Assembly: GCA_903839085.1 (NCBI GenBank)
Contig: CAIMBE010000155.1
Span: 1 to 48,186 of the forward strand
Source of the DNA: an uncultured beta proteobacterium
Lineage (GTDB): Bacteria; Pseudomonadota; Gammaproteobacteria; Burkholderiales; Burkholderiaceae_C
Direction: 5' to 3'
DNA length: 48,186 nucleotides
The first letter of the stretch is position 1. Every line of letters starts with the position of its first letter. Below, piece after piece: positions 1 to 48,186 of this stretch. The notes under the pieces were generated by a model. The model saw only the letters and a list, made by a program, of their open reading frames with translations. It was not told the DNA's origin and searched no databases. The position numbers and the translations under genes were made by a program.

Positions 1-1812
1 CTGCGGCAGGACCGCGCGCGCGTGCAGTTCGGCACCATCAGCAAATTCGGCCTGATGGAGATGAGCCGCCAGCGCCTGCGCCCGGCCCTCTCCGAAGGCG
101 CCTCCATCCCTTGCCCGCGCTGCGGCGGTTCCGGCCATATCCGCGACACCGAATCGAGCGCGCTGCAAATCCTGCGCATCATCCAGGAAGAGTCGCTCAA
201 GGACAACACCGCCTCGGTACTGTGCCAGGTTCCGGTCGAAGTCGCCTCGTTCCTGCTCAACGAGAAGCGGGCCGAGATCGCCAAGATCGAAATCAAGCAG
301 CGCATCAACGTGCTGATGGTGCCCAACAAGACGCTGGAAACGCCCAATTACAAGCTTGAGCGCCTCAAGCACGACGACCCGCGCCTGGACAACGTCGAGG
401 CAAGCTACAAGATGGCGGAGGAGATTGAAGACCCGGTGTCGGTGACCCGCAGGTCGCAGGAGCCCACCAACAAGCAGACGCCGATCATCAAGGGCGTCCT
501 GCCGGATGCACCCGCGCCGATCGCGCAACCGAAGCCCGAGCCGGTGAAACCGGCGCACCCGGCGCCTCAGGCTGTGCACAAGCCGGCGCCAGCGCCAGCG
601 GCAGAAAAAGGCTTCTTTGGCTGGCTCAAGGGCATTTTTGCCCCGGCAGCGCCCGCGGCGGAGGCGGTCAAGCCCGCTGCCGGCGCGGCGAAGGACGACA
701 AGCGCGAGGGTCGCGGCGGACGGGACGGGGCGCGCCGCGATGAAGGTCGCGGTGAAGCGCGCGCCGATGGCCGCGGCGGCCGCGGCGGCCGCAACGAAGG
801 TCGCGGCGAAGGTCGCGGCGGACGTGGCGGACGGGGCGGTCGCACCGACCGCGCGCCGCAGGCTCAGCGTGAACGCTTTGATGCCGAAGGAAAACCGCTG
901 CCGTCCGACATCGGCAGCGCCGCCATGGCGGCAAACGGCAACGGCCAGTCTGCAGAGGCGCCAAGAAACGAGCCCGGATCGGAGCGGCCCGCCCGCAATG
1001 CATCGCGCGGCGAGCGCGGCGCTCGGGGTGAACGCAACCGCAATGAGCGTCCCGAAAACGCCGAACAGGGCAACGCCGCCGAGCGCGGCGAGCGCCGACC
1101 CGACCGCAACCGTCGACCTGAGGAGGGCGCGCGCCCAGATCTGGCCGCGGCCGAAGCAGGCACTGAACGCGCGAGCGCTGGCGCCGAGGCGCCAGTCCAG
1201 GGCGAGGCCGGGGCACCTCGCGAGCGCCGGCCGCGTGAGCGCTATGGCCGCGAGCGCGGACCCCGGACCGAGCGCACCGAGCAGGGCGAGCGTCAGGAGA
1301 GTCCGGCTCAATCGCTGACGCAGGAAACCTCTGAAGAACCGCGTCGCTCCTATTTCACGACCGACACCCAGGCCCATGCACCGGCGGTGGTCGCGACGGC
1401 AGCCGGCAGCGCGGCGCCCGACAGCGCCGCCGTGGTGGCAGCGCCGCTGAGTGAAGCTGTGTCCGTGGCAGCGCCAGTGGCTGCGCCTGCGCCTGCGCCT
1501 GTGCCCGCCGCCGCCGTGGCAGTGCCTGTGCCTGCCTCGCCAGCGCCAGCCGCTGGCATGCCGAAACTGCAGCCCTTTGCCCTGCCGCTGGCCGAATTGG
1601 CGCAGGTGGCCGAAAGTTCAGGCCTGGTCTGGGTCAATTCGGACGCCGACAGGATTGCTGCGGTTCAGGCTGCGATCGCGGCCGAGCCGCAACAGATCCA
1701 TGTGGCGCGCGAGCGGCCGGCGCCAGTCGAGATCGAGACCGGTCCGCTGGTTCTGGTTGAGACGCGCCGTGACCTGAGCAGCATCGAACTTCCCTTTGAG
1801 TCGCCGCGCTGA
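1..1812 (+). CDS. rne: Ribonuclease E, C-terminal part (5' end outside window)
   Basis: Endoribonuclease for mRNA decay and rRNA/tRNA processing, and scaffold of the RNA degradosome. The frame is open from base 1, so only the end of the catalytic half is present. It shows the RNase E/G stretch FGLMEMSRQRLRP and the zinc-link motif CPRCGGSGHIRD, followed by the small domain (VPVEVASFLLNEKR). The remaining roughly 450 residues are low-complexity and rich in Arg, Gly, Glu, Ala and Pro. They include a short amphipathic segment (GFFGWLKGIF, about residue 200 from the first in-frame Met) like the membrane-targeting helix of RNase E tails, an RG-rich block typical of RNA binding, and an ordered C-terminal end (GLVWVNSDADR, then VETRRDL) that I associate with betaproteobacterial RNase E. 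A terminator follows the stop. Identity is sure; tail functions are inferred from composition. Confidence 0.95.
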   Translation: MRQDRARVQFGTISKFGLMEMSRQRLRPALSEGASIPCPRCGGSGHIRDTESSALQILRIIQEESLKDNTASVLCQVPVEVASFLLNEKRAEIAKIEIKQRINVLMVPNKTLETPNYKLERLKHDDPRLDNVEASYKMAEEIEDPVSVTRRSQEPTNKQTPIIKGVLPDAPAPIAQPKPEPVKPAHPAPQAVHKPAPAPAAEKGFFGWLKGIFAPAAPAAEAVKPAAGAAKDDKREGRGGRDGARRDEGRGEARADGRGGRGGRNEGRGEGRGGRGGRGGRTDRAPQAQRERFDAEGKPLPSDIGSAAMAANGNGQSAEAPRNEPGSERPARNASRGERGARGERNRNERPENAEQGNAAERGERRPDRNRRPEEGARPDLAAAEAGTERASAGAEAPVQGEAGAPRERRPRERYGRERGPRTERTEQGERQESPAQSLTQETSEEPRRSYFTTDTQAHAPAVVATAAGSAAPDSAAVVAAPLSEAVSVAAPVAAPAPAPVPAAAVAVPVPASPAPAAGMPKLQPFALPLAELAQVAESSGLVWVNSDADRIAAVQAAIAAEPQQIHVARERPAPVEIETGPLVLVETRRDLSSIELPFESPR

Positions 1813-1845
1813 GTCAGGCGGGACAGCGCGTTGGCGCTGACAAAT

Positions 1846-1870
1846 AAAAGGGCACCGCGGTGCCCTTTTT
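1846..1870. terminator. Bidirectional intrinsic terminator between rne and hemY
   Basis: A perfect GC palindrome, GGGCACCGCGGTGCCC (1850-1865), is preceded by AAAA and followed by TTTTT. It can therefore act as a rho-independent terminator on both strands. It lies between the convergent ends of rne (stop at 1812) and hemY (stop at 1897) and probably serves both. Confidence 0.9.
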
Positions 1871-1896
1871 CAATGCGCGATGCGCGCCCGCGCCAC

Positions 1897-3183
1897 TCAG
1901 TTGGCGGCCACCCTGGCGGCACTCTTCCAGGCCTGCGTAGCGCCCGTCATGTCGCCGCGTTGTTCAGCCAGTTCGGCAAGGGCAGCCCAGGCATTTCGCT
2001 GCAGCGCGACGTTCTGCAGCCTCGGCTGCGCCTGCTTGAGCATCTGCTGCGCCTTGCCCCACAACTGCAAGCGCAGGCAGGTCATGCCAGCCAGATACTG
2101 CAGCGCCGGATCGCCGGGATTAGACATCTGCGCCTGCTCGATCCGGTTCAACCAGGGCGCCTTCGGCGTGCCCGAGGCCAGCGCAAAGCCGCCCTCCAGA
2201 ACCTGGATCAGATTGACGCGCTGGACTTCCGTCAACGCGTCGGGCTGCTCGACCATGCGCTCCCAGACCGGCAGCAGCCAGTCCAGCGCGACATCGACAT
2301 CACCGCCGAGTTCCAACATCCGCCGGCAGGCTTCCACCGCCACCTCGGCTGTCATGCGCTCTGTCGCATCAAGCCCCTGCCAGACCGCCTGCATCTGGTC
2401 CGGGTCGTGCGCCGTGGCCACCCACTCGAGCGCCAGGCCGCGCAAGAGCCCGGTCGCTGCAAGCGCCGAAAAAGCGCGGTGCTTGGCCAGCAGGCGCGCT
2501 GTTTCCAGCGCGAGTTGCGGCTGGCGCGCGAGCCGCGCCGCCTTCAGTCGCAGGCGCAAGGCAATGGTGCGCCGCGAGGCGCCCTGCGACAGATCATCGA
2601 GCCACTCCAGCGCACCCGTGGCATCGTGATCCTCGAGCGCCCAGCGCGCGGCGCGAAGTTGCACGCCATCGCGCATTTCCTGCGCCTCGCGCCGGGAGGC
2701 CTGCTCCAGCGCATCGCGATAGTGCGTCTCGCGCGCCGCGCGGTCCTGCAGCACCTGCGCGCTCTCGGCCGCCAGCAGATGCGACAGCGCGCGCAGTCGC
2801 GCAGAATAGGCCAGCGTCTCGCCGCTGCCGGTCATCGCGCTGTCGCGCGCCAGCACCGCTTCGGCCGCCCTTCTGGCGCGCACAAAGCGCCCCGCTATCA
2901 AATGCGAGAGCGCCTCGATCAAGGCCAGGTGGATGCCGCGCTCCTGGTGCTGAACGCGCCAGCGCCGCGCCAGCCCCGGTATGGCAAAGAGCGCGGCCAG
3001 CGCGCGCAAGGCCACATGCAGCGTGAAAAAAAGCAGTACCAGCATCAGCAGCACGAGATTGAGCGACAGGTCAACGCGGTAGGGCGGCCAGAAGAGCGTG
3101 ATCGTGCCCTGGTTGTTGCCGGCAAAAAGCGCGATCGCGGCGGCCACGCCGAACAATCCGAGTAACCACAGGGCGGCTCGCAT
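1897..3183 (-). CDS. hemY: HemY-like inner-membrane TPR protein
   Basis: 428-aa protein of the proteobacterial HemY family, last gene of the hemC-hemD-hemX-hemY operon. It is distinct from Bacillus HemY (protoporphyrinogen oxidase). The N-terminus has two membrane segments (about residues 3-21 and 40-65) flanking the family motif region GTITLFWPPYRVDLS. The rest is helical and TPR-like, including the conserved region around EALSHLIAGRFVRARRAAE. The proteobacterial protein is thought to assist late haem biosynthesis or cell-envelope complexes, but its molecular role is not settled. The gene starts 2 nt after the hemX stop, so the two are probably translationally coupled. Confidence 0.9.
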   Translation of the reverse strand: MRAALWLLGLFGVAAAIALFAGNNQGTITLFWPPYRVDLSLNLVLLMLVLLFFTLHVALRALAALFAIPGLARRWRVQHQERGIHLALIEALSHLIAGRFVRARRAAEAVLARDSAMTGSGETLAYSARLRALSHLLAAESAQVLQDRAARETHYRDALEQASRREAQEMRDGVQLRAARWALEDHDATGALEWLDDLSQGASRRTIALRLRLKAARLARQPQLALETARLLAKHRAFSALAATGLLRGLALEWVATAHDPDQMQAVWQGLDATERMTAEVAVEACRRMLELGGDVDVALDWLLPVWERMVEQPDALTEVQRVNLIQVLEGGFALASGTPKAPWLNRIEQAQMSNPGDPALQYLAGMTCLRLQLWGKAQQMLKQAQPRLQNVALQRNAWAALAELAEQRGDMTGATQAWKSAARVAAN

Positions 3184-3185
3184 TG

Positions 3186-4247
3186 CTAGCGCCCGGCAGC
3201 GGCGGTGGTGAGCGCCGCCAGGGTCTCATCGACACGCGGGATCTGCAGCGACTTCATCTGCGTCTGCACCTGCTGCAAGAGCGCGACCGCAACCTGCGTG
3301 CGGCGCGAATTGAGGTCGAAATACTTGTTCAGCGAAATCGCCGCCGCCGCCAGATCGGCCCTTGAAGACTCCAGCTGACGGGCCAGCAGCCCGAGCCGTG
3401 CATTGAGCAGTTTGAGCTTGAAGTTTTCGCGCAGGAAGAAGGACTGCTCGGGTGACAGCAGGGCCGCCTCCGGTTGCTCGATCCGGCTGACCCTGACCAG
3501 GGCTTTCGCCTCGTCCTGAATCAGCTGAAAAGTGCGCAACCACCAGGGCGGTGCTGGCTCCGCCGGCATGCGTTTGACGGCGGCTCTGGCCTGCACCGGC
3601 AGCACCGCATTGGCCAGCACCAGCTCGTCGGCCAGGTGCGCGAGCTCATCGAGCTTGACCAGCAGGCCCGGCGTGTCGCTCAGCGCCGCCGACTTGATGC
3701 GGTCGATGTCCCGGGCAATCGCGCGCTGCAGGGGGGTCAGGCGGGGCTGCGCTGCCCGGGCGACGCGCTGGCTGGCGCTCCTGAGGGCCGCCAGCAGGGG
3801 CTCGACGCTGCCGGTGAGCTCGGCCTGTTGCTGCGCCAGTCGGATCGCCGAGTCGATATCGACCACCAGATTTTCATCGCGCGAGCGCGACAGGCTCTGC
3901 ATCAGTTCCTCGAGCTGCGTTCGCTGCAACGCAACCTCGCTCAAACGCGCGTCGAAAACCGCCACTCGCGCGGCCGCTTCTCGCGCCATTTCCTGCGCCT
4001 GTCGGGAAATGGCGCGGGCTTCGGTCGACTGGGCCGTGGCATCGGCGCTCTGGCGCGCCAGCAGTTCCTGGATCGAGGACAGTTTTTGCCACAGCAAGGC
4101 GCTGACCAGCAGCGCCAGCAGGGCGACCAGCGCCAGGCTGACCGCAAACCAGGGCGGCAGCGTTTTCGAGTCCGCCGCCGAAGCCTGTTGCGCCGCCGGG
4201 AGTTCGGCATCGATGGCAGTTGCGTCGGCGTCGGGATCAGGTCTCAT
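3186..4247 (-). CDS. hemX: HemX-like membrane protein (annotated uroporphyrinogen-III C-methyltransferase family)
   Basis: 353-aa HemX family protein. It has a short cytoplasmic N-terminus, one membrane helix (about residues 31-52, WFAVSLALVALLALLVSALL), then a long coiled-coil-rich region (SSIQELLARQSADAT, QAQEMAREAAARVAV) and a C-terminal helical domain with the family-typical LARQLESSRADLAAA and LNKYFDLNSRRT segments. HemX is often labelled a methyltransferase but lacks the SAM-binding fold; a role in organising tetrapyrrole synthesis is assumed from operon context. The start overlaps the end of hemD by 11 nt, which supports co-translation. Function remains inferential. Confidence 0.88.
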   Translation of the reverse strand: MRPDPDADATAIDAELPAAQQASAADSKTLPPWFAVSLALVALLALLVSALLWQKLSSIQELLARQSADATAQSTEARAISRQAQEMAREAAARVAVFDARLSEVALQRTQLEELMQSLSRSRDENLVVDIDSAIRLAQQQAELTGSVEPLLAALRSASQRVARAAQPRLTPLQRAIARDIDRIKSAALSDTPGLLVKLDELAHLADELVLANAVLPVQARAAVKRMPAEPAPPWWLRTFQLIQDEAKALVRVSRIEQPEAALLSPEQSFFLRENFKLKLLNARLGLLARQLESSRADLAAAAISLNKYFDLNSRRTQVAVALLQQVQTQMKSLQIPRVDETLAALTTAAAGR

Positions 4248-5040
4248 CGTATGATTTTAGCGCTGCCAGCACATCGGAGAGCGTCGGTCTCGACACGCGC
4301 ACAAGGCCGAAACCGGCGCTTCGCGCGGCCTGGGCAATGCGCGCATGGGTTGCCAGGGCGCGCGCCGCGCCCCAGCCCTGGGCCGGCAGGCAAAGCAGCA
4401 GGTTGCGCACCGCCTGCGCGCTGCTGAAAAGCCAGACCGAGCCGTCAGCGGCCGCCTCTCGCGCCAGATCGCGCTCGGAGGCACTGAACTCAGGGGCGCA
4501 GCGCCGGTACGCCACGACAAAATCGACCCGCGCCCCGGCCTCGAGCAGCCGCCTGGAAAACCAGTCGCGGCCGCTGCCGCCGGGCGCCTGGGCAGGGTCG
4601 ACCTCGTCGCTGCCGCGCACGATCAGCGCGCGCTCGCCCGGTCGCAGCTGCGCGCCAACGATCTGCCACAGGGCTTCCGAATCAAATTGGGCCGCGTCGG
4701 CACCCGGCACATCGATTTGCCCGGTCGCCACGCCGGCCCGGGTCAGGGCCCGCGCCGTGCCGGGACCGGTTGCCCAGGCGCGCGGACTGCGCCCGACACC
4801 AGCGCCAAAAGCGCCAGCCAGTGCGGGGTTCGAGGCAAAGAAATGATCTGCCGCATTGGCGCTGACAAACATGACGCCCGCGTACTCGCCAATTTGCTGG
4901 CCGACCCGCCTCAGTTCGGCCGGGTCATCGATCGGCACCAGCTTGATCAGCGGCAGCGCGAGCGCCTCAAAGCCGCGCGCAGACAGGTCGGCAGCCCAGC
5001 GCCTCGTTTCGCGCTCGGGGCGGGTCACTACGACGCGCAT
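4237..5040 (-). CDS. hemD: Uroporphyrinogen-III synthase
   Basis: 267-aa enzyme that closes and isomerises hydroxymethylbilane to uroporphyrinogen III, the branch point to haem, sirohaem and haem d1. The N-terminus MRVVVTRPERETRRWAADL is typical of HemD, followed by LPLIKLVPIDDPAELR and the FVSANAADHFFA region; the second domain contains LIVRGSDEV and VAYRRCAPEF. The C-terminal LFSSAQAVRNLL and THARIAQAARSAGF motifs fit the family. The gene begins 2 nt after the hemC stop and overlaps hemX. Haem d1 for the NirS encoded at 31.3-33.1 kb would also draw on this pathway. Confidence 0.93.
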   Translation of the reverse strand: MRVVVTRPERETRRWAADLSARGFEALALPLIKLVPIDDPAELRRVGQQIGEYAGVMFVSANAADHFFASNPALAGAFGAGVGRSPRAWATGPGTARALTRAGVATGQIDVPGADAAQFDSEALWQIVGAQLRPGERALIVRGSDEVDPAQAPGGSGRDWFSRRLLEAGARVDFVVAYRRCAPEFSASERDLAREAAADGSVWLFSSAQAVRNLLLCLPAQGWGAARALATHARIAQAARSAGFGLVRVSRPTLSDVLAALKSYDET

Positions 5041-5042
5041 GG

Positions 5043-5990
5043 TCAGTCATGCCCGTCGGACCCGCCGCCTGACGGCACCGTGCCGCCATTTGCCACGACG
5101 CGCGCGCGCAGGTCGGTGGCCACGCGCGTCCCCAGCGCGCTGGCGCTGGCCAGATCGGTCACCGGCGCGCTGTCGCGCACACTGACCAGTTCGAGCCGGC
5201 CCTCGGGATCCCCCCAGGCCGCGTCGATCGTCAAAATGCTGCCAGCCAGGGTCGCAAACGCCGCCAGCGGCATCGAGCAGCTGCCCCCCATGGCCCGGCT
5301 CACCGCGCGCTCGGCCGAGACCGCCAGCCAGGTGCCCTGATGCGCCAGCGGTGCCAGCGCGTCGATCACCTCCTGGCGCGTGCTCATCACCTCGATGCCG
5401 AGGGCGCCCTGCCCGGCCGCCGGCAGCATCTCGACCGGATCGAAAGCGGCCCGGATTCTCTGCGCCAGACCCAGCCGCTTGAGACCGGCGGCGGCGAGCA
5501 CGATGGCGTCATAGAGTCCCTCGTCGAGCTTGCGCAACCGCGTGTCAAGGTTGCCGCGCAGCGCTTGGATCCTCAGATCAGGACGCAGCGCGCGCAGCAG
5601 GGCGACCCGGCGCAGGCTCGAGCTGCCCACCAGCGCGCCCTGCGGCAGACTGGCCAGGCTGTCGTACCGGTTGGAAACAAGGGCGTCGCGCGGGTCCTCG
5701 CGCTCCATCACGCAGGCCAGGCTGAAGCCCTGCGGCAGCGCCATCGGCACATCCTTGAGCGAGTGCACGGCCAGATCGGCGCGTCCCTCCGCCAGCGCCA
5801 CTTCCAGCTCCTTCACAAACAGGCCCTTGCCGCCGACCTTGCTCAAGGCGCGGTCCTGGATCTGGTCGCCGGTCGTCGTCATGCCCAGCAGCGCGACCTG
5901 ATGACCGCCACGCTCAAGCAGGGCTTTCACATGCTGCGCCTGCCACAGGGCCAGTCGGCTCTCTCGTGTTGCTATCGTCAAACTGCTCAT
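5043..5990 (-). CDS. hemC: Porphobilinogen deaminase (hydroxymethylbilane synthase)
   Basis: Polymerises four porphobilinogen units into hydroxymethylbilane using a covalent dipyrromethane cofactor. Clear family motifs are [20 protein letters not shown] at the N-terminus, [37 protein letters not shown], and [11 protein letters not shown]; the cofactor-binding Cys is in the segment [13 protein letters not shown] start at ATG 5990 ([10 protein letters not shown], about 315 aa) rather than an upstream in-frame codon at 6050, because the protein then has normal length and N-terminus. First gene of hemCDXY. It is divergent from ppc, with about 100 bp between the two starts for promoters. Confidence 0.95.
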
Positions 5991-6090
5991 AGACCGTGCT
6001 TCTTGTTGGTAACTTGCTGGTAATCCGGGGCGGACGCAGGATGCTAGCATGGCCGCAGCTGAAATCCTTCAGCGACCTTCGTAGCACGCC

Positions 6091-9015
6091 ATGAACAAAA
6101 CGCCCGCACCCAAGCCGCGCCCGAGCCGCGCAGACAATGAGCGCCCCTTGCTCGAGGACATCCGCCTGCTCGGACGCATCCTGGGCGACGTGATCCGCGA
6201 GCAGGAGGGGCTCGCCGCCTTCGATTTGATCGAGCAGGTGCGCCAGTTGTCGGTCGCCTTTCACCGCGACGCCGACAGCAACGCCGACAAGGCCTTGAAA
6301 AAACTCCTCAAGGGCTTGAGCAACGATCGGACCGTCAGCGTGATCCGGGCCTTCAGCTACTTCAGCCACCTGGTCAATCTGGCCGAGGACCGTCACCAGA
6401 TCCGCCGCCGCGCCATCCACGAGCGCGCCGGCGAGACCCAGGCCGGCAGCATCGAGGCAGCACTGCAGCGTTGCCGGCGCGCCGGCATCAAGCCGCACCA
6501 AATCGTCGCCAGCGTGGCCACCAGCTTTGTTTCGCCGGTGCTCACGGCCCACCCCACCGAGGTGCAGCGCAAGAGCATTCTGGACGCCGAGCGGGCGATT
6601 GCCGAACTGCTCAGCGCCCGCGACGACCTCCGGATCAGGGCCTCCTCGGGCAGCGCCCGCAGGGACGCGCTGACGCCCCGCGAGCTGGCCGGCAACGAGC
6701 TGCAAATGCGCGCGCGCGTCTTTCAGCTCTGGCAGACACGGCTGCTGCGACTGTCCAAACTCACGGTCGCAGACGAGGTCGAGAACGCGCTGAGCTATTA
6801 CGAGGCGACCTTCCTGCGCGAGATTCCGAAGCTTTATGCCAACCTGGAGCGCGAGCTGGGTCATTACCCGGTGCACAGCTTTCTGCGCATGGGCCAGTGG
6901 ATCGGCGGCGACCGCGACGGCAATCCGAACGTGAACCAGCAGACGCTGCAGTTCGCGCTGCGACGCCAGGCCGAGGTGGCGCTGCGCCACTACCTGACCG
7001 AAGTGCACTTCCTCGGCGGCGAGCTATCGCTCTCGACCCAGCTGGTCAGCTGCCTGCCGGCGATGCAGCAACTCGCCGCGCAATCGCCCGACAGCAACCT
7101 GCATCGCCAGGACGAGCCCTACCGGCGCGCCCTGATCGGCGTCTATGCGCGGCTTGCCGCCAGCCTCAAGGAGCTGACCGGCGGCGAGGCCGCGCGCCAT
7201 GCCGTGGCGCCGCAGAACGCCTATACCGATGCGCAGCAGTTGCTGGCCGACCTGCGCACCATCGAAGCCTCGCTGCTGGCCCACCATGGCGCGGCCCTGG
7301 TGTCGCAGCGACTGCAGCCGCTGATTCGCGCGATCGAGGTGTTTGGTTTTCATCTGGCCACCGTGGACCTGCGCCAGAGCTCGGACCAGCACGAGGCGGT
7401 GGTCGCCGAGTTGCTGTCGCTGGCGCGTCTCGAGCCCGACTATGCCGCGATCGATGAATTGGGCCGGCGCCGCCTGCTGATCGGCCTGCTGAGCGACGCG
7501 CGCTCGCTGCGCGTGCTCGGCCAGCGCTATTCCGAGCGGACCGAGAGCGAGCTCGCGATCTTCGAAACCGCCAAGCTCATGCGCGAACGCTTTGGCGCGG
7601 CCGCCATCCGCCACTACATCATCAGCCACACCGAAAGCGTGAGCGACCTGCTCGAGGTCCTGCTGCTGCAGAAGGAAGTGGGCCTGATGCAGGGAACGCT
7701 CGACGCCGGCGCGCGCTGCGACCTGATCGTGGTGCCGCTGTTCGAGACCATCGAGGATCTGCGCAATGCCGAGCCGATCATGCGCGAGTTCTACGCCCAG
7801 CCGGGCATCAAGGCCCTGGTGCAGCGCGGCGGGCAGGACCAGTACTGCGAGCAGGACATCATGCTCGGCTACTCAGACAGCAACAAGGACGGCGGCATCT
7901 TCACCAGCAACTGGGAGCTGTACCGCGCCGAAATCGCCCTGGTGGCACTCTTTGACGACCTCAATAGCCACGATTTGAGCGCCGACCGGCCGCCCCTAGG
8001 CGCGAAGGCCCCCTCGGGGGGCAGTGCAGTACGCGTAGCGACAAGCGTGGGGGCAATGTCGCCGATCCGGCTCAGGATGTTCCACGGCCGCGGCGGCACG
8101 GTCGGGCGTGGCGGCGGCCCCAGCTACCAGGCGATCCTGGCGCAGCCGCCCGGCACCGTGCGCGGCCAGATCCGCCTGACCGAACAGGGCGAGGTGATCG
8201 GCTCCAAGTACGCCAACCCCGAGATCGGCCGGCGCAACCTTGAAACCCTGGTCGCCGCCACGCTCGAGGCGACCCTGCTGCAGCCGACCAAGGCAGCGCG
8301 GCCCGCGTTCCTGCTGGCGGCCGCCGAACTCTCAAGGGACAGCATGGCGGCCTACCGCAAGCTGGTCTACGGCACCCGCGGCTTCACCGAGTACTTCTTC
8401 GAGTCGACGCCGATCCGTGAAATTGCCGAGCTCAACATCGGCTCGCGCCCGGCCGCGCGCAGGGCTTCGCAGAAAATTGAAGACCTGCGCGCGATTCCCT
8501 GGGGTTTCAGCTGGGGCCAGTGCCGCCTGACGCTGCCGGGCTGGTTCGGTTTCGGCTCGGCGGTCGAGCAGTTCTTGCACAGCGCCGACGCGGCCACCGC
8601 CGCCCATGGGCGCCTCGCGCTCCTGCAGCAGATGTACCGCCAATGGCCTTTCTTCAACACGCTTTTGTCGAACATGGACATGGTGATGGCAAAGAGCGAT
8701 CTGACGCTGGCGCGGCGCTATGCCGAGCTGGTGACCGACGCGCGCCTGCGAAAGAAGATTTTCGGCGCGATCGAACTGGAGTGGCAGCGCACCGCCAGCG
8801 CGCTGACCAGCATCACAGGCGAGCAGCAGCGCCTGAAGAACAACGCGACGCTGCAGCGCTCGATCCGCCATCGTTTTCCCTACATCGATCCGCTGCATCA
8901 CCTGCAGGTGGAACTGGTGCGCCGCTACCGCGCCGGTCAAACCGACGCGCGAATCCAGCGCGGCATTCACCTCTCGATCAACGGCATCGCCGCCGGACTC
9001 AGGAATACGGGTTAG
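6091..9015 (+). CDS. ppc: Phosphoenolpyruvate carboxylase with an in-frame repeat insertion
   Basis: Anaplerotic enzyme that carboxylates PEP to oxaloacetate. Active-site signatures are present: [13 protein letters not shown] (about residue 150), [16 protein letters not shown] (about 270), [11 protein letters not shown] (about 592) and [14 protein letters not shown] (664-677). The C-terminus ends in [13 protein letters not shown], the conserved tail. At 974 aa it is slightly long. Residues about 632-657 have no place in the family; they are encoded by a GC-rich repeat-like segment (7988-8055) that stays in frame just before the catalytic FHGRGG loop. Without it the length would be about 948. 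The 3' end overlaps the convergent response-regulator gene by 17 bp. Identity is certain; whether the insert affects activity is unknown. Confidence 0.96.
7988..8055. repeat. Comamonadaceae-type dispersed GC-rich repeat inserted inside ppc
   Basis: About 68 bp: GGCCGCCCCTAGGCGCGAAG, an internal near-palindrome GCCCCCTC/GGGGGGC, then GCGTAGCGACAAGCGTGGGG. From memory, this resembles the GC-rich hairpin repeats common between genes in Comamonadaceae. Here it lies inside a coding sequence, contains no stop in the ppc frame, and adds about 26 residues rich in Ala, Gly, Ser and Pro. The family assignment is recollection and was not checked by a search. Confidence 0.7.
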
Positions 9016-9748
9016 CCAGCAGTTCGCGCACCGCCGCCAGCTGTCGCCGGGAGACCTGCAGCAGTTCGTCGATCCCCTGCAGGCGCAGCGCCCAGCCATC
9101 GCCCTCCTGGGCGTCGCGCTGGAGTTCGAGAGCGCGCACGGCGCTCCTGGCAACCAGGGCGTTGCGATGAACGCGCAGCAGGCGGCTCGCATACCTGGCC
9201 TCTAAGTCGTTCAGGGAGCCCTCGAGCAGATAGGTCCGGGCCCGGGTCCGCAGCGTGATGTATTTGAGCTCGGCCTTGAGGTACAGCACTTCGGACAGCG
9301 GCACTCGCTCGGTGCGGCCGCGCTCCTGGATGATCAGGACCGCATCCACCGGCGCCTGCTCCTGCGCGCCGCGCACCTCGGCAAAGCGCTGGACCTTTTG
9401 CAGCGCCGCCTGCAGGCGCTCCAGTCGCACCGGCTTGGTCAGATAATCAACGGCGTCGAGCTCAAACGCCTGCAGCGCGTGTTCGGCATGGGCTGTCACG
9501 AACACGATGGCCGGCGCTGCCGGCAGCGTGCGCAGGGTCCGCGCCAGGGTCAGCCCGTCCGCGCCCGGCATGTGAATATCGATCAGGGCAACATCGAAGG
9601 CCTGGCGCTGCAGGCAGCCAATCGCCTGTGCCGCATTGGCCGCCTCGGCCTGGACCGCGGCGGCCGGCGCGCTGCAGTCGGCCAGCAAGGTGCGCAGCCG
9701 CGCGCGCGCCAGCGGCTCGTCGTCGACCAGCAGCACCCTCAGGGGCAT
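8999..9748 (-). CDS. LytTR-family response regulator (AlgR-like)
   Basis: About 249 aa. The receiver domain starts [19 protein letters not shown], with acidic pocket DDE (9-11), phospho-acceptor Asp57 in [12 protein letters not shown], Thr in VTAHAEHAL and Lys in YLTKPV. The C-terminal LytTR DNA-binding domain includes [15 protein letters not shown] and [13 protein letters not shown] start at ATG 9748 because GGAGG lies 9 nt upstream; an ATG two codons earlier (9754) is possible. It follows its histidine kinase gene by 19 nt, an AlgZ/AlgR-type pair as often found next to argH and hem genes in Burkholderiales. It overlaps the end of ppc by 17 bp. Target genes are not evident from the sequence. 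Confidence 0.9.
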
Positions 9749-9767
9749 CGCCATGACCCTCCCGCCG

Positions 9768-10805
9768 TCACGCCGGCACCTCGATCCTGACCTGGTACAC
9801 GCCCTCCTTGAGCGTGCTGTGAAACTGGCACTCGACGTCGTGCAGCAGCTTGAGCCGCTGGCGCACGTTGTCAAGTGCCAGCCCGCTGCCGGCCTCGCCC
9901 TGACCCGCGGGCACGGTATTGATGACCTTGATCACGACCCGCGAAGCGCGGCGCTCGGTCGAGATCCTGAGCTGCGCGCCCAGGTCGCTCGGCTCCACGC
10001 CATGCCGGACCGCGTTCTCCAGCAGGGGCTGCAACAGCAGCGGCGGCAAGCGGGCGCCGCCGGCATCGGCATCGATCGCCCAGACCACCCGGATCCGGTC
10101 GCCGAAACGCACCTGCTCGATCGCCAGATAACGCTGGGCCAGCGCGATTTCATCGGCCAGGGTGACCGACTCGCCCTGCTCCGCCAGCGCGTGGCGGAAC
10201 AGGTCGCTCAGGTCTTCAAGCAGCGCCTCGGCCCGCTCCGGCTCGGCGCGCACCAGGGCCACCGCGCTGTTGAGCGTATTGAACAGAAAGTGGGGCCGAA
10301 TGCGCGATTGCAGTTCGCTCAGGCGCGCCCGTGTGTCGGCCGGCGCCTTGCTGCGCTCACGCCACACCAGGGCCGCCACCAGCAGCGCCGCCAGCAGCGC
10401 GCCGGCCGCCGCGCCGGCCAGCCACGGCGCGGCATGCTGCAAGCCCACCAGGTCGAGCACGGCGCAGGCGCTCAGGCCGGCAACGGCGCCCAGCGCCACG
10501 GCCAGCACCTGCTGCGCCGGGGCCGGCAGGCGCGCCAGCACATTCTTCAGGCCGCAGACGCCGATCAGCCACGCCAGCGTGGCGGGCAGGGCGCCGCCCG
10601 TCAGAAGCGACACGCGCGCCAGCCAGTCAAGAAAACCGGACGCGCCAAACAGGGCGCTCACGGCCAGCACCAGTTCAACAAACAGCACCGCGCGCAGCGC
10701 CACACCCACGTGGCAGGCATCAAAGAGCGGCGCCGGCCTGGCAGCCGCCCGGGCAGGCTCGGAGGCCAGTTCCTGGAAGGCCGATAAAATTTGCGGGTCG
10801 TTCAT
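9768..10805 (-). CDS. Sensor histidine kinase, LytS/AlgZ type
   Basis: 345-aa membrane kinase. Several hydrophobic helices occupy about residues 45-165 with no large periplasmic domain. The His_kinase domain begins [18 protein letters not shown], where the His of RPHFLFN is the phosphorylation site. The ATPase part shows [17 protein letters not shown] (N box) and [13 protein letters not shown] (G box). It sits directly upstream of the LytTR regulator, so phosphotransfer between them is the natural inference. It is divergent from argH with 107 bp between starts. The signal is unknown; multi-helix sensors of this kind often sense the membrane or small hydrophobic signals. Confidence 0.9.
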
Positions 10806-10912
10806 TCAGAATCGGGGCGTATGCTTGGGTTGCAGGTCCGATTATTGATGATCCGTGGCCCGCAAGCCAATCCCGCCCGCAGCCCGCTCTTTGCAAGCCC
10901 GAGTCCAATCGC

Positions 10913-12364
10913 ATGACACACAATCAATTTGACAAAAAGTCCGAGGCCTGGTCGGCCCTCTTCTCTGAACCGATGAGCGATCTGGTCAAGCGCTACACCG
11001 CCAGCGTTTTCTTTGACAAGCGCCTGTGGCAGGCCGACATTGCGGGCTCGCTGGCGCATGCGCAGATGCTGGCGGCGCAGAACATTATCAGCGCCGCGGA
11101 CCGCGACGCCATTGAGCGCGGCCTGGCCGCGGTGGCGGCGGAGATCGAGGCCGGCCAGTTTGAGTGGAAGCTCGACCTCGAGGACGTGCACCTCAATATC
11201 GAGGCGCGGCTGACGCAGCTGGTGGGCGATGCCGGCAAGCGCCTGCATACCGGTCGCTCGCGCAACGACCAGGTGGCGACCGATGTGCGGCTGTGGCTGC
11301 GCGGCGAAATTGATCTGATCGGCGGCCTGCTCGCCGATCTGCAGCGGGCGCTGCTCGATGTCGCCGAGAAAAATGCCGATGCCATCCTGCCGGGCTTCAC
11401 CCATCTGCAGGTGGCGCAACCGATCAGCTTCGGCCACCACCTGCTGGCCTATGTGGAGATGTTCAGCCGCGATGGCGAGCGCATGAGCGAGGTGCGCCAG
11501 CGCACCAACCGGCTGCCGCTGGGCGCGGCGGCGCTGGCCGGCACCAGCTATCCGCTGGACCGCGAGCACGTTGCCAGGACGCTGGGCATGGTCGATGACC
11601 AGGGCCGGCCCCAGCTTTGCCAGAACTCGCTGGACGCCGTCAGCGACCGCGATTTCGCCGTCGAGTTCAGCGCCGCCGCCGCGCTGTGCATGGTGCACAT
11701 CAGCCGCTTCAGCGAAGAGCTGGTTTTGTGGATGAGCCAGAACTTTGGTTTTGTCAGGATCGCCGACCGCTTCACCACCGGCAGTTCGATCATGCCGCAG
11801 AAGAAAAACCCGGACGTGCCGGAACTGGCGCGCGGCAAGACCGGGCGCGTGGTCGGCCACCTGATGGGTCTGCTGACCCTCATGAAGGGCCAGCCGCTGG
11901 CCTACAACAAGGACAACCAGGAGGACAAGGAGCCCCTGTTCGACAGCGTCGACACGCTGAAGGACACGCTGCGCATCTTCTGCGAGATGGTGGGCGGTCA
12001 GCTCAACCCCGCGAGCGGGCTCAAGGAGGGCGGCATCAGCGTCAACACGCAGCGCATGGAGGACGCCGCGCGCAAGGGCTACGCCACCGCCACCGATCTG
12101 GCCGACTATCTGGTCCGACGCGGCCTGGCCTTTCGCGACGCCCATGAGATCGTCGCGCAAGCGGTCAAGGCGGCGATCGCGCAGGAGCTCGATTTGTCCG
12201 ATCTGCCGCTGGAGGTCCTGCAGCAGTTCAGCCCGAGGATCGACCAGGACGTCTATCAGGTGCTGGGCCTGCGCGGCGCGCTCGAGGCGCGCGACATCCT
12301 GGGCGGCACCGCGCCGCGGCAGGTGCGGGCGCAGATTGCGCGGCATCGGGCGCGGCTGGGCTGA
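10913..12364 (+). CDS. argH: Argininosuccinate lyase
   Basis: Last enzyme of arginine biosynthesis, splitting argininosuccinate to arginine and fumarate. 483 aa, the usual length. I start at ATG 10913 ([13 protein letters not shown]) since upstream in-frame sequence has no family similarity. Motifs include [46 protein letters not shown] and the superfamily signature [16 protein letters not shown], whose Ser-containing loop carries the catalytic Ser. DNEEDKE-like [14 protein letters not shown] also fits. It is divergent from the histidine kinase gene and convergent with the acyl-CoA synthetase gene (63 bp apart). Confidence 0.97.
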
Positions 12365-12427
12365 GGCGAGCGGCGTCGGTGCGTGAGCCGCGGGCCGCAG
12401 CAGCGGTCGACCCTGCAGCGCGGCAGC

Positions 12428-14143
12428 TCAAATGCTCGACTCGCCCTTGGCCGCAAGCTGGCGCAACTCGGGCTTGTAGATCTTGCCGACCAAGGTCATC
12501 GGCATGGTCGGCAACACCGTGACGCAGCGCGGGCGTGCCGGCGGCTCGTCGACGCGTTCGCGGACAAACGCCAGCAACTCGCTTTCCGAGGCCACGGCAC
12601 CGGGCAGCAGCGTCACAAACACCACCGGCAACTCGCCGGCATAGGCATCGGGCGCGCCGACGGCAGCGCAGTGCTGCACGGCGGGGTGGGCTGCCATGGC
12701 ATCTTCGATCATTTTGGGGTCGATGTTGTGGCCGCTGCGGATGATCAGGTCCTTGGATCGCCCGCTGATGTGGAGCCGGCCCTCGCCGTCGAGCCAGCCC
12801 AGGTCGCCGGTGACCAGCCAGCCGTCCGCTGTGAAGGCGCGCGCGTTGTCTTGCGGGTCGACGAATCCGGAGAACAGGTTGGGCGACTTGAAGATCACCA
12901 TGCCCTGCTCGCCGCAGGGCATGTCGCGGTCGAGCGGATCACCGTGCGGATCCAGCGCCACGATGCGCAGCCGGGTATGCGGCAGCCTCAGGCCAACGCA
13001 ACCGGCTGGCGCCACCAGACCCGGCGGCGTGATGGTCGAGATGCCGGCCATTTCAGTCATGCCCAGGCTCTCGTGCACGTGCAAACCAAACAGGGCCTCG
13101 AAACGCCGGCCGAGTTCTGGCGACATCGGCGCGGCGCCCGTGCGGCAATAGCGCAGCGTCGAGATGTCGCTGCCAGCCAGCGGAACATTGGCCAGGGCAG
13201 CCAGCACCGTCGGCACTGCCGAGACCACGGTCGCGCGATAGCGTTCGACCAGGCGCCAGTAATTGGCGAGCACCTCGCGGTTCCGAAACAGGGCACTGGT
13301 CGGGATCACCACTTCGGAGCCGGCAGCCAGCGATGTCAGTGCACCCGGCAGCACGCCGGCGACGTGAAACAGCGGATAGCCGTTGATGACCACATCGGTC
13401 GGCAAGGTGCCCTGCATCTGAACGCAGACCCAGGCCGTGAAAACCTGCGCGCCATGGCTGTGTCGGGCCAGCTTGGGCGCGCCGGTGGTGCCGCCGGTAT
13501 GAAAGTAGGCCGCGATGTCTGCCGGCGCAATGGCGCGCTGGCTGATCAGGCGGTCAGAGGCTTGCAGCCCGCGCTGCTGCGAAAACTCCAGCACCCCCGC
13601 GGGTAGGACCGGCGCGACGGCCTCGTCGATCGGCGCAACCCGAAGCACGGTTTGAAGCGTCGGCACCTGGGTTCTGATGCGCATCGCCTTTGACCATATC
13701 CCCGCATCGTCGTCGGCGCCCCAGGCGAACAGCACTTTGGCCCGGCCGGCAGTCATCAGCGCGACCAGTTTCTCTTCGCTGAGCAAGGGGTTCAGCGGCT
13801 GCACGATGCCGGCGGCCTCGCCGCCCCAGAGCGCCAGGTGGTAGTCCAGGCAGCCCGGCAGCAGGACCGCGATCGCGTCATCGGCGCGCACACCCAGGCG
13901 GTGCAACAGGTTCGCGGTCTGGTGAATGCCGGCGAGCAGTTCGGCATAGGACCAGCGGATCGGCGCCTGCTCCGGGTCGGCCGAGCGCAGGAAGGTCAAT
14001 GCCGTCTTCTCGCCGAAGGTGCGGGCCGAGTGGCAGAAGATATCGTAGGTGCTGCGCTCTGTCAGCGCCTGATCGAGCGCTGTTTCCTCAAGGCGCCGGA
14101 CATCGCCCTGATTGAGAACCGCAAAGGTCGGATAAAAAGCCAT
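12428..14143 (-). CDS. AMP-dependent acyl-CoA synthetase
   Basis: 571-aa member of the ANL superfamily, which activates a carboxylate as acyl-AMP and transfers it to CoA. The ATP-binding loop is YFHTGGTTGAPKLARHSH (from residue 213), then GYPLFHVAG, the A5-like motif HESLGMTEMAG, the TGDLGWLDGEGRLHISGRSK motif, and the C-terminal catalytic Lys in LVGKIYKPEL. There is no signal peptide. It is related to medium/long-chain or cyclic-acid ligases, but I cannot name the substrate. The neighbours (MAPEG, CBS) do not define a pathway. Minus strand, ending 63 bp from argH. Confidence 0.88.
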   Translation of the reverse strand: MAFYPTFAVLNQGDVRRLEETALDQALTERSTYDIFCHSARTFGEKTALTFLRSADPEQAPIRWSYAELLAGIHQTANLLHRLGVRADDAIAVLLPGCLDYHLALWGGEAAGIVQPLNPLLSEEKLVALMTAGRAKVLFAWGADDDAGIWSKAMRIRTQVPTLQTVLRVAPIDEAVAPVLPAGVLEFSQQRGLQASDRLISQRAIAPADIAAYFHTGGTTGAPKLARHSHGAQVFTAWVCVQMQGTLPTDVVINGYPLFHVAGVLPGALTSLAAGSEVVIPTSALFRNREVLANYWRLVERYRATVVSAVPTVLAALANVPLAGSDISTLRYCRTGAAPMSPELGRRFEALFGLHVHESLGMTEMAGISTITPPGLVAPAGCVGLRLPHTRLRIVALDPHGDPLDRDMPCGEQGMVIFKSPNLFSGFVDPQDNARAFTADGWLVTGDLGWLDGEGRLHISGRSKDLIIRSGHNIDPKMIEDAMAAHPAVQHCAAVGAPDAYAGELPVVFVTLLPGAVASESELLAFVRERVDEPPARPRCVTVLPTMPMTLVGKIYKPELRQLAAKGESSI

Positions 14144-14204
14144 GCGGCATGGTAGCCGTTCTGGCTGCCGGGCGCGCGACGCTCCCGGTCTGCGGGGCCG
14201 CGCC

Positions 14205-14597
14205 TCAGGCCATCGCCAGGATGGCGATGCTGGTGACCAGCCCGGCGCCCCAGATCAGGCTGCGCAGCGTGCCCTGATTCGCCAGATACGCGGCGACATA
14301 GGCGAGCCGGATGGCGATGAAGAGCATGGCCAGGGTGTCGATACGCCCCTGCTCGGCATGCGACTGCTGGGCCAGCACCACGGCCGCGATGAAAAGCGGC
14401 AGGGCCTCGAAACCGTTGTTCTGCGCCGCCACGGCGCGCGCGCGCCAGCCGGTCTGATGGGAAGCCCACTCACGCGGCTGCCGGTTGTCGTAGCCGCCTT
14501 CTTTTCGGGACCGGCGTGCCGTGCTGGCCTTGGCCAGCCCAGCGGTCAGAACCGGCAGCACGCAGGCCGCCACGATGCACCAATTTGCAATTGTCAT
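14205..14597 (-). CDS. MAPEG family membrane protein
   Basis: 130-aa, four-helix membrane protein of the MAPEG family (membrane-associated proteins in eicosanoid and glutathione metabolism). Helices lie at about residues 3-22, 63-80, 88-105 and 112-129. The conserved NR-P-REWASHQTGWRARAVAAQ-NGFEALPLF section is the family hallmark, matching the bacterial MAPEG subgroup. The start at ATG 14597 has a good ribosome site (GGAGG, 7 nt away). Bacterial members are often of unknown substrate; some may conjugate glutathione. It lies 61 bp downstream of the acyl-CoA synthetase start, on the same strand. Confidence 0.88.
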   Translation of the reverse strand: MTIANWCIVAACVLPVLTAGLAKASTARRSRKEGGYDNRQPREWASHQTGWRARAVAAQNNGFEALPLFIAAVVLAQQSHAEQGRIDTLAMLFIAIRLAYVAAYLANQGTLRSLIWGAGLVTSIAILAMA

Positions 14598-14660
14598 ATC
14601 TGATCCTCCGCCGGCATTGTGACCTGATTCGGCCCTGATGACCGTCAACGGCCAGCGCCG

Positions 14661-15089
14661 TCAGCCCTGCCGGTAGTGCGTGCGCCGCCGTTCTTCCCAG
14701 ACGAACTCCTCGAGATCAGGATCCATCGCGTTGCGCGATGAAACGACGCCAATCGCGCGGCCATTCTCAACCACCGGTATGTGGCGGAAGCCGTTCTCAT
14801 GCATCAGCACCAGGGCGTGGCCGTATGTTTTCTCGGGATCCAGGGTGATCGGGTCAGGGGTCATCACGTCCCGCAACAGCGTCTTCACAGGATCGAGTCC
14901 TAGCGCAATCACGCGAAACACCGCATCGCGCTCGGTAAAGATGCCGATCAGATTGCCATCCGCGATGATCAGAACCGCGCCCACGTTCCTCGTTTTCATC
15001 ATCCTCGATGCGTCGTCGACGGTCTGGTCGGGCGTCGCTGTGAGGAATTTGTTCGGTTCCATCACCTTTTTGATCGTCTGATTAAACAT
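14661..15089 (-). CDS. CBS-domain-pair protein
   Basis: 142-aa soluble protein made of two CBS motifs and nothing else. The first covers about residues 8-60 (VMEPNKFLTATPDQTVDDA ... GIFTERD), the second about 73-125 (VMTPDPITLDPEKTYGHAL ... HIPVVENGRAIGVVSSRN). CBS pairs bind adenine nucleotides and usually regulate a partner protein; here no partner is obvious. I start at ATG 15089 (MFNQTIKK), where the conserved fold begins. It stands on the minus strand, downstream of the TonB receptor gene's 3' end by about 100 bp and upstream of the MAPEG gene. Confidence 0.88.
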   Translation of the reverse strand: MFNQTIKKVMEPNKFLTATPDQTVDDASRMMKTRNVGAVLIIADGNLIGIFTERDAVFRVIALGLDPVKTLLRDVMTPDPITLDPEKTYGHALVLMHENGFRHIPVVENGRAIGVVSSRNAMDPDLEEFVWEERRRTHYRQG

Positions 15090-15190
15090 GGCATCTCGTT
15101 GGTCGTTATGGTCTTGTCTGGCACGAACGGGCTCGCCGCCCCATCGCAATTGTCACATTTTGACGATTTTTGCGCCTGCGGGATTTTGCA

Positions 15191-17494
15191 TCAAAAATCC
15201 GCCACCAGGGACAAATTCAAGTACCGTCCAGGCTGGGTGTAGGCATCCACTGCGCTGGAGTTGGCGGCCAGGCCCTGCACGTCAGACCAGCGCCAGTATT
15301 TCTTGTCGCTCAGGTTGACCACCCCGACATTGGCCCGCAGGTCCCGGCGCAGACGCCATTGCAGATGCAGGTCCAGGGTCGTCACCGCCGGCAGCGTGAA
15401 CTGTTCGATCCGGGGCGGATTCACCGGTTTGGGCAGGTAGGGACTGTCGAGTTCGCTTGCGGTCTTGGCCGCGTGATGGGTGGCGTCGAGCCGCAGGTCC
15501 CACTGCGGCGTCGCCACCTTCAGTCCAAACCCCAACTTGGCCGGATCGATCGAGTTCAGCGGCAGACCGCTCGACCGGTCGACGCCGCGCGTCCGCCCGT
15601 AAAAGAACGGCGTGCTGACGAGGGCGCCAGCGACCGCGCCCCAATCCGCGGCACCCTTGAACTCGAAACCGTTCATCCTCGCGCTGTCAACATTGACGGT
15701 CTGAAACAGCAGGGGGTCGCCCGCCACGCCGGTGCCGCCGAGCGGCTTCTTGTCGACGATCAGCTGATAATAGTTTCCGGCGAAAACAGCCAGGTCGAGG
15801 CTGACGCGATCCAGGTGGAGGCGCGCGCCAAGTTCCAGGCTCTTGCTGGTTTCGGGTTTCAGGTCCGGATTGGCCAGCAGCGTCACAAAGGTCGTGGGTG
15901 TCGGGTTCTCGGTGAACCCGTTGACCTGCGCGCCGTTGGGCGCGCGAAACCCGCTGGCGTAGTTGCCAAACAACCGCCACTGGGGCGACCACTGGTACAG
16001 AACGCCCAGTTTGGGCGACACATTGGAGCCCGAGAGCGACTTGCCGGGTGTCGGCGCCGGCGGCGAAAAGCCATCCTGGCTCAGGACGTCCAGGGCAAAA
16101 CGCTCCAGGCGCAGGCCCGGCGTGACGCTCCAGCGCGCGTCGCTGAGCTCGCTCTGCGCGTACAGCGCGGCACTGCTGTCGCGCGTGTCCGGAAAGTATT
16201 TCTTTGGCACGTACCTGGGCAGTGTCGCCGGGTCGGAACCGTCGAACCAGCTGGTGACGTCGGTGCGCGCGTAGTCCATGCCATAGGTGATCCTGTGCGA
16301 CCATTGGCTCGACAGCGCCAGCGTCTTGTCAGCCTGCAGGCCGAGCTGCAGGGCGCGCTCGCCATAGGCGGTCTCGCGCACGCGCAGGCCGGCGTCGTTG
16401 CGCAGCGTATGGCCGTTCTCCTGGACGGCGCTGTTTTGCACGCTCAACACCGTCTGCAATCGATCGAACCAGGGGCCATCAGGCATGTAGCTCGCGTGCC
16501 AGGCCAGGCGCTCACGCTGCAGCACCTTGCTGGCGCTTTCATCGACCACCGATGCCGCGACCAGCGGCGCCTTGGCGCGGCTCGAGAGCAGTTCGACGTC
16601 GGAGTTCTTCTGCACATACTCGAGGCTCAGCACATGCTTCTGCGAGGCCTCGGGGCGCAGCACCAGTTTTCCCAGCAAGGAGGCGCCCCGGTCAGCCTGC
16701 GGGTTGGGCGTGGTCCGATCCACATTGGCGCTGTCATTGGTTCCCATGCTGGCCAGACCGGCGGCGCGCGTCGCCGTGCCCGTCAACAGCCACTGCAGGC
16801 TTGGGTCGACGCCGGTCGCCAGCGTCGCTGCCAGCGTGAGCCCGTGATCGTCCCCGCTGGAACTCAGCGCCAGTCTGCCAGCAGAGACCTTGAGGCCGCC
16901 ATCGCCCTTGCGCAGGAAGTCGGCTGGCTCCTGGGTGATGAAGTTGACCAGGCCGGCCAGGGCGTCGGACCCGTACAGGACCGAGCTCGGCCCGCGCACC
17001 AGTTCAACCTGCTTGAGCAGTTCGAGCGACAGGGTATCGCGGCCGAACGCGTTGTTGCCATTGACGTAGCTGCGCGGCAGGCGCACGCCGTCAACCAGCA
17101 TCAGCACCCGATTGCCATCCTGGCCGCGCACATTGAATCCCGCGTTGCCGTCGCGACCGGTCGGGTTGCCCGCTCCGGTCACCGTGAAGCGCGAGGGCGC
17201 ACGCTTGACCGATACGTTGGCCCAGCCGTTGGCCATGTCGCGGATGTCGCCGATCTGGCCGGCTTCCAGATTGGCGGCGTTCAGCACCTCCGTCGACAGC
17301 GGAAGATCATCGCGGAGTTGTTCGTTGCGCGAACCGCTCACCACGACGGTCTGCAGCGCCGCCAGAACCTCCGCCGCGGCGCTCTGCGCGCAGGCATCGG
17401 ACGCGGCGCTGATGACAGCGCAAAACAGGAAGGTGATCGCGCACAGGCGATGGCCGGCGCTTGCCCCGGGGGCATGGGTGGTCTCGTGTTTCAT
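15191..17494 (-). CDS. TonB-dependent outer-membrane receptor, haem/haemoglobin type
   Basis: 767-aa outer-membrane receptor. A signal peptide is visible (hydrophobic stretch about 17-36, ending near DACAQS). The plug domain follows, with TVVVSGSRNEQ as a TonB-box-like start and NVRGQDGNRVLMLVDGVRLP and VELVRGPSSVLYGSDALAG as classical plug motifs. The long beta-barrel ends in Phe (LNLSLVADF). A FRAP box (GFRAPNGAQVNGF) and NPDLKPET (an NPNL-box variant) point to the haem/haemoglobin receptor group. An iron or haem supply role would suit the haem-rich respiratory genes that start 200 bp away on the other strand. The exact ligand cannot be read from sequence. No TonB/ExbBD genes are close. Confidence 0.88.
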   Translation of the reverse strand: MKHETTHAPGASAGHRLCAITFLFCAVISAASDACAQSAAAEVLAALQTVVVSGSRNEQLRDDLPLSTEVLNAANLEAGQIGDIRDMANGWANVSVKRAPSRFTVTGAGNPTGRDGNAGFNVRGQDGNRVLMLVDGVRLPRSYVNGNNAFGRDTLSLELLKQVELVRGPSSVLYGSDALAGLVNFITQEPADFLRKGDGGLKVSAGRLALSSSGDDHGLTLAATLATGVDPSLQWLLTGTATRAAGLASMGTNDSANVDRTTPNPQADRGASLLGKLVLRPEASQKHVLSLEYVQKNSDVELLSSRAKAPLVAASVVDESASKVLQRERLAWHASYMPDGPWFDRLQTVLSVQNSAVQENGHTLRNDAGLRVRETAYGERALQLGLQADKTLALSSQWSHRITYGMDYARTDVTSWFDGSDPATLPRYVPKKYFPDTRDSSAALYAQSELSDARWSVTPGLRLERFALDVLSQDGFSPPAPTPGKSLSGSNVSPKLGVLYQWSPQWRLFGNYASGFRAPNGAQVNGFTENPTPTTFVTLLANPDLKPETSKSLELGARLHLDRVSLDLAVFAGNYYQLIVDKKPLGGTGVAGDPLLFQTVNVDSARMNGFEFKGAADWGAVAGALVSTPFFYGRTRGVDRSSGLPLNSIDPAKLGFGLKVATPQWDLRLDATHHAAKTASELDSPYLPKPVNPPRIEQFTLPAVTTLDLHLQWRLRRDLRANVGVVNLSDKKYWRWSDVQGLAANSSAVDAYTQPGRYLNLSLVADF

Positions 17495-17692
17495 TCAAAA
17501 AAACAGTAGTCTGAAGCGAGGCCGAATGCTAGCGCATGAAGTGCCGTCGAGTCGCTGGCCAAACCGTGCGTCGCCCGGTTTTTCCGGTCTACCTGCAAAT
17601 TTCTTAAGCCAAATGAAGGAACTCAGGCCTGCTTTGAGACAAAGTCCTCACCACTCGCGCCTCGCCGCGTTTTTATTATTTCAGGAGACTCC

Positions 17693-17866
17693 ATGTCGCA
17701 AAACAATCCGTCCGACGCCACGCATGATTCAGGCGAACCGGTTCCGTTCATGCAGCAGTTGCTGGACAACCCGTTCATTCTGCTTTTTCTCGGCGTCATG
17801 GTGCCCATGCTGGTCTATACGCTGTGGGGCGTGATCGACATCCTCACCGTGCCGCTGGCCAAGTAA
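17693..17866 (+). CDS. 57-aa single-helix membrane peptide, putative small subunit of the downstream oxidase-like complex
   Basis: Short gene with a clean ribosome site (AGGAG, about 6 nt before ATG 17693). The protein has a polar N-terminus (MSQNNPSDATHDSGEPVPF) and one hydrophobic helix at about residues 26-46 (PFILLFLGVMVPMLVYTLWG), ending VPLAK. It precedes the CuA subunit gene by 51 bp, where ba3-type oxidases of other bacteria carry a tiny subunit IIa (CbaD) or similar. I see no enzymatic motif. Role as a structural subunit is inferred from position, size and topology. It begins the long plus-strand cluster and is the best candidate for the first translated gene of the operon. Confidence 0.75.
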   Translation: MSQNNPSDATHDSGEPVPFMQQLLDNPFILLFLGVMVPMLVYTLWGVIDILTVPLAK

Positions 17867-17917
17867 CCGTCGTTCCCCGACCCCCGATTCAAACGCGCAT
17901 AAAAGGAGACACTCACA

Positions 17918-18478
17918 ATGAGCGCCATATTGCCCCCTGCTGAACGACTCTGGTGGAAGCATCCGCTGGACCGTGTTGAAGGTACCTGGATCGTCATCGC
18001 GCTGGTATGGTGCCTGACGATGTTTGCCATGATGATTGGCTGGCACATCTGGGGTAAGCAAAACCTCTCGACCGAAACCTATAAGACCACGCCCGACAAG
18101 TTCACGCAAAAGGCGCAGGCGGTGGTGGACAAGTACACCGTGCGCACCGAGACCTACAAGAACGCGGGCGGTCAGGAAGAGAAGATTCCGGTCGTCGCAC
18201 CGCCAGCCGGCAGCGATGTCTATCTGGTTGCGCGCCTGTGGAATTTCTGGCCCATCATCGAACTCGAGAAGGACAAGACCTATCGCCTGCACATCACGTC
18301 GCTGGACTACAACCACGGCTTCTCCCTGCAGCCGGCCAACATCAACATCCAGATCGTGCCGGGCTACGAGCATGTGGTGAAGGTCACGCCGAACCAGGCC
18401 GGCACCTACTCGGTTGTCTGCAATGAATACTGCGGCATCAACCACCACACCATGGTAAGTCGTATTTACGTGAAATAA
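17918..18478 (+). CDS. Haem-copper oxidase/NO reductase subunit II with CuA site
   Basis: 186-aa membrane-anchored cupredoxin. It has one N-terminal helix (about residues 22-44), a charged linker (50-95), and a C-terminal CuA domain. All CuA ligands are visible: His133 (DYNHGFS) and the motif CNEYCGINHHTM with Cys168, Glu170, Cys172, His176 and Met179. It accepts electrons from a cytochrome c and passes them to subunit I. The single helix and short size resemble ba3/B-family subunit II rather than the two-helix aa3 type. The stop lies 10 bp before the ATG of subunit I, and a ribosome site overlaps the stop. In a NO-reducing reading this would be the NorS-like subunit. Confidence 0.9.
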   Translation: MSAILPPAERLWWKHPLDRVEGTWIVIALVWCLTMFAMMIGWHIWGKQNLSTETYKTTPDKFTQKAQAVVDKYTVRTETYKNAGGQEEKIPVVAPPAGSDVYLVARLWNFWPIIELEKDKTYRLHITSLDYNHGFSLQPANINIQIVPGYEHVVKVTPNQAGTYSVVCNEYCGINHHTMVSRIYVK

Positions 18479-18488
18479 GGTGGCACAG

Positions 18489-20186
18489 ATGACAACAACA
18501 ACTTACCGGACCTGCCCTCGTTCAGGCCTGCAATTCGAATCCCAGGCTGAGAAGCTGATGATCGTCAACGCCTTTGTGGCGGTTGTGGCGCTGCTGGTCG
18601 GCGGCATCCTTGCAATCGGCGTGGTCCTCACGCGCTGGCCTGCCGTGCACTGGCTCGGGGCCGATACCTTCTACATGGTGCTCACAGCGCACGGCATCGA
18701 CATGCTGATCTTCTGGATCATCTTCTTTGAAATCGCCGTGCTGTACTTTGCCTCATCGACGCTGCTGCGTTGTCGACTGGCAACGCCCAAGGTGGCCTGG
18801 GCCGCCTTCGTGCTGATGCTGATCGGCGCGGTGACCAACAACGTCGCCGTGTTCCAGGGCGGCTCCAGCGTGATGATGACCTCCTATGTGCCGATGATGG
18901 CCTCGCCCTGGTTTTACCTTGGGCTGATCCTGTTCGCTGTCGGCGCGCTGATCGGCTGCTTTGTCTTCTTCGGCACGCTGGTCGTGGCCAAGCGCGAGAA
19001 GACCTATCAGGGCTCGGTGCCGCTGGTGACTTTCGGCGCCATCACGGCGGCGATCATCGCCGTGTTCACGATTGCCTCGGGCGCCATCATCCTGATCCCG
19101 ACCTTCCTGATGTCGGTGGGCATCATCAAGGAGGTCGACCCGCTGATCTACCGCACCATCTGGTGGGCCTTTGGTCACTCATCGCAGCAGATCAACGTCG
19201 CCGCCCATATCTCGATCTGGTACGCGGTCGCCGCCATCGCCTTCGGCGCCAAGCCGATGTCCGAGCGGGTCAGCCGCGGCGCCTTCCTGCTCTACATCCT
19301 GTTCCTGCAACTGGCCAGCGCGCATCACCTGCTGGCCGACCCGGGCGTCAGCACGGCGTGGAAGGTTGTCAACACCAGCTACTTCATGTACTTCGCGGTG
19401 CTGGCCTCGATGATCCACGGCTTGACGATTCCCGGCGCGATCGAGGTGGCGCAACGCGCCAAGGGCTACAACAACGGACTGTTCGAGTGGCTGCGCAAGG
19501 CGCCCTGGGGCAACCCGGTATGGTCGGGCATCTTCATCTCGATCATCGGCTTCGGCTTCCTGGGCGGCATCTCGGGCGTCATGATGGGCACCGAACAGCT
19601 CAACATGATCATCCACAACACGGTCTATGTGCCGGGTCACTTCCACGCCACCGTGGTGGTCGGCACGACGCTGACCTTCATGGCGCTGACCTTCTTCCTG
19701 ATCCCGGTGCTGTTCAAGCGCGAGATGATCAATCCGGGACTGGCCAAATGGCAGCCCTATCTGTTTGGCTTCTCGATGTACTTCTTCTGCCTCGTGATGA
19801 TGGGTGCCGGCACCCTTGGCGTCTCGCGGCGGCATTGGGACATGAGCTTTGGCGGAGCCGCCATGGCCTACGAATGGCCGGGCGCGGCTTACCTGATGAT
19901 GGGCCTGGTCGGCATCGCTGGCATCGCGGCCATCGCCGGTGGTGCGATCTACATCTACATCACGGTCGGCTCGCTGCTGTGGGGCAAGAAGCTTGCCGGC
20001 GGTGACGTCAGTGCCAAGTTCACGCCGATTCCGCCCACCGCGCCAACCGCCGCCGCGCAGAGCTATGGCTCGGCCGGTTTCGCGGCACCGGGAACTTTTG
20101 CCCTGGCGATGGTGTTTCTGGTCTCGTTTATCCTGTACTACTTCATCAACTGGAAATACCTGTCGCAAGTGTGGGGCTTGAGCTGA
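18489..20186 (+). CDS. Haem-copper subunit I, B-family-like, lacking the cross-linked tyrosine (candidate NO reductase)
   Basis: 565-aa, about 13-helix protein. All six metal-ligand His are visible: His68 (LTAHGIDML, low-spin haem), His230 (WWAFGHSSQQI, CuB), His279-His280 (ASAHHLLAD, CuB), His384 and His386 (VPGHFHATVV, high-spin and low-spin haem). In oxygen reductases of the A and B families the CuB His is followed by P-x-V-Y, whose Tyr is cross-linked to a CuB His. Here the sequence is H-S-S-Q-Q, so position H+4 is Gln234. No Tyr stands near the HH pair either. Loss of this Tyr is characteristic of NO reductases; Gln or similar at this place is what I recall for B-family-related NORs (eNOR/sNOR). 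I start at ATG 18489 with AAGG 8 nt upstream; GTG 18480 is an alternative. Oxygen reduction cannot be excluded by sequence alone. Confidence 0.85.
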   Translation: MTTTTYRTCPRSGLQFESQAEKLMIVNAFVAVVALLVGGILAIGVVLTRWPAVHWLGADTFYMVLTAHGIDMLIFWIIFFEIAVLYFASSTLLRCRLATPKVAWAAFVLMLIGAVTNNVAVFQGGSSVMMTSYVPMMASPWFYLGLILFAVGALIGCFVFFGTLVVAKREKTYQGSVPLVTFGAITAAIIAVFTIASGAIILIPTFLMSVGIIKEVDPLIYRTIWWAFGHSSQQINVAAHISIWYAVAAIAFGAKPMSERVSRGAFLLYILFLQLASAHHLLADPGVSTAWKVVNTSYFMYFAVLASMIHGLTIPGAIEVAQRAKGYNNGLFEWLRKAPWGNPVWSGIFISIIGFGFLGGISGVMMGTEQLNMIIHNTVYVPGHFHATVVVGTTLTFMALTFFLIPVLFKREMINPGLAKWQPYLFGFSMYFFCLVMMGAGTLGVSRRHWDMSFGGAAMAYEWPGAAYLMMGLVGIAGIAAIAGGAIYIYITVGSLLWGKKLAGGDVSAKFTPIPPTAPTAAAQSYGSAGFAAPGTFALAMVFLVSFILYYFINWKYLSQVWGLS

Positions 20187-20195
20187 TTCGATGAC

Positions 20196-20217
20196 GAGGG
20201 CACCCGCGGGTGCCCTC
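20196..20217. terminator. Perfect 22-bp palindrome after subunit I (terminator or processing hairpin)
   Basis: GAGGGCACCCG/CGGGTGCCCTC is a perfect inverted repeat with no loop bases left over, 10 bp after the subunit I stop. It is not followed by a T run, so it may be a weak or attenuating terminator, or a hairpin protecting the 3' end of the upstream message. It separates the structural oxidase genes from ctaB. Confidence 0.6.
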
Positions 20218-20274
20218 CCCAATCAAGCTGCTTGAACCGGAGCTCTGAATATTTTGAACCCTGCATCAAACACC

Positions 20275-21156
20275 ATGAACAGCACCCCAAGACCGCTCAC
20301 CCGCCTTGCCCGAGACGTACTTGGCGTGTTCAAGCTTCGCATCGGGTTCATGATCATGATCACCGCGCTGGTCGGCATGGTGGTGTCGACCGGCCCCAGC
20401 CCCGGGATTGTCAAAGTGCTGGTCCTGGCCCTGACGGTTTTGCTGGCATCGGCCAGCGCCGGCGCCTTCAATCAATACTACGAGCACGACAGCGACCGCC
20501 TGATGGCGCGCACGCGCGGGCGCGCCTTTGTCACCGGCGCGCTGCCGCACACGCCGGCCTGGCTGGTGCTGATCGCGCTGCTTCTGACCGCCGCGGTCTG
20601 GGCCGCTGCGCACTGGCTCAACCCGAGCGCCGCCATGTTTGTCTTCCTGGGCGCCTTTTTCTATGCCGTGGTCTACACCGTCTGGCTCAAGCGCCGGAGC
20701 TGGTTGAACATCGTGATTGGCGGCCTGGCCGGCAGCTTTGCCGTGCTGGCCGGCGCCGCCGCGGTCGACCCGGTGCTCGGTCCGCTGCCGTGCCTGCTGG
20801 CGGCCGTGCTGTTCCTCTGGACGCCACCCCATTTCTGGAGCCTGGCGATCGCCAATCAGGCCGAGTACGCGGCCGCGGGTGTGCCGATGCTGCCGGTGGT
20901 GGTGGGCGTGCCGCGCGCCTCCCGCATCGTGCTGCTGAGCACGATCGCGCTGGCCATCACTTCGCTGCTGCCGGTCTTCTTTGGCGCCGGCATCATCCAT
21001 TTTTTCGGCGCTGCCACGGGCGGCGGCTACTTTGTCTACAAGGCCTGGCAACTGGCACGCGCGCCCTCGCGCAAGACCGCGATGGGTTCTTTTTTCGCCT
21101 CCCTGATTCAATTGAGCCTGCTGCTGGTCGCGACCACCCTGGACAGCTTGTTGTGA
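20275..21156 (+). CDS. ctaB: Protoheme IX farnesyltransferase (haem O synthase)
   Basis: UbiA-family membrane prenyltransferase that adds the farnesyl group to haem b, giving haem O. About 293 aa with eight or nine helices. The prenyl-diphosphate/Mg-binding region is NQYYEHDSDRLMARTRGR (about residues 67-84), slightly altered from the usual N-x3-D-x3-D pattern. The second signature region YTVWLKRRSWLNIVIGGLAG and PPHFWSLA are also present. I chose ATG 20275; a TTG at 20254 would add seven residues. Neither start has a strong ribosome site. Its place between subunit I and SCO1 suggests that the oxidase-like complex contains a farnesylated haem (O or A type). Confidence 0.93.
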   Translation: MNSTPRPLTRLARDVLGVFKLRIGFMIMITALVGMVVSTGPSPGIVKVLVLALTVLLASASAGAFNQYYEHDSDRLMARTRGRAFVTGALPHTPAWLVLIALLLTAAVWAAAHWLNPSAAMFVFLGAFFYAVVYTVWLKRRSWLNIVIGGLAGSFAVLAGAAAVDPVLGPLPCLLAAVLFLWTPPHFWSLAIANQAEYAAAGVPMLPVVVGVPRASRIVLLSTIALAITSLLPVFFGAGIIHFFGAATGGGYFVYKAWQLARAPSRKTAMGSFFASLIQLSLLLVATTLDSLL

Positions 21157-21181
21157 TCGGCATTGAGTCACAATAACGTTC

Positions 21182-22090
21182 ATGTCTAGCCATCGGGACG
21201 CGGATCGTCGGAGACCGTGTTTATTGTCTCTCAGGGGAATGCAGGCCTGTTTGGTCGTGGCCTGCGCGATCGTCTGGTCGAGCGCCAGCGGCGCGCCGGC
21301 CGACAGCGGGCCGCAGCCCAGCGCGAGCGGGCTTGACCCGGCCGCGGCCCTGCGCGCCAGCCAGGCGGTGGTCGGCAAGCAGGTTAGCGATTTCACTTTG
21401 CTCGATCGCTCCGGGCAGCCGGTGCGTCTGTCGCAGTACCGTGGCAAGCCGCTGCTGGTGAGCTTTATCTACAGCGGCTGCTTTCAGGTCTGCCCGCTGA
21501 CCACGCGCTCGCTGCAGAGCGCGATCGAGGCCGGTCGCGATGTCTTCGGAACACGCCAGTTCAATGTCGTGAGCATCGGATTCAATCAGCCGGCGGACTC
21601 GCCGCAGGCGCTCAAGGCCTTTGCCGCGCAGCATCGCATTGACCAGCCGAACTGGGAGTTCCTCAGTCCGCACGCCTCCATCGTCGAGGCATTGACGCGC
21701 GAGTTCGGCTTCAGCTACCTCTCGAGCGCGGCCGGCTTTGATCACGTGCTGCAGGTCACCCTGCTCGACGCGCAAGGTCGCGTCTACCGCCAGATCTACG
21801 GTGAACAGCTCGACGCCAACGCGCTGGGCGAGCCGATCAGGCAGTTGCTCGACAGCGCGCCCGTGCCCCAGCAGATCGCGCTCGACGATCTGGTCGACCG
21901 CATACGGCTGCTGTGCACCGTGTACGACCCGAAGACCGGTACCTACCGCGTGCAGTACGGCCTGCTGATCGAGATCGCCGGCGGCGTCACCTTTGCGCTG
22001 GCGATGCTCTGGTTCTTTCTTGCCGAATGGCGCACGCAGAGGCGGGCGCGGCGTCAGCGCTCAAATCAGCAGCACCAGGCTGCGACCTGA
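21182..22090 (+). CDS. SCO1/SenC-type copper chaperone with C-terminal membrane anchor
   Basis: 302 aa. The thioredoxin-like SCO domain (about residues 65-220) holds the copper-binding SGCFQVCP (Cys-x3-Cys) and the later His in FDHVLQVTLLD. SCO proteins deliver copper to or reduce the CuA site of subunit II. A hydrophobic N-terminal stretch (about 20-37) looks like a signal or anchor. Unusually, there is a second membrane helix near the C-terminus (about 258-282, EIAGGVTFALAMLWFFLAEW) followed by a basic tail. The gene is 25 bp after ctaB. Gene order CuA subunit - subunit I - SenC recalls the norSY-senC clusters of ammonia oxidisers, as I remember them. Confidence 0.9.
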   Translation: MSSHRDADRRRPCLLSLRGMQACLVVACAIVWSSASGAPADSGPQPSASGLDPAAALRASQAVVGKQVSDFTLLDRSGQPVRLSQYRGKPLLVSFIYSGCFQVCPLTTRSLQSAIEAGRDVFGTRQFNVVSIGFNQPADSPQALKAFAAQHRIDQPNWEFLSPHASIVEALTREFGFSYLSSAAGFDHVLQVTLLDAQGRVYRQIYGEQLDANALGEPIRQLLDSAPVPQQIALDDLVDRIRLLCTVYDPKTGTYRVQYGLLIEIAGGVTFALAMLWFFLAEWRTQRRARRQRSNQQHQAAT

Positions 22091-22105
22091 TTATGGATTT
22101 TTCCA

Positions 22106-22307
22106 GAAATGGTGGCAGGCCAAACCCCTCTGCGCATGGCGGGAGGATCAGGCCGCCGGGGCACTCGGCTTCGCGCCGGGTTGGTGTGCAAGCTGCGCAA
22201 GCCACCAATGCTCGCTGCCGAGGGCGCCGCAGTGGGTGGCGTAGCGAAATCAAGGAGGAGGCCAAGGGCCGGGGGACATTCGCGCAGCCACCCACTGCGG
22301 CACCCTC
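22106..22307. repeat. Intergenic repeat unit plus a 21-bp inverted repeat
   Basis: The 316-bp gap between senC and the next gene holds no convincing gene. At 22106-22127 lies a sequence (GAAATGGTGGCAGGCCAAAC..) matching 37673-37694 at 19 of 22 positions, with patchy similarity for about 50 bp more. Further on, 22220-22240 and 22287-22307 form an inverted repeat (GAGGGCGCCGCAGTGGGTGG against GCCACCCACTGCGGCACCCT) with one mismatch in 21, and a few more pairs inward. The resulting RNA could fold into a long hairpin with a loop of about 46 nt. Confidence 0.65.
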
Positions 22308-22406
22308 GGGGCCCACAAAAGACAGAATCTCGGTTCTTGAATTGCGAGAGCAATCTGCACCAGACAGACCTGGCCAGAACGTTGTCGTAAATTTCGGAAC
22401 TCAATA

Positions 22407-24353
22407 ATGACCAACCCATCTCCCAACCCGGGGCAGCGCGCGTTCTTTGCTGTCGAAAGCGTATTCAACACCCTCTTTGGCGAGCGACTGAACCCGTTCT
22501 ACCACCTGGGCGCCATCGCCTATTTTCTGTTCTGGGTGGTGACCGGCACCGGCTTGTACCTGTACGCCTTTTTCGAAACCAGCGTCGTCCACGCCTACGG
22601 TTCGGTGCAGGCGCTGACGCATGGGCAGCCCTATGTCGGCGGCCTGCTGCGCAGCCTGCACCGCTATGCCTCGGACGCCCTGGTGCTGGTGATCGTGCTG
22701 CACCTGCTGCGCCATTTCGTGTTTGACCGGCACCGCGGATTTCGCTGGTTCTCCTGGGTTTCCGGCGTCGCGATCCTCTGGCTGACCTATGCCTCTGGCA
22801 TCAACGGCTATATGCTGCCCTGGGATCGGCTGGCCCAGTTCGTTGTCACGGCGACCACCGAGTGGTTTGATGTGCTGCCGGTGATCGGCGGCTCCATGAC
22901 GCGCAATTTCATCACCAATGCCAATGTCAGCGACCGGCTGTTCTCGCTGCTCTCGTTTGTCCATATCGGCCTGCCGCTGAGCGTCATGGCGCTGCTCTGG
23001 GTGCATACCCAGCGCGTCCCGGCGGCCAGGACCAATCCGCCGCGCAGCCTGATGATCGGCCTGCTGGCCTCGCTCAGCGTGCTCTCGCTGATCAAGCCGG
23101 CCCTCAGCCAGGCCGCGGCGGACATGGGAACGGTGGTGACGCACCTGGAATTCGACTGGTTCTATCTGCCCACCTACGCGCTGATCGGGCACTGGGGTGC
23201 GGCCAACACCTGGCTGCTGGTGGGTGGCGCCACCGCGCTGCTGCTGGCGCTGCCCTGGCTGCCGCCGCGCCGCCTTCGCGGCGTCAAATCGTGGAGCATG
23301 GCGGTGCATCCGGACGATCGCATCGTCGCCGTGCGTGTCGGCGAAACGCTGCTCGACGCGGGCCTGCGCGAAGGCATGCCGATGCCCTTTGAGTGCCGCA
23401 ACGGCGCCTGTGGCGTGTGCAAGTGCACGCTGCGTCACGGCGAGGTGAAGCTGCAGGCGCACCTGGAGTCGGCCCTCAGCGCGGCCGAGCGTGCCAGCGG
23501 CCAGACGCTGCTGTGCTGCGCCGAACCGCTGACCGAGGTCGAGATCGAGTACCTGCCGCTGCCGGGCGCGCGCGCGGCGCCGGTCAGGCAGCATCTGGCG
23601 CGGGTCATACGGATGGAGCTGTTGAACAGCGACGTCATGCGTCTGGACCTGCAGATCGACGGCGGCGCGAGCCTGCCGTTTCACGCCGGCCAGTACATCA
23701 ACGTGATTCTGGGCAACGGTGAGCGGCGCAGCTTCTCGTTCGCCAGCGCGCCGCACGCCGCGACCGGCATCGAACTGCATGTGCGCCGGGTCGAGGGCGG
23801 GCGCTTCACGCCCGGCGTCTTCACGACCCTGCGCCCGGGCGATTCCCTGCGGATCGAGGGCCCGCTGGGCGCCTTCACCCTGCGCGAGGACAGCGCGAAG
23901 CCGATTCTTTTTGTCGCCGGCTCGACCGGTTTCGCGCCGGTCAAGAGCATGCTCGAGCATGCCTTCCACTGCGGCCTGAAACGCGACATGATGCTCTACT
24001 GGGGCGTGCGCCGGCGCGCCGACCTGTACCTCGGCGCGCTGGCCGAGCAGTGGGCGCTGGAGCATGCCAACTTCAAGTTCATCCCGGTGCTCTCAGATCC
24101 GCAGGCCGATGACCGCTGGAGCGGGCGCACCGGCCTGGTCCACGAAGCCATTCTTGCGGATTTTCCGGATCTCTCGAGCCACCAGGTCTATGCCTGCGGC
24201 TCGGTGCAGATGGTCCAGGCCGCCCAGCCCGCCTTCGCGCTGCGCGGCCTGTCCAGCGACGACTGCTTTTCGGACGCCTTTCACCTCGCGCCGCAGCGAC
24301 CCTTGCAGGGCAGGGACGCCGATCTGGTCAAACTCGGAGGCTCCCATGTCTAG
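22407..24353 (+). CDS. Cytochrome b - [2Fe-2S] ferredoxin - FAD/NAD(P) reductase fusion
   Basis: 648 aa, three modules in one chain. Residues 1-290 are a cytochrome b/b6-like membrane part with His pairs spaced by 14: His85/His99 (LHRYASDALVLVIVLH) and His186/His200 (VHIGLPLSVMALLWVH), enough for two b haems. Residues about 295-385 are a plant-type ferredoxin with Cys330, Cys335, Cys338 and Cys370 or 371. Residues about 390-630 are a ferredoxin-reductase module: RRSFSFASAP (flavin), FTTLRPGDSL, FVAGSTGFAPVKSM (nucleotide) and YACGSVQMV. The likely path is NAD(P)H to FAD to 2Fe-2S to haem b and then quinone or the oxidase-like subunits; direction is inferred. It overlaps the next gene by 8 bp. 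I know no characterised enzyme with this layout. Confidence 0.85.
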   Translation: MTNPSPNPGQRAFFAVESVFNTLFGERLNPFYHLGAIAYFLFWVVTGTGLYLYAFFETSVVHAYGSVQALTHGQPYVGGLLRSLHRYASDALVLVIVLHLLRHFVFDRHRGFRWFSWVSGVAILWLTYASGINGYMLPWDRLAQFVVTATTEWFDVLPVIGGSMTRNFITNANVSDRLFSLLSFVHIGLPLSVMALLWVHTQRVPAARTNPPRSLMIGLLASLSVLSLIKPALSQAAADMGTVVTHLEFDWFYLPTYALIGHWGAANTWLLVGGATALLLALPWLPPRRLRGVKSWSMAVHPDDRIVAVRVGETLLDAGLREGMPMPFECRNGACGVCKCTLRHGEVKLQAHLESALSAAERASGQTLLCCAEPLTEVEIEYLPLPGARAAPVRQHLARVIRMELLNSDVMRLDLQIDGGASLPFHAGQYINVILGNGERRSFSFASAPHAATGIELHVRRVEGGRFTPGVFTTLRPGDSLRIEGPLGAFTLREDSAKPILFVAGSTGFAPVKSMLEHAFHCGLKRDMMLYWGVRRRADLYLGALAEQWALEHANFKFIPVLSDPQADDRWSGRTGLVHEAILADFPDLSSHQVYACGSVQMVQAAQPAFALRGLSSDDCFSDAFHLAPQRPLQGRDADLVKLGGSHV

Positions 24354-24864
24354 CCCCCTTTCGGCGCCGCTGCGCTATCTGTTGCAGGCACTGGCCTACG
24401 CCGCGTTCGCCGCCGTTGTCGCCTACTTTTCCAGTTCGCCCATGTACCGGCAGCTGGGCGACCAGGAGGCGGTGCTCAAGCTGTCGTTCAGCCACTCGGG
24501 ACAGCTCAAGTTCGCCTGCCGCGAGCGCAGCGCGCAGGAGCTCGCCAAGGTCGAACCCAACATGCGCAACAAGATGGACTGCCCGCGCGAACGCGCCGCG
24601 GTCCTGGTCGAACTCGACATGGACGGCAAGCCGCTGTACCGTGTCAGCACCCCCCCGCTGGGCCTGCGCAAGGACGGCGCTGCCACGGTCTATCGGCGCC
24701 TGGCCATTCCCGCCGGCGCACACCAATTCAGCGCACGCCTGGCCGACGGGCCCGAGGGCGCCATCAACTATTCGCGCAGCGTCAACGTCGACCTGGCTCC
24801 AGGACAGGTCCTGATCATCGACTTTCTGACTGGAAGCGGCGGCTTCGTCTTCACGCACAGCTGA
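24346..24864 (+). CDS. Unknown membrane-anchored periplasmic protein of the respiratory cluster
   Basis: 172 aa, not recognised. One N-terminal helix (about residues 10-29, YLLQALAYAAFAAVVAYFSS) probably anchors a periplasmic domain. The domain looks beta-rich (KLSFSHSGQLKFAC, YRRLAIPAGAHQFSARL, VNVDLAPGQVLIIDF) and has two Cys (58 and 79) that could form a disulphide or bind a metal or haem. It has no CxxCH. The ATG at 24346 has GGAGG 5 nt upstream and lies within the end of the preceding fusion gene; the next gene starts 9 bp after its stop. Tight coupling between two cytochrome b fusions suggests an accessory or assembly subunit. Confidence 0.7.
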   Translation: MSSPLSAPLRYLLQALAYAAFAAVVAYFSSSPMYRQLGDQEAVLKLSFSHSGQLKFACRERSAQELAKVEPNMRNKMDCPRERAAVLVELDMDGKPLYRVSTPPLGLRKDGAATVYRRLAIPAGAHQFSARLADGPEGAINYSRSVNVDLAPGQVLIIDFLTGSGGFVFTHS

Positions 24865-24873
24865 TCCTGGGCG

Positions 24874-26430
24874 ATGACGACAGTCACCCGCTTGTTGCGC
24901 AACGCCGATGAGTTGGCGACCAGCGCATTCGATCGCGCGTTCGAGGCGGCGCACAATCCCTGGCGTCATCTGGGGGCGCTGGCGTTTGTCTGCCTGCTGC
25001 TGGTCGTGCTCAGCGGCATCGTCGCCTATGCGCTGTATGACACCAGTGTCAGCGGCGCCTATCAATCGGGGCTGCGACTGCAGAACGATCCGACCGGACT
25101 CGGTCGCCTGCTGCGCGGCCTGCACCGCTACGGTGCCGACGCCTGCATGCTGCTGACACTGCTGCATCTGGCGCGCGAAGTCCTGCGCGGTCACTTTCGT
25201 GGCGTGCGCTGGTTTTCCTGGCTGACCGGCATCCCGCTCCTGTGGCTGCTGTGGATTGCCGGCATCACCGGCTTGTGGCTGCTGTGGGACCAGCGCGCGA
25301 TCTTCAGCGTCACCGCCACCGCCGAGTGGCTGCAGGCGCTGCCGCTGGGCGCCGAACTGCTGGCGCGCAACTTCCTCACCGCCGCGACCCTCAACGACCG
25401 CTTCTTCTCACTGATCATGTTCGTTCACATCGGCATGCCGCTCCTGGTGCTGGCCGCGATGTGGGTTCATGTGCAGCGCGTCTCCCGCGTGCGCATCTGG
25501 CCGCCGCGCTCGCTGGCACAGGCCAGCCTGGCGATGCTGGTCTTGCTGGCGCTGCTGGTGCCGGTGCTGAGCCTCGGGCCGGCCGACACCGGCCATGTCC
25601 TGCAGCGTCTTTCGATCGACTGGTTCTACCAGTTCCTGCATCCCCTGGTGGACCGCCTGTCGGCGCCCGGCGTCTGGCTGCTCGCCGTTGTGCTGACGCT
25701 GGCGCTGGCGCTCGTGCCCTTGCTGCCCGCGCGCGGGCAGCAGCGGCGCGCGGCGGCACGGGTCGACCCGGCCAACTGCAACGGCTGTTCGCGCTGCGTC
25801 GCCGACTGCCCGTTTGGCGCCGTGACCATGGTCGCGCGCACCGATGCCAGCCGACACCCGGCGCAGGCGCAGGTCGACAGCGCCCTGTGTGCGGCGTGCG
25901 GCATTTGCGTCGGCTCCTGCCCCTCGGCGACGCCGTTTCGGCGCGGCGAAGCGATTGTCTCGGGCATCGAGATGCCGCAAACCCCGGTCGCGGACCTGCG
26001 CCGTGAACTTCAGCGCAAGATCAAGGCCCTGAGCGGCGCCAGGAAGATTGTCGTGATCGGCTGCCGCCAGGCGGCGGACTTCGAGGCGCTGGCCGATGGC
26101 GCCACGGCCGTGCTGACGCTCGAGTGCGCCGCGATGCTGCCGCCCTCCTTTCTTGAGTATGCGATGCGCATGGGCGCAGCGGGGGTGCTGATCGCCGGCT
26201 GCCGCGAGTCCGATTGCGAATTCCGGCTCGGCGATCGCTGGGTCAAGGAGCGCCTGCTGGGCCAGCGCGAGCCGCGCCTGCGCGCAGCGGCCCCGCTTGA
26301 CCGGATTGAGGTGGTATGGTCGGGTCGCGATATGCTTGGCGCTGGCGCAGCCGTCGCGAATTTGCGCGGTCGGCTGCCCGATTCGAACGCTCCCGATGCC
26401 CATCACCTTGAAAGAATCGATGCAACATGA
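24874..26430 (+). CDS. Cytochrome b - 2[4Fe-4S] ferredoxin - MvhD-like fusion
   Basis: 518 aa. Residues 1-285 are a cytochrome b-like membrane module with the same His spacing as the gene before the last one: His84/His98 and His185/His199. Residues 300-350 hold two [4Fe-4S] motifs, CNGCSRCVADCP (Cys302, 305, 308, 312) and CAACGICVGSCP (Cys339, 342, 345, 349). Residues about 390-465 resemble MvhD, the iron-sulphur subunit linking hydrogenase to heterodisulphide reductase: IGCRQAADF, LECAAMLPPSF and GVLIAGCRESDCEF (Cys397, 418, 443, 448). MvhD-type domains usually relay electrons between a soluble partner and a flavoprotein complex. This chain thus looks like a membrane port for ferredoxin-type electrons. 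The stop overlaps the next start (ATGA). The function is inferred. Confidence 0.83.
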   Translation: MTTVTRLLRNADELATSAFDRAFEAAHNPWRHLGALAFVCLLLVVLSGIVAYALYDTSVSGAYQSGLRLQNDPTGLGRLLRGLHRYGADACMLLTLLHLAREVLRGHFRGVRWFSWLTGIPLLWLLWIAGITGLWLLWDQRAIFSVTATAEWLQALPLGAELLARNFLTAATLNDRFFSLIMFVHIGMPLLVLAAMWVHVQRVSRVRIWPPRSLAQASLAMLVLLALLVPVLSLGPADTGHVLQRLSIDWFYQFLHPLVDRLSAPGVWLLAVVLTLALALVPLLPARGQQRRAAARVDPANCNGCSRCVADCPFGAVTMVARTDASRHPAQAQVDSALCAACGICVGSCPSATPFRRGEAIVSGIEMPQTPVADLRRELQRKIKALSGARKIVVIGCRQAADFEALADGATAVLTLECAAMLPPSFLEYAMRMGAAGVLIAGCRESDCEFRLGDRWVKERLLGQREPRLRAAAPLDRIEVVWSGRDMLGAGAAVANLRGRLPDSNAPDAHHLERIDAT

Positions 26431-27812
26431 TTGAGACTCCCTCTGCCGGCGGCTTTCAGTTCGACCTTGCGGTGCCGCAGGACGCGCGCAAGACGCTGGC
26501 CATGGCCTGGCTGGCTCTGGGCCTGGCGGCGCTGCTGGCATCCGGGCTGTTCTCGATCCTGCTGGTGCTCTCGCGCACGCCGCAGTTGCAGACCCTGTTC
26601 CCGGTGGCCGACTTCTTTCGCGTGGCGCTGGTGGTGCACGTCGACCTGTCGGTGCTGGTCTGGTTTCTGGCCTTTGGCGGCGCGCTCTGGACCCTGGGCG
26701 GAACCACGCGCTGGCAGCCGCTGGCCTGGCTGGCGTTCCTGCTGGCGGCGCTCGGTACGCTGGCGATGTGCGTCGCGCCCTTTGCCCAAACTGCAACACC
26801 GGTGATGGCCAATTACGTTCCGGTGCTCGACGGCAGCGTCTTTCTGAGCGGCCTGGCGCTGTTCGGCGCCGGCATCGCGCTGCTGTGCCTGCGCTCGATG
26901 CTGGCGGCGGCGCCGGTCGGCGTGCACATCAGCGGTCACGGCGCGCTGCGCTTTGGCCTCAACGCGGCCATGGTGGCCACCGCCATCGCCGTGCTGGCCT
27001 TTGCCTGGACCTGGCTCGCGCTGCCGCGCGCCCTGGACCCGCGGGCCTACTATGAACTGCTGTTCTGGGGCGGCGGCCACGCTTTGCAATTCGCCTACAC
27101 CCTGCTGATGCTGATCGGCTGGATCTGGCTCGCCTCGTCGCTCGGCAGCAGGCTGCGCCTGTCACCGCGGGTCGTGACCCTGCTGTTCGGGATCGCCCTG
27201 ATCGCGGTCTTCCTGACCCCGATCATCTACCTCGCCTACGATGTCGCCTCGGTCGAACACCACCGCCTGCAGACGCTGTTGATGCGCTATGGCGGCGGCC
27301 TGGTGATTGGACCGATCGCGCTCGCGGTGATCTGGTCGATCTGGCCCCTGGCGCGCCTGACCCCGGCGGCGCGGCCCTTGCGCTCGAGCCTGATTGCCTC
27401 GCTGCTGCTGTTTTGCGCGGGCGGCATGATCGGCTTCATGATCAGCGGCAGCAATGTGCGCATTCCCGCGCACTACCATGGCTGCATCGTCGGCGTCACG
27501 CTGGCCATGATGGGCATGGTCTATCGGCTGCTGCCGCAACTCGGCTTCGCGGCGCCGGCGTCGCGCGCTGCGGCCTGGCAGCCCGCCATCTATGGCGCAG
27601 GCCAGTTGATGCATATCGTCGGCCTGGTGTGGTCCGGCGGCTATGGCGTGCAGCGCAAGGTCGCCGGCAGCGAGCAGGTGCTGCGCTCGGCCCAGGAGGT
27701 CTGGGGCATGGGACTGATGGGCCTGGGCGGTCTGGTCGCGATTGTGGGCGGCATCATGTTCTTGCTGATCGTGCTGCGCTCCCTGCGCCAGGCAAACCGA
27801 AACCGGCCATGA
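26427..27812 (+). CDS. Second, divergent haem-copper-oxidase-like subunit I (C-family resemblance)
   Basis: 461 aa, about 12 helices. It retains six candidate metal His: His71 (VVHVDLSVLVW, low-spin haem), His218 (FWGGGHALQF, CuB), His278-His279 (VEHHRLQTLL, CuB), His349 and His351 (IPAHYHGCIVG). The layout resembles CcoN of cbb3 oxidases (compare WYGHN and GHVHSG). Position H+4 after the CuB His is Phe. The C-family Tyr normally stands six residues before the HH pair; here Asp272 is there and Tyr271 is one place off. So it may or may not have the cross-link Tyr. No CcoO or CcoP partner is present. The start overlaps the previous stop and the end overlaps the CtaA-like gene, both by 4 bp. Confidence 0.8.
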   Translation: MIETPSAGGFQFDLAVPQDARKTLAMAWLALGLAALLASGLFSILLVLSRTPQLQTLFPVADFFRVALVVHVDLSVLVWFLAFGGALWTLGGTTRWQPLAWLAFLLAALGTLAMCVAPFAQTATPVMANYVPVLDGSVFLSGLALFGAGIALLCLRSMLAAAPVGVHISGHGALRFGLNAAMVATAIAVLAFAWTWLALPRALDPRAYYELLFWGGGHALQFAYTLLMLIGWIWLASSLGSRLRLSPRVVTLLFGIALIAVFLTPIIYLAYDVASVEHHRLQTLLMRYGGGLVIGPIALAVIWSIWPLARLTPAARPLRSSLIASLLLFCAGGMIGFMISGSNVRIPAHYHGCIVGVTLAMMGMVYRLLPQLGFAAPASRAAAWQPAIYGAGQLMHIVGLVWSGGYGVQRKVAGSEQVLRSAQEVWGMGLMGLGGLVAIVGGIMFLLIVLRSLRQANRNRP

Positions 27813-28624
27813 GCGAAACCCCTGACCTGTTGCCGAGCGGCGGCGCCGACGCGCGCACCTGGTTGCGCCGCATCGGCGCTTTGGGCGCCCTGCTGGCGCT
27901 GATCATTCTTGGGTCCAGCATCTTCTTGCGTCTGACCAGCGTTCTCGACCCGCAGGGCCATGCCAGTTCAACGCTGGCAGCGCCCCTCGAGCAGGCAATT
28001 CGCCTGCTGCACCGGCTCTGCGCATCGGGCGTCGCGCTGCTGGCGCTGTCCGCCGTGGTGCTGCGCTGGAAGCAGCGCCCGGCCGCGCCGCAGACGAGCC
28101 AGGCGGTGTTCGGGATTGTTGCCGCAACCCTGATCCTGGCGCTGATCGGCCCTCTCACACCCGGCTATCGCCTGGCCGGGGTCACCGTGGTGAACGTGGT
28201 CTGCGGCGTGCTGCTGCTGCTGTCCTTCTGGTGGCTGCGCGACTGGGCGGCGAGCGGCCCGGCCGGGGTCCGGCCGTTCGACGCCTTTTCGTGGGCCGCC
28301 CTGGCCGCCCTGCTGCTGCAGGTCGGCACCGGTGCGGCGGCCAGTGCCTGGGAAATGCACGCGGTGCACTGGCCGGCTCTGGTGCACCTGGCCTGCGCGG
28401 TGTTGTGCGCCATCCTGATCGGCGCGGTCCTGCTCGACCGGCGCAGCACACCCGGGCCGGGCGGGCGCGGCTGGCTCGTCGCCGGCTTGCTCGCGGGCCA
28501 GTTGTTGCTCGGCTATCTGCTGATGTGGCAGGACCCGCGTTCCGTCGCGCTATCTTTTTTTCATGCCATGCTGGCGCCCCTGCTGGCGGGCGCGCTTGTC
28601 TCCCTTCTCAAGCACCGATCGTAG
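27809..28624 (+). CDS. CtaA/Cox15-like protein, short and lacking one usual haem-ligand His
   Basis: 271 aa, about eight helices in two four-helix halves, the fold of haem A synthase (oxidises haem O to haem A). Recognised by GSSIFLRLTSVLD in helix 1 (compare G-x-x-VRLTxSGL), LLHRLCASG in helix 2 (His68), LVHLACAV in helix 6 (His193) and FFHAMLAP in helix 8 (His252). Helix 4 reads VVNVVCGVLLLL where a His is expected, so one of the four ligands is missing, and it is shorter than usual for this family. It may make an altered haem or have another role. It overlaps the preceding gene by 4 bp. Together with ctaB it suggests special haems in this cluster. Confidence 0.75.
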   Translation: MSETPDLLPSGGADARTWLRRIGALGALLALIILGSSIFLRLTSVLDPQGHASSTLAAPLEQAIRLLHRLCASGVALLALSAVVLRWKQRPAAPQTSQAVFGIVAATLILALIGPLTPGYRLAGVTVVNVVCGVLLLLSFWWLRDWAASGPAGVRPFDAFSWAALAALLLQVGTGAAASAWEMHAVHWPALVHLACAVLCAILIGAVLLDRRSTPGPGGRGWLVAGLLAGQLLLGYLLMWQDPRSVALSFFHAMLAPLLAGALVSLLKHRS

Positions 28625-28677
28625 TTCTCCGTACAATGCGCCAAAACCTGGATATAACCAGGATGGAGACTTGTCCG

Positions 28678-29376
28678 ATGGACGTTGATGATTTCAATAT
28701 TCCCCGCTTTCTGGCGGTGCTACCCCTGTTCCATGATCTCTCGCCCGCCGAGTTGGAGCGTGTGGCGCTGGGCTGTCAGGTGCGCCGGCTTGGGCGCGGT
28801 GACACCATTTTCCGCTTCGGTCAGCCCTGCGAAGAGTTTCACGTCGTGATTTCGGGACAGGTCAAGCTGTTTGCGATTTCGCCGACCGGCCAGGAAAAGG
28901 TCATTGAACTGGTGGCCCCCGGTCACAGCTTTGCCGAAGCGCTGATGTTTACGGGAAAACCTTATATCCTGAACGCCGAGTCGCTGGCCAGCACGCTGCT
29001 GCTGACCGTCAGCAAGCAGTCCGTGTTCGACGAGATCGAGCGCGATCCGCGCTTTTCCATGCGCATGCTGGCGGGCATTTCCCGACGCCTGCACGGTCTT
29101 GTGCGCGACATCGAGTCGGGCGCCCTGCACAGCGGAATGCAGCGCGTCATCGGCTACCTTTTGAGTGAGCGCCAGGCCGAAACCGGCGATGCGCCGCAGA
29201 CTTTCACGGTCTCGCTGCCGGTGAGCAAGGCGACGCTGGCTTCGCGCCTTTCGTTGACGCCGGAGTACTTCTCCAAGGTGCTGCATGAACTCGAGACGCA
29301 AAAACTGATCCAGATCGACAAGCGCGATATCCGGATCGTCGACGTGACGCGGCTGGCCTGCTACGGCGCTCACTAG
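28678..29376 (+). CDS. Crp/Fnr-family regulator, Dnr/NnrR-like
   Basis: 232 aa. The N-terminal cyclic-nucleotide-binding-like fold (about 15-130) includes GDTIFRFGQPCEEFHVVISGQVKLFAIS; the C-terminal winged helix holds VSKATLASRLSLTPEYFSKVLHEL. There is no N-terminal cluster of Cys as in oxygen-sensing FNR (only Cys33, 51 and 227), so it fits the Dnr/NnrR group, whose members respond to NO, often via haem. I start at ATG 28678, with GGAG 9 nt upstream; an ATG 15 bp earlier is possible. It is 53 bp after the CtaA-like gene and converges with the nirN-like gene. Control of nirS and the NO cluster is the likely role. Confidence 0.85.
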   Translation: MDVDDFNIPRFLAVLPLFHDLSPAELERVALGCQVRRLGRGDTIFRFGQPCEEFHVVISGQVKLFAISPTGQEKVIELVAPGHSFAEALMFTGKPYILNAESLASTLLLTVSKQSVFDEIERDPRFSMRMLAGISRRLHGLVRDIESGALHSGMQRVIGYLLSERQAETGDAPQTFTVSLPVSKATLASRLSLTPEYFSKVLHELETQKLIQIDKRDIRIVDVTRLACYGAH

Positions 29377-29386
29377 GCGCCCGGCT

Positions 29387-30973
29387 TCAGTGCGAGGTGC
29401 CTTCGGAGCGGGAGAGCTTGTTTCCCACGTTGTATTTGCCGACCGGTTTGGACATTGGCAGGCGCTTGAATTCCTTGAACGTCAGCGCGTCATACACGAT
29501 CAGGGCGCCATCCATCTCGCCCAGACTGGCCAGCGCGTAGCGACCGTCGCGCGTGAACTCGATGTGCGACAGGGTGCGACCCGGTTCGCGCACCTGGGCG
29601 ACCGCCTCCAGCGTGCGCTTGTCGATGATCGTGATGGTGTCCCGGGCGCTGGGACTGAGCATCGAGTCGACCCAGGCGTAGGCCGAGTTCTCATGGCTGC
29701 GCATGAAAAATCCGGGCCCCGGCGTGCTGATGGTCTTGATCACCTTCCAACTCTTCATGTCCACCACCGTCAGCGCGCCGTCCTTCAGGTTCGGCGAGGC
29801 CAGCACCACGGTGTCTTTCCAGGCAAAGGTGATGCCGGAACCCAGATGCGGCATGCCCGGCAGCGCAAAGTCGGCAATGCGCCGGCGCACATCCAGATTC
29901 ACCACCTGGGCGCCAACCGGCTTGTCACCCTGGCTGCGCGTGCTGCCGACCGCGTGACGGTAGCCCTGATCGAAGAAGAAGTCTTCCAGGGGTTCATCCA
30001 GCGGCGTGCGCCGCACCCCCAGGAAACCGGGCTTGGCCAGGCCCTCGCCCATTTTGTAGTCGTGCACCAGGCCATCGAAAATGGGCTCGGCCTTTGGATC
30101 GTAGGAAATTTCCCACAGTTCGGGGATGTCCTTGAGCGCCACGATAAAGCTGTGGCGGGGCGTGGCGTCATAGACCGCTGCCACGCGCGATGCGGTTTTG
30201 CCATCGGGCGTGATGGCCGGGTAGCTGCGCACCAGGTTCAGGTCCGCGTCAAACAGCGTCACTGTGTTGGGCAGGTAGTTGGCCGCCATCACCCAGCGGC
30301 CATCACCCGACACCGCCACATTGCGCATGTTCAGTCCGGCCCTCACCTCGGCCACCACGGTCAGGTTCCATAAATCATATTTGGTGATCCAGCCGTCACG
30401 CGACCCAAAATAGACGAAGCGTCCATCGGGCGTGAATTTCGGCCCGCCGTGCAGGGCAAAGCGCGAGGGGAAACGGTGAATCGGCTCGAAGAGCTCACCG
30501 TCGACCAGCGATACGTGGTGATCACCGCCTTCGACCACAACGAACAGATTCATCGGATCGGCACGCCACAGCGGCCTCGCCGGCAGCGCCGCCGCCCCCG
30601 GCACCTCGATTCTGGACTGGCGTATGTCGGCCTGCGTCCACTCGGGGGCCGGCTGCAGCGGTCGGTAGATCCAGCGCACCAGCTGCTCTATCTCCTGCGG
30701 TTTGAGCAACGCGCCAAAGCCTGCCATCTGGGTCGCGGGCCGGCCTTTGCTGATGACGGCACCGGCCTCTGCCTGCCGCAAACGCTCCAGGCTCTGCGAC
30801 AGCAGTGCCGGGCCCATGCCGCCCAGACGCTGCGCCCCGTGGCAAGACGCGCAATGGCGAGAATACAGTTGCTCCGCGGGGTCCGAATCGGTGACGGCGA
30901 GCGCCGCAGCGGCCATGCAGGCGGACAGAAAAAAGCCTGCGCCAAGGCGCAGGCTGATGGCTGCAAAGCGCAA
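29387..30973 (-). CDS. nirN: NirN-like c-type/d1-type cytochrome (haem d1 maturation)
   Basis: About 528 aa. A signal peptide (hydrophobic FAAISLRLGAGFFLSAC then AAAALA) is followed by a c-type haem domain with CASCHG, then an eight-bladed cytochrome d1-like domain (HGGPKFTPDGRFVYFGSRDGW, AVSGDGRWVMAANYLPNT, HLGSGITFAWKDT). The closest named member is NirN, which oxidises dihydro-haem d1 to d1 and hands it to NirS. The short c domain separates it from NirS, and the haem domain separates it from NirF. I start at TTG 30973, 9 bp after the c551 gene's stop, as AGGA lies 5 nt upstream; GTG 31000 is the alternative. An intrinsic terminator falls inside the signal-peptide codons. The other d1 biosynthesis genes are not in the window. 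Confidence 0.8.
   Translation of the reverse strand: MRFAAISLRLGAGFFLSACMAAAALAVTDSDPAEQLYSRHCASCHGAQRLGGMGPALLSQSLERLRQAEAGAVISKGRPATQMAGFGALLKPQEIEQLVRWIYRPLQPAPEWTQADIRQSRIEVPGAAALPARPLWRADPMNLFVVVEGGDHHVSLVDGELFEPIHRFPSRFALHGGPKFTPDGRFVYFGSRDGWITKYDLWNLTVVAEVRAGLNMRNVAVSGDGRWVMAANYLPNTVTLFDADLNLVRSYPAITPDGKTASRVAAVYDATPRHSFIVALKDIPELWEISYDPKAEPIFDGLVHDYKMGEGLAKPGFLGVRRTPLDEPLEDFFFDQGYRHAVGSTRSQGDKPVGAQVVNLDVRRRIADFALPGMPHLGSGITFAWKDTVVLASPNLKDGALTVVDMKSWKVIKTISTPGPGFFMRSHENSAYAWVDSMLSPSARDTITIIDKRTLEAVAQVREPGRTLSHIEFTRDGRYALASLGEMDGALIVYDALTFKEFKRLPMSKPVGKYNVGNKLSRSEGTSH
30929..30955 (-). terminator. Intrinsic terminator inside the 5' codons of nirN
   Basis: On the minus strand AGCCTGCGCC-TT-GGCGCAGGCT (30955-30934) is a 10-bp perfect stem followed by a run of six T (30934-30929). 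It lies about 27 nt after the stop of the cytochrome c551-like gene and would end the nirS-nirM message. It also encodes part of the nirN signal peptide, so nirN transcription would need read-through or its own start. Confidence 0.85.
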
Positions 30974-30981
30974 GAGCGTCC

Positions 30982-31296
30982 TTACAGTTTCAGAATCCAC
31001 TCCACGGCGGTTTTCAGATCCGCATCGCTGATCTTCTCGACCGGGTTGGGCGACATCGGAATCGGACCCCAGACGCCCGGACCGCCAGCACGCACTTTGG
31101 GCAGCAGTTTGGCGAGCACATCCTGGCCCTTGTACTTCTTGGCAATGTCTTTCAGCGCCGGTCCCACCAGTTTGGCATCGAGCTTGTGGCAGGCCATGCA
31201 GCCCGACTTGGTCATGATCTCTTCGCCGGTGGCCGCCTGCGCGCCAAGGCTGAGCAAGGCCGCGCTGGCGGCCAACAACAGATTCAATGTTTTCAT
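30982..31296 (-). CDS. nirM: Cytochrome c551-like electron donor to nitrite reductase
   Basis: 104-aa periplasmic class I c-type cytochrome. Signal peptide MKTLNLLLAASAALLSLGAQA, then GCMACHKLD (haem attachment CxxCH) and MSPNPVEKISD, whose Met is the likely sixth ligand, as in cytochrome c551/c8. Start at ATG 31296 has GGA 8 nt upstream in AAGGAAACTGAA. It is 46 bp downstream of nirS in the same direction. It probably donates electrons to NirS and perhaps to the CuA subunit encoded at 17.9 kb. Confidence 0.9.
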   Translation of the reverse strand: MKTLNLLLAASAALLSLGAQAATGEEIMTKSGCMACHKLDAKLVGPALKDIAKKYKGQDVLAKLLPKVRAGGPGVWGPIPMSPNPVEKISDADLKTAVEWILKL

Positions 31297-31342
31297 TTCA
31301 GTTTCCTTCAAAAATGGGGCGCCAGCAAGGCGCCCCTTGCCG

Positions 31343-33169
<1,827 letters not shown>

Positions 33170-33191
33170 TCAGCATTCAAGCCGGTCATGT

Positions 33192-33250
33192 CCTTAATCT
33201 GACATAAGGATCAGGCAAACTACCTTAAGACCTAAGGTTCACTCTCCTTA
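33192..33250. promoter_or_regulatory. Array of five alternating CCTTA/TAAGG half-sites
   Basis: CCTTA (33192-33196), TAAGG (33205-33209), CCTTA (33223-33227), TAAGG (33233-33237) and CCTTA (33246-33250) alternate in orientation within 59 bp. The middle pair forms a perfect 6-5-6 dyad ACCTTA-AGACC-TAAGGT (33222-33238); the first pair forms a dyad with an 8-bp spacer. They lie 131 bp or more upstream of the nirS start and about 230 bp upstream of the divergent binding-protein gene. They do not match the FNR/Dnr consensus TTGAT-N4-ATCAA, so another regulator may bind here. Confidence 0.55.
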
Positions 33251-33476
33251 TGCAGCCCTTCACGGGTGCTCTGCCGACCGGGTGCCCGCCGGACCGGCGG
33301 CATGGCCTGGCGCCGAGCACCGGACCATGCCCCAAGCAAAGGTCAATTTCAGTCTCTGTTTGGAATTGACAAGGCTGCCGAGACGATCGCAAACTCAGGG
33401 AAAACTCTGGTTTTCCTTTGTGTCGGCTAAGCGCTGCAGACCAGCAGAGAAGTGGCGTGATCGGGAGGTTCCTCCA
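33251..33476. promoter_or_regulatory. Leader of the binding-protein gene with two inverted repeats
   Basis: Non-coding stretch before the plus-strand operon. GTCAATT (33342-33348) and AATTGAC (33364-33370) form an inverted repeat with a 15-bp spacer. GGAAAAC-TCTG-GTTTTCC (33399-33416) forms a 7-bp stem with a four-base loop about 60 bp before the start codon. I see no convincing sigma-70 promoter pair. These could be operator or leader hairpin elements; no assignment to a known regulator is possible. Confidence 0.4.
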
Positions 33477-34481
33477 ATGACGATGGGTTCAACTTGCGGA
33501 TGCGTCCGGCGCTGGGTGCGCGCCAGTCTGGTGCTCCTGATTCTTGCGCAAACGCTCCCGTTCTGCGACGCCGTCGCTGCCGAGCCGATCCGGATCTCGG
33601 TATCAAGGACCCCCTTGTCGCTGCCGATATTCGTCGCTGAAAGCCAGGGCTTTTTTGCCGCCGAAGGCCTGCCCGTCAGGATCAACGAGGTGATCGGCGG
33701 GCATCGCACCCTGCAACAGGTTTTCGAAGGGAGCGCCGACATGGCGACGTCCTCCGATGCGGTGGTCATGTTCAACAGTTTCAAGCGCGATGACTATGCG
33801 GTCATTGCCACCTTTGTCACCAGCGACGATGACCTGCGCCTGGTGACACGCGCGAACACCGGAATTACCCGCGTGCCGCAGCTCGCGGGCAAGCGGGTGG
33901 CGACGGTCGTCGGGGCCGCAAGCCACTATTTTCTTGACAACTCGCTGCTGCTGAACGGCGTCGATCCGAGGACGGTTCATGTCAGGAACATGCAGCCCGA
34001 GATGATGGTTGAGGCCCTCGAAAGAGGCGAGGTCGATGCCATCGCGATCTGGGAACCCTACCCTTTTCAAGCCCTCGCAAAAGTGAGCGACGCCAAGGTG
34101 CTGCCAAAGCCCGGAGGCTATGTCGAGACCTTCAATCTGATCATCAACAAGAAACTGCAGGGCGTGCGCGACGACGAGCTTGTCAAATTGCTGCACGCGC
34201 TGGACCGCGCACAGCAATTTATCGCCACTGAACCGGTCAAGGCAAAGGCGGTCCTTCGCGAGCGGCTTCAGGTCGACCAGAGGTTCATCGATTCCATCTG
34301 GCCGCGTTACAACTACCGCATTGCCCTCAACCAGTCGCTGCTGACGACATTGGAAAGCGAAGCGCGCTGGGCGCGACGCGAAGGCCATGTCAAGGCCGAC
34401 CAGTCGCCGGACTATCTGGACTTCATCTACGCGACTCCGCTGCGCCGGGTTCGCCCGGCCGCTGTCAACATCAGGGACTGA
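33477..34481 (+). CDS. Periplasmic substrate-binding protein (NMT1/SsuA-like)
   Basis: 334 aa with a signal peptide (VRASLVLLILAQTLPFCDAVAA). The mature part looks like an ABC-type binding protein of the nitrate/sulphonate/thiamine-precursor group: PIRISVSRTPLSLPIFVAESQGFFAAEGLPV, IGGHRTLQQVFEGSADMATSSDA, LAGKRVATVVGAASHYFLDN, and ERGEVDAIAIWEPYPFQA. Start ATG 33477 has GGAGG 8 nt upstream. No permease or ATPase follows; instead the next gene, 3 bp on, is a membrane GGDEF/EAL protein. It therefore probably serves as a ligand sensor rather than in uptake. The ligand is unknown. Confidence 0.82.
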   Translation: MTMGSTCGCVRRWVRASLVLLILAQTLPFCDAVAAEPIRISVSRTPLSLPIFVAESQGFFAAEGLPVRINEVIGGHRTLQQVFEGSADMATSSDAVVMFNSFKRDDYAVIATFVTSDDDLRLVTRANTGITRVPQLAGKRVATVVGAASHYFLDNSLLLNGVDPRTVHVRNMQPEMMVEALERGEVDAIAIWEPYPFQALAKVSDAKVLPKPGGYVETFNLIINKKLQGVRDDELVKLLHALDRAQQFIATEPVKAKAVLRERLQVDQRFIDSIWPRYNYRIALNQSLLTTLESEARWARREGHVKADQSPDYLDFIYATPLRRVRPAAVNIRD

Positions 34482-34484
34482 TGC

Positions 34485-37400
34485 ATGCGCCTGAAAACCC
34501 AGTTGACCGCTGCCGTGTCGATGGGCATGGTGCTGGTTCTCATTCTGGCGCTGGCTACTTTGGCGGTGGCGGCCAGGATCAACAAGATTTCCGACGAACA
34601 AGACAGGGTGTTTGCGATACGGGACCGGAATTTCAATTTGCTGGCCCTGACCCATGAGTTCACAGCGCATTCCGAGGCCCGCGCGCAACGCCAGTGGCGA
34701 ACAAACTATGCCGCGTTGCGGCAACTGCTTGACGCGGATGCGGATAGCAGGGCGCCGATCGTTCCCGTACCCGCCGAACTGCTGGCTCAGACACAATCGC
34801 TCGCCGCAATCTTCCAGCAAATGGTCGATGCGAAAGCCGGCGCGGTTGAATTGAGGGAGCGTCAGGTCGATCTGCTGGTGGGACAGTTGATGGCGGCTGT
34901 GCAGAGCGTGAGCGAATCGTCCGACCAGTGGGCCAGAGCGCTTGCCGCCGCCCATCAGCAAACCCAGCGCGAGTATTATCTGTTGGCTGTCAGCGTCCCG
35001 CTGCTGATGCTGCTCATGCTGATTCTGATCGCGGCGCTGCTGATGAGTCGTGTGCTTCGTCCCATGTCCAGGCTTCAGCGGGCGGTTCAGGCCATCGCCC
35101 GGGGTGAGACCGGCATACGCAGCGCGACCGGAACGAACGACGAGTTTGGCGAACTGTCGCGCAACTTCGATGCCATGGCCGTTGATCTGGTCAACACCCT
35201 GCGCACCGAGATCGCCGATCGCGAGCGCGCGCAGGAGGTGCTGCGCGAAAGTGAAGAGCGTTTTCGCCAGATGTTCGAGAACAACGCCTCGGTGCTGCTG
35301 CTGATCGAGCCTGATTCGGGCGCGATCGTGGACGCCAACGCCGCGGCAGCCCGCTTCTATGGTTACGCGATCGAGCGCCTTCGGACCATGCGCATCGACC
35401 AGGTCAACGCGCTGACCCCATCAGAAATCGCGGCAGAACGCGCTCACGCTGTCCACCAGGAGCGCAATTATTTCATCTTTCCCCACCGCCTGGCCTCAGG
35501 CGAGCAGCGCATCGTGGAGGTTCGATCGACGCCCATCATGGTTGGCGCGGGGGTCCTGCTTTTTTCCATCGTCAGCGACGTCACGGAACGCAAGCAGGCC
35601 GAGCAAGCGCTGGCGAGAACCGATCGCCTTTTGCGTGACTCCCAGAGGGCAGCGAATATCGGCAGCTACATCAACGATCTGGACGCCGGGACTTTTGAAT
35701 GCACGTCGACTCTGGACGAAATTTTCGGCATCACCAAAGACTACCCGCATACCAACGAGGGCTGGGTGAATTTCATGCACCCCGATTTCATGCAGATGAT
35801 GCATGACGCGCTTATGGAGTCGATCAACCACAGAAAACCGTTTGATGCCCAATACAAGATCATCCGACCGAGCGACGGCATCGAACGCTGGATGCACGGC
35901 ATGGGACAGATTGGCCATGACGACAAGGGCCGTGCCGTCAGCCTGATTGGCACCGTTCAGGACATCACCGAACGCAAGGCAGCCGAAGAGGCCCAGCGCA
36001 TTGCCGCCACCGCCTTCGAGTCGCAGCAGGGCGTGATCGTCACCGATACGCAGCATGTCATCCTGCGCGTCAACAAGGCCTTCACCCGGATCACCGGTTA
36101 CACGGGCGAAGAAGCGGTCGGCAGGACACCGCGACTGCTCGCCTCGGGTCGCCATGAACCCGCCTTCTATGCCGCGATGTGGGAGAGCATCAAGCGCACC
36201 GGTCAATGGCAGGGCGAGATCTGGAACCGGCGCAAGAATGGCACGGTCTATCCCGAGAGTCTCTACCTCAGTGCCGTCAGGAATGAAGCCGACGTGACAA
36301 CCCACTACGTTGGCACCTTCAGCGACATCACATCAGCCAGGGCGGCCGAGGTGCAGATCGAGAGCCTGGCGTTCTCCGACCTGTTGACCGGGTTGCCCAA
36401 CCGCCGGATGCTGATTGTCCAGTTGCAGCAGGCGATGATCGCGGGTGAGCGCGAGAAGCGTCAGGGCGCGCTGCTGCTGGTCGACCTGGACAATTTCAAG
36501 AACCTCAACGATGCCCTCGGTCATGAACAGGGCGACCTCCTGCTGAGACAGTCCGCCGAGCGCCTGAGCGCCTGCGCCGGCGAGGGCGAAACCGTGGCCC
36601 GCCTGGGCGGCGACGAGTTCGTCGTGCTCTTGAAGCAACTCGACCAGAGCCCGCTGAATGCGGCGATGCACGCCGAAACGGTGGGAAACAGGATCCTCGA
36701 TGCGCTCAGCCAGCCCTATCAGCTCGACGCGTCCGAGATCTCCTGCAGCGCCAGCATTGGCATCTCTCTGTTCGGCGAGCACGAGGACACGATCGAGCCC
36801 TTGAAGCGAGCCGAACTGGCGATGTATGAAGCCAAGGCGCACGGGCGCAACGCGCTGCGCTTCTTCGATCCCCGGATGCAGGCTGTGGTCAACTCGCGCG
36901 TCGCACTGGAATCGCGCCTGCGCGAGGCCATTGCAGCCCGCCAGTTCCTGCTGCATTACCAGCCGCAGGTGACGGACAAGGACCAGATCACGGGCGTCGA
37001 GGCGCTGCTGCGCTGGCCCGATCCCAAACGCGGCATGGTCTCGCCGGCCGAATTCATCCCGCTGGCGGAGGAAACCGGCCTGATCCTGCCGATCGGCAAC
37101 TGGGTGCTGGAGACCGCCTGCAGGCAACTGGCGCTATGGGCCAACCATCCTGCGCTGGCTCAGCTGACCCTGTCCGTGAACGTCAGCATGCGGCAGTTTC
37201 ACCAGAGGGACTTTGTCGACCAGGTCCTATGCACCCTGGAGCGCACCGGTGCCAACCCGAACCGGCTCAAGCTTGAACTGACCGAGAGTCTGCTGGTCAC
37301 CGACGTTGAAGGCGTGATTGAAAAGATGAATGCGCTCAAGGGAAAAGGGGTGACCTTCTCGCTCGACGACTTTGGCACCGGCTATTCGTCGCTGTCTTAC

Positions 37401-37679
37401 CTCAAGCGACTGCCGCTGGACCAGCTCAAGATCGACCAGGGCTTCGTGCGCGACATCCTGATCGACCCCGATGATGCGGCCATCGCCAGGATGGTGACGG
37501 TGCTGGCCGTCAGCATGGGCCTGGGGGTGATCGCCGAGGGGGTGGAGACGCAGGCGCAGCGCGACTTTCTCGACGATCTGGGATGCCATCACTATCAGGG
37601 CTATCTGTTCAGCCGCCCGCTGCCGGCCCAGGAGTTCGAGTCCCTGCATAGGCGGGCTTATGAATCTTTGCCGAAATGA
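34485..37679 (+). CDS. Membrane sensor with HAMP, three PAS, GGDEF and EAL domains
   Basis: 1064 aa. TM1 about 9-31, periplasmic helical region 32-165, TM2 about 167-190, HAMP about 190-245, PAS domains at roughly 258-370, 375-500 and 505-625, GGDEF (about 630-795) and EAL (about 805-1060). The GGDEF signature is intact at 708-712 (ARLGGDEFVV), the EAL motif at 839-841 (GVEALLRW), and DDFGTGYSSL and EGVET are present, so both cyclase and phosphodiesterase activities are possible. The RxxD inhibitory site is absent. The gene starts 3 bp after the binding-protein gene, suggesting that the liganded binding protein acts on the periplasmic region to change cyclic-di-GMP levels. Confidence 0.93.
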   Translation: MRLKTQLTAAVSMGMVLVLILALATLAVAARINKISDEQDRVFAIRDRNFNLLALTHEFTAHSEARAQRQWRTNYAALRQLLDADADSRAPIVPVPAELLAQTQSLAAIFQQMVDAKAGAVELRERQVDLLVGQLMAAVQSVSESSDQWARALAAAHQQTQREYYLLAVSVPLLMLLMLILIAALLMSRVLRPMSRLQRAVQAIARGETGIRSATGTNDEFGELSRNFDAMAVDLVNTLRTEIADRERAQEVLRESEERFRQMFENNASVLLLIEPDSGAIVDANAAAARFYGYAIERLRTMRIDQVNALTPSEIAAERAHAVHQERNYFIFPHRLASGEQRIVEVRSTPIMVGAGVLLFSIVSDVTERKQAEQALARTDRLLRDSQRAANIGSYINDLDAGTFECTSTLDEIFGITKDYPHTNEGWVNFMHPDFMQMMHDALMESINHRKPFDAQYKIIRPSDGIERWMHGMGQIGHDDKGRAVSLIGTVQDITERKAAEEAQRIAATAFESQQGVIVTDTQHVILRVNKAFTRITGYTGEEAVGRTPRLLASGRHEPAFYAAMWESIKRTGQWQGEIWNRRKNGTVYPESLYLSAVRNEADVTTHYVGTFSDITSARAAEVQIESLAFSDLLTGLPNRRMLIVQLQQAMIAGEREKRQGALLLVDLDNFKNLNDALGHEQGDLLLRQSAERLSACAGEGETVARLGGDEFVVLLKQLDQSPLNAAMHAETVGNRILDALSQPYQLDASEISCSASIGISLFGEHEDTIEPLKRAELAMYEAKAHGRNALRFFDPRMQAVVNSRVALESRLREAIAARQFLLHYQPQVTDKDQITGVEALLRWPDPKRGMVSPAEFIPLAEETGLILPIGNWVLETACRQLALWANHPALAQLTLSVNVSMRQFHQRDFVDQVLCTLERTGANPNRLKLELTESLLVTDVEGVIEKMNALKGKGVTFSLDDFGTGYSSLSYLKRLPLDQLKIDQGFVRDILIDPDDAAIARMVTVLAVSMGLGVIAEGVETQAQRDFLDDLGCHHYQGYLFSRPLPAQEFESLHRRAYESLPK

Positions 37680-37765
37680 TGACAGGCCACACCCGGTTCA
37701 GCATGATGGCGGGGTCGGGCGGGTGCTCAGCTCCGAGGCTGTCCCCCGGCCTGCGGCCTCCCCCC
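37673..37765. repeat. Dispersed repeat overlapping the stop of the GGDEF/EAL gene
   Basis: GAAATGATGACAGGCCACAC.. begins at 37673 and includes the TGA stop (37677-37679). It matches the segment at 22106 (19 of 22 identical, then GGCGGG and GCTC-rich patches). It continues with a GC-rich section containing GGCC-TGC-GGCC. The 87 bp between the convergent genes is filled by this element; I see no other terminator. Confidence 0.6.
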
Positions 37766-37766
37766 T

Positions 37767-38300
37767 TTATGCCTCTGCGCTGAGCGCCCCACCCGCCCGA
37801 TGCAGGTCGTCAACCGTGTCGATGTCGGTGACACAGCCCGCATCGTTGACGTCCAATTCAAAAGCGCCGCAATTGCGAGCGACCGCGGCTGCGCCCTGAT
37901 CCCCTTTCAAGTCCAGCAGTGCCTGGCGGCAAGTCGAAGAAAAAGCAACCGGGTGGCCGCGCTGTCCGCGGTACAAGGGAAGCACCACCCTGTGCTGCTG
38001 CAGTGCGAGGGCCACGGCACGCAGGGTGTCGGCCCGGATCAGCGGCAGGTCGGCCGGCAGGATCAGCCAGCCCTTGGCGGACGCGGTGGCGGCCACCGCA
38101 GCGGCGATCGAGTCCCCCATGCCGGGCTGGCCGCTGGCTTCCAGATGCCAGGGCAGGCCGCTGGCGCGGACCGCGTCGAGCGTGTGCTGCAGGACTGTCT
38201 TGGATCCAAGTTGCGCCTGCAGTTTGTGGCCGGCACCGCCCGAGGCGGTAAAGCGCTCGCCACGTCCCGAGGCCAGCACGATGACGGTCGGTCCACTCAA
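37767..38300 (-). CDS. MobA/MocA-like nucleotidyltransferase (Mo cofactor maturation)
   Basis: 177 aa of the NTP-transferase family. It shows the nucleotide-binding start VIVLASGRGERFTASGGAGHK, ILPADLPLI and YRGQRGHPVAF, as in MocA, which makes the cytosine dinucleotide form of the molybdenum cofactor used by xanthine-oxidase-type enzymes. It overlaps xdhC by 4 bp, and the hcrCAB genes of such an enzyme lie upstream on the same strand. So cofactor supply to 4-hydroxybenzoyl-CoA reductase is the natural inference. MobA (GMP form) cannot be fully excluded, but context favours MocA. Confidence 0.82.
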   Translation of the reverse strand: MSGPTVIVLASGRGERFTASGGAGHKLQAQLGSKTVLQHTLDAVRASGLPWHLEASGQPGMGDSIAAAVAATASAKGWLILPADLPLIRADTLRAVALALQQHRVVLPLYRGQRGHPVAFSSTCRQALLDLKGDQGAAAVARNCGAFELDVNDAGCVTDIDTVDDLHRAGGALSAEA

Positions 38301-39304
38301 TTGGGTCCAGCCCCTGGCACGCCGGAGGGCGCAGCGCCCAGCTGCCTTCGAACCTGAATCATCTCGGCCACGATGGTGACCGCAATTTCGGCCGGCGTCC
38401 TGGCGCCCAGCGCCAGCCCGACCGGCCCATGCAGGCGCTCGAGTTGCTCGGCCGTCAGATCGAAATGCTCGGCCAGCCGCTGCTTGCGCGCGATCTGGTT
38501 GCGGCGCGAACCGAGCGCGCCAACATAGTAGGCCTGCGACTGCAGGGCTTCGAGCAAGGCCATGTCGTCAAGCTTGGGGTCGTGCGTGAGGGCCACGATG
38601 GCGGTATGCGCATCGGGCTGCATTTCGCGCACCACGTCGTCGGGCATGCCCTCGACGCGCCGGATGCCCGGCACGGCGCTGCTCAGCGTGGCACCGTACT
38701 CTTCACGCGGATCGCAGACCAGCACCTCGAAGTCGAGCATCAAGGCGATGCGCGCCACCGCCTGCGACAACTGGCCGGCGCCGATCAGCAGCAGGCGCCA
38801 CTTCGGGCCGAAGACGGTGGTCAGCGTGAGACCGTCAAACTGCATCGCCTGCGCACGCTCGGCGCTGCGCAGCTGCACCGCGCCGGTCTCGAGCGTCACG
38901 GTTCGCGCCACCAGCTGCTGGGCCGCCGTGCGCGCCAGCAGTTCCACCACCCAGCCGACATCGAGCAAGGGCTCCTGCAGCAGCCGCAGGGTGCCGCCGC
39001 AGGGCAGGCCAAAACGCGCTGCCTCCTCCTGGCTGACGCCGTAGGTGATCAGGCAGGGCCGGGCGGCGCCTGTGCTCAGTCCCGGGGCCTTGAGCGCAGC
39101 CTGCGTGCGCGCGATCAGGTCGTCCTCGACGCAACCGCCCGACACCGAGCCACTGAGCAGGCCGTCATCCCGGATCGCCAGCAGCGCGCCGGGCGGCCGC
39201 GGTGCGCTGCCCCAGGTCTGGACCACCGTCACCAGCGCCACGGCATGACCGGCACGATGCCATGCCAGTGCGTCGTGCAGAACCCTGAGATCCAGACTTT
39301 CCAT
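38297..39304 (-). CDS. XdhC/CoxI-family molybdenum cofactor insertion protein
   Basis: 335 aa. The N-terminal XdhC part has VTVVQTWGSAPRPPGALLAI and GSVSGGCVEDDLI; the C-terminal Rossmann part has LLIGAGQLSQAVARIALML, DPREEYG, ALTHDPKLDDMALLEAL, YVGALGSRRNQI and ALGARTPAEIAVTIVAEM. XdhC proteins bind the molybdenum cofactor and load it, often after sulphuration, into xanthine-dehydrogenase-family enzymes. The likely client is the HcrA subunit encoded upstream. It starts 6 bp after the GNAT gene and overlaps the MocA-like gene. Confidence 0.92.
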   Translation of the reverse strand: MESLDLRVLHDALAWHRAGHAVALVTVVQTWGSAPRPPGALLAIRDDGLLSGSVSGGCVEDDLIARTQAALKAPGLSTGAARPCLITYGVSQEEAARFGLPCGGTLRLLQEPLLDVGWVVELLARTAAQQLVARTVTLETGAVQLRSAERAQAMQFDGLTLTTVFGPKWRLLLIGAGQLSQAVARIALMLDFEVLVCDPREEYGATLSSAVPGIRRVEGMPDDVVREMQPDAHTAIVALTHDPKLDDMALLEALQSQAYYVGALGSRRNQIARKQRLAEHFDLTAEQLERLHGPVGLALGARTPAEIAVTIVAEMIQVRRQLGAAPSGVPGAGPN

Positions 39305-39310
39305 CGAGGC

Positions 39311-40321
39311 TCAGATCGGCCGCGTGAAGGCGAGCCGCTGTGAAGGCTTGAAGCCGGCGTCAAACAGAAAACCAAGCAGCGCCTGATCACGCGGCGCGGT
39401 GCTGGTTTCGACCCGCTCGACGCGCAAGGCGCCCAGGTTGGCAAACAACTGCGACAGCAGGGCCCGGCCGATGCCCCGGTGCGCGTACTCCGGATCGACG
39501 CCGATGGTGTCCATCACGGCGGCCGGCGCGGCGCGTCCGAAGTCACCGGTATCGGCGCGCGCCATCAGGTAGCCGACGATGGCACCATCGAGCCGCGCCG
39601 TCATGGAGACGCGGATCGCGGAATCATTGAGCGCCTCGGCCAGCTTGCCCCGGATGTAGGCGCTGCGGTCGCGCCCGGTGATGGCGCGGTCGATGCGCAC
39701 GATCTCCTGCAGATCCTCGGGCTTCATGGAGCGCACGTCGGCGCTGTCACGCGCGAGCTTCTCGAAATCGTTGTCGCCCGGCGCGCCGTAATCGATCTCG
39801 TGGCCCGGACCCGAGCCCTCGGGCGCGCCCACCGCCTCGTCGCGCCCGGCGTGGTAGGCGCCGCCCTCGACCAGGCACTCGAGCCAGCGATCGGGCGCCA
39901 GCGCAAAACCCATGCTGTCGAACCAGCGCAGCATGTCGTGATCGTTCCAGGCCGCCGAGGTGTGCAGTTCGGTCAGCCCGTGCTTCCTCGCCTGGGTCAT
40001 CAGCGCCTGCAGCAACTGCGAGCCCACGCCCAGACCGCGCGCCGCGCGCTCGACGCCGACGATCTCGAGCCTGAGGCCCGGATGCGGCCGGCCAAACTCG
40101 CCGACCAGCGCCCTTGCCAGCACGTAGCCCACCAGCTTGCCCGCGTCGATGGCCGCAAACTGGACATGCAGCGCGGGCTCGCGCAGGGCCGCCGCCAGGC
40201 GCCGCTCGATGTAGTCGCGCCGTGAGCGCCCCTCGATCTCTGAATCAATCGCGACGACCGCGCTCAGGTCTTCCCTGGCCAGCGCGCGAACCGCGATGTT
40301 TCGTTGGGCAACAGCTTGCAT
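39311..40321 (-). CDS. Tandem GNAT-domain acetyltransferase
   Basis: 336 aa with two GNAT domains in one chain. Domain 1 is about residues 7-150, with acetyl-CoA-binding ARGLGVGSQLL; domain 2 is about 195-334, with YAHRGIGRALL. The joining segment (about 155-190) is Gly/Glu-rich. The two halves share patterns (RDYIERRLAAAL versus SAYIRGKLAEAL; LVGYVLARALVGEFGR versus IVGYLMARADTGDFGR), so an internal duplication is evident. Substrates are unknown. Its place in a Mo-enzyme/NO-stress gene row does not reveal its role. Confidence 0.88.
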   Translation of the reverse strand: MQAVAQRNIAVRALAREDLSAVVAIDSEIEGRSRRDYIERRLAAALREPALHVQFAAIDAGKLVGYVLARALVGEFGRPHPGLRLEIVGVERAARGLGVGSQLLQALMTQARKHGLTELHTSAAWNDHDMLRWFDSMGFALAPDRWLECLVEGGAYHAGRDEAVGAPEGSGPGHEIDYGAPGDNDFEKLARDSADVRSMKPEDLQEIVRIDRAITGRDRSAYIRGKLAEALNDSAIRVSMTARLDGAIVGYLMARADTGDFGRAAPAAVMDTIGVDPEYAHRGIGRALLSQLFANLGALRVERVETSTAPRDQALLGFLFDAGFKPSQRLAFTRPI

Positions 40322-40348
40322 GGAGTGATTCCTTCGGGCTACAAATAA

Positions 40349-40843
40349 TCAGCTGGCGGCGTAATCGAAAGCGAGTTGACGGTCGGTTTCCTCATCGAGC
40401 AGGTCATCGAGCATCGGCAGCAAGGCCATCTCTTCCTTCTGGATGTGCGACACCTGGCGCTCCACCAGTTCCAGAACGCAGGCCCTGAGCGTGTCCCAGC
40501 CGCTCGCGTCCAGCCGGCTCGCGACCGCCTCGCCAGCCAGCGGCACCAGTTCCTCGGCGACCGCGCGAATCGCTTCGTGTTCCTCGCTGAGCAGCATCGC
40601 GATGCCGACGTCGCCGGCCTCGCGCAGGCGCGGGAAAAGCTCGCGCTCTTCAAACCCGAAATGCCGATCGACATCCTGCTGCAGGTGCTGCGAGAGCGCC
40701 GCGATCAGTCGGAGAAATTCGGGGTCACGAGCGCCGTGCGTCCGCGCGGACCGCACAAAAGCCTGCTCGGCACGCGCCAGCAGTTGCAGATTGGCCCGGT
40801 GGTCATCGTGCAATGCGCGGCTGGTTTGTCTTGAAAAGTTCAT
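40349..40843 (-). CDS. Hemerythrin HHE-domain protein
   Basis: 164-aa, all-helical protein. Fe-binding His and acidic residues of the hemerythrin fold are in HDDHRANL, HLQQDVDRHFGFEERELFP, SEEHEAIRAVAEEL and HIQKEEMALLPML. Bacterial di-iron proteins of this kind bind oxygen or NO, or repair iron centres after nitrosative stress (YtfE, DnrN and NorA are relatives). I begin at ATG 40843; an in-frame TTG at 40852 would add three residues. It follows the membrane-protein gene by 50 bp. A role in NO defence is inferred from the family and from the nirS region nearby. Confidence 0.88.
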   Translation of the reverse strand: MNFSRQTSRALHDDHRANLQLLARAEQAFVRSARTHGARDPEFLRLIAALSQHLQQDVDRHFGFEERELFPRLREAGDVGIAMLLSEEHEAIRAVAEELVPLAGEAVASRLDASGWDTLRACVLELVERQVSHIQKEEMALLPMLDDLLDEETDRQLAFDYAAS

Positions 40844-40893
40844 GGCAGGCAATAATGGTATCAGAATACCGAATTAGTCGGCAGGTGGCAATT

Positions 40894-42201
40894 CTAAGCC
40901 GGTTTGGAACGCTCGAGCGCGTCTTTTTTCGACAGCGTCTGCGTCATGCGCCGCCACGCCTTGCCAAAGAAAACCAGGTAGGCAGCGGCACCCAGCGCGC
41001 CGACCGCGGCACCCCCGCGCAACAGCCAGACGCTGTCAAGGCAGACACCGCCGAGCAGCGCAAGGAACGCCGCGCAGTGGCTGTAGAGATGGACGTCGAG
41101 CGCGCGCTGCGCCGTCATATGGGACGGCGTCGGCGGTCGGCGCATGCCGGCACCGGCGTGCATGGCGGCCAGAAAGGGCACGATGCGCGACAGCATGCCC
41201 AGCAGCAGGGTCAAGAGGCCTCCGACCAGCAGCAGCCCGAACAGGACCGGGGCGCGTCGGATCGGCCACCCGAATTCGGACAGAAGCGCCAGCGCCAGGC
41301 TGGCGATCAGGCAGCCCCAGCCGATGCGCACCAGCACAAAGGAGGAACCGAGCCCGCGCCGCATGCCGCTGCGCAGCGAGCGCTCCATCAGCGCCACATG
41401 CATCAGCCAGGCCAGGCCCAGCGCTGCCAGCGCCCCGCCCAATAGCCATGCCGGCAGCCAGCCAAGCCAGACCGCCAGGGCCAGCAGCAGCGCCGCCAGC
41501 GCCAGGCCAAGGGAAAGGTGGGACCAGGCCGGCGCCGGGTTATCGGACAGCGCGAACATCGGCACCAGAATGTAGGAGAAGCCCATGACCAGCAAGCCCA
41601 TGAAACCATAGCCGGCAAAAGTGATGTGCACACCGACGGCGGCGATGCGCTCAAGCAGGAAGAAGCCGCTGTAGGCACCGGCCAGGGACAGCCCGCTGCC
41701 CAGCAGCAGCAGCAAGGACAGGCCGGCGCCCCAGCCGTGCAGCACGACCAGGCGCATCCCCCTGGCGCCGCGCAGATTGCGCGCCAGCAGGAACAGGTAA
41801 AGCAGCAGCGCCGCCGCCAGCGCCAGCGCACCCCAGCCCAGCGGCGCCGGCAACTCGGCCCCCATGCCCGAGGTCGCGACCAGCACGCCCAGCGTGTAGA
41901 GACCCCAGATCAGCTCATACGGCCAGCGCGCCGCGGTAACCGACTGCCGTGTCGCCACCGGCAACAGTTGCAGGCTGGCGCCGATGGCGGTCATGAGCAG
42001 AACGCCCAGCGTGAACAGATGCAGGGCCGCCAGCGCCGGGCCCAGCCCGCCGGCAAAATCGGGCAGGGAGGGCGCCGCCAGAAGCAGCACCAACCAGCCG
42101 AGCAGATGAAACAGCAGCGCCGCGGCAAAGAAGCGAAACACAATCGAAGGCGCCAGCAAACGCCCCGCGGCACCACCCAGAAAGGTGTTGGCCGAGGCCA
42201 T
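40894..42201 (-). CDS. Polytopic membrane protein, NnrS-like or haem-copper-like
   Basis: 435 aa with about 12 predicted helices. Repeated motifs around His resemble the haem-bearing helices of NnrS and oxidase-like proteins: ALHLFTLGVLLMTAIGASLQLLPV, VGVHITFAGYGFMGLLVMGFSYILVPMF, LMHVALMER and RIVPFLAAMHAG. NnrS proteins are haem-copper membrane proteins that protect against NO. I cannot separate NnrS proper from the wider group of NorB/CcoN-like single proteins by eye. The start overlaps the DUF2249 stop by one base (TGATG), so translation is coupled. Confidence 0.6.
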   Translation of the reverse strand: MASANTFLGGAAGRLLAPSIVFRFFAAALLFHLLGWLVLLLAAPSLPDFAGGLGPALAALHLFTLGVLLMTAIGASLQLLPVATRQSVTAARWPYELIWGLYTLGVLVATSGMGAELPAPLGWGALALAAALLLYLFLLARNLRGARGMRLVVLHGWGAGLSLLLLLGSGLSLAGAYSGFFLLERIAAVGVHITFAGYGFMGLLVMGFSYILVPMFALSDNPAPAWSHLSLGLALAALLLALAVWLGWLPAWLLGGALAALGLAWLMHVALMERSLRSGMRRGLGSSFVLVRIGWGCLIASLALALLSEFGWPIRRAPVLFGLLLVGGLLTLLLGMLSRIVPFLAAMHAGAGMRRPPTPSHMTAQRALDVHLYSHCAAFLALLGGVCLDSVWLLRGGAAVGALGAAAYLVFFGKAWRRMTQTLSKKDALERSKPA

Positions 42202-42473
42202 CAGGGAGCCCTGCTCAGGCGCAGGCGAAACTCGCCGTCGGCGCCGTCGATGCGCTCGGCCAGCCAGCCGCGCTCGGCGAGTTCGGCGTACAGCGGGACC
42301 GGTTCGCGATCGTGGTGCACGATCACCGGCACCGGCTGCCCGCCGATCGATTCGATCAGCCTGATGATCGCCACAAACGGCCCCGGCGGCGCCATGCCGC
42401 GGACCTCGAGGTGCAGGCCGTCGGCCTCGCTCCAGTGCTCGCCGGCACCGTGTGGCGCCGCGACGGTGCCCAT
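42201..42473 (-). CDS. DUF2249 (TusA-like fold) protein
   Basis: 90 aa. The core HLEVRGMAPPGPFVAIIRLIESI and VIVHHDREPVPLYAELAERGW is typical of DUF2249, small proteins of SirA/TusA-like fold often found near nitrate, nitrite and NO genes. They may bind a metal or haem partner; the function is unproven. I start at ATG 42473, 2 bp after the hcrB stop; a GTG at 42479 is possible and would overlap hcrB. It sits tightly between hcrB and the membrane-protein gene. Confidence 0.8.
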   Translation of the reverse strand: MGTVAAPHGAGEHWSEADGLHLEVRGMAPPGPFVAIIRLIESIGGQPVPVIVHHDREPVPLYAELAERGWLAERIDGADGEFRLRLSRAP

Positions 42474-42475
42474 GC

Positions 42476-43453
42476 TCACTGCGCGGTCAGTTCGGCCAGC
42501 AGGCGCTGCGTCAGCACCGACGCAACCTGACGCCGGTAGTTGGATGCGGTCACGGTGCTGCGCATCGGACTGACCTGCTTTTGCACCAGCTTGCCCAGCG
42601 CCGCCAGAACCTCGGCGCCCACTGCCTTCTGGCAGAGCGCCTCGGTGCCCTGCAGCAAGATGGGCTGCGAGTTGGAGCCGGTCAGCGCGACGCGCAATTC
42701 TGTCAGCAGACCCTGCGTCAGCCGCACGCGCATTGCCACGCCGGCCAGCGGAAAGTCAACCGCGCCGCGCACTCGCGCCTTGCGGTAGCCACAGCGCATG
42801 CCCTCGGGCTGCGCCGGAATGCGCACCCCGGTGACCAGTTCACCGGGCAGCAGCTTGAGCGGTCTGGCGCCATCGTCCTGGTAGAACTCGTGCAGCGCCA
42901 CGCTGCGTGACCCCTCCTGGCGCCGGATGTCGACGCTGGCATCCAGGGCGATCAGGGCCGGCGCCAGATCACCGCTCCAGGCGGCGTGGCAGCGCGCGCC
43001 CTGCGGTGCCACATGGCAGACCTCGCCCAGGTGTTTCAGGCAGTAGTTGTTGGACTGGCGCCACCACTCGCTCTGGTTGTAAAAAACACAGCGCGTGTCC
43101 AGGCACAGGTTGCCGCCCAGCGTCGCCACCGAGCGGTGGCTTGGCCCCGCGACGGCGGCGGCGGCCTGGGCCAGCACCGGCAGTCCGGACCCGATGTCCG
43201 CGTCGCCGGCGATCCGGCTCAGGGTGACACCGGCGCCAATCAGCCAGCCCTGCCCCTGGCGCTCAAGGCGGCGCAGTTCGGCGATGCCGCCGAGGTCGAT
43301 CAACTGCTCGGGCGCGCCAATGCCGCGGCGCAGATTGGGCATCAGATCGGTGCCCCCGGCGATCACGCGCGCGCGCGGCTCGGCAGCCAGCATTTCCACA
43401 GCATCTGCCACCGACCCTGGCGAGCGCAGGACAAAAGGAGTCATTGCATCCAC
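42476..43453 (-). CDS. hcrB: 4-Hydroxybenzoyl-CoA reductase, beta (FAD, extra 4Fe-4S) subunit
   Basis: 325 aa, medium subunit of the xanthine-oxidase family. The FAD-binding part is VIAGGTDLMPNLRRGIG and ATLGGNLCLDTRCVFYNQSE. What distinguishes 4-hydroxybenzoyl-CoA reductase is an insertion carrying an additional [4Fe-4S] cluster: Cys122, Cys138, Cys146 and Cys155 here, the same spacing I recall for Thauera HcrB, with NQSEWWRQSNNYC conserved. This cluster is tied to the inverted electron flow of the enzyme, from ferredoxin to the aromatic ring. I use GTG 43453, as it gives the family-like N-terminus; ATG 43444 is the alternative. It begins 1 bp after the hcrA stop. Confidence 0.93.
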   Translation of the reverse strand: MDAMTPFVLRSPGSVADAVEMLAAEPRARVIAGGTDLMPNLRRGIGAPEQLIDLGGIAELRRLERQGQGWLIGAGVTLSRIAGDADIGSGLPVLAQAAAAVAGPSHRSVATLGGNLCLDTRCVFYNQSEWWRQSNNYCLKHLGEVCHVAPQGARCHAAWSGDLAPALIALDASVDIRRQEGSRSVALHEFYQDDGARPLKLLPGELVTGVRIPAQPEGMRCGYRKARVRGAVDFPLAGVAMRVRLTQGLLTELRVALTGSNSQPILLQGTEALCQKAVGAEVLAALGKLVQKQVSPMRSTVTASNYRRQVASVLTQRLLAELTAQ

Positions 43454-43454
43454 G

Positions 43455-45785
43455 CTACACCTGCTCTTTCTTCACGGCGCCGCTCTTGGTTGCGCTGAGC
43501 TTGAGCGCGCGCCGGCGCGCCACCAGAGCGTCGAGCACGCGGTCCGGCGAGGCCGGCAATTCGTGCAGGCGCAGGCCGGTGGCATGCGCGATGGCATTGG
43601 TCAGGGCCGGCAGAAAACCCGACAGCGAGCCTTCGCCCGCTTCCTTGGCGCCAAAGGGGCCGTTCGGATCGGGCGCCTCCACGATGTAGGTTTCAATCGG
43701 CGGCGATTCGACGATGGTCGGAATGCGGTAGTCCAGAAAATTGGCGCGCATGTGCAGGCCCTGGTGGTACTGGGTTTCTTCGCACAGGGCCTGCCCCATG
43801 CCCATCCAGACCGAGCCCTGCACCTGCCCCTCGACCGCCAGCGGGTTGATGGCGCGCCCGCAGTCGTGCGCGACCCAGACCTTGATCACCCGCACCATGC
43901 CGGTGTCCTCGTCGACCTCGACCTCGACCACCTGCGCGGCGTAGGAGTAGCCGGCACTGGTGCCGACCGCCGCGCCGCGGAACTTGCCGCCCTGGGTTTC
44001 CCGCGGCGTCGACCAGCTGCCGCTCGCCGTGACCGTGCCGCCGGGCTGCAGCGCCAGCGTCACCACCTCCTTGTAGCTCAGCGCCTTGTCGCTGCCTGCG
44101 ACGGCGTAGCTTTCGCCCAGGCAATCGACGTTCTCGACCGGCACGGCGAGCTTGCGCGCGGCGGCCGCCAGCAGGATCTGGCGCAGCGCCCGGGCGGCAT
44201 TGATGGCGGCATTGCCGACCATGAACGACACGCGCGAGGAATAGGAGCCGTTGTCCTTGGGCGTCACCGCGCTGTCGTTGGCGACAACGCGCAGGCGCTC
44301 CATCGACAGCCCCAGCACCTCCGCCACCATCTGCGCCAGCAGCGTCGAAGAACCCTGGCCAATGTCCGCGGCGCCCGTCAGCACGGTGATGCCGCCGTCG
44401 AAATCGAGCTTGAGGTTGACCACCGCATGCGGCTCGCCGCTCCAGTGCACGGGCTTGGCCGAACCGCTGGCGTAATGCGAACAGGCCAGCCCCAGGCCGC
44501 GTCCCTTGGGCATGCGGGCATGGCGCTCGTTCCAGCCGGAAGCGGCCTGCACCTTGTCCAGGCATTCACCCAAGCCGCAGGAGTTGACCTGCAGATCGTT
44601 GATGGTGCGGTGCGGGATAGCGAGCAGATTGGCCCGGCGCACAGCGAAGGGATCGAGCCCGAGCGTTTGTGCCATGCTGTCGAGCATCGACTCGAAGGCA
44701 TGGCGCACGTCGACCGAGCCGTGTCCGCGCATCGCGCCGTTGGGCGGCGTGTTGGTATAGACGCGCACGCCAAAATAGCGGCAGGCCGGCAGCTGGTACA
44801 TCGCATGCAGCAGCGAGCCCGCATACAGGATCGTGACCAGTCCATAGCCGGCATAGCCACCGCCGCGCTGCACCACCTCGCAGTCCACCGCGCGGATGAC
44901 GCCGCTGCTCGACAAGCCGATCTTCAGGCGCACGTCGGTCTCGGGCCGGCCGCGGTGCGTGATGAACGATTCCTCGCGCGAGAGCTCGAGCTTGACCGTG
45001 CCGCCCGCGGCGCGCGCCAGCAGCGAGGCGATGATCTCGAAATTGAGCGTCTCGGTGCGGTGCCCGAAGCCGCCGCCGACAAAGGGCTTGATGACCCGGA
45101 TCTGCGAGGCGTCGAGTCGCATGCATTGCGCCAGGATCAGATGCACGTAGTACGGCACCTGCGACACCGTGTGCAAGGTGAGGCGTCCGCGCTCGGCGTC
45201 CCAGCTGGCCAGCGACGCGTTGGGCTCCATCATGGCGTGCGTCACTTCGGCGTAATGGAAGCGCTCCTCGAGCACCAGATCGGCAGCGGCAAAGCCGCCC
45301 TCGACATCGCCAAAGCTGTGGTCGACATCGCGCGCAATATTGCCGGGCTGATCTTCGTGCAGCTGGAAGGCGCCGGCGGCGCGCGCGCTGGCGGCGTCGA
45401 AATAGGCCGGCAGCGGCTCCAGATCCAGGGTGATGGCCGCCAGCGCGGCGCGCGCCGTGGCCTGGTCGACCGCCGCCACCGCGGCCAGCGGCTCGCCGCA
45501 GTAGCGCACCGACCCGCGCGCCAGCGCAAACTCGTTCTGCGCGATGGGAATCACGCCGTAAGGCACGTCGCAGGCGTCGCCGGTGATGACGGCGCGCACG
45601 CCCGCCATGGCCTGGGCCCGGCTGATGTCGATCGAGCGGATCCGGGCGTGCGCCAGCGGGCTGCGCAGGATGGCGCCGACCAGCGCATCGCGCGCCGGCA
45701 GGTCGGCCGTGTAGAGCGCCTGGCCGGCGACCTTTTCGACGCCGTCGATCAGCGGCTGGCGCACGCCAATCGCGCGCTGCGGCAC
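43455..45785 (-). CDS. hcrA: 4-Hydroxybenzoyl-CoA reductase, alpha (molybdenum) subunit
   Basis: About 776 aa, large Mo-cofactor subunit that reductively removes the ring hydroxyl of 4-hydroxybenzoyl-CoA to give benzoyl-CoA. Family motifs include [47 protein letters not shown], the Mo-site region [39 protein letters not shown], and the end motif [17 protein letters not shown] with the active-site Glu. Canonical start GTG 45785 has no ribosome site. An AAAGGAG (45817-45823) stands 7 nt before an in-frame ATA (45807-45809) that overlaps the hcrC stop, so a non-standard ATA start, eight codons longer, is possible. Confidence 0.93.
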
Positions 45786-45805
45786 TGTGGAGTCGGACGC
45801 GGTAT

Positions 45806-46297
45806 TTATGCTGCTTCTCCTTTGGCGCCGGCCAGCGTGGCGGCGGCCGCCTGAACCGATTCGATGATCTTGACATAGCCGGTGCAGCGGCAGATATTGC
45901 CCGACAGGGCCTGCCGGATCTGCGCCTCGTCCGGCTGCGGGTTGCTCAGCAGCAGGGCGTGCGCCGCCATCACCATGCCGGGGGTGCAAAAGCCGCACTG
46001 GGTCCCGAGCTTTTCATGAAAGGCGCTCTGCAGCGCGCTCAGCCGCCCGTCCTGCGCCAGCGATTCGATGGTGCTGACCTCGCGGCCCTCGCAGCGGCAG
46101 GCCAGCGTGATGCACGAAAGCTGCGGCTGGCCGTCCACCAGCACGGTGCAGGCGCCGCACTCGCCGCCGTCGCAGCCGCGCTTGGTGCCGGTCAGGCCGA
46201 GCTGCTCGCGCAGGTAGTCCAGCAGCAGCGTGTGATCGGCCACCGCGTCCTCGCGCGCGCGGCCGTTGACGCTCAGATTGACGAGTCGCTTGGCCAC
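45806..46297 (-). CDS. hcrC: 4-Hydroxybenzoyl-CoA reductase, gamma (2x[2Fe-2S]) subunit
   Basis: 163-aa iron-sulphur subunit. The plant-type cluster is [17 protein letters not shown] (Cys42, 47, 50, 62); the second, four-helix-bundle cluster is [11 protein letters not shown] and NICRCTGY (Cys101, 104, 136, 138). It passes electrons from ferredoxin and the beta subunit to the Mo centre. The start is GTG 46297 with AAGGAG 6 nt upstream, only 3 bp after the ligase stop. Its own 3' end encodes the AAAGGAG that probably serves hcrA. Confidence 0.95.
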
Positions 46298-46300
46298 TGC

Positions 46301-47647
46301 TTACTCCTTGGGCCGCAGGTCGCGCACGCGCACCGCCTTGCCCTGCGAGCGCGGGATCTCGCCCGGCAGCTTGACCTCGACATCGGTGGTGATGCCGATC
46401 AGCGACTTGACGTGCCGCGCAACGTCACGCGCGATCGACGGGAACGCCTCGGCGTCCACGCCGACCAGCGCCTCGACCTCGATCGTGACGTGATCGAGCG
46501 TGCCGCGCCGCTCGACCACCAGCTGGTAGTGCGGCGAAATCATGGGACGACCGACCAGCACCGATTCGATCTGCGATGGATAGACATTGACGCCGCGGAT
46601 GATCAGCATGTCGTCGCTGCGTCCGGTGATGCGCAGGATGCGCAGGTGCGTGCGACCGCAGTCGCAGGGGGCCGTGGTGAGCCGCGTGATGTCGCGCGTG
46701 CGGTAGCGCAGCATCGGCAGCGCCTGCTTGGTCAGCGTCGTGATGACCAGCTCGCCGGCATCGCCCTCGCTCACCGGGCCCTGGGTTTCGGGGTCCAGCA
46801 GCTCAAACAGGAAATGGTCCTCCCAGCCATGCAGGCCGCTCTGCGCCACGCATTCGCAGGCGACGCCCGGGCCCATGATCTCGGACAGGCCGTAGATGTC
46901 GATCGCCCTGACGCCCAGGCGCTGCTCGATCTCGGCGCGCATGGCGCTGCTCCAGGGCTCGGCGCCGAAGACGCCCACGCGCAACTGGCTCTTGCGCATG
47001 TCGATGCCCTGCTGCTCCGCCACCTCGGCCATGGCCAGCGCATAGGACGGCGTGGCGCACAGCACGGTGGCGCCAAGGTCCATGATGAGCGCGATCTGGC
47101 GCTCGGTCGAGCCGCCCGACATCGGCACCACGGTCGCGCCGAGCCGCTCGGCGCCGTAGTGCGCGCCCAGACCCCCGGTGAACAGGCCGTAGCCGTAGGA
47201 GTTGTGAATCACGTCGCCGGCTCGCGCGCCAGCCGCCTGCAGCGAGCGCGCCATCAGTTCGGCCCAGGTCGCGATGTCGTCGCGCGTGTAGCCGACCACG
47301 GTCGCCTTGCCGGTGGTGCCGCTTGAGGCGTGCAGACGGGCGATGCCGGCGAGCGGCCGCGCGAACATGCCAAACGGGTAGTGGTCCCGCAGGTCGTTCT
47401 TGTAGGTGAACGGAATGCGCCGCAGGTCCTCGAGCGTGCGCACTTCCTCGGGTATGACGCCGGACTGATCCATGCGCCGGCGATGCAGCGGCACGTTGTC
47501 GTAGGCGTTGCGCAGCGTCTTGCGCAGGCGCTCGAACTGCAGCGCCGCCAGCGCCTCGCGCGGCATGGTCTCCGCGTGCTGGTCAAAGTAGCTGGCGGCC
47601 CCGCCGCCCTTGCTGACCCCGATTTCTGATGTGTTGCTAGCGCCCAT
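46301..47647 (-). CDS. PaaK-type aryl-acid CoA ligase
   Basis: 448 aa of the phenylacetate-CoA ligase family: HASSGTTGKATVVGYT (ATP loop), GYGLFTGGLGAHYG, YGLSEIMGPGVACEC, YRTRDITRL and GRSDDMLIIRGVNVYPSQIE. It adenylates an aryl carboxylate and transfers it to CoA. ATG 47647 has TAGGAG 5 nt upstream. Being the first gene before hcrCAB, it may activate 4-hydroxybenzoate or a related acid (for instance a hydroxyphenylacetate), but the classical 4-hydroxybenzoate ligases belong to another branch, so the substrate remains open. The region in front is filled with repeats. Confidence 0.9.
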   Translation of the reverse strand: MGASNTSEIGVSKGGGAASYFDQHAETMPREALAALQFERLRKTLRNAYDNVPLHRRRMDQSGVIPEEVRTLEDLRRIPFTYKNDLRDHYPFGMFARPLAGIARLHASSGTTGKATVVGYTRDDIATWAELMARSLQAAGARAGDVIHNSYGYGLFTGGLGAHYGAERLGATVVPMSGGSTERQIALIMDLGATVLCATPSYALAMAEVAEQQGIDMRKSQLRVGVFGAEPWSSAMRAEIEQRLGVRAIDIYGLSEIMGPGVACECVAQSGLHGWEDHFLFELLDPETQGPVSEGDAGELVITTLTKQALPMLRYRTRDITRLTTAPCDCGRTHLRILRITGRSDDMLIIRGVNVYPSQIESVLVGRPMISPHYQLVVERRGTLDHVTIEVEALVGVDAEAFPSIARDVARHVKSLIGITTDVEVKLPGEIPRSQGKAVRVRDLRPKE

Positions 47648-47684
47648 GTTGTCTCCTAAATTATTTGCCGCCGTCATCGCAGCC

Positions 47685-48110
47685 CCGCCGCTCTCGTCAT
47701 CCCAAGCCCGCCGCTCTCGTCATCGCGAGCCTGCCGCCTTTGCCGTCGCGGCCACGCCACCTTCGTCATCGCGAGCGCAGCGTGGCGATCCATGCCTGGA
47801 TTGCCGCGCCCTGCGGGCTCGCAATGACAGCCACCTGGCCGTGGCAATGACAGCCGCCTGGCCGTGGCAATGACAGCCGCCTGGCCGTGGCAATGACAGC
47901 CGCCTGGCCGTGGCAATGGCAGCCGCCTTTGCCGTCGCGGCCACGCCACCTTCGTCATCGCGAGCGCAGCGTGGCGATCCATGCCTGGATTGCCACGCCC
48001 TGCGGGCTCGCAATGACTGCCGCCTGGCCGTGGCAAGGACAGCCGCCTGGCCGTGGCAATGACTGCCGCCTGACCGTGGCAAGGACAGCCGCCTCACGGT
48101 CGCCATGACG
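47685..48110. repeat. Non-coding repeat block: two 96-bp direct repeats among 23-bp tandem units
   Basis: A near-identical 96-bp direct repeat occurs at 47733-47828 and 47922-48017 (one mismatch found). It contains GTCATCGCGAGCGCAGCGTG and GGATTGCC, of the common intergenic repeat type seen in many bacteria (rendered in reverse as spurious DRHAALAMT peptides). Between and after them lie tandem 23-bp units CTGGCCGTGGCAATGACAGC+CGC, starting at 47835, 47858, 47881 and 47904, and again at 48024, 48047, 48070 and 48093 (the last degenerate). A short repeat, CCGCCGCTCTCGTCATC, precedes the block (from about 47685). The units abut without spacers, so it is not CRISPR. Confidence 0.85.
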
Positions 48111-48139
48111 AAATTCGTAGATGCGCATTTTCGGCTCCC

Positions 48140-48186
48140 CTATTGCGTCGTCCTGACGCCGCGCACCGGAATCTTCAGCAGCGCAA
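48140..48186 (-). CDS. C-terminal fragment of an unidentified gene (continues beyond the window)
   Basis: The frame reads ALLKIPVRGVRTTQ followed by TAG (48142-48140). Only 14 codons are inside the window, too few to identify the protein. It is on the same strand as the ligase-hcrCAB row and may belong to the same group. A strong ribosome site and ATG follow the stop by 11 bp (ATG at 48128). Confidence 0.4.
   Translation of the reverse strand, partial: ALLKIPVRGVRTTQ

Follow-up and report, generated by a model that had tools for sequence, protein, structure and literature searches.

The eleven genes at positions 17693 to 29376 of the window (the whole 48,186-nucleotide stretch analyzed here) probably form the NO reduction unit of a denitrifier that uses NirS and has no detected norB. 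Judged by its sequence, the catalytic core of this unit is eNOR, a published but rarely described class of NO reductase; the rest probably includes an accessory redox module. An earlier note on this DNA had proposed a candidate new NO respiration module. A conserved and probably NO-consuming module was borne out, but the claim that it is wholly new was not, because the catalytic core belongs to a published class (eNOR; available part of PMC8756737). All eleven genes lie on a single strand, as the note had stated, and Pfam and NCBIfam agreed with most of its gene identities; the window copy of the CtaA-like protein had no Pfam match of its own (Table 1). The described ATGA stop/start overlaps are located at 26427-26430 and 27809-27812, and a 316-base gap precedes the cbFNR start at 22407. 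The regulator gene converges on the NirN-like gene, with the module facing nirN-nirM-nirS as described. We assigned the name NirN on the basis of domain order, and we take the small single-transmembrane (TM) peptide to be similar to subunit IIa of ba3-type oxidases. The cluster carries its own cofactor maturation genes (those for CtaB, SCO, and the CtaA-like protein). Among the matches listed, a near-identical gene set with its order mostly kept was found in 60 of the 61 named loci that have roughly 10 kb of sequence 5′ of HCO2. The module is therefore more than a chance grouping.

Table 1. Features of the cluster and of the facing nirS region, with the evidence for each
Feature	Position	Strand	Evidence
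Palindrome of CTTAA-N6-TTAAG type, putative Crp/Fnr operator of the module	17603..17618	+	1 mismatch
Small single-TM peptide, 57 aa	17693..17866	+	72 copies in relatives' loci
eNOR subunit II, CuA	17918..18478	+	PF00116; CxxxC-x3-H-x2-M ligands in 76/76 rows
eNOR subunit I, Gln237 replacing active-site Tyr	18480..20186	+	PF00115, 210 bits
CtaB, heme O synthase	20254..21156	+	TIGR01473, 258 bits, above cutoff
SCO/SenC copper chaperone	21182..22090	+	PF02630; C100, C104, H188 in 80/80 rows
cbFNR, bc-type diheme cytochrome b + [2Fe-2S] + FAD/NAD(P) reductase	22407..24353	+	PF00033, PF00111, PF00970, PF00175
Anchored membrane protein, probably periplasmic beta-sandwich	24346..24864	+	No Pfam match; model pLDDT 93.9
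cbMvhD, diheme cytochrome b + two [4Fe-4S] + FlpD/MvhD	24874..26430	+	PF00033, Fer4, PF02662
HCO2, second COX1-fold protein	26427..27812	+	PF00115, 42 bits; fold model
CtaA/COX15-like protein, divergent	27809..28624	+	Homologue L036:10572-11462 matches PF02628 at 1e-29
Crp/Fnr-family regulator	28678..29376	+	PF00027, PF13545
NirN-like protein, cytochrome c + d1-type domain	29387..31000	-	PF02239, PF13442
Cytochrome c, NirM-like	30982..31311	-	PF00034
NirS, cytochrome cd1 nitrite reductase	31343..33097	-	PF02239, 517 bits, + cytochrome c domain
Second palindrome of CTTAA-N6-TTAAG type, before nirS	33193..33208	-	1 mismatch

The Tyr-less subunit I and the CuA subunit are an eNOR by the diagnostic Gln, the CuA subunit, and the kept His ligands. 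According to the available part of PMC8756737, eNOR carries Gln where O2 reductases have Tyr. When the subunit I profile was aligned to Thermus ba3, the active-site Tyr of ba3 fell at the Gln237 column, and Gln occupied this position in 79 of 80 subunit I rows in an alignment of relatives. The sole Tyr row was the O2-type enzyme of locus L092. The motif reads GHSSQQ in subunit I and HSTQQ at locus L219, which lies outside the 80-row set. Residues H233, H282, H283, H387, and H389 were conserved in 100% of the 80 rows and H71 in 97%; the His ligands of both the low-spin and the high-spin heme and the three of CuB are thus all kept. A cupredoxin subunit II with CuA ligands is encoded directly upstream. 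Given the diagnostic Gln and a full CuA subunit, the catalytic core is of a known kind.

The source genome is 98.6% complete. The absence of a canonical NO reductase from the window was confirmed, and the possibility raised in the earlier note that a norCB elsewhere in the genome handles the NO found no support: a NorB profile search of the genome for cNOR and qNOR gave no matches. No flavodiiron protein exceeded the cutoff in the same genome. Only two further PF00115 genes were found beyond the cluster, and on the basis of their motifs we take them to be an HPEVY aa3-type oxidase and a cbb3-type oxidase. In this nitrite-reducing genome, the cluster probably stands in for norB, the usual remover of toxic NO.

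A sample of 200 genomes of the order contained 19 with eNOR and 181 without. Strong HCO2 matches (at least 400 bits) were found in 19/19 eNOR genomes and 0/181 others, and full-length cbFNR was found in 18/19 and 1/181, respectively; absences in these genome searches, here and below, are not absolute, since in many genomes the scoring reached only part of the first-look candidates. nirS was present in 18/19 eNOR genomes and 34/181 others (P = 4e-11; the count leaves out G161, whose 406 bits lie in the range of second d1-type proteins in other genomes), and norB was present in 7/18 nirS genomes with eNOR versus 31/34 without it (P = 1e-4), with the Fisher values overstating independence because linked genes share ancestry. 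The module is tied to nirS, and the gene set does not occur mainly in organisms without nitrite reductase. One genome with eNOR, G100 (87% complete), had no NirS-level match. HCO2 was also present in 27 of the 368 phylum-sample genomes that lacked a strong eNOR match. Locus L092 pairs HCO2, cbMvhD, CtaB, and the CtaA-like protein with an oxygen reductase in the place of eNOR, which indicates that specificity for NO is not a necessary property of the accessory module. For both of these reasons, strict NO specificity of HCO2 was rejected. An SHPAVY-type oxidase motif was found in 6 of 22 examined HCO2 loci from genomes without a strong eNOR match, and G145, which lacks eNOR, encodes a TPR-fused HCO2 paralogue (222 bits). 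The tree gives no support to a single eNOR/HCO2 linkage event, as it requires four changes of the eNOR-linked label. In one scan, the HCO2 family comprised at least 513 confirmed stretches. Named isolates among the carriers include Acidovorax sp. 210-6, Comamonas granuli, Simplicispira hankyongi, Piscinibacter caeni, and Quisquiliibacterium transsilvanicum.

The regulator is a Crp/Fnr-family protein; its best NCBIfam match is FtrB, below the cutoff, and the earlier note's label Dnr-like is no more than a guess. DNR senses NO and acts at TTGAT-N4-ATCAA boxes. A window search for this motif with up to two mismatches gave 13 matches versus 5.8 expected and none before the module or nirS. TTGAT-type boxes are present in several relatives; the boxes in the window are CTTAA-N6-TTAAG-like. 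This type had 2 matches in 48 kb versus 0.07 expected, a post hoc statistic because the motif was found after inspection of the promoters. Palindromes of an FNR/DNR-like set, with motifs likewise chosen after inspection, were found upstream of the small-peptide gene in 56 of 71 relatives and before 19 of 22 nirS genes of relatives. They also occurred upstream of cbFNR (17/77), cbMvhD (12/88), and HCO2 (3/100). The palindromes of the relatives partially corroborate the CTTAA-type motif of the window, and from palindromes we infer that the module may be under NO control. The promoter motif common to the module and nirS, together with the association with nirS, the Gln at the Tyr position, and the operon shared by eNOR and NirK in Ardenticatena (PMC4653789), argues against a unit that serves mainly in NO detoxification or an O2 reductase miscalled as an NO reductase, in either case with no respiratory role. 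Such readings draw on the NorB matches also seen in 7/19 eNOR genomes and on the accessory genes beside the O2 reductase of L092, and we consider them quite improbable.

Two cytochrome b fusions, the anchored protein, and HCO2 make up a conserved set of putative membrane electron transfer proteins that is apparently undescribed, to judge from the papers listed in literature searches. Four heme His and four Cys residues of cbFNR were conserved in at least 99% of 79 rows, and four His and 12 Cys residues of cbMvhD were conserved in 100% of 90 rows. C58 and C79 of the anchored protein were found in 100% of 103 rows, and its gene is present in two copies in some relatives. No Rieske or cytochrome c1 partner was matched among the genes scanned (for Rieske, ten cluster proteins). 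Cytochrome b/b6 proteins of Accumulibacter, which carry NAD(P)- and flavin-binding domains in the same chain, presumably resemble cbFNR in domain order. Of the inputs that had been suggested for the chain (cytochrome c, NAD(P)H, and ferredoxin), the domain content makes the last two plausible, with putative partners and with electron flow conceivable in either direction.

The fold model of HCO2 (pLDDT 88.7) matched heme-copper oxidase structures. Both heme sites are kept (H71, H349, and H351 in 78/78 rows), and the TM VI His is invariant in the same rows. The CuB ligand columns of TM VII, however, contain His in 0/78 and 10/78 rows, and the Tyr/Glu/Gln/Asn position is Phe in 78/78. A broad profile alignment to eNOR and MAFFT placed I267/Y268 at the TM VII His pair site, whereas a narrow-alignment hhalign run placed E277/H278 at the ligand pair. 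The I267/Y268 placement is preferred on two grounds: the stretch from TM VI to TM VII then aligns without a gap, and 20/78 rows have Phe in place of H278. The HHR of the window HCO2 lies beyond TM VII, and only 41% of 101 rows retain the second His of this motif. With both TM VII ligands missing, a second NO reductase was rejected as the main reading of HCO2. The earlier note had called it a second subunit I, implying another NO-consuming catalytic subunit, and the label holds for the COX1 fold but not for the CuB ligands. An independent NO-consuming role could appeal to the fold, the invariant heme sites and TM VI His, the narrow alignment, and the possibility that NO still binds the high-spin heme; the lost TM VII His pair, the Phe, and the position and partial conservation of the HHR make this very unlikely. 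HCO2 is probably a diheme electron transfer partner or an assembly/maturation partner instead.

Several neighbors of HCO2 bear on maturation. Of 45 HCO2 copies, 33 are followed by a CtaA-like gene that has the same orientation and lies no more than 300 bases downstream, and a CtaA homologue is present in 12 of 17 HCO2 loci of genomes without a strong eNOR match, overlapping HCO2 in L213. Four loci encode HCO2-TPR paralogues whose neighbors include ResB-like genes and genes for cytochrome c assembly; a multiheme cytochrome lies near the paralogue in three of them. The CtaA-linked loci, the ResB-like and cytochrome c assembly neighbors, and the presence of ctaB and SCO within the cluster are consistent with HCO2 and the CtaA-like protein acting as a maturation system for CuA-type terminal reductases (for example, eNOR or SHPAVY oxidases), in which HCO2 would bind heme, hand it on, or take the electrons of heme A formation. 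CtaA/COX15 proteins have four conserved heme-ligand His residues, whereas the CtaA-like protein keeps three (H68, H193, and H252). A maturation system would also leave the two cytochrome b fusions with their Fe-S and flavin domains unexplained, and we hold it to be a tenable but somewhat unlikely account of the module.

In the reading that we favor, eNOR plus a redox module, NirS would make NO and eNOR would reduce it to N2O with electrons passed from cytochrome c to CuA; the NirM-like cytochrome c is a possible donor. The four remaining proteins would be inherited along with eNOR as an accessory redox module in the membrane. Through [2Fe-2S] and FAD, the bc-like diheme cytochrome b of cbFNR may connect NAD(P)H with the quinone pool, and cbMvhD may link this pool to a low-potential cytosolic partner via two [4Fe-4S] clusters and FlpD, with HCO2, which lacks the TM VII copper ligands, most likely as the electron transfer (or maturation) partner. 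Electrons could either enter the chain from NAD(P)H or pass from quinol to NAD(P)+. The same four proteins might instead be a quinol-bifurcating complex driven by NO reduction, which we think unlikely. Each cytochrome b would then split the electrons of quinol at its Qo-like Asp-Trp site. One electron would reach the CuA of eNOR by way of the CuB-less HCO2, which would take the place of Rieske and cytochrome c1; the other would pass uphill via hemes b, in cbFNR to NAD(P)+ and in cbMvhD to a ferredoxin-like partner. Reducing power would in that case be a direct product of NO respiration.

Surveys limited to cNOR and qNOR would class such nirS bacteria as NO emitters despite their NO reductase, since 11 of 52 nirS genomes in the order sample have eNOR and no NorB match. 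Scoring of eNOR is catching up, as at least one recent survey includes it; the accessory half is absent from the eNOR scoring in the available part of that survey (PMC12569097). The module further reveals a widespread heme-copper-fold family that lacks the TM VII copper ligands and whose inheritance goes together with that of two cytochrome b fusions. If NO reduction is thereby tied to quinone, NAD(P)H, and low-potential carriers, denitrifiers would possess an unrecognized means of handling reducing power, a question that is testable because some carriers are named isolates.

The unit shares with eNOR a CuA subunit II gene 5′ of subunit I, the active-site Gln, six His residues, and the lack of Tyr; it differs by adding two cytochrome b fusions, the anchored protein, and HCO2. 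Accessory partners go unmentioned in the available parts of the eNOR accounts PMC8756737, PMC10734462, and PMC12569097 and likewise in PMC4653789. With cNOR and qNOR (NorBC and NorZ), the unit has in common the presumed reaction and the genomic role beside nirS. In contrast, it has Gln where they have Glu (the NorB HLWVE motif) and a CuA subunit where they have a cytochrome c subunit or a quinol site. Heme-copper oxygen reductases such as ba3 differ from HCO2, which has neither the TM VII His pair nor the Tyr. PEWY is the Qo motif of bc1-type cytochrome b. Both fusions resemble the cytochrome b of bc1 and b6f complexes in having two His pairs with a spacing of 14, but they carry Asp-Trp at the PEWY site, where cbFNR reads D-W-F-Y, and they are fused to FNR-type or ferredoxin/FlpD domains.

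The eleven genes of the module run in one direction and are all intact, and most of the identities proposed for them in the earlier note were confirmed when ten of the proteins (all except the small peptide) were scanned against Pfam and NCBIfam. As that note had also claimed, the module faces the nirS group: a NirN-like protein, a cytochrome c, and NirS are encoded on the opposite strand. The genome itself (3.78 Mb, 98.6% complete, 301 contigs) contains four genes matching PF00115. Two lie in the window; the others we take, by motif, to be an aa3 oxidase of the HPEVY type and a cbb3-type oxidase. A NorB profile built from three cNorB sequences and one qNorB sequence, all from other genomes, had no match in this nearly complete genome.

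Coordinates of features in the window and in loci of relatives (L-numbers)
Feature	Location	Strand	Detail
TonB-dependent receptor	window 15191-17494	-	directly divergent from the module
Module	window 17693-29376	+	eleven genes
HCO2	window 26427-27812	+	second heme-copper-oxidase-fold protein; TM VII copper ligands lost
Tandem palindrome before nirS, first	window 33193-33208	-	CTTAT-N6-TTAAG
Tandem palindrome before nirS, second	window ~33222-33238	-	ACCTTA-N5-TAAGGT
NMT1/THI5-like binding protein, then HAMP-PAS-GGDEF-EAL protein	window 33282-37679		divergent from nirS
L092	1191-9861		betaproteobacterial groundwater MAG
L109	6239-11347		cbFNR, anchored protein, cbMvhD, HCO2
L213	7566-16864		class other than the window's

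Subunit I retains the heme and CuB histidines and carries GHSSQQ at the position of the GHPxVY motif of O2 reductases, its second Gln aligning with the active-site Tyr of Thermus ba3. According to the available part of PMC8756737, Gln marks eNOR (a NO reductase class with CuA), Asn marks sNOR and CuA-NOR, Asp marks gNOR, and Glu marks cNOR and qNOR. The CuA motif of subunit II is complete in 76 of 76 rows. Judged by these residues, the catalytic core is a member of a known NO reductase class. The presence of CtaB, SCO, and a CtaA-like protein of divergent sequence suggests maturation of heme O/A and CuA.

When named genomes were scanned with an HCO2 alignment, at least 513 stretches were confirmed, from which the best 80 loci were retained; about 10 kb of upstream sequence was present for 61 of these and both flanks for 40. 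Among the 61, the anchored protein was found in every locus, subunit I with CuA, cbMvhD, and SCO in 60 each, the small peptide and CtaB in 58 each, and cbFNR in 56 (52 in line, 4 on the opposite strand). nirS was near the module in 16 of the 40. The position of cbFNR varies (before, after, or divergent), yet the gene is retained, which favors a functional role over simple inertia. L109 is the sole locus of the 61 without eNOR in the ~10 kb upstream. Four loci (L035, L038, L087, and L090) have two copies of the anchored two-Cys protein, one after each cytochrome b fusion. Subunit I is 98% identical in betaproteobacterial MAGs, one labelled Comamonadaceae, which are among the closest named relatives in the matches listed.

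The earlier note expected the gene set to accompany nirS, and a survey of 200 genomes of the order, own genome included, agreed. Up to 5 or 6 first-look candidates were scored per genome in two of the searches, that for NorB among them. Subunit I (at least 500 bits) occurred in 19 genomes and HCO2 (at least 400 bits) in exactly the same 19; weaker HCO2 matches were left out of this count, TPR-fused paralogues among them, such as one of 222 bits in the eNOR-free genome G145. Full-length cbFNR (at least 980 bits) was found in 18 of these genomes, plus a fragmented one outside the 19 (G153). With cut-offs of at least 470 bits to PF02239 for NirS and at least 270 bits for NorB (weaker matches, including G161 at 406 bits, were set aside), nirS was carried by 18 of the 19 eNOR genomes versus 34 of the 181 others, a comparison that ignores shared ancestry, as do all figures from this sample. 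The expected absence of norB was seen only in part: 11 of the 18 genomes with eNOR and nirS had no norB match, but 7 carried it, versus 31 of the 34 nirS genomes without eNOR. Among the 52 nirS genomes, 11 thus had eNOR only, and 3 had neither. In a sample of 398 genomes of the phylum, where no more than 3 or 4 candidates per genome were scored, HCO2 (at least 200 bits) was present in 29 of 30 eNOR genomes (at least 600 bits) and also in 27 of 368 others. Within the genus, a PF00115 search of nine further genomes found the window's eNOR/HCO2 score pair in none and cNorB in three, and the cluster therefore looks patchily inherited; one of the nine (74% complete) had no PF00115 match whatever.

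Both cytochrome b fusions keep two His pairs spaced 14 residues apart. In cbFNR, a cytochrome b/[2Fe-2S]/FAD/NAD(P) fusion, the four [2Fe-2S] Cys are kept, as are eight [4Fe-4S] Cys and four FlpD Cys in cbMvhD, a cytochrome b/2x[4Fe-4S]/FlpD (MvhD) fusion (clusters assigned from domains). Each has an Asp-Trp stretch that presumably holds the place of PEWY in bc complexes: the Asp is conserved in 79/79 cbFNR and 90/90 cbMvhD sequences and the Trp in 77/79 and 90/90, while the following Phe and Tyr (75/79 and 70/79 in cbFNR) are weaker in cbMvhD (63/90 and 54/90). None of the ten module proteins scanned matched any Rieske family. The natural reading is that the fusions connect NAD(P)H and a low-potential carrier with quinone chemistry, in either direction.

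Of 45 HCO2 copies, 33 are followed by a CtaA-like gene no more than 300 bases away, and CtaA homologues were found in 12 of 17 additional loci, eNOR being present in one of them. An SHPAVY-type oxidase motif was present in 6 of 22 HCO2 loci examined. In L092, an SHPAVY-type O2 reductase with CuA, adjoined by CtaB, cbMvhD, HCO2, and the CtaA-like gene, occupies the place of eNOR; this is a natural swap of the two enzymes. In L213, HCO2 overlaps a full COX15/CtaA gene; in the vicinity are a CuA-like cupredoxin whose ligands are intact, cytochrome b561, a cNMP-binding protein, SCO, and an SHPAVY oxidase. In four loci (L024, L027, L028, and L029; wider stretches L053-L056), an HCO2 paralogue with a TPR domain at its C terminus has ResB-like and cytochrome c assembly genes close by, and three of the four also have a multiheme cytochrome nearby. 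Together, the CtaA-like neighbors, the SHPAVY oxidases, the L092 swap, and the TPR paralogues beside assembly genes point to HCO2 as a partner of CuA-type terminal reductases generally, via electron transfer or maturation.

Two copies of the putative regulatory palindrome CTTAA-N6-TTAAG (one mismatch allowed), a motif chosen after promoters had been inspected, are found in the window against 0.07 expected: one precedes the small peptide, the other nirS. In relatives, palindromes of an FNR/DNR-like set, which was picked after inspection and for which internal genes serve as a soft control, precede the small peptide in 56/71 cases and nirS in 19/22, versus 0/76 for subunit I, 0/75 for CtaB, and 0/77 for SCO; they also precede cbFNR (17/77), cbMvhD (12/88), and HCO2 (3/100). 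Several close relatives also have the first of the two tandem palindromes ahead of nirS.

The earlier note had proposed a new NO respiration module. Novelty may hold for the accessory genes that are conserved with eNOR, chiefly HCO2 and the two cytochrome b fusions, of which the titles and abstract beginnings listed by literature searches gave no description; it does not hold for the catalytic heart, which belongs to a class already known. No accessory genes beside eNOR are mentioned in PMC4653789, nor were any found in the available part of PMC10734462. Known examples of the class include an eNOR that shares an operon with NirK in Ardenticatena (PMC4653789) and, from that same part of PMC10734462, the eNOR of Gallionellaceae.
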